Below are positions 1 through 45,800 of a DNA stretch of 45,800 nt, one piece after another. The position numbers were made by a program, and so were the translations under genes. Source of the DNA: a bacterium (GTDB taxonomy: Bacteria; Myxococcota_A; UBA9160; UBA6930); the NCBI GenBank assembly GCA_024228115.1, contig JAAETT010000360.1, forward strand, positions 1 to 45,800, read 5' to 3'. The notes beneath the pieces are model-generated. The model saw only the letters and a program-made list of their open reading frames with translations. It had not been told where the DNA came from and did no database searches. The first letter of the stretch is position 1; every line of letters begins with the position of its first letter.

Positions 1-102
1 CCCCAGACCCCGGATCATGGTCTCGCTCTGGGGTACGTAGCCACAAGACTCATTCACGGAGGAGCCGGATGGTGGAAATCTCCTTGTCCGGATCTGGCGA
101 GG

Positions 103-128
103 GCCCGGGGTAGGCGACTGCCCCGGGC
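103..128 (-). terminator. GC-rich hairpin after tfuA
   Basis: A perfect 8-base inverted repeat, GCCCGGGG at 103-110 and CCCCGGGC at 121-128, encloses a 10-base loop. It lies about 130 bases beyond the tfuA stop codon. There is no T-run after it on the minus strand, so an intrinsic terminator is plausible but not certain. Confidence 0.4.
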
Positions 129-144
129 TACTCTACAGCGGCCT

Positions 145-165
145 CTGAGGCCCGAGAAGCCTCAG
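145..165 (-). terminator. Second hairpin after tfuA
   Basis: CTGAGGC at 145-151 pairs perfectly with GCCTCAG at 159-165 across a 7-base loop. With the hairpin at 103-128 it makes a tandem stem-loop pair beyond the 3' end of tfuA. It lacks a poly-U tail, so it could act as a 3' stabiliser or a weak terminator. Confidence 0.4.
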
Positions 166-260
166 TTGTGACCAATCTCTGGGGGATCTGTGGCTACGGC
201 GACCGTAGGCGGACACGACGACACGGTCGAGCGCGCGGGAGATCTGTTGCTCGAGGTCAA

Positions 261-1058
261 TCACCTCTGGGGCCAGGGACGGAGCGGTGTTCCGGTTGCT
301 GGATCGGATCTGGGATCAGCCGCCAGCCTCTGCTCGGTCGTCTCGGCGAGTCGGTGAAAGAAGATCGAACGCTCGAGCTCGAAGTCCGGTTCAAATGGCC
401 GGAACCCATCCGCACCATCTTTCGCCATGCGGCGGAGCAATTTGCGCGCATCTTCCCCCTTTTGATCAGGCCTCTCTTGTCGTACGAAGTCGACCAGTCG
501 CTCCATTTCTTCTGTGGCAGCGCCGGCCTCGATCCCCAGTTCGTCGAGCTTCGGCCAGGAACGATCGGGGTAGAACTGGGCCTTTGCGATGCCCAGGAGC
601 AGGTCGTGGGTGTGCTGTGAGATGAGATCCGATGCACGGGCCCTTTGAAGCCCCTCGCGAATATTCGCCATTGGTTCCGATATCGACTGGTACTTCCCGA
701 TCTCAGGAGCATGAACGAGCGCGACTTCGTCGTCGTCCTCGAGTTCTCCTGCGACGAAGCCTTCGAAGATCCGGCCCACTCCGCGCATGCCGAAGGTATG
801 AAGCTCCGCCGCCCTGAGAGCGCCCATGCTCGAGGCGCCGTAGACAGGGATTCCCTTGGCGAGCGCGTGCAGGATCTCCTTGTGCCAGACCGCGGGGACG
901 GCTTCGAACAGGCCGTCGATGATGCCGATCGCTTGCGGGTCTCCAAGGCTCGCTGCGTAGACGTCTCCCGCCCGGGCGGGTGCGCGGTAGTCCGCATCCA
1001 GCAGGGAACGGGCCTCTTTCAGAGGCAGGCTCGGTCCGAGAAAGACGACGACACTCAA
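261..1058 (-). CDS. tfuA: TfuA-like protein, YcaO partner
   Basis: This 265-residue protein matches the TfuA-like family. The diagnostic core around residues 70-100 reads GASSMGALRAAEL followed by FGMRGVG. TfuA proteins act with YcaO enzymes; in the methanogen McrA pathway the pair installs a backbone thioamide, TfuA probably helping deliver sulfur. The start is TTG at 1058, and the YcaO stop overlaps it in a TTGA junction, so the two are translationally coupled. By analogy this protein would help its YcaO neighbour thioamidate or cyclise a peptide made in the same island. The sequence does not show whether the product is a thioamide or an azoline. Family assignment is firm; the exact chemistry is inference. 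Confidence 0.88.
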   Translation of the reverse strand: MSVVVFLGPSLPLKEARSLLDADYRAPARAGDVYAASLGDPQAIGIIDGLFEAVPAVWHKEILHALAKGIPVYGASSMGALRAAELHTFGMRGVGRIFEGFVAGELEDDDEVALVHAPEIGKYQSISEPMANIREGLQRARASDLISQHTHDLLLGIAKAQFYPDRSWPKLDELGIEAGAATEEMERLVDFVRQERPDQKGEDARKLLRRMAKDGADGFRPFEPDFELERSIFFHRLAETTEQRLAADPRSDPATGTPLRPWPQR

Positions 1059-2299
1059 GGCGAAACCTTAGACGTCCGGGGATCCGCCCCTGTTTCCGCA
1101 GCGTTGTGCCGATGCGGTCCAACCCCCAGCCCCGGCACGATCACTTTGGCGACGGGAATGCCCAGATCGCTGTGTGTGAGGTCGACGATGATCGCATTCC
1201 CGTGGTCCGCTTTGCGCAGGGCATCGAGGACCACTGCGATGTCCTCCTCGAAGCTCTCGCTGGAAACGTCCTCATGCTCCCCGAAGGCCAGCGTTCCGGG
1301 GCTCGTGAAGAAGGTTTCGTGCAACGTCTGTGTTCGCTGCGGGTCATTCTGAAGATCGTAGATGTGTGCCGGGTTGTCGTCCCGGCTACCGGAGATGATG
1401 GTGAGCCGGCTCTGAGCTGCCTCGCAGAGTGCGCGTGAGAGTGCTACTGCGGGCGAGAGATGGCAGCCCCAGCCGTGGAAGACTCCCAGGCCGCGCCATG
1501 AGGATCGTGGATTCGATTCAGCGATGACACACTCATAAGTGGCGAAGCCCAGGCTCGATGTCAAATCCCGAACCGCGACGTCGACCTCGGCTCGCTCGAA
1601 ACAGGCGATCAGCTTCTTGCACTCGGGGTCGTCGACGCTGTCCAGGTCGATTCTCCTCTGCTGTCGTGCCGCTTCCGTCTCGCGTCCCCACACGTCCTGT
1701 GCATCCCGCTCGATGACCTCGAGTAGGCCGTGAAGGGTCGCCTCCAATAGATGATTTCCCGAGGCCAACCCGTTCGAGCTGTTGAAGAAGGTCAGTTTCA
1801 TGCTGTGGGAAAGGAGCGTGTTCATGGTCACGTATTCGTATGGCACCCACACCGGCTGCTCCCGAATCAGATCGTAGCCCTCGACCCAGGGCGCCGGGTT
1901 TCCCGGCAGCAACTGGCCCCCGGAGCGCAATGGGAGTCGGGTTACATCGATCGTCGGCCCGACCGCGCTCATCTCTCGATACGATCCGATCCGAACCGGA
2001 AGTTCGATCCATTCGGCATGCCAGTTTTCGACCGACTCCATCAGCGCGGAGACCTTGGCGTGATCGCGATCGATGCCTTTGCCCTGGGAGACCGCGAGGG
2101 ATCGCGAGTTCGGCCGGATGGCCATATAGACCGGAATGCCGATGCAATCGAGGCCGGTGACATTGGCGAGTCTAGTGATGCCCAGCTTTGGCATGAATGG
2201 CGCGAAGGCCGCCAGCGTCTTGTCGGGCCGACAGCTTCGATGTGATCCCGAAACCCTATGCGACTTCGCTTGTCGGTAGTCCTGCCCCAGGATCTTCAT
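1055..2299 (-). CDS. ycaO: YcaO-domain peptide backbone-modifying enzyme
   Basis: YcaO enzymes use ATP to phosphorylate a peptide amide and so make azolines, amidines or thioamides. Residues typical of the family's ATP/Mg site are visible: SALMESVENWHAE, GLLEVIERDA, and a C-terminal ALCEAAQSR segment. The product is 414 residues from ATG at 2299. A TTG 12 codons upstream is possible, but the peptide from MKILGQDY onward looks like a normal YcaO N-terminus. The C-terminus lacks the PxPxP ending of azoline-forming YcaOs, which fits a TfuA-partnered enzyme. It is transcribed divergently from the radical SAM gene at 2461 and overlaps tfuA by 4 bases. No E1-like or ocin-ThiF partner is fused or adjacent, so TfuA is the likely partner. 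The substrate is unknown. Confidence 0.92.
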   Translation of the reverse strand: MKILGQDYRQAKSHRVSGSHRSCRPDKTLAAFAPFMPKLGITRLANVTGLDCIGIPVYMAIRPNSRSLAVSQGKGIDRDHAKVSALMESVENWHAEWIELPVRIGSYREMSAVGPTIDVTRLPLRSGGQLLPGNPAPWVEGYDLIREQPVWVPYEYVTMNTLLSHSMKLTFFNSSNGLASGNHLLEATLHGLLEVIERDAQDVWGRETEAARQQRRIDLDSVDDPECKKLIACFERAEVDVAVRDLTSSLGFATYECVIAESNPRSSWRGLGVFHGWGCHLSPAVALSRALCEAAQSRLTIISGSRDDNPAHIYDLQNDPQRTQTLHETFFTSPGTLAFGEHEDVSSESFEEDIAVVLDALRKADHGNAIIVDLTHSDLGIPVAKVIVPGLGVGPHRHNAAETGADPRTSKVSP

Positions 2300-2460
2300 G
2301 AATCGTGGCTCTCGGTTTCCGGTGGTGAGGCTCAAAGTATGTCAGATGCCCGATGGTGGTTGCCATCGCGGTGGCCACGGTCCAGAATGTCTCGGAACCT
2401 AACTGTGTTGCCGTCGATCGCGAGGCCGCCCTCGCGCGGGGGTCCCGAGGTCGAGGCGCG
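2300..2460. promoter_or_regulatory. Divergent promoter region, ycaO / radical SAM
   Basis: These 161 bases separate the divergent ycaO and radical SAM genes and must hold promoters for both units if the chosen starts are right. I see no convincing -35/-10 pair or clear operator. Open frames enter this region from both sides, but their translations here do not resemble the families concerned. Confidence 0.4.
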
Positions 2461-4329
2461 ATGGCGAAGGTTTCCCCAATCCGCAAGGGAACGGAAGCGG
2501 TGGTTCTCGTGGTTCCGCCGGTGCTGCACCCGAACATGCCACCACTGGGAACGAGTGTCCTCGCCCCTGCCTGCGTGCAGGCGGGCGTTCCCACCCGGGT
2601 CGTGGAAGCCAACGTCGCCTTCGCAGCAAAGGTGGGCTTCGAGTTCTGTGGCCGGATTGCCGCCTCGCCGCCGTGGAAGCTGCTGGGGGAGGCGATTTTC
2701 CTGGCTGCGGCCTATCCGGAACGCGCCGACGAGCAACCCCGCGTCCTCGAGTTTCTCTCACAGGCTTCAGGACTCGGAACGATTGCGTTGCCCTGGGAGC
2801 CGCTCTCCGAGGCCGAGGTGTCGAGTTGTGCCGAGGCAGTGCCGGGCTTCATCTCCGAAACGGTGGAGCGTGTGTTGGCCGGGTCTCCTCGAATCGTGGG
2901 CCTGAGTGCCATGGGCCAGCAGACCTTGGCCAGCATCGCCATCGCCAGGGAGGTCAAGAGGTTGCGCCCGGAGGTGGTGACCGTTCTGGGAGGGACCAAC
3001 GCCACCGAACCCATGGGCAGCGGGATCCTGGCAACTACCGAGGCCTTCGATTTCGCGTTCTCCGGCGAGGCGGATCTCCGGTTCCCGGAGTTCTGCCGCA
3101 CGTACCTCGAGACCGGCGAGCTTCCAGAGCGCCGCATCGTGAGCTGTGCGCCGGTTGCCGACCTCGATCTCGTGGCCGAGCCGGACTACGACTCCTACTT
3201 CGCGGAACTCGAACTGCACCGGGCCTACGACCCGGTGGCCGACGCAGGTCCCGCCAACCTGCTCTTCGAGTCGTCGCGCGGTTGCTGGTGGGCCGACAAG
3301 CTCACCTGCAAGTTCTGCGGCTACATCACCCCTGGCACGCGCTACCGCGTGCGATCGCCCGAGAAGATCGTGACCTCCATCGAGTCGCTGATAGAGCGCT
3401 ACGGCGTTCGCGCGACGCGCGCCAGCGACGCCATCATGGCACCGCATTTTTCGAAGAACGTGCTGCCGCTGCTGATCGAGCGGGGCATCGACTGCTCAGT
3501 GGCCTACGAGGTGAAGTCCAACTTGAAGGAGGCCGAGCTCGACACTTTCGTCCGCGCCGGCGTCACTGAGGTACAGCCCGGCATCGAGTCGCTGTCAAGT
3601 CACGTCCTCGGCCTCATGGACAAGGGCGTCAGTGCCCTCGAGAATGTCGCCCTGCTGCGGAACGCGAGGTCCCGGGGCATCGAGGTAATCTGGAACTTCC
3701 TCACTGCGTTCCCCGGCGAGGCCCGCGAAGATTACGAGGCGATGATCGAGCTCATTCCGCTCATCGAGCACCTGCGTGCGCCCGTGCGCTGGGGCCCGAT
3801 CCACGTCTCGCGTTTCAGCCCGTACCACGGCGATCCGGCTCGCTGGAAAATCGAGAACGTGCGCCCCTTCGCGGTCTACACGGAACTATTTGGCAAGCTG
3901 GCAGACCAGGTCGCCTGCAACTTCGATGCAGATTACGAGACCGGATTCACACGTGATCCCGACCTGGTGCGCCGCTTCGACGAGGTGCTCGCTCGCTGGA
4001 CCGATTCCTGGCAAGTTCAAGGGGACCCCCCTTGCCTGGAGGCCTGGCCCCTGGACGGCGGATGGGTACTGGTCCAGGACAAGCGTCCAATCGCCCGGGC
4101 TCCGTGGCACCTGCTGACCGATGTGCAGGTCGAGGCCATGGAGAGCGTCCGCGCCCCGTCGCGGGTGGAGTCGATCCGCGAGACGAACCGGGCGCTGCTG
4201 GAGGAGCTGGTGGACCGCAGGCTCGTGGCGTTGTACGAGGGCAGATACCTGTCGCTGGTTAGCGAGCCGGATGTCGGTCTGGGCCTGAACGCCGAGCGGG
4301 AGCAGATCCTGGCTCGGAGCGGCGGATGA
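2461..4329 (+). CDS. RiPP maturation B12-binding radical SAM protein
   Basis: This 622-residue enzyme has a cobalamin-binding-like N-terminal region (about residues 10-240) and a radical SAM domain. Its cluster motif is SSRGCWWADKLTCKFCG, a CX7CX2C arrangement at C275, C283 and C286. The spacing and the GCWW context are hallmarks of the 'RiPP maturation radical SAM protein 1' family, whose characterised relatives C-methylate or otherwise modify peptides. I chose ATG at 2461 because residues after it run straight into the Rossmann-like strand AVVLVVPPV; an upstream ATG at 2353 would add 36 unmatched residues. A flavoprotein gene follows after 34 bases. It probably methylates unactivated carbons of the island's peptide, or does other radical chemistry; the reaction is not deducible here. 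Confidence 0.88.
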   Translation: MAKVSPIRKGTEAVVLVVPPVLHPNMPPLGTSVLAPACVQAGVPTRVVEANVAFAAKVGFEFCGRIAASPPWKLLGEAIFLAAAYPERADEQPRVLEFLSQASGLGTIALPWEPLSEAEVSSCAEAVPGFISETVERVLAGSPRIVGLSAMGQQTLASIAIAREVKRLRPEVVTVLGGTNATEPMGSGILATTEAFDFAFSGEADLRFPEFCRTYLETGELPERRIVSCAPVADLDLVAEPDYDSYFAELELHRAYDPVADAGPANLLFESSRGCWWADKLTCKFCGYITPGTRYRVRSPEKIVTSIESLIERYGVRATRASDAIMAPHFSKNVLPLLIERGIDCSVAYEVKSNLKEAELDTFVRAGVTEVQPGIESLSSHVLGLMDKGVSALENVALLRNARSRGIEVIWNFLTAFPGEAREDYEAMIELIPLIEHLRAPVRWGPIHVSRFSPYHGDPARWKIENVRPFAVYTELFGKLADQVACNFDADYETGFTRDPDLVRRFDEVLARWTDSWQVQGDPPCLEAWPLDGGWVLVQDKRPIARAPWHLLTDVQVEAMESVRAPSRVESIRETNRALLEELVDRRLVALYEGRYLSLVSEPDVGLGLNAEREQILARSGG

Positions 4330-4363
4330 TTCCGACGCGGAACACCACCGGGAGGAAGCGCCC

Positions 4364-5350
4364 TTGACCTCGCTCGACACGCTCGTGATCGGCGGCGGAC
4401 CCGCCGGTCTCGCCTCCGCCGTACGCGCGGCGTGGTTGGGAACCACCCGGGTCGAGCGGCAACGGGTGGGGCTGATCGAGGCCTCCGAGCTTCTTGGCGG
4501 CCTGGCGCTCTGGCGCCCTCCGCAGACCTTTGCTCCGAACAGCTACTTCACGAAACGGGACATCAAGGCTCTGGAGGATGCCTGCCGCGAGTACGAGGTG
4601 GAGATCATTCGAGATGAGGTGGTGGCACTCGAGCCCGGAGAACACACGCGGGTGGTGTGTCGGAAGGCTGCCCACGAGGCGTCGAGCGTGGTGGTGACGA
4701 CGGGCCTGAAGCGGTCCTTCCACACGGAGAAGATGCTCCACGACGGAGGTCGGCTCTACTGGTTCACGGATCTCGAGGTGGGTGCAGGCATTCTCGGTCG
4801 ACTCGACGCGCACACCGAGCATCGTCGGGTGATCCTCTGCGGCAGCCGAATGGCATTGGCCACTGCGCAGATCTTTCGGGCGCTGGAGACGGGCCTGGAA
4901 ATCTGCTGCATCGTCGAGGCCAGCGCTCCGGACGAGGTGCTCGCGCAAGACGTGGCCGGGACTGTCGATGCAGTGGGGAGCGACGGCACCGATGTCGTCG
5001 TCACCGTTCGCAGCGGTTCGAACGCCGCCCCGACCGAACTCCGGGGCGATGTCCTGCTGGTGGACTTCAACTCCTACGAGCTTCACTGCGCTTCTACCGG
5101 CTTCGTCGCCGCCAGCGGTATTGCGCTCGAGAAGAATGGTTACATCCAGGTAGACCGGGAGATGTGTACCAACATGGGGGGACTCTTCGCCGCGGGGGAC
5201 GTGACGGGGCCTCCTTCTTCGGTGATCAAAGCTCTTTACGAGGGGACGATGGCCGGCTTCTCGGCCTACCGTCACGTCTACCGCTTGAAACACGGGAGCG
5301 ATCCGGACCTCAATCCCTACTTCCCCGAGCCCATTCCCCGCACGTTCTGA
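4364..5350 (+). CDS. Thioredoxin-reductase-like FAD oxidoreductase without CxxC
   Basis: This 328-residue flavoprotein starts at TTG 4364, eight bases after a GGAGGA ribosome-binding site. The FAD-binding GGGPAGL lies at about residues 9-15, and the C-terminal FAD motif LFAAGDVTG is well preserved. The middle, where thioredoxin reductase has NADPH binding and a redox-active CxxC, has ILCGSRMALATA and no CxxC anywhere, so it cannot be a classical thioredoxin reductase. It could oxidise azolines to azoles, as FMN dehydrogenases do in other YcaO clusters, or supply electrons to the radical SAM or di-iron enzymes; both are inference. Its 3' end overlaps the convergent gene ending at 5317 by 34 bases. 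Confidence 0.8.
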   Translation: MTSLDTLVIGGGPAGLASAVRAAWLGTTRVERQRVGLIEASELLGGLALWRPPQTFAPNSYFTKRDIKALEDACREYEVEIIRDEVVALEPGEHTRVVCRKAAHEASSVVVTTGLKRSFHTEKMLHDGGRLYWFTDLEVGAGILGRLDAHTEHRRVILCGSRMALATAQIFRALETGLEICCIVEASAPDEVLAQDVAGTVDAVGSDGTDVVVTVRSGSNAAPTELRGDVLLVDFNSYELHCASTGFVAASGIALEKNGYIQVDREMCTNMGGLFAAGDVTGPPSSVIKALYEGTMAGFSAYRHVYRLKHGSDPDLNPYFPEPIPRTF

Positions 5351-7458
5351 AACGTCCGTCCCTCATCCTTCACATCCGCGAGTTCGACCTGGAGGAAGCC
5401 CATCCCGATGCAGCGCTGAGCGAGCTGCCGGAACATGCGTTCGCTTTCCTCCCGTGCCGGTTCGGGCATCTCTCCCAGCCACGCTGATAGAAACTCGTCG
5501 ACGTTGCGGGGGAGACCGTCTCCCAGTAGATCGAAGAGCGTCGGGTTCATGCTGAAGCTCGCGCTGGGCCCAGTGATGCGCACTTCCTGCCCCTCGAGCC
5601 CCACTTCCTCTCCCTCGAGCCGCAGGTCCAGCAGAGGGTTCCAGCGCAGTCGGACGCGGCTCGGGTCTCCGGTGTCTGGCAGGCTGGTGGTGAAGGGGAA
5701 GGGGCGCCCGTGGTAGTGGCGGCCATAGAGAACCGAGTACTCCTCGAAGCCGGGCCAGAGGTGGGCAGCAGTGTTGTGATGACGCTCGAAGATCGCCCGC
5801 AGGGCCGGGTAGAACTCCTCCTCGATCAGGCGACGGACGTCTTCGTTGGCGAGCCCCCGGGTGTTGGTCCAATCCTGCGGAGCGATGCCGATGACGAAGT
5901 CTTTCTCCAGGGCTTCGGCTGCGATCTCCACGCCGAGCTTCGCCCGCTCATCACAATAGGAGGTCCGGAATTCGAGGCCGAAGGCGTGCATGTCGAACGA
6001 GTTACCGGGGTGGTCGATGATTTCCTGGTTGTCGACCAGGAACGCGAAGGTCTTTCGCGCCGCCGCTTCGTCTTCCTCGGGAAATCCGATGATGGAGAAG
6101 AGATGGAAGTCGATTCCAGCCTGGCGACAGTGTTTCAAGATGGTGGGGGCGTCGGCAATCCGCGTTCCCTTGTCCATGTGGTCGAGGGTTTGCTGGCAGC
6201 CGGACTCGAGGCCGAAAAAGAGCTTGCGCATCCCCATCTCGTGAAGACGCTCGAAGACCTCCGGCGTGAAGCCCGGCTCCAGCCTCGCGTAGCCCGTGAA
6301 CGAATGATCGCCATCCGTTCCCAGCGCGTCCGCGAGCTTGACGAGGAGCTTGGGCGAGAGCGCCTCATCGGTGATCACGAAATTGCGGCAACCGAAGCGC
6401 GCGGCCAGCGCGCGCACGTCCGCCGCGATCTGCTCGGCCTCCCGCACCCGGTAAGCCTTGCGACTGACGCGATTGATCGCGGCGATGTCGCAGAAGCGGC
6501 AGCGGTTGTAGTAACACCCCTTGCCGGCAAGGATCGGAAGCACGGGCTCCGGCACCAGGTACGAAGCCAGAGGCAAGCCCGAGAAGTCGGGTGTTGGCAG
6601 GCTTCGCACGTCTTCTACGTGAGCGATCGTCGCCTGTACCGAATCCCCACGTTGGAAGAGCAGGTTGGGGACGTTCTCGAACTCTCGGGAGCCAGCGAGT
6701 TGGTCCAACAGGGCTAGCAGGGCCGTCTCTCCTTCGTAGACGACCACCGCGTCGGCGAAGGCCTCGAAGAACGCGGGCCGCCTGGCCAGGGCGTCGGCGA
6801 ACTTGGAGTAGACCGTTCCCCCAATGACGACGAAGTGGCCGCGCTGGCGCAGCCCCCGCGCCAGCATCAGGCCCGGTAGGATCTGCTGGCGGTTGGTGAT
6901 GCTGATCCCTACCAGGTCTGGCGGCACTGCTTCGAGACCCGGGAATACGTCCTGCTCCCAATGCTCGGCGAAGAGATTTGCGGCGGGGTCCGCGGTCACG
7001 TCGATCAGGTGGGAGAGCTTCTGCGGGTCGACGCCCGGCACGCCGTAGCGGGCCGGGAAGAAGGCGCAGGCGACGCCGCGAGGGTCGGCCATGCACGTCA
7101 GGGCCAGTCCGGATTCCAGGATCGCGCGGGCGCTGGAGTGATCGTTGGCATCGTAGAAGTGCTCAGGGCTGCGAAGTGTCGTGAAGGAATCGGGCACATT
7201 CTGAAGCAGGGATTCCCCCAGGAGCGCCATGCGGCTACGCGGCTCGCTCCAGTCGAGGCGTGTACCCAGGGAATCGCGCAGACGTCGCACGGCCTGTTCC
7301 AGAAGATCTGGCTGTAGCAATGCTTCGAAGCCCAACACGTTGAGATCGAGCAGGTCGACCTGGACACCGGAACCGCGCAGGGCCGCTGCCAGCGAGGGAA
7401 GCGCCAGCTGGGGTCCTCGCGGATCGCCGCACGGCGGGTAGATCAGGGTCGCTTTCAC
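5317..7458 (-). CDS. B12-binding radical SAM protein
   Basis: This 713-residue protein starts at GTG 7458, three bases after the MBL-fold gene's stop. The N-terminus (MKATLIYPPC, LALPSLAAAL) and the VIGGTVYSKF region near residue 211 are typical of B12-dependent radical SAM enzymes. The cluster motif GKGCYYNRCRFCD gives C315, C320 and C323, a CX4CX2C spacing. The following 200 residues contain the usual EAEQIAADV and FFGLESGCQ segments of the barrel. A C-terminal region of about 170 residues matches nothing I recognise and could bind substrate. It is the second B12 radical SAM enzyme in the island but clearly belongs to a different subfamily from the one at 2461. Likely reactions are C-methylation or ring formation on a peptide; the substrate is unknown. 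Confidence 0.85.
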   Translation of the reverse strand: MKATLIYPPCGDPRGPQLALPSLAAALRGSGVQVDLLDLNVLGFEALLQPDLLEQAVRRLRDSLGTRLDWSEPRSRMALLGESLLQNVPDSFTTLRSPEHFYDANDHSSARAILESGLALTCMADPRGVACAFFPARYGVPGVDPQKLSHLIDVTADPAANLFAEHWEQDVFPGLEAVPPDLVGISITNRQQILPGLMLARGLRQRGHFVVIGGTVYSKFADALARRPAFFEAFADAVVVYEGETALLALLDQLAGSREFENVPNLLFQRGDSVQATIAHVEDVRSLPTPDFSGLPLASYLVPEPVLPILAGKGCYYNRCRFCDIAAINRVSRKAYRVREAEQIAADVRALAARFGCRNFVITDEALSPKLLVKLADALGTDGDHSFTGYARLEPGFTPEVFERLHEMGMRKLFFGLESGCQQTLDHMDKGTRIADAPTILKHCRQAGIDFHLFSIIGFPEEDEAAARKTFAFLVDNQEIIDHPGNSFDMHAFGLEFRTSYCDERAKLGVEIAAEALEKDFVIGIAPQDWTNTRGLANEDVRRLIEEEFYPALRAIFERHHNTAAHLWPGFEEYSVLYGRHYHGRPFPFTTSLPDTGDPSRVRLRWNPLLDLRLEGEEVGLEGQEVRITGPSASFSMNPTLFDLLGDGLPRNVDEFLSAWLGEMPEPAREESERMFRQLAQRCIGMGFLQVELADVKDEGRTFQNVRGMGSGK

Positions 7459-7461
7459 GGA

Positions 7462-9621
7462 TCACGCTTTGTCTTGCGAGAGGATCGAATCGAACCAGGC
7501 CCCTTCGTCCTCGGCATCGATCGCAGTCCCCAGAGTGAGGCAGCCGATGTAGGAGTTGTGGATGAGTTTCCCGAGCACGAGCGCCAGGGTCATCTCGACG
7601 GGTTCGAAGCGTTCTCGCAGGGCGTCCGCCCGGGAGGGCCAGGGGATGGGGATCTGCTTCCAGCGCTTCGTCTGCTCGGGTGGCAGGCCCGGGCCCTGGG
7701 GTGTGTGCGGCTGCGCCGGTGGCCGTTCGGCCAACAAGCGGCCGATGCCGTCCGATAGCTCGTACGGCAGGTCGCGGAAGGGAGGCCTGCGCGCGATCCT
7801 TCGCAAGTGACCGGCGACAACGTCACCCTCGCGCATGCGGACGAAGGTCTGGAGGTGAAGTCTGCGGAACAGGGAGTACCAGTCCTTGTCGGTACCGAAA
7901 GGTGCTGCCGAGAGCGCTGGTCGCGATCGAACGACGGTGACGGATGCCCCCTCCAAGAGGCGGGCCAGCATCTCGCGAAGGAAGTCGCCCTTGCCGCTCG
8001 GCGAGGTGTAGAGCTCGCTGAAGCCGGGGCCCGCGACCAGGAAGGCTCCCGTGTCGAGTGTCGTCAGACTGGCGAGGTCGCCCAGCAGCTCGGCGTCGAG
8101 GCCCGGTCCGCTGAAGGCAAAGCACTCCGGGTCGCTGCTGCGGCCCGCCGGCCGAAAAGCGTCGGATGTCGATGGCTGCCGGAGGCCCTCCCGCCACTCC
8201 AGCGTCCCGTTCTCAGTCAGGTGCTGGCCCGCCAACAGAAAGCGCAACTCGAAGTCGCTGGTGAGCCCGAGTTCGGGCGGCGCGGAATTCAGTAGCTCGC
8301 GCGTATCGGCGTCGAAGTCCGTGGGTCGTTGCTGCTTCTTCAGGGGATCGAAGCCGAGACCCCGCTCCTCGAACCAATGCGCCCCACCCATGGCGTAGGG
8401 AATCGCGTAGCGCGCCTCGAGCACCTCCGCCGCTCGCAGGAACTCCTGGGGCTCGAGCATCAGGCGCTGTTGCCTGGCCAGCTCCTCGTCGGGAACGAAG
8501 CACAGGTATTGCGGGACCGACGAAGGCAGGAACTGTGGGGGGTAGAGATTCCAGCGCCGGTGGTTGGCGAAGAAGTAGTCGACGCGGCCGACTTCGCGAC
8601 GTAGCGCCCGCGTGTACTCCTCGATCGACATGCGGGGATCCGATCCGGAATCCGCCAGCAGCAGGCTCGTCGATCCGCCGGCACGCAGCGCGTAGACGTT
8701 TCCACGGTTGAAGTCGGACAGGCCCGCCTCGCTTCCCCAGCCCAGCGGCTGCTCGCCGTAGAAGGGAAGCGCCGTGATCTCGAAGCTCCCGAGCTCGAGG
8801 CTCTCCCCCCACTGCAGGGTGCGCACGTCGTGGAACTCCAGCTGTTCGAGGCGCCTGCGCACGTTGATCGAGAGCAACGATTCCTCGGGGACGTCGGGCA
8901 CGATGAAGATCGAGTCGGCCGGGAACTGGAAGAGGCAGCCCGGCGCGAAATGGTCGGCGTGCGTATGCGTGATGAGGATGACGTGGCGCTCCTCCGGGAA
9001 GTCCAGTGGGCTGAGCGGCTGGTAGTGGTTCGGGTAGCGCGGTGCCTTGGGGCAGAAGAACGGATCCGTCCAGACGCGCAGGTCGCCGTCGGACCAGCTG
9101 ATGCAGGCGTGCCCCACATAGAGCGGCTCGCCGGATTTCTTGCCACCGCCGTGAACGACGCGCTCGAAGCCCGTGGCAGCGATGGCGGGCTCGAGCTCCT
9201 CGACGAAGCGCTGGAGCGCCGGCCCCCCCGCATCTCCCTCGCCGCGCAAGAGCGTCCGCAGCGCGTCGCAACCGACGCGGTCCAGCGGCACGCTCGCCAG
9301 GCCCGTCCCGACAGTGGAGCGCAGGTGGGCCCAGGCCGGCGCGATGTCGTCTTCCTTCGGGTGCCAGAAGGAGGTGTCGGCCAGAACCGCCTGGTGTGGT
9401 TCCGATCGGCGCTCGCGTAGCACCGAGTCGGCCGTCTCCCGTACCGACAGGCGCTCTGCACGGCGGGCGGGGTCGAGCATGAGCGCGGCCACGGCCTGGG
9501 TCGTCTCGGGATAGAGGGAGCCTGCTACGAAATCCTGAAGTCGGCCCGAGAGGGTCGATCCGTAGGGGGTGCCATCTGTCCACTCGACCGAAATGTCCAG
9601 GAAATCGGCGACTCGCTTCAT
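7462..9621 (-). CDS. Large metallo-beta-lactamase-fold hydrolase
   Basis: The true product is 719 residues from ATG at 9621; that ATG overlaps the upstream gene's TGA in an ATGA junction. A longer open frame continues upstream but there it only shadows the preceding gene. The metal-binding motif HTHADH is at residues 219-224 inside a strand-loop typical of the MBL fold, with more candidate ligands in LLLADSGSD and FFANHRRW. About 170 residues before and about 350 after the core are unlike standard hydrolases; one C-terminal stretch reads LALVLGKLIHNSYIGCLTLG. The position between a SpaB_C-like gene and a B12 radical SAM gene implies a role in peptide maturation, such as hydrolysing a peptide or ester bond. 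It could also be an oxidoreductase of the flavodiiron type, though no flavodoxin domain is seen. Confidence 0.75.
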   Translation of the reverse strand: MKRVADFLDISVEWTDGTPYGSTLSGRLQDFVAGSLYPETTQAVAALMLDPARRAERLSVRETADSVLRERRSEPHQAVLADTSFWHPKEDDIAPAWAHLRSTVGTGLASVPLDRVGCDALRTLLRGEGDAGGPALQRFVEELEPAIAATGFERVVHGGGKKSGEPLYVGHACISWSDGDLRVWTDPFFCPKAPRYPNHYQPLSPLDFPEERHVILITHTHADHFAPGCLFQFPADSIFIVPDVPEESLLSINVRRRLEQLEFHDVRTLQWGESLELGSFEITALPFYGEQPLGWGSEAGLSDFNRGNVYALRAGGSTSLLLADSGSDPRMSIEEYTRALRREVGRVDYFFANHRRWNLYPPQFLPSSVPQYLCFVPDEELARQQRLMLEPQEFLRAAEVLEARYAIPYAMGGAHWFEERGLGFDPLKKQQRPTDFDADTRELLNSAPPELGLTSDFELRFLLAGQHLTENGTLEWREGLRQPSTSDAFRPAGRSSDPECFAFSGPGLDAELLGDLASLTTLDTGAFLVAGPGFSELYTSPSGKGDFLREMLARLLEGASVTVVRSRPALSAAPFGTDKDWYSLFRRLHLQTFVRMREGDVVAGHLRRIARRPPFRDLPYELSDGIGRLLAERPPAQPHTPQGPGLPPEQTKRWKQIPIPWPSRADALRERFEPVEMTLALVLGKLIHNSYIGCLTLGTAIDAEDEGAWFDSILSQDKA

Positions 9622-10433
9622 GTTCTCGTCAGCTCCGGACGGCACGCCTCCCGTGCCTCGGCAAGGATCTGTTGCTGGGTCGGGAGGTCGAGTGCCCATA
9701 GGTTGTAGATGTAGTTGAGACATTGCAGCAGTGTCGTGCTGGCCTCGAATCCGGCGCTGCGCGGCGCCGCCAGCAGCGGCAGCAGGGCCTCGAAGTCTGA
9801 TGGGTCGCAGAGTGTGGCAGCGGGCTGATCGCGCTGTGCGGAAGCTCCTTCGAGCGGCGTGCCGCGCAGACGCGCGAAGCGCCCCAGCGCCTCCCACACC
9901 AGCCAGCGATCGTTCAGATGGCAATCGAGGAAGGCGATGCTGAACTCCGACCAACGACCGGCCGTACAGCGGGAGCCCGAGATCAGGGCCTCCATGTAGG
10001 CGTCGGAAGCCGCGGTCAACAGACGGTTCACGTCGTCTTGGAAGGCCCCGGAAAGGAGCTCGCGCTGCTCGAAATAGGAGTCGAATACGCGTGCTCCGAG
10101 CCACGACCACTTCCACTGGCCCTGCGCGAGCAGCAGTGTCTCGATCAGCGCTTCGGGCGGGCCATCGGCCTTGAAACGCAGGCGTAGGCCCGGGGGCTTG
10201 TGAAGGAAGAACCAGGCCTCGACCAGGTCGCGGCGTTCGAGATCACGCCGCAGGTTCCGCAGGGCGAAGAAGAACTCGGTCTGCTCCTTGAGGGAAGGAA
10301 TGTGTCGGACTTCCAGGCCGAGTTGGAGCCAGTCGTTGACCAGCGGGATATCGAGGGCGCCATCGTTCCCGTCGGCGGCGTGGAACACGCCTAGTCGCAA
10401 GGGCTCTTCATGCTGGACGCGAACGATCTTCAC
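9618..10433 (-). CDS. Thiopeptide-type / SpaB_C-like biosynthesis protein
   Basis: The 271-residue product starts at GTG 10433. The segment AWFFLHKPPGLRLRF near residues 75-89 closely resembles the conserved WFFIRY...P.LRLRF block of the 'thiopeptide-type bacteriocin biosynthesis' and lantibiotic dehydratase C-terminal (SpaB_C) family. In lanthipeptide dehydratases this domain eliminates glutamate from glutamylated Ser/Thr; stand-alone relatives in thiopeptide pathways do the same or catalyse cycloaddition. Here it is the first gene of a minus-strand trio and overlaps the MBL gene by 4 bases. Its likely partner, a LanB-like glutamylation-type protein, is encoded divergently at 11254. Whether the two form a split dehydratase or belong to a tRNA-dependent peptide-ligase system without elimination is not visible. 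Confidence 0.72.
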   Translation of the reverse strand: MKIVRVQHEEPLRLGVFHAADGNDGALDIPLVNDWLQLGLEVRHIPSLKEQTEFFFALRNLRRDLERRDLVEAWFFLHKPPGLRLRFKADGPPEALIETLLLAQGQWKWSWLGARVFDSYFEQRELLSGAFQDDVNRLLTAASDAYMEALISGSRCTAGRWSEFSIAFLDCHLNDRWLVWEALGRFARLRGTPLEGASAQRDQPAATLCDPSDFEALLPLLAAPRSAGFEASTTLLQCLNYIYNLWALDLPTQQQILAEAREACRPELTRT

Positions 10434-10558
10434 GATCCTGCCTCGTGCAGTGGACGCCCATCATACGCGATCGCTCTCCTTCGCGACATTCCTTCCCTTG
10501 CACTGGGCGGCAGGCACGGCTGAGCGTCATTCGCTATGGGTTCCAGGAGGGCACGGAC
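10434..10558. promoter_or_regulatory. Divergent promoter region, SpaB_C-like / HO-like genes
   Basis: These 125 bases lie between two divergent operons. A good ribosome-binding site, CAGGAGGG near 10544-10551, precedes the ATG at 10559 and decides that start over an in-frame ATG at 10445. I see no clear promoter boxes or operator palindrome. Confidence 0.4.
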
Positions 10559-11257
10559 ATGTCACATGCGGTATCGAGCGCCACGATTTCGCACTTTCGT
10601 GATGCGTTTCAGGAAATCCTGCGCTGGGACGAGCAGATCCCTCCGGCGCAGCACGCACTCCTGCTCGCGGAGCCCGCGGCGCGCGAGTGGGCGCGGCAGT
10701 CGTTGATCGAGTCGTACTGGCGGATGTGCGAGACGACCCGGTTGATCCTGGCTGCCGTCCAGGCCCTCGACACCCGCGGCGACATCGAGAGTGCGCGCTT
10801 CTGGAGCGCCCACATCGACGAAGAGCTGGGACATGATCGGGTGTTCTACAAGGATGTATGCGCACAGTACGGGAGTGTCGAAGCCGGTGAGGCAGCGTTG
10901 GCGAAGTTTCCCCCGTCACCTGCCACGGCGGCGTTGCTGGGGTATTTCCGTTGGCAGGTCGAGCGCGGCAACCCGCATCTGCTGATGGTGCTGCGCTTCT
11001 TCCTGGAGTCATTCCTGGTGGTGGAGCTCGACGAGATGGAACGCTTCGAACGCTCTCTCGGGAACATCGGTCTGGAGACGCTTCGCACTCATCGCGAGCA
11101 CGATCTCGACCACGTGAAACCCTGTGGCCCCTATCTGGACGCGCACTTCGAGCCGTCGGATATCCCCACCATCGTGTGGTCTAGCGACTTCATCACGACC
11201 TGCCTGATCGAGAGCCAGACCTGGGTGGCCACACGGGTGTTGCGCAACCTCGAATGA
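10559..11257 (+). CDS. Heme-oxygenase-like putative di-iron enzyme
   Basis: This 232-residue, largely helical protein resembles the heme-oxygenase-like / TenA-PqqC 'iron-containing redox enzyme' superfamily. Candidate iron ligands are E58, H85, the ExxH at E89-H92 (HIDEELGH), E150 and H181/H185 (HDLDH). Members of this HDO superfamily use a di-iron site and oxygen for N-oxygenation, C-C cleavage or desaturation, including in natural-product pathways. The start at 10559 follows a good ribosome-binding site; 38 upstream in-frame codons are probably not translated. The stop overlaps the next gene in an ATGA junction, so it is co-translated with the LanB-like protein. The reaction is unknown; the fold assignment rests on ligand pattern and length, not on a database match. 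Confidence 0.65.
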   Translation: MSHAVSSATISHFRDAFQEILRWDEQIPPAQHALLLAEPAAREWARQSLIESYWRMCETTRLILAAVQALDTRGDIESARFWSAHIDEELGHDRVFYKDVCAQYGSVEAGEAALAKFPPSPATAALLGYFRWQVERGNPHLLMVLRFFLESFLVVELDEMERFERSLGNIGLETLRTHREHDLDHVKPCGPYLDAHFEPSDIPTIVWSSDFITTCLIESQTWVATRVLRNLE

Positions 11258-13200
11258 AGGCGCTGCACTTCCGGTACGGCTGGATCGCGCGGCCCCGGTT
11301 GGCCGAACTACTTCCTGTGTCGGACGAGATCGCAAGCATGCGCCAGCTGCTGGAGCGGCGGCGCCGGCTACTGGAACAACCCAACAGCGAGGCCATGCGC
11401 CGCGACGCCTGGAGCCGGGATGCATTGCGCGTGGCCGCCTGGTTTCAGAAGCCCCGTGTCGATCGCCCGCCGAGCCTGAAGGCCGTGCGCAGCACCCGTC
11501 GGCTGGCCGAGGAGGCCGACGATCGTCTGCTGTACGAGATTCAAGATTGGGTGGGCGAAGCACACTCCCTGCTGGATGGAAGCCGCGCGGAGAAGTCTCC
11601 ACCTCTCGATGAGATGATCTCGTTCCTGGAAGCACTGGCCCGGACCGACTTCCCGAGCCTTCTGTCGTGGCGCCAGGCGCGTCTCGCAGCGCGCCTGTTC
11701 GTCGCCGATGGGCATGGTGCGCAAGAGCTGGCGCCGACGTACCGGCGGGCCGGTCGGGCCACGGTTCAAGCGGCGCGCACCTGTGTTGGCTACGCCCTGG
11801 CGGGCGTGGGCCGGTTGGCACCGCGCCAGGCCTGGGTGGGGGTTGGCTTCGGCCGCTTCGAGGCGACGAGTTCCGAGGAGAGCATCGCTGTCGTGCGCGA
11901 TCGGGAGCGCATCTGCGTCGAGCCCGACCTGGCCTGGATCGAGCGGCACTGGCGAGACCTCGAACCCATGCCCCTGGCAGCGGGTACGCGGCCCTGGAGC
12001 TACCTGGATGAGCGCGTTCGCATCCAGTCCGATCCGCGGGTGGAGCGGTACCACGCAGAGATAGTCGAGCAGCTCCGCGAGCTGGCGAATCAGGTAGAGG
12101 CAGAGCCCTGGCACTTCGAAGCCATCCAGGGCTTTCTGACTGCGACCGAGGCCCTGCTGCGTGAATCGGTGGGCGAGGAGATCTGGGGCGAGGACCCACA
12201 CGCCTGGTGGGTCAGTCGCTACCTGCCCGAGGAACAGTCCGTCGCGCAGGAATGCTCGCAGCAGTTCCGGCAAGATTTCGTGCAGCACCGGGCTGGGTTG
12301 CGCGAGCGCCGCCTACTCTTCGAGCCCGACGAGGACTGGATCCATCCGGTTCTCCTGCCCTATCCCTACCGCCTCCGACAGCGCTCTCCTGCCGCGATTC
12401 GTGTCGAGGCGGAGGAGTTCTTCGACTGGGTCGCCGAGATCGGCGGCGGGGAAGGCGCCGATCTTCCGTTCGTGCCGCCGACTGCCGAGCCCGGCGCCGC
12501 TCTGGTGAGCTGGATCGACGAACGGGGCTCGCGCCACCAGTTCGTCGATCCCAGCCCGCGGCGGGCTTCCGAGCGGAGTGCCGTCTGCATGGTCTCCCGC
12601 CCGCTCTTTTCGGAACCGCAGGTGAGCGACGGCCAGGCGCTGCGGCCGCCGCTCCATCGGGTCGACAACCGACTGGTGCGACTCCAGGAGACCGAGCGAG
12701 ATCCGGCTGAGGTGTCGCCGGGGGAGTCGGTCAGCTTTCACTCCGCGCTGCTCGATGTGGAGACTACGCCGCTACTTGCCTTGGAGTTGGCATCGGCCCG
12801 CTACGCGCGGGCCGCAGACCTGGTTCCGCAGCTCGTGGAGCAGGAGGCCGCGGAGCAGCTCTCGTTCGGGCGTGTGTGGGCCCGGGATGGCGTGTGGCTG
12901 CTGGAGCCGGTCGAGAGTCGGGAGCTACTTCGCAAGCTGGGAACGGCGCGTGCGCTCGCCGGGCTCTATCACCTGGAGGTCCACGAGGTGCTGGGTCAAC
13001 CTGCATGGCTCGATGTCGTGGCGAACGGAAAGCATTCCGCGCTCCCGACCCAGTCGCTCGTAGCCTGGGACTACCTCGTTCACCTGTTGCGGACGACCTC
13101 TGTTCCGCTGGCCCTGATCCATCCCAAAGCGACGACGCGAGCTCCGCTGATCGTCGACGCTGCGGGAGGCGCACTGCCCAGCCAGGTTCTGGCGCGCTGA
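11254..13200 (+). CDS. LanB-like (glutamylation-domain-like) protein
   Basis: This 648-residue protein has features of the lantibiotic dehydratase N-terminal domain, which uses aminoacyl-tRNA to esterify or ligate amino acids onto a peptide. Near residues 186-204, GRLAPRQAWVGVGFGRFE matches the position and shape of the R(x)SPFGLFAGVxxGxF signature, but the PFG is replaced. It is followed by CVEPDLAWIERHWRDLE, like the family's TRLDMxWL..L..LE. Length and split architecture resemble thiopeptide-type small LanBs and PEARL enzymes, which lack the elimination domain. It overlaps the HO-like gene by 4 bases and ends 16 bases before a strong hairpin. Several family residues are diverged, so it may act on an unusual tRNA or be non-catalytic. 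Assignment is moderate. Confidence 0.5.
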   Translation: MKALHFRYGWIARPRLAELLPVSDEIASMRQLLERRRRLLEQPNSEAMRRDAWSRDALRVAAWFQKPRVDRPPSLKAVRSTRRLAEEADDRLLYEIQDWVGEAHSLLDGSRAEKSPPLDEMISFLEALARTDFPSLLSWRQARLAARLFVADGHGAQELAPTYRRAGRATVQAARTCVGYALAGVGRLAPRQAWVGVGFGRFEATSSEESIAVVRDRERICVEPDLAWIERHWRDLEPMPLAAGTRPWSYLDERVRIQSDPRVERYHAEIVEQLRELANQVEAEPWHFEAIQGFLTATEALLRESVGEEIWGEDPHAWWVSRYLPEEQSVAQECSQQFRQDFVQHRAGLRERRLLFEPDEDWIHPVLLPYPYRLRQRSPAAIRVEAEEFFDWVAEIGGGEGADLPFVPPTAEPGAALVSWIDERGSRHQFVDPSPRRASERSAVCMVSRPLFSEPQVSDGQALRPPLHRVDNRLVRLQETERDPAEVSPGESVSFHSALLDVETTPLLALELASARYARAADLVPQLVEQEAAEQLSFGRVWARDGVWLLEPVESRELLRKLGTARALAGLYHLEVHEVLGQPAWLDVVANGKHSALPTQSLVAWDYLVHLLRTTSVPLALIHPKATTRAPLIVDAAGGALPSQVLAR

Positions 13201-13215
13201 GGCTCCCAAGAAACC

Positions 13216-13254
13216 GACAAACCTGAGGCGCGCTTCGGCCGCCTCAGGTTTGTC
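13216..13254. terminator. Bidirectional hairpin between convergent genes
   Basis: GACAAACCTGAGGCG at 13216-13230 pairs perfectly over 15 bases with 13240-13254, around a 9-base loop containing TTCG. It sits 16 bases after the LanB-like stop and about 50 bases from the stop of the convergent Tat-signal gene, so it could terminate both. Neither side has a long T-run. Confidence 0.75.
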
Positions 13255-13306
13255 GAGGAAACCCGATCGACGGATGAACCGCCGGGTGGGACCGCGTCGT
13301 GGCCGT

Positions 13307-13714
13307 CTACCAGGGACACATGGTGGTCGAGGCCGCTGCGCCCGGGTCGAGTTTCGCGATGGTCTCGTAGGCGCTGCCCAGCTCGCGCAACTGCGCAGCC
13401 GTCAGCATCTTGCTGGTCTCGTTGGCTCTCGGCGTGCGAAGCTTGCCCTTGAGATTGGCCGGAAGTCCGTCGAAGGCGGCCTTCTGCTCCGCCGTCACAT
13501 TGAACGGCTGGCCGTTTCTGGGCGAGATCTTGATCATCCCAGGACCCTGCTGGATGCCTGGGAGTGCCCGCTTCATGGCGGGCTTGATCTTCATCTCCCG
13601 GGCGCCTCCCGGGCTCTTCTTGTCTTCGGCGAGGGCTTTCAGCGCCAGCGATGATCCTGCGGCTGCCAGCGCAGTCCGCATGGCGGCTTGCTTGATGAAG
13701 ACTCGACGATTCAT
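13307..13714 (-). CDS. Small Tat-signal protein; candidate RiPP precursor
   Basis: The 135-residue product starts at ATG 13714 behind an AGGAGGGG ribosome-binding site. It begins with a clear twin-arginine motif (NRRVFIK) and a hydrophobic stretch, with a likely cleavage site after LKALA near residue 29, so export by Tat in folded or modified form is expected. The mature part is basic and Pro/Gly-rich, then a helix-prone segment (LTAAQLRELGSAYETIAKL), and ends in STTMCPW. No enzyme family is recognisable. It is convergent with the RiPP island and adjacent to it. The short C-terminal Ser/Thr/Cys tail after a helical segment has the layout of a leader-core peptide, but this is inference. It could equally be an unrelated small periplasmic protein or a small subunit of an oxidoreductase. 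Confidence 0.7.
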   Translation of the reverse strand: MNRRVFIKQAAMRTALAAAGSSLALKALAEDKKSPGGAREMKIKPAMKRALPGIQQGPGMIKISPRNGQPFNVTAEQKAAFDGLPANLKGKLRTPRANETSKMLTAAQLRELGSAYETIAKLDPGAAASTTMCPW

Positions 13715-13973
13715 GCAGTACCCCTCCTGTATAGAACCTTGCCCCCGCGAGTGTGCGCCGAGCGACCTCGCTACGAACTACACGCGGGCGAAACGCGAGT
13801 GTAGTTCGGGCGAAGCTGCGGGCGCAAGGTCTCGACCGAATCCACGATCGCCGGTGGTGTAGGTGCGGGAATCCCGATGAACGAGATTCAAACTACGGTG
13901 TGCAGTGATGTGTGGCGAGAAACCCTCAAGGGCTGATCAACCTGGTAGGGTCGAGGGCTGCGCGGTGGTCCAG
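13715..13973. other. Intergenic region upstream of the Tat-signal gene
   Basis: Apart from the ribosome-binding site next to the 13714 start, I see no gene and no clear promoter boxes here. This region must hold the promoter of the Tat-signal gene, since the next unit upstream (selD) ends at a terminator at its far edge. Confidence 0.4.
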
Positions 13974-14012
13974 AAAAAACCGAGGAAGGTCCCTCATTCC
14001 CATGAGACCTTC
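13974..14012 (-). terminator. Intrinsic terminator of the selD operon
   Basis: On the minus strand, shortly after the selD stop, an 11-base-pair stem (GAAGGT + ATGAG paired with CTCAT + ACCTTC, with a 2-base bulge) closes a TCCC/GGGA tetraloop at 13985-14012. A run of six U residues follows (A-run at 13974-13979 on the plus strand). This is a textbook Rho-independent layout. Confidence 0.8.
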
Positions 14013-14035
14013 GAAGGCGAAGACCATTCTCGGAT

Positions 14036-15085
14036 TCAGACGACTTCGAGCGCCGGCGGCCCCTCTTCGACCTCGGCGACGCGCACGGCCGCCGCCACGC
14101 CCGCGGCCCGAAGAGCACTCACGAGATCGTCTGCTTCGTGCCCGGGGACCGAGAGTAGAAGCCCACCCGAGGTCTGGGGGTCGAAGAGGATCTCCTCGTG
14201 CTTGCGGGAAACATCTGCTCGCATTGTCATGGACGCCTCGACCATGGCCCGGTTGGCAACGTTGCTCCCGGTGGTCTCCCCTCGCTGGTACATCTCGAGT
14301 GCCCCCGGGTAGACCGGCAGGCTTGCGAAGTCGAGACGCAATCGACTCCCGGAACCACGGGCGATTTCGAGGAGGTGTCCGGCGATGCCGAACCCGGTCA
14401 CGTCCGTGCACGCATGAAGGTCGAAGCCCAGGGCGATCTCCATCGCTGATCCGTTGAGAGAGGCGACCGCCGGCAGGACCTCTCGCTCGAGCTCCGCAAA
14501 GTCGAACCGGCCGGAACGTACCGCGTTGAACAACACGCCGGTGCCGAGCGGCTTGGTGAGGACGAGTGCGTCCCCCGGCCTGGAGCCGGCATTGGTGATG
14601 ATCCGGTCCGGGTGGACTGTGCCGTTGACGCTGAGACCGTATTTGGGCTCCTCGTCTTCGACCGAATGACCGCCAACGAGACAGGCTCCGGCCTCAGCCG
14701 CCTTGTCGTTGCCGCCGCGCAGGATTTCCCTCAGCAGGCCCGCGTCGAGCTGCACGATCGGGAACATGACGAGGTTCAGGGCGGTCATCGGCCGGCCACC
14801 CATCGAATAGATATCGGAAATCGAATTGGCAGCCGCGATCAGACCGAACCAGTAGGGGTCATCGACTGGCGGGGTGATGAAATCGACCGTGCTGATGATC
14901 GCGAGTTCGTCCGAGAGCCGGTACACCGCGGCGTCGTCGGCCGTTTCGATGCCGACCAACAGGTTCGGGTCCGACGGTGGCGTCAGCCCGCTGAGCGCGT
15001 CCGACAGAGCCGCCGGACCAATCTTGGCCGCTCAACCACAGGTTCGAGCGAGCCCGGTGAGCGTCTTCTTCTTTCGGAATGCCAT
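14036..15085 (-). CDS. selD: Selenophosphate synthetase, itself a selenoprotein
   Basis: SelD makes selenophosphate from selenide and ATP for selenocysteine synthesis. Conventional reading shows only 307 residues from a TTG at 14959, lacking the catalytic N-terminus. Reading on upstream in the same frame through a TGA at 15032-15034 reaches ATG at 15085 and gives a 349-residue protein. Its N-terminus contains RTCG-Sec-AAKIGP, aligning with the GCGCK active site of E. coli SelD, with Sec18 replacing the catalytic Cys. The ATG has a GGAGAT ribosome-binding site. Downstream, the Gly-rich ATP site and acidic metal motifs (ADDAAVY, TDVTGFG, DPQTSGG) are intact. It is the last gene of the operon after the CoA transferase. 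Sec-containing SelD is known in many bacteria, so the call is firm. Confidence 0.95.
14999..15018 (-). promoter_or_regulatory. Putative bacterial SECIS hairpin in selD
   Basis: Fourteen bases after the UGA, the mRNA can form a 7-base-pair stem (GUCCGGC with GUCGGAC, including one G-U pair) capped by the hexaloop GGCUCU. Distance and G-starting small apical loop fit the bacterial SECIS element that SelB recognises, as in fdhF, whose loop is also rich in G and U. Confidence 0.72.
15032..15034 (-). other. In-frame UGA read as selenocysteine
   Basis: This TGA is codon 18 of selD. It falls exactly where SelD proteins have catalytic Cys or Sec, with conserved protein sequence on both sides, so recoding is far more likely than a nonsense mutation. 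It implies selA, selB and a tRNA-Sec gene elsewhere in the genome. Confidence 0.92.
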
Positions 15086-15139
15086 GGCCGATCTCCGATC
15101 TCGTAGGGGGTCAGGCCCCGGGGAACGCTGCCATCCTGG

Positions 15140-16378
15140 CTAGACGATTCCCTTTCCGCGCAGCGTCTTCCGCTCGTCGGGCTCGAAACCGAGTTCGTCC
15201 AGGATTTCATCCGTATCGGCGCCAAGGGCGGGTGCGCCTTCCCGTACCTGGGTGGGCGTCAGCGAGAATTTTGCAGCGGGCCCCACCACCGGGATTCGCT
15301 CGTTCCCTTCGACGGTCGTGGATTGCAACATGTCCCGGTCGCCGATGTGTGGGTCACGAGCCGCTTCCGCATAGGTTCGTACCTTGGCCATCGGCAGGCC
15401 CTGGGCGTGGAAGGCAGCTTCGGCTTCCTCGCACGTACGCGCGGCACACCAGGCGGCCATCAACCCATCGACGGTGTTTCTGCGCTCGAGGCGAGCGGCG
15501 GTCGTGGCATAGCGAGGATCGTCGGCGAGCTCAGGCCGATCGATCAAGTAGGCGAGGCGCTTCCAATGGGCATCGACGAGGATGCCGGCCATGACCTGGC
15601 CGTCGGTGCACGCGTAGGTGTTCGCAGGTGCAGCGACCCGGAACGAATTGCCGAGGCGCGGAAGCTCTGCACCCATCGCGCCCAGGGTCAGATAACCCGT
15701 GGATTGGAACAACATGGTATCGAGCAGCGCGACATCGACATGCTGGCCTTCGCCCGTCTGGTTCCTGTGGTGCAGCGCGGCCATGGCCGCCAGGGCGCCG
15801 TGCAGGCCTCCCAGATCGTCTCCCATGAAGGTCGGCGATTTCACGGGCTCGCCGTCCGGATCTCCGTTCAGGGACATGAAACCACTCGCGGCCTGGGCCA
15901 GAGGGTCGTAACCGGCGCGCTGGTGGTTTCGACCGAACTGGCCGAAGCCGCTGATCGAGACCAGGATGAGATCGTGTTTCATGGCGCGCAGCTCGTTCCA
16001 GCCGAGGCCCCAGTCATCGAGGACTCCTGGGCGAAAGTTCTCGACCAGGATGTCGGCCGAGGCGACCAGCCGGCGGAAGACATCGCGGCCCTCGGAATGA
16101 TGCAGATCGAGGGTGAGGCTTCGCTTGTTGCGGTTCAACGTCGCTTGCATGAACGAAACCGGCGGATCCGTCCCCGGGAGGAAGGGAGGCAGGCTGCGCG
16201 CAACCTCTCCGGCGGGGTGCTCGACCTTGATGACATCGGCTCCGAAATCGCCGAGCAGGCAACCGCACATCGGTCCGGCCCAGGTCGTGGTCAGCTCGAC
16301 GACCCGCACGCCGGCCAGGGGCCCGGTTACGCTGCGCCGGGCCTCCCGATAGAAGGCAGATTTCGAAGGCGGGCTCAC
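15140..16378 (-). CDS. CaiB/BaiF family III CoA transferase
   Basis: This 412-residue protein moves CoA between carboxylic acids, typical of the formyl-CoA/carnitine-CoA transferase family. Typical segments are LAGVRVVELTTTWAGP (residues 21-36), FGADVIKVEHP, and the GDDLGG block near residues 186-191, where D187 or D188 should be the catalytic Asp that forms the acyl anhydride. Length and the YDPLAQA segment are normal. The start is GTG 16378, overlapping the HEAT-repeat stop in a GTGA junction. The substrate cannot be deduced; genomes of fatty-acid- or steroid-degrading bacteria carry many paralogues. It is followed by selD after 54 bases. Confidence 0.9.
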   Translation of the reverse strand: MSPPSKSAFYREARRSVTGPLAGVRVVELTTTWAGPMCGCLLGDFGADVIKVEHPAGEVARSLPPFLPGTDPPVSFMQATLNRNKRSLTLDLHHSEGRDVFRRLVASADILVENFRPGVLDDWGLGWNELRAMKHDLILVSISGFGQFGRNHQRAGYDPLAQAASGFMSLNGDPDGEPVKSPTFMGDDLGGLHGALAAMAALHHRNQTGEGQHVDVALLDTMLFQSTGYLTLGAMGAELPRLGNSFRVAAPANTYACTDGQVMAGILVDAHWKRLAYLIDRPELADDPRYATTAARLERRNTVDGLMAAWCAARTCEEAEAAFHAQGLPMAKVRTYAEAARDPHIGDRDMLQSTTVEGNERIPVVGPAAKFSLTPTQVREGAPALGADTDEILDELGFEPDERKTLRGKGIV

Positions 16379-17202
16379 GGGCGAGGGCGGCCAGCCTCGA
16401 GCCGTGCAAGGGCACGCTCGATCGCCCTGAGGAGTTCCGGGTCGGCCTGGCAGGCGCCTCTTGCCTGCTCGAGTTCTTCGCTCGTGTGCGGAGGAATACG
16501 AGCGGAATCCTGGGCGCCGATCTCGCCGAGGGCGAGGGCGGCCAATCGGCGTGCCGGCGGGTCGCTATCGGCGCGCAGTGTCGTGAGGAGGCACTCGGCC
16601 ACCTGGGGCGGCGGTTCGACCAGCGATGCCATGGCGGTGAAGGCGGCCCGGCGCACGCCGAGATCCGTATCACCCGCGGCCTCGAGGAGTATTTCGGCGG
16701 CCTCGGGACGGTCCGGTGCGAGTTCGCGCAAGGTGAAGGTGGCCATGCGACGAACCCCCGGGCTTTCGCTCGTTCGAACGAGACCCATGAGAACGGGCAG
16801 CACTTCGCCGTGCCGATGCCCCATATCGACCATCACCTTGGCCGCGGCCCAACGAACGTCTCCATCCGCGCAGGCGAATGCTTCGACCAGCGCCGGCAGC
16901 AGACGCGGGCTCGAAGGCTCGAGGCGCGCGGAGGTGAAGGCGGCGCGCCAGCGGCGTGCGGGATCCTGGCTATGCAAGGCGGCACGCACTGCGGTCTGTA
17001 CGTCCTCATCGCCGGCCTGATGAGCGATCGCGACCAACGCGTCGGAAGCGGCACGGCCGACCGCCTTCACCGGATCGCCCAAGGCTGTGCCGAGGGCCTC
17101 CGCGAGAAGCGTGGCCGAGGGGTCTCCTGCGGCTGATTGGCAAGCGGCTTGACGCTGGGCGGGATCCTGGCTGTCGAGCTGATGCAAGATCGGATGGGTC
17201 AT
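16375..17202 (-). CDS. HEAT-repeat protein
   Basis: This 275-residue protein is made of repeated helical pairs of about 30-35 residues, with the recurring pattern DxxxxVRxAAxxALxxL (for example PGVRRMATFTLREL, LGVRRAAFTAMASL, PPARRLAALALGEIG). This is the signature of HEAT/PBS-lyase-like repeats, which make protein-binding surfaces. No signal peptide or catalytic motif is visible. It overlaps the MBL gene upstream (ATGA) and the CoA transferase downstream (GTGA), so it is translated with them, but its partner is unknown. Confidence 0.85.
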   Translation of the reverse strand: MTHPILHQLDSQDPAQRQAACQSAAGDPSATLLAEALGTALGDPVKAVGRAASDALVAIAHQAGDEDVQTAVRAALHSQDPARRWRAAFTSARLEPSSPRLLPALVEAFACADGDVRWAAAKVMVDMGHRHGEVLPVLMGLVRTSESPGVRRMATFTLRELAPDRPEAAEILLEAAGDTDLGVRRAAFTAMASLVEPPPQVAECLLTTLRADSDPPARRLAALALGEIGAQDSARIPPHTSEELEQARGACQADPELLRAIERALARLEAGRPRP

Positions 17203-18074
17203 GTGAGGCTCCAGGAGGCAAGGACCGGGTCTTCGCCATTTCGACGGGTTCGTCCGTCACGCTCCAGCTTCATCAGGTGCTGGGTGACGGATTGGCTAGC
17301 CGCCGGGTGCAGTGACTCCGGGTAGCTCACGTAGACGATCTTCACGATGTCCATCGGGAGGGCGGCGCCGTCCTCGAGAACGGCCACGATCTGTCGCTCT
17401 CTTTCGTGGCGATGGGCGATGTACTCATCGATCTTGGCCTTGCCATCTTCGATCTTCGGGCCATGGGCCGGGTAGATGCAGCTCGGGTGCTCGGCGCGAA
17501 GCCGTTCGAGTGAAGCCATGTACTGGGTGAGATCCCCGGTTTCCGCAGGAATCACGGTCGTGCCCACGCCCAGCACGTTGTCGCCCGAGATCAGTGCTCG
17601 CTCCTCTTCGATCATGAAGCAGAGATGGTCGGGGGCATGTCCCGGAGTGTGGAGCGCACGAAGCGTGGCTCCCTGCGTCTTGATGACGGATCCGTCGTCG
17701 ATCGGCGTGAGCTCGAGACCGTAGGACTCGTCGACCCCGGGCCATGGCTTCTTCGAGACCTTCAGATTGCCGAAGTGCTTCAGCACCTGATGCACGCCTC
17801 CGATGTGATCCGGGTGAGCGTGGGTGAGGACGATTTCCTGGAAGCCTTCGCAACCGCAGCGCTCCATCGCCTGCTCGAGCACGGGGAGGTACTCCTCGAA
17901 ACCCTGGCCCGGATCGAGGAGCAAGCGCCGGGGGCCGGTGCCGATCAAGTAGGTGTTCGTGCCCGGCCCCGAGAACACGCTCGGGTTCTGGCCCAGCGCC
18001 ACGGTCACCCGCTCCGACCAGACGTCGACATCCGGCAGAGCCATTCCGAGCATGACGGGGGCGTTACTGGTCAT
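17199..18074 (-). CDS. LACTB2-like MBL-fold hydrolase
   Basis: This 291-residue protein has the metal motif THAHPDHIGG at residues 84-93 (HxHxDH), GTNTYLIG near residue 38, HTPGHAPDHLCF, and a GDNVLG Asp ligand. A C-terminal winged-helix-like part (IVKIVYVSYPESLHPAASQSVTQHLMKLERDG) is typical of the LACTB2 / human endoribonuclease LACTB2-like group. I chose ATG at 18074 because it overlaps the PmbA stop in an ATGA junction; an upstream in-frame codon at 18137 would lie inside pmbA. The likely activity is a phosphodiesterase or thioester hydrolase. Its place before a CoA transferase makes acyl-CoA thioester hydrolysis an alternative. Confidence 0.85.
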   Translation of the reverse strand: MTSNAPVMLGMALPDVDVWSERVTVALGQNPSVFSGPGTNTYLIGTGPRRLLLDPGQGFEEYLPVLEQAMERCGCEGFQEIVLTHAHPDHIGGVHQVLKHFGNLKVSKKPWPGVDESYGLELTPIDDGSVIKTQGATLRALHTPGHAPDHLCFMIEEERALISGDNVLGVGTTVIPAETGDLTQYMASLERLRAEHPSCIYPAHGPKIEDGKAKIDEYIAHRHERERQIVAVLEDGAALPMDIVKIVYVSYPESLHPAASQSVTQHLMKLERDGRTRRNGEDPVLASWSLT

Positions 18075-19432
18075 CCGTCTCCTGCGATCGTCATGCGAGC
18101 GATTCGTAGGGGTGGCGCCGCAACGTTGCCGAGCCATAGGAGTTCATTTCCGATCGCATTCACATCACACAGCATATCGCCAAGATTGCCCGCAATGGTG
18201 ATCTCTTCGACCGGGTAGGAGGGTTTGCCGTTTTCGATCCAGAAGCCTTTGGCCCCTCGGGAAAAATCGCCCGTCACAGGGTTGAATCCCTGCCCGAACA
18301 TGCCTGTTACCAAAAGGCCTTTTCCAGTATCGGCGAGAATGTCGTCGAGGCTTCCCGCGCCGCCGGGCTCGAGCCAGAGATTGGTGGAGCCAACGCTCGG
18401 TGCGCTGCCCACGCCGCGGCTGGCGTTGCCCGTGCTCGCCAGGCCGAGCTTGCGCGCGGAGTAGCAGTCGAGCAGATAGGAGCGCAGGCGGCCCCCCTCG
18501 ACGATGACATTGCGGCGGGTGGGTTGGCCTTCGCCGTCGAAGGGCCGGCTGCCAAGTCCGGCGGGAAGCCCGCCGTCGTCGATCACCGCGATGCCGCTCG
18601 AGGCGATGGTTTCGCCGAGCCGACCCGCCAGGAAGGAGCTCTTGCGGTAGACGGCGTAGCCCGAGAGGCAGCCGACGAGACTTCCCACGAGGTTGCGTGC
18701 GGTCGGGCTGTCGAAGACCACCGGGTATTCCCCGGTAGCGATCCGGCGTGCGCCGAGTTGGCCTAGCGCGCGTTCGGCGGCGCGCTTGCCGACGGCGGCC
18801 GGGGCCTCGAGGGCGGCGAGAGAGCGGGCGACCGTGTACCAGTAGTCGGTCTGCATGGCGCCCTGCTCATCCGCCGCGATCGGTGAGCAGCTGATCGAAT
18901 GGGTCGCGCTTTCGTATTGGCCGTCGAAGCCGGCGCTGTTGGCGTAGTGCACATGCCGAAAGCTCGAGCCCGCGTCGGCGCCCTCGGAGTTCACGATCTT
19001 CTCGTCCACCTGGCGGGCTGCGGCCTCGGCCTCTCGTGCCGCCTCTACGTGGTGTTCGATGCCGGCTTCCCGGTCTTTGGCCACCAGGAGGTCGAGTTCG
19101 GGCAGCATCCCTGCGAAGCCGTCGTGGGGCAATCCCGCATCCGGATCCGGCGCCGTTTCCCGCGCCAGCGCAACACCGTCTTCTGCGAGGCGTTCGATGG
19201 CCCGCTCGGAGAGATCGCTCGTGGATGTGATGGCCTGCTGCATGCCGGTCGCACCTTCGACGAACACGCGCAGGCCGAGCGTTCGTTCACGGGCTTGCTT
19301 GACGTGCTCGATTTCCTCGCCGCGCACGCGGACCTCGCTGGAATCGCTTTCGATGCACACCGAGTCGGCGCTATGAGCACCGGCACGCTTTGCCACGCTT
19401 AGCGCGTGGTCGAGGGCGGTCTCGGCGCTCAA
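18071..19432 (-). CDS. pmbA: TldE/PmbA metalloprotease subunit
   Basis: This 453-residue protein is the TldE (PmbA) half of the TldD/TldE heterodimeric protease. TldE carries no metal site of its own but shapes the channel that feeds unfolded peptides to TldD. Family segments include the N-terminal VRVRGEEIEHVKQARERTLGLRV region and the C-terminal GLLVTGMFGQGFNPVTGDFSRGAKGFWIENG. The length is almost the same as E. coli PmbA. The start is TTG 19432, overlapping the tldD stop in a TTGA junction. The pair matures microcin B17, a YcaO-made RiPP, and CcdA in E. coli, which makes it of interest next to the island at 261-13714. Confidence 0.95.
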   Translation of the reverse strand: MSAETALDHALSVAKRAGAHSADSVCIESDSSEVRVRGEEIEHVKQARERTLGLRVFVEGATGMQQAITSTSDLSERAIERLAEDGVALARETAPDPDAGLPHDGFAGMLPELDLLVAKDREAGIEHHVEAAREAEAAARQVDEKIVNSEGADAGSSFRHVHYANSAGFDGQYESATHSISCSPIAADEQGAMQTDYWYTVARSLAALEAPAAVGKRAAERALGQLGARRIATGEYPVVFDSPTARNLVGSLVGCLSGYAVYRKSSFLAGRLGETIASSGIAVIDDGGLPAGLGSRPFDGEGQPTRRNVIVEGGRLRSYLLDCYSARKLGLASTGNASRGVGSAPSVGSTNLWLEPGGAGSLDDILADTGKGLLVTGMFGQGFNPVTGDFSRGAKGFWIENGKPSYPVEEITIAGNLGDMLCDVNAIGNELLWLGNVAAPPLRIARMTIAGDG

Positions 19433-20868
19433 CCTTCCGTTCCTCCCACCGTCAACTGATCCACGCGGATCGTCGGCAATCCGACGCCTACCGGGACACC
19501 CTGGCCATCCTTGCCGCAGGTTCCAACGCCCCGGTCGAGTTCGAGATCGTGGCCGATATGGCTCACCTGGGTCAGTACCTCGGGGCCGTTGCCGATCAAG
19601 GTGGCGCCCTTGACCGGTTGGGTGATCCGTCCGTTTTCGATCTTGTAGGCCTCGCTGGCGCTGAACACGAAGCGTCCGTTGGTGATGTCGACCTGGCCGC
19701 CGCCGAAGGTCACGGCGTACAGGCCGTTCTCGACGGAGCGGACGATGTCCTCCGGATTCTCTTCGCCGGCCAGCATGAAGGTGTTCGTCATGCGTGGCAT
19801 CGGGAGGTGGGCGTAGCTCTCGCGTCGGCCGTTCCCGGTGGGCGCGTGGCCCATGAGTCGGGCGTTCATGCGATCGTGCAAATAGCCGCGCAGGATGCCG
19901 TCTTCGATCAGTACGGTGCGGGAGGTCGGGGTGCCTTCGTCGTCGACGTTCAACGAGCCGCGGCGGCCGGGAAGGGTGCCGTCATCGACCACGGTGACCC
20001 CAGGCGCAGCCACCCGCTCGCCGATCCGGCCGGCGAAGGCGGAGGTTCCCTTGCGGTTGAAGTCGCCCTCCAGGCCGTGGCCCACGGCTTCGTGGAGGAG
20101 GATGCCCGGCCAGCCGGGGCCGAGAACGACATCGAGGGTTCCGGCCGGGCAGGGCACGGCGTCGAGGTTCACGAGGGCAAGCCGCACGGCCTCGTCCGCG
20201 ACCGGCTTCCAGCCTTCCGGCGAGAGATACGCGTCGAGCGCCGTCCGGCCGCCCGCACCCTGGTATCCGATCTCGCGCCGGCCGTTCTCGTCCTCGGCGA
20301 TCACCTGAACGTTGAGCCGCACGAGAGGTTGAACGTCGGCGACCCAGGTTCCATCGCTCGCGGCGATCATCACGTTCCGAAGTTGGCTGACCACGCTAGC
20401 CATCACCTGTTGGATGCGGGGGTCCTGGGCACGCGCGTAGGCGTCGATCTCTCCGAGCAGCGCAACCTTCTGGACGACCGGTACGTCGGTCGGACTCATG
20501 GACACCGGGTACAGATCGTTCGGCGGTGCGCCGCTACCTGCGATCGCCACGGCCCCGCCTTCATTTCCGCGTTCAGAGATGGCGCGGGCGGTGCCTGCGG
20601 CCAGTTCGAGACTCTCTACCGTGATCTCATCCGAGTGGGCGTAGCCTTGCCGCTCGCCGGTCTGGACCCGCACGCCGGCGCCCTGGATCAAGTGGCGGTC
20701 GCCACTCTTGACGATCCCTTCCTCGAGCACGACCGAGTCCTGGCTCGTGTACTCGAAGAACAGATCGGCGTGGTCGACAGAACGTTCGAGAGCGGTTCCG
20801 AGGGTCCGATCGATCGCGCGTTCATCGATGCCGAATTGATCGCGAAACAACGCGACGGGTTGGTTCAT
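19429..20868 (-). CDS. tldD: TldD zinc metalloprotease subunit
   Basis: TldD is the catalytic subunit of the TldD/TldE protease. The motif LLHEAVGHGLEGD gives the HExxxH zinc site, and a Cys for the third ligand is expected near the C-terminus. The family's C-terminal part with FGGGQVDITNGRFVFSASEAYKIENG is intact. I chose ATG 20868, which overlaps the HAD gene's stop in an ATGA junction and gives 479 residues, close to the 481 of E. coli; the open frame extends further upstream only as a shadow of the HAD gene. It is co-translated with pmbA. Confidence 0.95.
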   Translation of the reverse strand: MNQPVALFRDQFGIDERAIDRTLGTALERSVDHADLFFEYTSQDSVVLEEGIVKSGDRHLIQGAGVRVQTGERQGYAHSDEITVESLELAAGTARAISERGNEGGAVAIAGSGAPPNDLYPVSMSPTDVPVVQKVALLGEIDAYARAQDPRIQQVMASVVSQLRNVMIAASDGTWVADVQPLVRLNVQVIAEDENGRREIGYQGAGGRTALDAYLSPEGWKPVADEAVRLALVNLDAVPCPAGTLDVVLGPGWPGILLHEAVGHGLEGDFNRKGTSAFAGRIGERVAAPGVTVVDDGTLPGRRGSLNVDDEGTPTSRTVLIEDGILRGYLHDRMNARLMGHAPTGNGRRESYAHLPMPRMTNTFMLAGEENPEDIVRSVENGLYAVTFGGGQVDITNGRFVFSASEAYKIENGRITQPVKGATLIGNGPEVLTQVSHIGHDLELDRGVGTCGKDGQGVPVGVGLPTIRVDQLTVGGTEG

Positions 20869-21572
20869 GAGAGATCCTTTTCGAGGGCCTCCACCCGGGC
20901 CGGAAGCTCGGCGAGCGTAGCAAGCGAAGCCACGTCGATCGGATGCAGGCCGGCGGTTTTCGAAGCTCGGAGATCCTCGTCGGCTCGGTCGCCGACGTAC
21001 ACACAGCGGTGATTCGCGACTCCGAGCCGCTTCAAGCACACGTCGAAGATCAGTCGTTCCGGCTTGGCGGCACCCGCATCTGCGGGGAGCGTGACTGCAT
21101 CGAAGAGATCGTGGATGCCGAGGTCGCAGAGCAACGGCCGCAACCGCTGATCGAAGTTCGAGAGCAGGCCCAGCAGATAGCGGCGTTCATGGAGGTCTTC
21201 CAAGGCGACCCGAGCGCCCGGGGCGAGTTCCCAGGCGGCGGTGGTTCCGTAGTGGTCCCACAACTTCTCGAAGAACGCGTCGAAATCGCTGAAGCGCGCC
21301 ATCTGGTCGGTCGCCCTGAAGGTTTCGCGCACGCGCTCCCACCACCAGCGCTTTTCCAGGAGGGCAGCCGGGGCCATGGCTTCACCGGGGTAGACGTTGG
21401 GCGGTGCAGCGGCCATGACCCGCCCGAAGGCCTCCTCTACCCGCGCGGCAGGTAGCTCGACCTCGAATTCCCTGGCAAAGCGCGCGTAGGTGTCCCCGAC
21501 CGGTTCACAGGTCCGGATCAGGGTGCCGGCGGCATCGAAGACCACCGCTTGAATGGGTCGGAACTCAGCCAT
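20865..21572 (-). CDS. HAD-superfamily hydrolase-like protein
   Basis: This 235-residue protein follows the HAD-IA / HDHD3-like plan. Motif I is VVFDAAGTL (D13), motif II is LLSNFD, motif III is the Lys in AAKPERLIF, and motif IV is YVGDRADED. The second motif I Asp, the usual acid/base in phosphatases (DxD), is Ala15, as it is non-Asp in several HDHD3/REG-2 relatives, so phosphatase activity is doubtful. The start at ATG 21572 lies 58 bases after metH. It overlaps tldD by 4 bases. The physiological substrate is unknown. Confidence 0.88.
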   Translation of the reverse strand: MAEFRPIQAVVFDAAGTLIRTCEPVGDTYARFAREFEVELPAARVEEAFGRVMAAAPPNVYPGEAMAPAALLEKRWWWERVRETFRATDQMARFSDFDAFFEKLWDHYGTTAAWELAPGARVALEDLHERRYLLGLLSNFDQRLRPLLCDLGIHDLFDAVTLPADAGAAKPERLIFDVCLKRLGVANHRCVYVGDRADEDLRASKTAGLHPIDVASLATLAELPARVEALEKDLS

Positions 21573-21630
21573 CGGCTTCCCTCAGAAAGAGTCTTCGTGC
21601 CGGGGGAACATCATTCGCATTCGGAAAAAT

Positions 21631-25298
<3,668 letters not shown>

Positions 25299-25302
<4 letters not shown>

Positions 25303-26261
25303 GGAGAAGTCTTTCTCTGCGAACGCTGAGCACTCGCGATGAAGGTCTCGGGGAGATCTGCGCCTCGGGAGGCTGCGGGCTGCACATCGACACGGATGTC
25401 CTCGAGACCGGCGGCCTCGAGAGATGTCTGGATTTCTTCCGGCGGGAAGCCGAGCCACTGGACACCCAGCTCTTCGCGCATCCATTCGCGATCGTGGCGC
25501 ACGAAGTCGATCACGACCACGCGTCCTCCTGGCGCCGTGACACGTGCCATCTCGGCTACGGCTTCGCCGGGCGAGGCCAGGTATTGAAGCACCATGTGGG
25601 CGAAGGCCGCATCGACTTCACCATCCTCGAGGGGCAGGTCGGAAGCGTCACCAACGCGCAGCTCGATCGACGTGGAGCCCAGCTCGTCGAATTTGCTGCG
25701 AGCCGCTTCGAGCATCGCTGCCGAGTGATCGATGGCGATGACATCGAGGCCCGCCTCGGCGAGCTCCAGCGCGAAAACGCCTGTTCCCGTTCCGACGTCC
25801 ACCACCCGAAGCCCCTTGGGAACGAGCCGCGTCAGCGCACGGGCGCGCAACAGCTCGTCTCCCCAGACCTTGCGCAACGCGTCCCATTCGGGCCCGACCG
25901 AATCGAAGAAGGAACGGCTCCGAGCCGCCCGGGCTTCCAGCACCCGCGCGACCGCGAGGCCGTCCCTGCGCGCCGCCGGATCGTCCCGGAGCGCTCGGTC
26001 GACGAGCCCCCAGGCGTCCCGCCAGGCTGGGGCCTCCGGCTCTTCGAAACGGTAGAAGACGAACGTGCCATCTCGTCGGTCCGAGAGCAGGCCGGCTTCG
26101 CGGAGGATCCCGAGGTGCCGCGAGACCCGCGATTGGGCCATTCCGAGCACCTCCATCAGCTCCTGGACGGCGAGCTCCTCCCGGGCGAGGAGCGCCAGGA
26201 TGCGCACCCGGGTGGGGTCAGAGAGGGTCTTGAAGACCTTCTGGAGGTTGTCGCTGCTCAT
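25299..26261 (-). CDS. ArsR-type regulator fused to a SAM methyltransferase
   Basis: Residues 1-90 form an ArsR-type winged helix ([31 protein letters not shown]). Residues about 140-270 form a class I methyltransferase with [19 protein letters not shown] as the SAM motif. No metal-binding CxC is seen in the DNA-binding helix. It is directly upstream of metH and overlaps it by 4 bases. ArsR-methyltransferase fusions beside metH fit the SahR type of regulator described in Proteobacteria, which senses S-adenosylhomocysteine and controls methionine recycling. The methyltransferase domain probably serves as the sensor. A palindromic element before its start could be the operator. Confidence 0.85.
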
Positions 26262-26295
26262 CAGGGATCCGATCGGATGGACGAGGAAGGCTCTT

Positions 26296-26321
26296 TATCC
26301 GTCCATCAGGATAAACGGATA
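26296..26321 (-). promoter_or_regulatory. Candidate operator of the ArsR-metH operon
   Basis: TATCCGT at 26296-26302 and ACGGATA at 26315-26321 form a perfect 7-base inverted repeat, with an overlapping second pair TATCC / GGATA at 26296-26300 and 26309-26313. The AT-rich element stands out from GC-rich surroundings, about 35 bases upstream of the regulator's start, where an ArsR-family dimer would act to autoregulate. Confidence 0.5.
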
Positions 26322-26394
26322 TGAGAGATTTCGGAACCCCCTGATCGGCTCTAGCCCGGATTCGGCTGTGAGCGGAGATCGGATCCAGTGGATC

Positions 26395-26426
26395 TCGATC
26401 TCAGTGAATATCGATCTCAGTGAATG
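26395..26426. repeat. 16-base tandem duplication at the gspN stop
   Basis: Two adjacent 16-base copies (TCGATCTCAGTGAATA/G) differ at one base. The copy at 26411-26426 contains the gspN stop codon; the other lies just beyond. It looks like a small slippage duplication. An imperfect inverted repeat (26375-26402) beside it may act as a weak terminator for the gsp operon. Confidence 0.6.
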
Positions 26427-27283
26427 TCGATCTGCGGCGCGTTCGCCGTGCCGCTCAACGAGATCTCCGCTTCTCCGCTGGCGCCCAGTCGGAAGCCCTG
26501 GCTTTCTGCCATCCCCCGCAGGGACGGGTCAACGCCCCAGACGCGGATCTCCAGATCCAGGGCGCCGGGCCGGCCGGCCGGGTCGAGAGCCACCGTCCCC
26601 TCCCCATCGAAGGAGGCCATGGGGCCTTCGAAGCGAACGCTGTCGAGTTCCACCCCCGTCTCCTCTTCCAGGCGGAAATCGGCCGAGAACTCGTCGAAGG
26701 GAAGGGCGATCGGTAGCCCGGGAAGGACCAGACTGCCGTCGCTCCCCAGGATCGACACATCGCCAGCCCAGCGATTTTCCAGGTGTCGCACGTCCGCATC
26801 GCCGGACAAGGAGCCGTCGAGCGGCAGGCTCGAGAGGTCGAGCGCGCCGGGCAGGTCGGCCGTGTAGATGTCATCGAAGCTTCCGGAGAACCCTGCGGCT
26901 CCCGCAGGCCAGACCGTTCCGCGCACCTGCCCCTCGCCAAGCGAAAGGTCGATCGCAAGGGCGGGCTCACCGTCGAACCAGGAGGCCGAGAGGGCGGGGC
27001 GTACGCGCAGACGATCGATCTCGAGGGGAGCTTCACCGGGCATGTGAAGCACGAGCCCCTGCAGATCCGCAGCTGGTCCACCCATCGCCCACCCGCTTCC
27101 GAGCTGAGCCACCTCGATGCGAGCGCCGGTGGCCTGCTCCACCTGGCCGACCAGCCAAGGCGTGAGCCGATTCCAGGGGAACTGGAGGGCTGCAAAGACC
27201 AGGGTCAGCAGCAGACATCCCAAGCCGATCCCGAGGCCGCGCATCAGCCTGCCGCGTTCGGCGGGAAGGCTGGCCGAAGTCAC
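26417..27283 (-). CDS. gspN: Type II secretion protein GspN
   Basis: This 288-residue protein has one N-terminal membrane segment (GLGCLLLTLVFAALQFPWN) followed by a periplasmic domain with repeated short strands, as in GspN, an accessory inner-membrane component of the type II system. The domain contains AsmA-like phrases (GEAPLEIDRLRVRPAL). GTG at 27283 overlaps gspM in a GTGA junction; ATG at 27244 is an alternative that shortens the cytoplasmic tail by 13 residues. A longer upstream frame only shadows gspM. It is the last gene of the operon. GspN is less conserved than the others, so the call leans on position and topology. Confidence 0.8.
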   Translation of the reverse strand: MTSASLPAERGRLMRGLGIGLGCLLLTLVFAALQFPWNRLTPWLVGQVEQATGARIEVAQLGSGWAMGGPAADLQGLVLHMPGEAPLEIDRLRVRPALSASWFDGEPALAIDLSLGEGQVRGTVWPAGAAGFSGSFDDIYTADLPGALDLSSLPLDGSLSGDADVRHLENRWAGDVSILGSDGSLVLPGLPIALPFDEFSADFRLEEETGVELDSVRFEGPMASFDGEGTVALDPAGRPGALDLEIRVWGVDPSLRGMAESQGFRLGASGEAEISLSGTANAPQIDIH

Positions 27284-27834
27284 GACTGGATGCGCTCGAA
27301 GGACGAGACCGTGAAGGTGACATCCAGCAGTTCCGGCTTGTCCGCACGGGTGCGGATGCGCAGGGTCTTGATCGAGAGCAGCTGGGCTGCGGATTCGATG
27401 CGGTGCAGGTAGTTGACGACCTGCGCAAGGGTCTGGCTCTTGAGCACGACCTGGACCTTGGTCTCTTCGTAGGCATCGCTGGCCGACGAGGTGCGCGGCT
27501 CCATGGACGCGACCTTCACCGCGCTCTCCCGGGCCAGCTCTTCGAGGGTGGTGAAGATCTCGCCCTGGGCACCGCCGCTGATCCGCTCGCGAACCTTGCG
27601 CAGCGGAGCGTCGATCAAATCGTATCTTGCGCGCAGGGCCTGTACGGCGCGGAGCTGTTCTTCTGCAGCCACGGCGCGTTGCCGAGCGTCGGCTGCGAAA
27701 TCGAGCGCCGGGCCGATGATGGCCAGGTAGAAGAGCGCGATGGCCAGGGCAACACCGGCGCCGCCAACCAACGTGCGCTCGCGCGCGCTGAGTTCGCCCC
27801 AGGCATCGACCAGGCGGTTCCACAAGCCTTTCAT
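27280..27834 (-). CDS. gspM: Type II secretion inner-membrane protein GspM
   Basis: This 184-residue protein has a short cytoplasmic N-terminus (LWNRLVDAWGELSARERTLV), one membrane helix (residues about 23-45) and a periplasmic domain with a coiled coil and a ferredoxin-like fold, the standard GspM plan. GspM binds GspL and helps anchor the ATPase GspE at the inner membrane. It overlaps gspL upstream (ATGA) and gspN downstream (GTGA). The assignment rests on topology, the WxxLxxRE(R) start and position in the operon. Confidence 0.9.
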   Translation of the reverse strand: MKGLWNRLVDAWGELSARERTLVGGAGVALAIALFYLAIIGPALDFAADARQRAVAAEEQLRAVQALRARYDLIDAPLRKVRERISGGAQGEIFTTLEELARESAVKVASMEPRTSSASDAYEETKVQVVLKSQTLAQVVNYLHRIESAAQLLSIKTLRIRTRADKPELLDVTFTVSSFERIQS

Positions 27835-29396
27835 TGCGTGCTCTCCGGAGGTGCGAGTGAGATGCGCACACTGAAGGTGGTGCCGCCGCGTCGGGTATCG
27901 CCGGTGATATCGCCGACGGTGAGAGAGCGGAAGAGCGGAGCTTGGGTGAGGGCCTTCTCCAGCCGGTCGACCCCGCCGTACTCGGGCAGGTGTCCTTTGA
28001 TCTGGATCACCTGGCGATCGATCGAGAGTTGTTCGAAGACCACGCCCAGGTCCGGAGGCACACGCTGGGAGAGTTCCGTAAGGATGTCGAGGGCCGAGAG
28101 GTGGCCGCCGAAGACACCCAAGGTGTCGGCTTCTTTTTCCGCGTCGCGCAATGCCGTCTGCATCGCGGCGACCAGGTTGCCCGGTACCGGACCGGGCAGG
28201 ATCTGGCTGTAGATCTCCTGGGCCGCGACCTCTGCGCGCTTGGCGCGTTGGCCTTGGAGGAACGCGTCGGTTCCCAGGGATGCACCGCCAAGCAGCAGGG
28301 CAAGGCCTGCGAGCATCGCGGTCGGCCGGAGATCGCGGCTCACCTGCCGCAGGTCGACTCGCTTCGCGAACTCGTCCTTGCGGAAATTCATGCGCGAGAC
28401 GGCCTGGGCGCTGCCGCGCAATGCCAGGGCGGTCGCCGGCCCGAAGACCATCGGATCTCCGCCGGCCAGCAGGGCGGCACCCATCTCACCCTTGGGCAGG
28501 GGCAACCGTATGGCCTGCACCGACGTGCGCTCGGAGAGGTAGCGATCCAGCTCGTGGAGGCGGGCCGAGCCGCCCATCAGGACGATTTGCGGGGGCGGGA
28601 GGTTGTCTCCGGCCTGATCGAGAAGTTCTTCTGCCGAGCCGAGGGTGCGCAGCATCTCGCGGGCCAGGCGATCGATGACTTCGACCGCCTTGAGGCATTC
28701 GGGTCGACCGGCGCCACCGAAGATGCCCTGCTCGATCTTGAGCCGTTCGGCCTCGATCTCGCCGAGGCCCCGATCCTTTGCAACGGCCCGGGTGATGGCC
28801 TCACCTCCAACGGGCAGGGTGCGTGCGGCGATGCCGTGGCCATCGAGACAGAGGCATAGCGTCGTCTTGCGGTGGCCGATGTCGACGAGGAGCCGCGGAC
28901 CGGGAAGCTCGAAGGCACTCGCCAGGTTCGCCAGTACGAGCCCTTCGGCCTCGACGATGCGGACTTCGACCCCGGCCTCGTGCAGCATGTCGAGCAGCAA
29001 CGTGACTTCGCTACGCGGCGCCAGGGTCGCGGCGACTTCCGTCTGCTCGCGCTGGTCTGCCACGACTTCCCAATCGACGACGAAGTCGTCCAGTTCGAAG
29101 GGCACCTGGGATTCCAGTTCGAAGGGCACGGCCGGCCCGATCTTGCGTTTGTCGCGGAACGGAAAGCTGAGCCTGCGACTCGAAACGCGATCACCGGCGA
29201 GTGCCACCACAGCCCCACTCGTGGGTAGATCGTGGAGCTGGAGGAACTCGCGAATCTCCACCGCCAACGAGGGCGACGGATCATCGAGCGAGAGCGTGCG
29301 AAGCTGCACGACCTCCAGGTCGCGGAGCGTCTGACGCATCTCCACGGCCTTGATTGCGTGGCTTCCCAGGTCGAGCCCCAGGATGCGCCTGGCCAT
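27831..29396 (-). CDS. gspL: Type II secretion protein GspL (actin-like, PilM-like)
   Basis: The 521-residue product starts at ATG 29396 behind a GAAGGGGGG stretch. An actin-like cytoplasmic domain begins at once (ILGLDLGSHAIKAVE) and shows VDIGHRKTTLCLC and a VLMGGSARLHELDRYL motif, very like type IV pilus PilM. After a membrane helix near residues 375-395 (MLAGLALLLGGASL) comes a PilN/GspL-like periplasmic domain. GspL recruits the GspE ATPase and couples it to GspM and the pseudopilus. It overlaps gspM by 4 bases and follows gspK after 22 bases. Confidence 0.92.
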   Translation of the reverse strand: MARRILGLDLGSHAIKAVEMRQTLRDLEVVQLRTLSLDDPSPSLAVEIREFLQLHDLPTSGAVVALAGDRVSSRRLSFPFRDKRKIGPAVPFELESQVPFELDDFVVDWEVVADQREQTEVAATLAPRSEVTLLLDMLHEAGVEVRIVEAEGLVLANLASAFELPGPRLLVDIGHRKTTLCLCLDGHGIAARTLPVGGEAITRAVAKDRGLGEIEAERLKIEQGIFGGAGRPECLKAVEVIDRLAREMLRTLGSAEELLDQAGDNLPPPQIVLMGGSARLHELDRYLSERTSVQAIRLPLPKGEMGAALLAGGDPMVFGPATALALRGSAQAVSRMNFRKDEFAKRVDLRQVSRDLRPTAMLAGLALLLGGASLGTDAFLQGQRAKRAEVAAQEIYSQILPGPVPGNLVAAMQTALRDAEKEADTLGVFGGHLSALDILTELSQRVPPDLGVVFEQLSIDRQVIQIKGHLPEYGGVDRLEKALTQAPLFRSLTVGDITGDTRRGGTTFSVRISLAPPESTQ

Positions 29397-29418
29397 GGAT
29401 CCCCCCTTCGATTCCCGG

Positions 29419-30438
29419 TCATCGGATGTCCCAAGCGAGCCAGTGCGGCTCGGCCGGATCACTTCGATCGAGCCAGGCGGTCACGGTGCGTTCTACATCA
29501 CCGTAGCGGGCCCGGGCCTCGACGCGAAACACATCGGTCTGAAACGTGAGCGGCGGGAAGATCTCGCCTTCGATGGCTTCGCCGACCGCGATGCACTCGC
29601 TTCCCTCGGAACTCTCACACAAGACGTCCCCGGCCTCCCGCAGCTCCAGGATGTCGCGAACGGTGTCGGCGACGGCCAGCCGATAGTCGCTGGTGGTGCC
29701 GTGGTAGAGCAGGGCAAGCACCCAGGGTGCGGCCGTGTTGGGGTTGATGCCGTCTCCCCCGGTGAGGGGGTAGACCGACACGTAGGGCCGAAGCGCCTCG
29801 ACCAGCGGGCCGCTGAAGCCCTGGACCAGGCCGAGTTCATCGACCGAGAGCAGGGGCCGGTTTGCGGCCCGATAGGAGGGCTCCTGACGTTGGTAGTAGT
29901 CGTCCTCGAGGGATCCGGTGATTCCCACGTTGTCCTCGTCCAGATAGTCGAGGAGGTTCTGGGCCAGCTCCTCGGCGTCGTAGCTCCGTTCTTCGTCCCC
30001 ACCGGGGATTTCCTGGATGACCCGATCCAGAACCTCGACGAGGAAGCCCTCTGCAAGTTCGTCTCGGACCGTGCCGTCTTGTACCAGTGCGTTCAGGTTC
30101 AACCGGGCGCCGGCATCCTCGATGCGCAGCCGGAGTTCGCCGCCGTCCTTCACGAGGAGAGGTGAAGCGCCCACCTGGGCCCACAACTCATGGCGGGTTT
30201 CCGCCCGGAAGGCGGCCTCGGTTTCGTCCAGGCGATCTTGCAGCAGAAGCGCAGTGGCCAGGCGGATTCCGCCCCGGGCCAGGACCTCCGAGCGCGCGCT
30301 GAAATCGCGATTGCGGACGACCATTCCGTCGATCGTCGCGCGGCGCAAGAACGTGGCGATGCCGCTCACGGCGAGCAGGATGAAGAACATCACCGCGAGA
30401 AGGGCGAGACCGGCGCGACGTTTCCCGGTGGTTTGCAT
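29419..30438 (-). CDS. gspK: Type II secretion minor pseudopilin GspK
   Basis: This 339-residue protein is the large tip pseudopilin. It has a short basic N-terminus, then GLALLAVMFFILLAVSGIATFL as the conserved hydrophobic helix, lacking the usual Glu5 as expected for GspK. A large globular domain follows with the GspK-typical helical, acidic calcium-binding region (LLDYLDEDNVGI) and NPNTAAPWVLALL. ATG 30438 shares one base with the gspJ stop (TAATG), which decides the start over an in-frame ATG nine bases upstream. Confidence 0.93.
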   Translation of the reverse strand: MQTTGKRRAGLALLAVMFFILLAVSGIATFLRRATIDGMVVRNRDFSARSEVLARGGIRLATALLLQDRLDETEAAFRAETRHELWAQVGASPLLVKDGGELRLRIEDAGARLNLNALVQDGTVRDELAEGFLVEVLDRVIQEIPGGDEERSYDAEELAQNLLDYLDEDNVGITGSLEDDYYQRQEPSYRAANRPLLSVDELGLVQGFSGPLVEALRPYVSVYPLTGGDGINPNTAAPWVLALLYHGTTSDYRLAVADTVRDILELREAGDVLCESSEGSECIAVGEAIEGEIFPPLTFQTDVFRVEARARYGDVERTVTAWLDRSDPAEPHWLAWDIR

Positions 30439-31415
30439 TACTCGCATCCCTGGACGAGGCCTGGGTCGATTCCCAGCGAGTTCGCCACTTCGTCGAAGCA
30501 TTGTTCCGCGACGCTGTCGAAGAGCGATTGGTACTCGATCGGATCCGCGGCTTCGGCTGCGTCAAAGACCTGGGGGTTCAGCTCCTCGCACTCGGCCACG
30601 GTGATGCAGGGCTCGTCTTCTTCGTCGGCCTCTTCTGCGTCTTCCGGTTCGAGATCGAGAGGGCGAATCGGCAGTACGACCCGCCGAAGGAAGGGCTCGG
30701 GCTCGGCGCCGAAATCCGCCAGGTCCGCGTCCGGATCGGCGAGACTCAGGCGCAGTTCGATCTGGATCGGTAGCTGGCTGGAGTGCTCCACGCCGATCGC
30801 CGAATCCCAGCGCTCGCTCCATTCGCCGTTCTCGTCCTGCAGGCGCACGCCAAACGAAGCGACGTCTTCGGCAAGCACCTGGACACCTGTATCGTCGCGC
30901 CTCGGGAATGCGGCGTCGAGGCTCTCGGGCAAGCGGGCCTGGGACCAGCGCAGGAGCTCCAGCGCGTCTCCGGCATCGTTAGGCGCCGTGAAGAATGCCA
31001 CCGTGGCGAGATCCGATTCGTGGGCTGTATTCGATCGGGGGCGATGAGCGCGGGTCTGGAACTTCAATCGGTCAGCCCCGTCGCCCCCGCGGCTCGCTTC
31101 GGCGAGGAAGAACCAGGGGTGGGCCAGGGGGTCGACCTCTGCCGGCTTCTTGATCAGGACCGTCTCCTGGAGTTCCCGGGCAATGCGGTCCAGGACGAGG
31201 GCCGCTCGTCGGTCGTCTTCCGTCAACTCGACCGCCGCTGCGCTCTGGCGGGAGAGCTGGAGGTAGAAGTTGATGGCGAGGGTCATGACGATGGCGGTGA
31301 AGAGCATCACGAACATCATTTCGATGAGGGTGAAGGCTTCATCGCGCAGCCGGCGTCCGGATCCGGCGAGATCGGTCACGCGGGGGCGAGGGGAATGCCT
31401 GGTGAGATGGATCAC
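30438..31415 (-). CDS. gspJ: Type II secretion minor pseudopilin GspJ, extended
   Basis: This 325-residue protein has a prepilin-like N-terminus with the FTLIEMMFVML helix (E at +5 of the mature protein) preceded by a longer than usual leader of about 28 residues. The globular GspJ domain runs to about residue 250. The last 75 residues are an acidic extension (EDAEEADEEDE) with four cysteines (CITVAEC and two further Cys) that typical GspJ proteins, around 200 residues, lack. GTG 31415 overlaps gspI in a GTGA junction. Confidence 0.9.
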   Translation of the reverse strand: MIHLTRHSPRPRVTDLAGSGRRLRDEAFTLIEMMFVMLFTAIVMTLAINFYLQLSRQSAAAVELTEDDRRAALVLDRIARELQETVLIKKPAEVDPLAHPWFFLAEASRGGDGADRLKFQTRAHRPRSNTAHESDLATVAFFTAPNDAGDALELLRWSQARLPESLDAAFPRRDDTGVQVLAEDVASFGVRLQDENGEWSERWDSAIGVEHSSQLPIQIELRLSLADPDADLADFGAEPEPFLRRVVLPIRPLDLEPEDAEEADEEDEPCITVAECEELNPQVFDAAEAADPIEYQSLFDSVAEQCFDEVANSLGIDPGLVQGCE

Positions 31416-31945
31416 GGCTCGAAGTCCTCGGCGTCGTCTGCGTCGGCTTCTTCTTCGCTTGGCAGATCGGATGCCACACTGGCCGCATCGAAGCTGAACG
31501 TGGTGCGGCGCACCTCCTGGGTGTAGAGGCCCTCCTGCCAGGTCACGGCGATCTGGATTTCGAGGAGAGGTGGGCCCGTGCTTTGGCGGTCGTCCCCGAC
31601 CAGGGCGGTCAGCGGGCCGGAATCGCGGTCCCTGTCGCCCAAGTCGATCCCCAGATCGCTGGGCTCGACCGGGCTGGCCTCGACGACCACGACGAAACCT
31701 TCGACCTCGAGTTCGCGTTGTCCCACCTCGGGTACGACTCCCCCGATCATTCCACTCTCCAGGTCGGCCATCAGTTGGCCGGCCACCCGGGATGCACCGA
31801 GCCGACGATAGGCGTCCCCTTCGAGGCGCATGCCGTCAACCGCGGTGCGGGTCAGCATCGTGACCGCGATGCCCAGTGCCATGATCGCGACCATGACTTC
31901 GAGCAAGGTGAAGCCGCGTCGCATTCGTGTGCCGCGCCTAACCAT
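31412..31945 (-). CDS. gspI: Type II secretion minor pseudopilin GspI
   Basis: The 177-residue product has the prepilin peptidase site RRG-FTLLEVMVAIMALGIAV near residue 11 and a small mixed domain, as in GspI, which nucleates the GspI-J-K tip of the pseudopilus. The C-terminal 20 residues are strongly acidic (PSEEEADADDAEDFEP), unlike typical GspI and reminiscent of the GspJ tail. It starts at ATG 31945, eight bases inside gspH. Confidence 0.92.
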   Translation of the reverse strand: MVRRGTRMRRGFTLLEVMVAIMALGIAVTMLTRTAVDGMRLEGDAYRRLGASRVAGQLMADLESGMIGGVVPEVGQRELEVEGFVVVVEASPVEPSDLGIDLGDRDRDSGPLTALVGDDRQSTGPPLLEIQIAVTWQEGLYTQEVRRTTFSFDAASVASDLPSEEEADADDAEDFEP

Positions 31946-32516
31946 CGACGCGCTCGATTCCGATTCGATCGGCCAGGGGAGGAAGGTTCAGGAGGACCCT
32001 GTTGCCGCCGTCGGCTTCGATCCAGACCTGCGTGGCCTCGCTGCTGCCGTCCCAGGCGAAGGGTACGGATATCTGGCCGCGCTCGATGCGGCCTTCGGAA
32101 GTTTCGACAGCGGTGAGCCAGACCCCACGTGCGGGTGCATACGGCCGGCCGGAGGGGCCCGCCGCGGGCGCGTAGCGGGTTTCCTCGCCGCGGGGTGCAA
32201 CCAGGGGTAGTTCGCGGGCCTCCGCCCAGCCTTCTTCGGGTTCGCCAGTATCCCCTGCCGTGGCTCCAAGGCTCTCGAGCCAGTAGCGCTGGGCGTCCAG
32301 ATCCAGGATCACCCGCTGGGGCCGGCCGGTCATGACTGCGCGCTGGCGCCCGAACGCGAGCAGGGCTCCCAGGGATTCCGCTTCCTGCAGGCTCGCGCGT
32401 CCCGAACGCAAGCCGAGGTTCGGAATCGCGGCGGCCGCCACCAGCGCGATCAGCAGCACCACCGCGATCGTCTCGATCAGGGTGAACCCGCCGGAAGGGG
32501 GGCGGCGCGGTTGCAT
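31938..32516 (-). CDS. gspH: Type II secretion minor pseudopilin GspH
   Basis: The 192-residue product has the prepilin site GG-FTLIETIAVVLLIALVAAAA near residue 10, followed by a domain with the GspH/FimT-like LLAFGRQRAVMTGRPQRVILDLD segment. GspH is a minor pseudopilin of the type II secretion pseudopilus. Its ATG at 32516 shares a base with the gspG stop (TGATG). Confidence 0.92.
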   Translation of the reverse strand: MQPRRPPSGGFTLIETIAVVLLIALVAAAAIPNLGLRSGRASLQEAESLGALLAFGRQRAVMTGRPQRVILDLDAQRYWLESLGATAGDTGEPEEGWAEARELPLVAPRGEETRYAPAAGPSGRPYAPARGVWLTAVETSEGRIERGQISVPFAWDGSSEATQVWIEADGGNRVLLNLPPLADRIGIERVDG

Positions 32517-32998
32517 CAGCCTGCCTGGGCGTCCCAGTTGCCGATGTCGCCGTTCGTGTCGGAGCCGCCGGGCTGGCCGTCGGCACCGAGGGACCAGATA
32601 TCGAACTGTTCCGGGTTGTGGTTCCCCGGCGACTGATACAGGAAGGCCTCACCCCAGGCGTCGAGGGGCAGGGTCTTGCTCGACAGGTAGCCCCCAGGGC
32701 GGTAGTTCCGCGCCTCGGGACCCGCCGTCGGGCGTGTGATCAGGGCACCCAGCCCTTGCTCGCTGGTCGGAAAGCGCCCCGTGTCCATCTGATAGAACGC
32801 CAGGGCCGATTCGATCGTCTTGATCTGCACCTTCGTCGTCTGGATGCGCGCGACGTTGATGCGATCGAAGACGGCGGTACCGACCAGGCCCATCAGCAAG
32901 GCCATGATCACGACCACCGCCATGATCTCGATCAGCGAGAAGCCTCGTTGGCGACGGGAGCGGCGGCGGCGCACGTCGTGGAGGTCGGGGGTGGACAT
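32516..32998 (-). CDS. gspG: Type II secretion major pseudopilin GspG
   Basis: This 160-residue protein is the major pseudopilin. It has a basic leader, the cleavage site RG-FSLIEIMAVVVIMALL near residue 19, and the strongly conserved GspG body: DTGRFPTSEQGLGALITRP, YLSSKTLPLDAWG, and the calcium loop near SLGADGQPGGSDTNGDI. The start at ATG 32998 lies 21 bases after gspF with AGAGGAGA before it. Pseudopilus polymerisation drives substrate through the secretin. Confidence 0.97.
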   Translation of the reverse strand: MSTPDLHDVRRRRSRRQRGFSLIEIMAVVVIMALLMGLVGTAVFDRINVARIQTTKVQIKTIESALAFYQMDTGRFPTSEQGLGALITRPTAGPEARNYRPGGYLSSKTLPLDAWGEAFLYQSPGNHNPEQFDIWSLGADGQPGGSDTNGDIGNWDAQAG

Positions 32999-33019
32999 CG
33001 GAGGTTCTCCTCTAGCGGT

Positions 33020-34258
33020 TCATTGGATCGAGCTGGTGAGCTCGAGCAGCGGTACGAGCGTCGAGAGCATGATGACCAACACCACGCCGACCATGACCAG
33101 GATCAGAAGGGGCTCGAGCAAGGCGGTGATGCGGGTGACCGTGTTCTCCACCTGCTCCTCGTAGGTGTCGGCCACCTTGGCGAGCATTCCGGCGAGATCG
33201 CCGCTGCGTTCTCCGACGTCGACCATATGCGTGACGAGGGGAGGGAAGTGGCCGCTGGCCCGCAGCGGTGCGGCGATGGAAGCGCCGCCGGTGATCGAGG
33301 TGCGGGCTTCTTCGACCGCCTCTCCGATCACCGCGTTGGCGGCCACGTGCCGCGAGATATCGAGAGAGCGCACGATCGGAATGCCACCGGCCAGCAGTGT
33401 TGAGAGGGTGCGCGTGAAGCGTGAAATGGCGAGCTGGCGAACGATCTTGCCGAAGAGCGGGATCCGCAGGAGGAAGCCGTCCCAGCGGTAACGCCCCTTC
33501 TCGGTGGCGATGAAGGCGCGAAGGGCGGTGATGCCTCCGACGAGCCCGATTCCCACGGCCCACCACCAGCTGCGCAGGAAATCGGAGAGACCGATCACGG
33601 CTCTCGTGTAGATCGGCAGTTCGCGGTCGAGGCTCTCGAGCAGCTGGGTGATCTGCGGCAGCACGATCGTGACCAGGACGATCACCACCGCGACGGCGAC
33701 GAGCATCATCACGGCCGGATACAGCAAGATCGAAATGACCTTGTTGGCGGTTCGCACCTGGCCTTCCAGGTAGTCGGCCAACCGGTCGAGGACGGTTTCG
33801 AGGGCACCACCGGTTTCGCCGGCGCGCACCATGCTGACGAAGAGATTGTTGAAGGGGCCGGCGGAAGCCATCGCGTCGGCCAGGCTGGCGCCTTCGTTCA
33901 CCCGGTCGCGAACGATGCTGAAAACGCTCTTCAAGCGCGCGTTTTCGATCTGCTCGGTCAGGGCTCCGAGGGATTCGACCAGCGGAATACCCGCACCTAA
34001 CAAGGTGGCGAGTTGGCGGGTCGCCAGGGCCAGGTCGGTGCCCGAGACACGTTTGAAGAGAGCGGTCCTCTTGGAGGGCGTGCTGGCCTGGCTGTGGGTC
34101 CGCGTGGGTGTCGCGGCCGCCGAGCTTTCCAGCAGCTCGGTCAGGAAGACGCCGTCGCGGCGAAGCTTCTGGCGGGCGGTCCGGTCGCTATCCGCGTCGA
34201 CGAATCCCTTCGTCGCGCGGCCGCCTTCGGTAACGCCTTTGAATTGATAGACCGGCAC
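33020..34258 (-). CDS. gspF: Type II secretion platform protein GspF
   Basis: The 412-residue product begins at GTG 34258 behind GGGAGG, with VYQFKGVTEGG, the usual GspF N-terminus. Two copies of the GspF cytoplasmic domain (LATRQLATLLGAGIPLVESL and FTRTLSTLLAGGIPIVRSLD) are each followed by membrane helices. The longer upstream frame is a shadow of gspE. GspF is the inner-membrane platform that links GspE ATPase to pseudopilin assembly. The gap to gspE is 20 bases. Confidence 0.97.
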   Translation of the reverse strand: MPVYQFKGVTEGGRATKGFVDADSDRTARQKLRRDGVFLTELLESSAAATPTRTHSQASTPSKRTALFKRVSGTDLALATRQLATLLGAGIPLVESLGALTEQIENARLKSVFSIVRDRVNEGASLADAMASAGPFNNLFVSMVRAGETGGALETVLDRLADYLEGQVRTANKVISILLYPAVMMLVAVAVVIVLVTIVLPQITQLLESLDRELPIYTRAVIGLSDFLRSWWWAVGIGLVGGITALRAFIATEKGRYRWDGFLLRIPLFGKIVRQLAISRFTRTLSTLLAGGIPIVRSLDISRHVAANAVIGEAVEEARTSITGGASIAAPLRASGHFPPLVTHMVDVGERSGDLAGMLAKVADTYEEQVENTVTRITALLEPLLILVMVGVVLVIMLSTLVPLLELTSSIQ

Positions 34259-34278
34259 GCCGCTGGCCTCCCGAAGGG

Positions 34279-36012
34279 TCAGGCCGCGGCCATCCCTTCC
34301 TCTTCTTCCGTGGCGCGCACGACCTCCTCCAGGGAGGTCACTCCGGCGAGTACCTTGCGGGCCCCGTCGACACGCAGGGTCTGCATGCCGCTCTGCGCCG
34401 CCAGGCGTTTGATCGCCTTGGCGTCGACGTTCTGGGTTACGAGGTTGCGGATGGCGTCGTCCACGATCATGAGTTCGAAAATGCCGACACGCCCGGCATA
34501 GCCGGTATCGTGGCACTGAGAGCAACCGGCTGCGCGGTAGATCTGGAGCTTGTCCTTGGCACGGATGCCGACCTCGGCCAACTCCTCGGGGGTGGGCTCG
34601 TAGGCGACACGACATTCCTTGCAGAGCACACGGACCAATCGCTGGGCGAGTACGGCCGAGAGCGAGGAAGCGACCAGGTAGGCCTCGACGCCCATGTCCA
34701 CGAGCCGGGTAATGGCACTCGGGGCATCGTTGGTATGCAGGGTCGAGAACACCAGGTGGCCTGTGAGGGAGGCCTGGATCGCGATCTCTGCGGTCTCGAG
34801 ATCGCGGATCTCGCCGACCAGCACCACATTCGGATCCTGGCGCAGCACGGTGCGGAGAGCGCTGGCGAAGGTCAGGCCGATCTTCGGGTTGACCTCGATC
34901 TGGCCCACGCCAGGTAGCTGGATCTCGACCGGATCGTCGATGGTGATGATATTCGTATCGTTGCGGTTCACGCGGGAGAGCGCGCCGTAGAGGGTGGTGG
35001 TCTTGCCACTACCGGTCGGGCCTGTCACCAGGATGATGCCGTTCGGGCGCTGGATGAGCCTGTTCCACACCTCGAGCTTCTGCTTGTCGAAGCCCAGGTG
35101 CTCGAGATCGAGCATGTCGGTGGTGCGCGGCAAGAGCCGAAGGACCAGACGCTCACCGTGGGCGACGGGAACGGTCGAGAGGCGCACGTCGTAATCGCGA
35201 CCGGCGATCTTGAGGCGGATCCGCCCATCCTGCGGAAGGCGTTTCTCCGCGATATCGAGACCGCCGAGGATCTTGATGCGCGACACGACCGAAGGAAGCA
35301 ACGCCTTCGGCAGCGGGCTGACCGGTTCGTAGAGCATGTTGTCGACCCGGAAGCGGACGCGGATCTCCTTCTCGAAGGGCTCGATGTGGATATCGCTGGC
35401 CCGCTCCTTCACCGCCTGCTGCACGAGTGAATCGACCAGGCGGATGATCGGCGCCTCGTCATCGGCGTCGAGCAGATCCTCGGGCTCGGCAGAAAGTTCG
35501 CTGGCGACCGCAGCGAAGTCGTCCGCCGCATCTTCGAGAATCGAATCGAGAGCGCCGGCTCCGCCCCGATCGTAGACCTGGTTGATGGCCGCCATCACTT
35601 CGCGGCGTCCGACCAGTTCGGTCTCGATGTCTGCGCCGTCGAAGAGCAGGCGCAGGTCGTCGAGGCAGGCGGTGTCGTAGGGGTTGGAGATGGCGATGCG
35701 TACCGAACCGTCGTCGGTGCGGCCGACGGGCAGCAGACCGTGGGTCTTGGCAAAGGCAATCGGCAGCTTCTCTGCCAACACCTCGTCCACATCGTCGGGC
35801 GTGATCGAAGGTCGGACCTTCAGGCCGAGCTGGTTGCCGATGGCCCCGAGCAGCTGGTCCTCGGACAAGAAGCCCAGGCGCAGCAGATGCTCGGTCAACC
35901 GGCCGCCTTCGTCCTGCTGGCGGCGAAGGGCTTCCTCGAGCTGGTCGAGGGTCAGCGGCGTGGTCCGCAACAGGACCTCACGCAGGCCCAGGCGCTCGTC
36001 GATGGGGTTCAA
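34279..36012 (-). CDS. gspE: Type II secretion ATPase GspE
   Basis: This 577-residue ATPase has an N1E/N2E N-terminal domain, Walker A GPTGSGKTTTLY at residues 331-342, an Asp box (IITIDDPVE), Walker B (VLVGEIRDLETA) and His box (FSTLHTNDA). The tetracysteine zinc motif (CKEC then CSQC) near residues 465-500 is intact. It powers pseudopilus assembly. The start is TTG 36012, 28 bases after gspD. All motifs are intact. Confidence 0.97.
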   Translation of the reverse strand: MNPIDERLGLREVLLRTTPLTLDQLEEALRRQQDEGGRLTEHLLRLGFLSEDQLLGAIGNQLGLKVRPSITPDDVDEVLAEKLPIAFAKTHGLLPVGRTDDGSVRIAISNPYDTACLDDLRLLFDGADIETELVGRREVMAAINQVYDRGGAGALDSILEDAADDFAAVASELSAEPEDLLDADDEAPIIRLVDSLVQQAVKERASDIHIEPFEKEIRVRFRVDNMLYEPVSPLPKALLPSVVSRIKILGGLDIAEKRLPQDGRIRLKIAGRDYDVRLSTVPVAHGERLVLRLLPRTTDMLDLEHLGFDKQKLEVWNRLIQRPNGIILVTGPTGSGKTTTLYGALSRVNRNDTNIITIDDPVEIQLPGVGQIEVNPKIGLTFASALRTVLRQDPNVVLVGEIRDLETAEIAIQASLTGHLVFSTLHTNDAPSAITRLVDMGVEAYLVASSLSAVLAQRLVRVLCKECRVAYEPTPEELAEVGIRAKDKLQIYRAAGCSQCHDTGYAGRVGIFELMIVDDAIRNLVTQNVDAKAIKRLAAQSGMQTLRVDGARKVLAGVTSLEEVVRATEEEEGMAAA

Positions 36013-36040
36013 GGGATACTCTCGAAGAAGTGGGTGGTGT

Positions 36041-38677
36041 TCATCCGCCGTTCTCCACGGTGACGACGGGAGAGAGCTCGAAGCCCTCGCGCATCACCTT
36101 GGCCGCGGCCTCCGCCTCTTGCTGCTCGTCGAAGGGCCCGATTCGGACCTGGTAGAGCACCGTACCGGAACGCTCTCCGCTGACCAGCGTGCCGTCGTAG
36201 CCGGCGTCGATCAGCTGTTGGAGTGCAGCGGCGGCAGCGCCCTCGTCGCCGAAGGTCGCGGCGAGCACGCCGTAGCGGGTGGACGCGTCGACGCTGGCGG
36301 GGGCCGCTGCCTGCTCACGGGCTTCGTTCTGCTGGCGCTCGATCTCGCGCATCTGGTCTACCGGGTAGCGGTTGCGATGGTCGACCAGTCGACCGCGCAC
36401 CGGGTTGCGACCCCTGAAGGGCTCCATCGAGATTCCCGCAGCCTCCGCTTCCTCGCGCCGCTCCTTGGCCTGCTTCTTTTCCTTGTCCGTCAGCCGCAGG
36501 GCTTTCTCGCTCGATTCCCAGAATTCCTCCCGCTTGCGGATCGTCTCGGTGGCGAGCTCGGCCTCGTTGCGCACGATGTAAGGGGTGAGGAAGACCAGCA
36601 GGTTGAGCTTCTGGACATCCTCGTCCGTGGTCTTGAACAGCCAGCCGAGAATCGGGATGTCGCCCAGCCAGGGCACCTTGGTCTCGATGTCGCCTTCGTC
36701 CTCGCCAATCAGCCCGCCGATCACGATCGTCTCACCGTCACCGACCACCACCACGTTCTCGATCTTGCGGTTCGAGAGCGCGACGCCCACCTCTTCGGCA
36801 GTGCCCGTTTGAGCGGTCAGCCCCGGGTTGATGGCCGTGATCTCTTGAAAGATCTTGAGCCGTAGGCTGTCGCCTTCGGAGATCTGGGGCGTCACGCGCA
36901 GCGTGATGCCGATGTCGTGGCGCTCGATGTTCTGGCTGGTCGCGAGGCTGCCCGTGCTCTGGCCCGCGGCCGACTCGACCCGGCTGGTCACGATCGGGAT
37001 GTTGTTGCCGATCTTGATCTCGGCTTCTTCGTTGTCGAGGGTGAGGATGTGCGGGGCCGACAGAATGTTGGAACTGCTGAGCGAGGCGCTGGCACGGATG
37101 ATGCCCTGGATGAGGGAGCCGGTGAGGAGTTGGTTCCCGAAGGCGTCGGTAGCCGCTTCGAGAATTTCGTTGCCCATTTCATCGACGCCCGGAACCATGA
37201 TCGGGGCCAACGAGCTGCGCGTGGCCGCCGCGAACAGGCTGCTGACGATCGAGTTGCTCAAGCCGCCGGGGCTCGTGCCCGAGGTCGTGCCTTCCGAGTC
37301 TGTGCTGCTCGAGCCGAACACGTCGGGAATGGCGCCCGAATCCGTGACCGAGCCGAGCGCATAGCTGGTGTTGCCACGGAAGATGCGCCCGAAGCCGTTG
37401 AAGCCGAGATCTCGCCCGTCGGTGACGTCGACCTCCATGATCAATGCCTCGACCAGCACCTGGGGCCGTTCGATGTCGAGTTGCCTGATCACCTGGGAGA
37501 GGGTGTCGTAGCCCTCCCGGGTGGCCTGGATGACGAGTGAGTTGGTGGGCGCATCCGCCGTGACGGTCACGCCTTCGGAAAGCTCGGTGATGGCGGCACG
37601 CAGGGCGGGGTTGGCTGCGACGCCGCCGACGACCGCCCGGCCGCCTCCTCCGCCGCCGGCGGGCTGGCCACTGATCAGCGAGGAGAGCGTCGTCGCCAAC
37701 TCTTCGGCATCGGCGTGGCGCAGGCGGTAGACGTGGATGCGTCCGCCGCCGACGACGGGCACGTCGAGGCGTTGGATCACCTCACGGATCTCGGTCATCC
37801 GAGGCCTCGAGGCCAGCACGATCAGCGAGTTGGTGCGCTCGTCGGTGATCAGGCGAACCCGGCCCTTCGGAGCGCCTTGAGTCGCTGCTCCGGCCGCTTG
37901 CTGAACGGCGCGGCGCGCGCGGGCGCGTACCGGCTGGTTCGTGGTGCTCGCGACATCCGCGTCGAAGATCTCCGACAGCTGAGAGGCCAGCGTCGCGGAA
38001 TCCGCATGTCGAACCTGGATGACGGTCAGCTCTTCCTTGTAGGACTCGACGTCGATCGACTGGAGGATGGAGAGGATGCGTCGGATGTTGGAGGCCGAGT
38101 CCGTCAGGATCACGGTGTTGGTGGGCGGGTAGGCCACCATCGAGGCATCCTTCGAGACGAGCGGCTTCAGCGTATTGGTGATGGCCTCGGCGTCGATGAA
38201 ACGCAGCGCGATCAAGCGCGTCACGAAGCGGTCGCTCTTGGGTGTCGACGTCTTGCCACGGACGATCTCGATGTTGCTTTCCTTGGCCTCGCGAATCGGA
38301 ATCACCTTGATGGCGCCGCCTGGGGTTTCGACCGTGGTGAAGCCCTTCACCTGGAGGACGGATTCGAAAACCGCGTAGGCTTCCTCACGGGTGACCTTGG
38401 TGGGCGACACGATCGTCACCCGGCCGCGCACGCGATCGTCGTAGATGAAGTTCTTGTTCGTCAGCCGCGCGATCGTATCGATCACGACCGAGAGTTCGAC
38501 ATCGGTGAAGTCGAGCTGGACGTGGCCGTTGTCGGCCTTGAGACCCGCTTCGGGGGCCGGCGGCGCCTGAGCGAGTGTCGGGCCCGCAACGAACAGGAGT
38601 ATCAAGGCCAGCCCGTACAGCCGGACCCGGTGTTGCAGCCGCCATCGCATCAGGAATCGACTCCCCATCTGTCTCAT
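36041..38677 (-). CDS. gspD: Secretin GspD with a C-terminal SPOR-like domain
   Basis: GspD forms the outer-membrane pore of the type II system. It has a signal peptide ending near LAQA, N0 (VQLDFTDVELSVVIDTIA), N1-N3 ring domains with a Gly-rich loop (GQPAGGGGGGRAVVGG), then the secretin domain (VEALIMEVDVTDG, LRVTPQISEGDSLRL, VVVGDGETIVIGGLI, PWLGDIPILGWLF). At 878 residues it is longer than usual. Residues 801-878 (YGVLAATFGD, VLYQVRIGPF, A-rich helices) have the strand-helix pattern of a SPOR domain, which binds denuded septal peptidoglycan. The S-domain region that normally binds a pilotin appears replaced by this tail and a charged linker. It overlaps gspC by 4 bases (ATGA). Confidence 0.95.
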   Translation of the reverse strand: MRQMGSRFLMRWRLQHRVRLYGLALILLFVAGPTLAQAPPAPEAGLKADNGHVQLDFTDVELSVVIDTIARLTNKNFIYDDRVRGRVTIVSPTKVTREEAYAVFESVLQVKGFTTVETPGGAIKVIPIREAKESNIEIVRGKTSTPKSDRFVTRLIALRFIDAEAITNTLKPLVSKDASMVAYPPTNTVILTDSASNIRRILSILQSIDVESYKEELTVIQVRHADSATLASQLSEIFDADVASTTNQPVRARARRAVQQAAGAATQGAPKGRVRLITDERTNSLIVLASRPRMTEIREVIQRLDVPVVGGGRIHVYRLRHADAEELATTLSSLISGQPAGGGGGGRAVVGGVAANPALRAAITELSEGVTVTADAPTNSLVIQATREGYDTLSQVIRQLDIERPQVLVEALIMEVDVTDGRDLGFNGFGRIFRGNTSYALGSVTDSGAIPDVFGSSSTDSEGTTSGTSPGGLSNSIVSSLFAAATRSSLAPIMVPGVDEMGNEILEAATDAFGNQLLTGSLIQGIIRASASLSSSNILSAPHILTLDNEEAEIKIGNNIPIVTSRVESAAGQSTGSLATSQNIERHDIGITLRVTPQISEGDSLRLKIFQEITAINPGLTAQTGTAEEVGVALSNRKIENVVVVGDGETIVIGGLIGEDEGDIETKVPWLGDIPILGWLFKTTDEDVQKLNLLVFLTPYIVRNEAELATETIRKREEFWESSEKALRLTDKEKKQAKERREEAEAAGISMEPFRGRNPVRGRLVDHRNRYPVDQMREIERQQNEAREQAAAPASVDASTRYGVLAATFGDEGAAAAALQQLIDAGYDGTLVSGERSGTVLYQVRIGPFDEQQEAEAAAKVMREGFELSPVVTVENGG

Positions 38678-39555
38678 CGGATCTCGTACTCCAGCTGGCG
38701 CGTCTGCCCGTCGCGTCCCTTGACTGTTACGGCGAAGGTCTGTGACGTCGCGAGTTCGCTCAACACCTGTGCGCTCTCCTGCTGGCCTGTGACCTGGATG
38801 CCGTTGAATTCCGTGATGGTGTCCCCGTCCTGGATTCCGATCTCCTGGAAGAGGCTGCCAGCCTTGATGGCATTCAGCTGGACGCCGACCATCTGCCCGT
38901 TCTCATACTTCGGCAGGATGCGGGCCTGGGAAAAGAGGGCAGCCGGGTTGTTGGCGACTTCGTTGACATCGTTGCGCTCCACGGCGAAGCGGTTCTCGGC
39001 AAGGCGCTCGACCCGGGTGTTGCGCCTGGAAGGGCGGGGGCGAGTACGAGCGCGAGCGGTCTTGCGGCGAGGTGTTTTCCCACCACCTTCGCCTTCCAGG
39101 GCCAATTCCTCTCGGCGCGCACCGTTTTGCAGAACGAGCCTCCGCCGCTCGATCCTCAATACATCGGCTCGGCCCTTCAGCCGATCGCCAACCCGCACCA
39201 CCAGGTGGCTGCGAGCTTCGAGATCCTCGACCGCTGCCCAGGAGAGCGCAGTCGACTCGTGGGCTGCGGTTCCCAGCAATCGCAACGGCAGTTTGGTCTT
39301 GGCGTATTCCTCGTCTTCGTCCGGAGGCGGTGGCGCCGGTGCCAGCGTCGACGCATTGAAGGGGTTGCGGCTGATGATGATCTGCCGTGCGTCCCAACTG
39401 CGATCCGTCGGCCGGACGGGCAAGGGCTGGCTGAGAGCGGCTCCCGCGTCGGGGACCAGCATGGAGCTGGATACGGATGCGATCATCCGTGCCGCCAGGA
39501 AGCAGCAGGTCGCGACCAGCGCGACATTGGCCACCAGGATCAAAGTCCGGCTCAC
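38674..39555 (-). CDS. gspC: Type II secretion protein GspC (PDZ type)
   Basis: This 293-residue inner-membrane protein starts at GTG 39555. It has one N-terminal membrane helix (TLILVANVALVATCCFLAARMI), a periplasmic homology region (IIISRNPFN, LPLRLLGTAAHE, VRVGDRLKGRADVLRIERRRLVLQNGARREEL), a basic linker rich in Arg/Lys/Pro, and a C-terminal PDZ domain (GSLFQEIGIQDGDTITEFNGIQVTG). GspC links GspD to the inner-membrane platform and helps choose substrates. It is the first gene of the twelve-gene gsp operon. Confidence 0.95.
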   Translation of the reverse strand: MSRTLILVANVALVATCCFLAARMIASVSSSMLVPDAGAALSQPLPVRPTDRSWDARQIIISRNPFNASTLAPAPPPPDEDEEYAKTKLPLRLLGTAAHESTALSWAAVEDLEARSHLVVRVGDRLKGRADVLRIERRRLVLQNGARREELALEGEGGGKTPRRKTARARTRPRPSRRNTRVERLAENRFAVERNDVNEVANNPAALFSQARILPKYENGQMVGVQLNAIKAGSLFQEIGIQDGDTITEFNGIQVTGQQESAQVLSELATSQTFAVTVKGRDGQTRQLEYEIR

Positions 39556-39921
39556 CGTGCGTCGTCCTCGCTCATCCCTGCGCCCCTCCCGGTTGGCCCC
39601 GGCCTCGACCCTACATGCATCAGCCGGCCGTCTCGCGCGACGAAGAGTCCGAATCCCCTCCGAAAACATGCGCTGGCAGCCGCCAGGCGAAGAATCCCGG
39701 GCCCAGCCGCGCCGAACCCCTCCACGAGCAGGTCAGTATATCGGCCCGGACTCGCGTCTCCAAACCGGTTCCCTCGCAATTCCGGGGGGTTATCGCGTCG
39801 TTCGCATGACCACTGGGTGATGGACTTCACATCTTTGCAGCTTCTCGGAGAATTCGACGCCTACGCCACCCAAGACGTTCCCTGGGCTACTCCCAAGCAA
39901 GGAGTTTTTTCCGAATCGTCC
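39556..39921. other. Divergent region upstream of gspC
   Basis: These 366 bases separate gspC from the plus-strand small protein and should carry the gsp operon promoter. A 92-codon minus-strand frame (39552-39830, GTG start) overlaps gspC in a GTGA junction like the true genes here, but its translation is Arg/Gly-rich and matches nothing, so I leave it as doubtful. I see no clear promoter boxes. Confidence 0.4.
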
Positions 39922-40350
39922 ATGCCGAGCATTCACTTGCGCAGATTCCGCTGGTTCGCCCTCCTGGGGTTGTGTGGGTTGCCGCTCGCGGCCGGCCTGG
40001 CGGGGCTGCTGCTTCTGGGGCCGGTTCTGCTCCACGTCCAGGCCCCGGTGGGGGATCCCCAGGTCGGCATCGAGGGCGTCGAGGTCTTCGTGCGTTTCGA
40101 CCCCGCACGTGCCCGATCCGCCACGTTTCGCGCGCTGCTGAACGGCGCGGACGTGACCGACGAGCTGGAAATCGCCCAGAACGGCGTCCACGGCTCTCTC
40201 CACGGCCTCCTCCACGGCCTCCTCCACGGCGACAACGAGCTTCGCCTCGAGATCTACGGCGAGGGCTACTGGCCCCCCGGCCTGCTCTTGGAGGAAACCC
40301 GCACCTTCCACATCCAGTTCCGCCCCCGCCTCGATTTCAACCAGGGCTAG
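39922..40350 (+). CDS. Small membrane-anchored protein of unknown function
   Basis: This 142-residue protein has one strong membrane segment near residues 11-36 (WFALLGLCGLPLAAGLAGLLLLGPVLL) and an extracytoplasmic domain of mainly beta character (VGIEGVEVFVRFDP, SATFRALLNGADVTDELEI, NELRLEIYGEG, FHIQFRPRLDF). The domain looks like an immunoglobulin-like or adhesin-type sandwich, but I cannot name a family. A short internal repeat, GSLHGLLHGLLHG, comes from a 12-base tandem repeat in the DNA. ATG 39922 places the membrane helix near the N-terminus; an in-frame ATG at 39820 would add 34 residues. An 89-base palindrome follows ten bases after the stop region. Confidence 0.6.
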   Translation: MPSIHLRRFRWFALLGLCGLPLAAGLAGLLLLGPVLLHVQAPVGDPQVGIEGVEVFVRFDPARARSATFRALLNGADVTDELEIAQNGVHGSLHGLLHGLLHGDNELRLEIYGEGYWPPGLLLEETRTFHIQFRPRLDFNQG

Positions 40351-40357
40351 TCGGAGG

Positions 40358-40446
40358 GCGGGGACGTTCTTTCCGCTGTTTCCGGTACGGGCTGGCAGGC
40401 TTTGCCTGCCAGCCCGTAACGGAAACAGCGGAAAGAATGTCCCCGC
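40358..40446. repeat. 89-base near-perfect palindrome
   Basis: The arms 40358-40400 and 40404-40446 are inverted copies of 43 bases with only two mismatches, around a TTT loop. The core reads GGGGACGTTCTTTCCGCTGT on the left arm. It is far too long for a simple terminator and resembles a REP-type or miniature inverted-repeat element. As RNA it would be a very strong hairpin ending transcription of the small protein before dnaK. Confidence 0.85.
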
Positions 40447-40522
40447 GCCCCTGGGGGATTTGACGGGGTAGAACTGGGAACCAGCCTTGGCCGGCACATC
40501 CTTTCAGGAGGCCTGCACGGTC

Positions 40523-42442
<1,920 letters not shown>

Positions 42443-42448
42443 GGCCCC

Positions 42449-44839
42449 TTGGAGGAGTTGGAACCTACCGGCGAGGAGGTCGCAGCGGTTCAAGAAGAAG
42501 TGGAGGAGTTGCCCGAAGAACTCCCCATTCTTCCTCTCAAGAACACGGTGATCTTTCCGCACCTGCTTGCGCCGCTGCTGGTGAACACCGAGCGGTCGAA
42601 GGCGTTGATCGATTCCGTCCTCGCGGATCCGGAGCGGCTGATGATGAGCGTGGCGGTGAACCGCTCGCTCGAGGGCAGCCCCAGCACCGAAGATGTGCAT
42701 CGCACGGGGACCGTGCTTCGCATCGTGAAGATGCTGAAGTTCCCGGATGATTCGTACCGGCTGCTGGTGCAGGGAACGGGTCGCGCGAGGGTGACCGAGT
42801 TCACGGCGGAGGATCCCTTTTTCCGGGGGCGTGTCGAAGCCCTGCGAGACTGCGGAGATGCCGAGGCCGTCGAGGCGTTGGCGTTGACTCGCGAGGTGCG
42901 CGACCAGTTCGTGGGTCTGGTCTCCGAATCGAGCCGGCTCTCGGACGAGCTCCAGGTGCTCGCCATGAACGTCGAGGAGCCGACCCGGCTGGCGGATCTG
43001 GTGGCTTCGAATCTCGAGCTCGACATCGCGGGCAAGCAGGCCTTCCTGGAAGAGCTCGACGTGGTGGCGCGTCTGCGCCGCGTACGCGACGAGCTGCGCC
43101 GCGCCGGTGACGCGATCCAGATCGAGAGCGAGATCCGGGAGAAGGTCCAGAGCGAGATGGGCAAGACCCAGCGTGAGTACATGCTGCGTCAACAGCTCGA
43201 CCACATCCGCAAGGAGCTCGGCGAGGCAGAGGATGAAGACGCCGAAGCCGACGCCATGCGGGAGAAGATCGAAGCGGCGCAGATGCCCGAGGAAGCCGAG
43301 AAACAGGCGCTTCGCGAGGTCGAACGCCTCGAGCAGATGCCGCCGGCTTCCGCAGAGCATGGCGTGATCCGCGCCTATCTCGAGTGGATGGTCGATCTGC
43401 CCTGGAGCAAGGTCAGCGAGGATCAGCTCTCGGTCGAGGACGCACGCCGCATCCTCGATGAGGACCACTTCGGCCTCGAGAAGGTCAAGGATCGGATCGT
43501 CGAGTACATCGCCGTCCTCTCCCTGAAGAAAGACCTGCGCGGGCCGATCCTGTGCTTCGTCGGGCCGCCGGGAACCGGAAAGACATCCCTGGGCCGCTCG
43601 ATCGCGCGGGCCCTGGGTCGGAAGTTCGAACGCCTCTCGCTAGGCGGTGTGCGCGACGAGGCCGAGATTCGCGGACATCGCCGCACCTATGTGGGTGCGT
43701 TGCCCGGCCGCATCGTCCAGGGCATGCGTCGATCGGGTACCCGGAACCCGGTCTTCCTGCTCGACGAAGTCGACAAGGTCGGTGCGGACTACCGTGGGGA
43801 TCCGTCGTCGGCGCTTCTCGAAGTGCTCGACCCGGAACAGAACTCGGCGTTCAGTGATCACTACCTGGAGGTTCCCTTCGACCTCTCCCAGGTGCTCTTC
43901 ATCGCCACGGCGAACCAGATGGAGCCGGTGCCTGCGGCCTTGCGGGATCGCATGGAGGTGATCGAACTGCCCGGCTACACCGAGGAGGACAAGCTCGAGA
44001 TCGCGCGTCGTTTTCTCATTCCCCGGCAGCGCGAAGCCAATGGGGTGGCCGAGATCGATCTGAGTTTCAGCGAGGCTGCCTTGCGGACGGTGATCGGGAG
44101 CTACACCCATGAGGCCGGTGTAAGGAACCTGGAGCGCGAGCTCGGCAAGCTGTGCCGGAAGGTGGCCCGTCGCATCGCCGAGGGGCAGGTGGCGGATGGG
44201 CAGGCGGTGGCGATCGATGCCCCGGATCTGGCCGAGTTGCTGGGGCCGATCCGCTTCGAGCCGGAGCTGGCCGAGCGAGCCGGCATGCCGGGCGTGGCCG
44301 TGGGCCTGGCCTACACCCCGGCGGGCGGTGACATCCTGTTCATCGAGAGCACCATGATGCCCGGTCGCGGCGGTCTCAAGCTGACGGGTTCCCTCGGTGA
44401 CGTGATGCGCGAGTCGGCGGAGGCAGCGCGCACCTGGCTCCAAGCTCGCGCCGAGAAGTTCGATCTCGAGCCGGAGGCGTTCGAGAAGCGGGATTTCCAT
44501 CTGCACGTGCCTGCGGGCGCAGTTCCGAAGGACGGGCCCTCGGCCGGTGTGGCCATGGTCACATCCCTCGCATCGCTGATGTTGGGTCGGCCCACGGCTC
44601 CGGAAGTTGCGATGACCGGGGAGATCACCCTGCGTGGCAAAGTGCTTCCGGTTGGAGGCATCAAGGAAAAGGTGCTCGCGGCCAAGCGCTCGGGCATCCA
44701 GCGCGTCGTGCTCCCCGAGCGCAATCGCCGGGATGTGGAAGAGATCCAACCGGAGCTGCTCAAGGGCCTCGATTTTGACTACGTTTCGTCCATCGATGAA
44801 GCCCTCGACCGGATCCTCTTGCCTGCCGTGGCTGTCTGA
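42449..44839 (+). CDS. lon: ATP-dependent protease Lon
   Basis: This 796-residue protease has the N-terminal substrate domain (LPILPLKNTVIFPHLLAPL), a coiled region, the AAA+ module with Walker A GPPGTGKTSLGRSIA and Walker B VFLLDEVDK, and the Lon proteolytic domain. The Ser-Lys dyad is in PKDGPSAGVAM (Ser) and GGIKEKVLAAKRSG (Lys). The start is taken as TTG 42449, six bases after dnaK's stop; the extra acidic N-terminal residues make the exact start uncertain. It overlaps the OmpA-like gene by 44 bases. Confidence 0.97.
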   Translation: MEELEPTGEEVAAVQEEVEELPEELPILPLKNTVIFPHLLAPLLVNTERSKALIDSVLADPERLMMSVAVNRSLEGSPSTEDVHRTGTVLRIVKMLKFPDDSYRLLVQGTGRARVTEFTAEDPFFRGRVEALRDCGDAEAVEALALTREVRDQFVGLVSESSRLSDELQVLAMNVEEPTRLADLVASNLELDIAGKQAFLEELDVVARLRRVRDELRRAGDAIQIESEIREKVQSEMGKTQREYMLRQQLDHIRKELGEAEDEDAEADAMREKIEAAQMPEEAEKQALREVERLEQMPPASAEHGVIRAYLEWMVDLPWSKVSEDQLSVEDARRILDEDHFGLEKVKDRIVEYIAVLSLKKDLRGPILCFVGPPGTGKTSLGRSIARALGRKFERLSLGGVRDEAEIRGHRRTYVGALPGRIVQGMRRSGTRNPVFLLDEVDKVGADYRGDPSSALLEVLDPEQNSAFSDHYLEVPFDLSQVLFIATANQMEPVPAALRDRMEVIELPGYTEEDKLEIARRFLIPRQREANGVAEIDLSFSEAALRTVIGSYTHEAGVRNLERELGKLCRKVARRIAEGQVADGQAVAIDAPDLAELLGPIRFEPELAERAGMPGVAVGLAYTPAGGDILFIESTMMPGRGGLKLTGSLGDVMRESAEAARTWLQARAEKFDLEPEAFEKRDFHLHVPAGAVPKDGPSAGVAMVTSLASLMLGRPTAPEVAMTGEITLRGKVLPVGGIKEKVLAAKRSGIQRVVLPERNRRDVEEIQPELLKGLDFDYVSSIDEALDRILLPAVAV

Positions 44840-45800
44840 ACGAGCCGTCGTTGCGGTCCTCTTGCTCGGGGGCCTGTTCGCCTCGGCTTGCGTGCTTCCG
44901 GGCAAGCACGCCGAGGTCGTTGCTGAGCGCGACGCGCAGAGCGCCGAGCGCTCGCGCCTCGAAGGTCGGGTCAAGCTGCTCGAAGCGTCGAATGAGAGCT
45001 TGAGCGGCGAGCGCGTTGCGTTGCTCGAGCAGGTCGAGGATCTGCGCCTGGTTCGCGAGGAGCTCGGGGAGAGGAAGACAGATCTGGAGTCGCAGGTACA
45101 GGTGCTGAGCGCCCGCAGGGACGAACTCGAAACCAACCTGACAGCCCGCGAACGCGAGGTGGCCGAGGAGCAGCAAGAGGTCGGGAAGCTCCGCAACACC
45201 TACGACGATCTGGTCGCGGAGCTTCAGTCGGAGGTGGCGGCGGGCCGGGTCGAAATCGAGCGATTGCGCGAAGGCCTGCGGGTGAATCTCGCCCAGGAGA
45301 TCTTGTTCGCGAAAGGCTCGGCGCAGCTTTCCAGTGTTGGGCGGGGCGTTCTCAGCCGCGTGGCTTCCCGCCTTGCCGCCGATGACCACCGGGTCCAGGT
45401 GCAAGGGCATACGGACAATCACGTGATCCGGGGCCGATTGGCCCGGATCTACCCCACGAACTGGGAGCTGGCCGGGGCACGTGCTGCCGCCGTCGTGCGA
45501 ATCCTGGAGCGCGAGGGCGTGGCGGCTGAACGCCTGGTGGCGGTCTCCTACGGGCCGAATCGTCCCGTCGCGCCCAACAAGACTGCCGAAGGTCGCGCCC
45601 GCAACCGCCGCATCGAGATCCGCCTGCTGCCAACCGAAGGCGCCGACGCTCGCGCGGCCGAGAGTGCCGACGCTCCGGCGGCTGAGAGTGCCGACGCTCC
45701 GGCGGCTGAGAGTGCCGACGCTCCGGCGGCTGAGAGTGCCGACGCTCCGGCGGCTGAGAGTGCCGACGCTCCGGCGGCTGAGAGTGCCGACGCTCCGGCG
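44796..45800 (+). CDS. OmpA-family lipoprotein with coiled coil, partial
   Basis: An open frame that continues past the window end begins at ATG 44796, inside the 3' end of lon. It encodes a lipoprotein signal with lipobox LFASAC (C32), so the mature protein is lipid-anchored. A long coiled coil follows (LEGRVKLLEASNESL and later heptads, residues about 45-160), then an OmpA C-terminal peptidoglycan-binding domain (LFAKGSAQLS, VQVQGHTDNH, NWELAGARAAAVVRIL, GPNRPVAPN, RARNRRIEI). The tail is a run of ESADAPAA octapeptides from 24-base DNA repeats and is cut off by the window edge. It probably tethers the outer membrane to peptidoglycan. Confidence 0.9.
   Translation, partial: MKPSTGSSCLPWLSERAVVAVLLLGGLFASACVLPGKHAEVVAERDAQSAERSRLEGRVKLLEASNESLSGERVALLEQVEDLRLVREELGERKTDLESQVQVLSARRDELETNLTAREREVAEEQQEVGKLRNTYDDLVAELQSEVAAGRVEIERLREGLRVNLAQEILFAKGSAQLSSVGRGVLSRVASRLAADDHRVQVQGHTDNHVIRGRLARIYPTNWELAGARAAAVVRILEREGVAAERLVAVSYGPNRPVAPNKTAEGRARNRRIEIRLLPTEGADARAAESADAPAAESADAPAAESADAPAAESADAPAAESADAPAAESADAPA
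45660..45800 (+). repeat. 24-base tandem repeats encoding ESADAPAA
   Basis: Identical 24-base units start at 45660, 45684, 45708, 45732 and 45756, and a sixth begins at 45780 and is cut off at the window end. The unit is a multiple of three, so copy changes keep the frame. A degenerate half-copy (GADARAA) precedes the array. Such identical repeats are prone to slippage and to assembly error. Confidence 0.95.

Follow-up and report, generated by a model that had tools for sequence, protein, structure and literature searches.

A candidate RiPP cluster from Myxococcota_A with a TxMC-tailed precursor and a CmlA-like MBL-fold protein

In the class I lanthipeptide dehydratase NisB, residues Y80, R83 and R87 belong to the glutamylation site and H961 to elimination; the R83A variant has a severe defect, and dehydration is abolished in H961A (PMC4341554). 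Among the RiPPs that use a TfuA-YcaO pair, the thiovarsolin pathway includes VarO, a heme-oxygenase-like (HO-like) protein that has been proposed to be a dehydrogenase (PMC6511847). The dehydrazoles are hypermodified RiPPs that combine YcaO with dehydratase enzymes (PMC10676384). The known members of the CmlA/FrsH family of diiron beta-hydroxylases belong to nonribosomal synthesis, in which their substrates are carrier-bound amino acids (PMC7794379). Here we describe a ten-gene RiPP cluster that occupies 13 kb (261-13714) of contig JAAETT010000360.1, whose whole length of 45,800 bp is referred to as the window. On the basis of sequence comparisons, we consider, with a probability of about 0.7, that this cluster is responsible for a RiPP belonging to a family that is apparently undescribed and is distinguished by a precursor with a TxMC tail and by a CmlA-like MBL-fold enzyme, and that its enzymes act on the terminal residues STTMCPW.

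The genes are arranged in coupled units: TfuA-YcaO and SpaB_C-MBL-rSAM2 on the minus strand, rSAM1-flavoprotein and HO-LanB-like on the plus strand, and the small precursor gene alone on the minus strand, with 4-base overlaps at TfuA/YcaO, MBL/SpaB_C and HO/LanB. All the genes listed in the preliminary description, including the TfuA-YcaO pair, the two B12 radical SAM proteins and the flavoprotein, were found at their coordinates in these coupled units. Only 260 bp separate TfuA from the contig end; given that the cluster begins at this edge, genes further to the left could be absent from the assembly. Elsewhere in the window there is a type II secretion-like gene run (27280-39670, minus strand), and a tandem repeat coding for ADAPAAES closes the contig (about 45600-45800).

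The precursor gene (13307-13714, minus strand) has an AGGAGG ribosome site on its 5' side and encodes a protein of 135 residues with a twin-arginine signal (NRRVFIK), a stretch reading MNRRVFIKQAAMRTAL...ALA, a leader region and the C terminus AASTTMCPW, of which STTMCPW (13310-13330, minus strand) is the presumed modification site. As read, the protein contains no repeats and a single tail. Its stop codon is TAG, hence a reading with a TGA-encoded selenocysteine was ruled out. A strong hairpin (13215-13255; -55.8 kcal/mol for a fold over 116 nt, z = -3.5) lies where the LanB-like and precursor genes converge and is probably a terminator. Nearby, the SelD frame (14036-15085, minus strand) crosses an in-frame TGA (CGUAAK), from which the selenophosphate synthetase itself is probably a selenoprotein. 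TatC is present in the genome, and a C39 peptidase was not found in it.

The recurrence of the tail was revealed by the MBL protein. A search with this protein across the phylum led to loci with adjacent small ORFs ending in NPSTVMCAF (L032), GSTIMCCW (L033) and TASTVMCPW (L034); a contig scan with the single MBL sequence gave no matches, and an MBL alignment then yielded further loci in two collections, most of which again carry tail ORFs (four in L084). The common tail can be written as T-x-M-C-x-[W/F], or T-x-M-C-(0-2)-[W/F], and it stands behind leaders as unlike as Nif11 (above the curated cut-off in one relative) and double-glycine. With a fixed pattern, 15 tail ORFs were counted in 10 of 18 cluster loci and one in the window, as against zero in 437 kb of control sequence (65 loci). 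This count includes near-copies from related genomes, and several of the 18 loci are fragments of one genome; moreover, the first examples served to define the pattern and are therefore not independent, and the majority of the 15 ORFs come from loci retrieved once the motif had been noticed. Across 17 tabulated precursors T, M and C are invariant although their codons vary. Divergent forms also occur: an internal GTAMCW in a Nif11-like ORF (judged by eye) of Streptomyces paradoxus, an internal TTMCTTF in an annotated hypothetical protein 5' of a lantibiotic dehydratase gene on a plasmid of Streptomyces ADI95-16, and a frame ending in GTIMCPSR, devoid of the aromatic residue, in Nannocystis poenicansa (L041/L085). 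The tail is not a general trait of TfuA-YcaO loci, given that no TxMC precursor was found in eight other TfuA loci checked.

For a precursor the Tat protein is long, and the cluster begins at a contig edge, so it may be asked if it is instead an ordinary protein of the periplasm, with the true precursor encoded past that edge. This seems very improbable, since the tail is common to many small ORFs beside homologous enzymes and the protein is 39% identical, along some 79 residues, to the double-glycine precursor of L038. The window presents what is expected of a RiPP, an encoded precursor with a conserved tail and leader kinds beside modifying enzymes.

The MBL-fold protein (7462-9621, minus strand) was previously described as a large hydrolase; the fold holds, and a PDB profile search, a motif table and a tree place it nearest to the CmlA/FrsH-type diiron oxygenases. 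Its closest profile matches are CmlA (1.7e-19) and the diiron monooxygenase 8a90 (1e-18), which we take to be FrsH, and not hydrolases. The protein bears the motifs HxHxDH, PFYGEQP and DSG, and it keeps the HxHxDH residues, a Glu at the position of CmlA E377 and the bridging Asp. The invariant Glu of PF[YF]GEQP corresponds in the alignment to the position at which the CmlA entries 5kik and 5kil differ (GE to GD), the latter presumably being the E377D variant. The region equivalent to E430, which we assume to be the last acidic ligand of CmlA, has instead an Arg with adjacent His/Tyr; this acidic ligand is not conserved, and for this reason it is not certain that the MBL protein carries out dioxygen chemistry. 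It is probably a dinuclear metal oxygenase or oxidase, and it differs from CmlA and FrsH in being located in a RiPP cluster. In the MBL tree, a 100/99 branch has the TxMC-linked proteins to one side, and those from the window, L038 and L032 form a 100/100 clade. L040 and L080 lie on the same side and have no TxMC ORF, the L080 contig being cut approx. 1 kb upstream of the MBL gene. The idea that the MBL protein replaces LanC was weakened by its co-occurrence with LanC in Streptomyces ADI95-16 and with LanM-like proteins (identified by eye) in L043 and L088. Such GEQP-type MBL proteins adjoin the LanM-like proteins (L043, 5862-10807; L088, 817-5790), and the enzyme may serve class II lanthipeptides too; L088 also contains an NHLP-like ORF (2207-2524) ending in FGQCPIQW.

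Another aspect of this cluster is its pair of proteins reminiscent of a split class I dehydratase. The LanB-like protein (11254-13200, plus strand) is highly diverged: it has no Pfam or NCBIfam match, and its label stands only as a remote kinship (hhalign E 6e-4, probability 29%). In an HMM comparison, two homologues gave E-values of 5e-4 and about 3e-3 to 1e-2, and the window protein 0.66 (1,269-sequence database); its structure model has a pLDDT of 35 and is unusable. LanB ancestry is thus weakly indicated, and the homologues (L091, L092) occur in genomes that have a precursor of the TxMC family. The SpaB_C-like protein (9618-10433, minus strand) is below the NCBIfam cut-off when taken alone, and its label is upheld by an alignment with seven homologues. 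In comparison with NisB, this degenerate elimination-type domain keeps R784, shows changes at the positions of E823 and R826, which we take to be catalytic, and has lost the H961 region. In a weak alignment, the R83 position is Ala or Gly in all three LanB-like proteins of the window type, while Y80 and R87 are kept. The glutamylation-site set is consequently incomplete, R784 is all that is kept of the elimination set, and LanC was not seen among the ten cluster proteins, although the cluster begins at the contig edge. The loss of the R83 and H961 equivalents, critical in NisB (PMC4341554), makes standard tRNA-dependent dehydration unlikely, and the earlier proposal of a tRNA-dependent addition is not supported by this comparison.

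These observations bear on two other explanations. According to the first, the locus specifies a variant class I lanthipeptide, in which LanB/SpaB_C dehydrates Thr, Cys captures the product to give methyllanthionine and the other enzymes decorate the peptide. The T-x-x-C spacing of the core agrees with this idea, as do the canonical LanB (PF04738) and SpaB_C (TIGR03891) of G260, both over cut-off, and the Streptomyces ADI95-16 locus, which has LanB, SpaB_C, LanC and a TTMC precursor; nevertheless, the window pair lacks the very residues whose replacement cripples NisB, and the window cluster showed no LanC, so we regard it as unlikely. The second, which we judge improbable, is that the tail works as a pearlin-like carrier to which the LanB-like protein appends a C-terminal amino acid that is modified and then released as a small metabolite. 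The conserved C-terminal motif across unlike leaders and a LanB-like protein with no elimination domain of its own could be explained in this way. However, canonical relatives pair LanB with SpaB_C, the loss of R83 disfavours tRNA chemistry, and the conserved aromatic C terminus together with Trp-directed enzymes suggests that the tail itself is modified. These enzymes are a DMATS-type prenyltransferase (G260) and two Trp-halogenase-like proteins (G558), present where the tails end in W, and they suggest the terminal Trp as a modification target.

The HO-like protein (10559-11257, plus strand) has no match to any HO family; what remains of the di-iron candidate formerly proposed is its modelled fold and its ligands. 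The model (pLDDT 83.7) shows a heme-oxygenase/TenA/CADD fold, with 3dde, TenA and CADD as best matches (TM about 0.65-0.7, none at E 0.001). The pattern ExxH / E / HxxxDxxH, which is that of the heme-oxygenase-like dimetal oxidases, is invariant in the alignment. The fold and ligands are those of such oxidases, and the MBL and HO-like proteins are probably two non-heme metal oxidases. TfuA (261-1058, minus strand; PF07812 5.7e-45, NF033432 221 bits versus a cut-off of 235) adjoins YcaO (1055-2299, minus strand; PF02624 4e-79), whose nearest family, under cut-off, is the McrA-glycine thioamidation YcaO. This adjacency is that of TfuA-YcaO RiPPs, and the pair is also present in L038, L039 and L094. 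The cluster resembles those of the thiovarsolins in combining the pair with an HO-like protein; in contrast, no repeating precursor with VarA-type cores, amidinotransferase or ATP-grasp ligase was seen in the window, and MBL-fold, radical SAM and LanB-derived proteins are added. Separately, YcaO, TfuA and HO-like genes are grouped in L119 (7754-10999, G260) with no TxMC precursor, possibly in a thiovarsolin-like arrangement.

The first B12-binding radical SAM protein, rSAM1 (2461-4329, plus strand; CX7CX2C), is a member of the RiPP C-methyltransferases of TIGR03975, well above the curated cut-off (534 versus 282 bits), whereas rSAM2 (5317-7458, minus strand; PF04055 and PF02310), with the cluster motif CX4CX2C, is below it (98). 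A homologue of rSAM2 (50% identical) was found in one of 308 class genomes searched, G260, where it follows SpaB_C in the TxMC cluster. The flavoprotein (4364-5350, plus strand; Pyr_redox_2 4e-15) is a thioredoxin-reductase-like FAD protein devoid of CxxC and a possible electron donor. The rSAM1-flavoprotein unit (2461-5350) has no counterpart in any relative locus examined and is divergently transcribed, as would be expected if a TxMC RiPP core and an independent unit were mere neighbours. We consider this doubtful, given that rSAM1 exceeds the cut-off for enzymes of RiPP maturation and lies between YcaO and rSAM2, and that its surroundings showed no further precursor.

The grouping of these genes is more than chance, given that genomes with a like-tailed precursor again combine homologues of the MBL, SpaB_C, LanB-like, HO and TfuA-YcaO genes. 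The window, L032 (G278) and L038 (G530, Myxococcales nzgw256) have the HO-like protein in common; the LanB-like protein is also present in G278 and G530, on other contigs, TfuA-YcaO and SpaB_C are common to the window and L038, and G278 has a partial SpaB_C (L092) and no TfuA that could be found. Most members of the other subgroup have LanB and SpaB_C of the canonical kind; a C39 exporter is often present, and TfuA-YcaO (L039, L094), a DMATS-type prenyltransferase, Trp-halogenase-like proteins or a JmjC/cupin-like protein in some cases. A TIGR04500-like helical C-terminal domain, perhaps a common precursor-binding part, recurs as a fusion to MBL, rSAM2 or TfuA, depending on the locus (L033, 5692-7434; L034, 6922-9423; L094, 5247-6332). 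The exact set and order of the ten genes was seen in the source MAG only, and the MBL gene in one of 80 genomes of the order, the source genome itself; the relatives keep partial sets, and an order conserved across species, named earlier as a possible sign of one pathway, was not found. This distribution points to a family that spans Myxococcota and Actinomycetota, with the precursor and the CmlA-like MBL protein as core and LanB/SpaB_C, TfuA-YcaO, HO-like and radical SAM proteins as variable components.

As had been supposed, no characterised cluster with the combined set was found in the literature searched, nor a description of the TxMC tail or of any RiPP cluster that includes a CmlA-like protein; bioRxiv preprints and most subscription papers were outside this scope, so the absence is no proof. 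The dehydrazoles have a different dehydratase (DUF4135), and MBL and HO-like proteins are not named in the abstract of that report (PMC10676384).

The genes themselves show the precursor with its tail, the families of the enzymes and the recurrence of these elements; the action of the enzymes on the tail is inferred. In the preferred reading, the product would be an unusually heavily modified small RiPP of the TxMC family, and the enzymes would act in the cytoplasm on the last seven residues. TfuA-YcaO would introduce a backbone thioamide (or azoline), one or both B12 radical SAM enzymes would C-methylate unactivated carbons, and the MBL-fold and HO-like proteins would hydroxylate or desaturate residues, perhaps with electrons from the flavoprotein. 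The LanB-like/SpaB_C-like pair would be a decayed class I dehydratase retained for another role, e.g., substrate binding. The modified precursor would then be exported by Tat (in relatives, by a double-glycine leader and a C39 exporter) and trimmed by a protease. A TldE/TldD-like pair is encoded at 18071-21039 (minus strand), 4-8 kb away from the precursor gene. Proteases of this type take part in the trimming of some modified peptides, but those of the window may be housekeeping. Of the single pathway envisaged in the preliminary description, a RiPP with TfuA-YcaO, radical SAM enzymes and two probable oxidases is retained, and the tRNA-dependent addition is not supported. The fuller proposal of a RiPP class in which CmlA-like diiron oxygenases hydroxylate the TxMC tail, a decayed split LanB has a new role, and the peptide is thioamidated, C-methylated and exported by Tat is more tentative, and we hold it to be somewhat less probable than its contrary. 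If true, an oxygenase type of nonribosomal synthesis would enter ribosomal peptide chemistry, and the pair would be a natural case of a dehydratase devoid of its known chemistry and yet retained in a pathway. The TxMC tail together with a CmlA-like protein provides a signature with which this unexplored peptide family can be searched for in Myxococcota and Actinomycetota.
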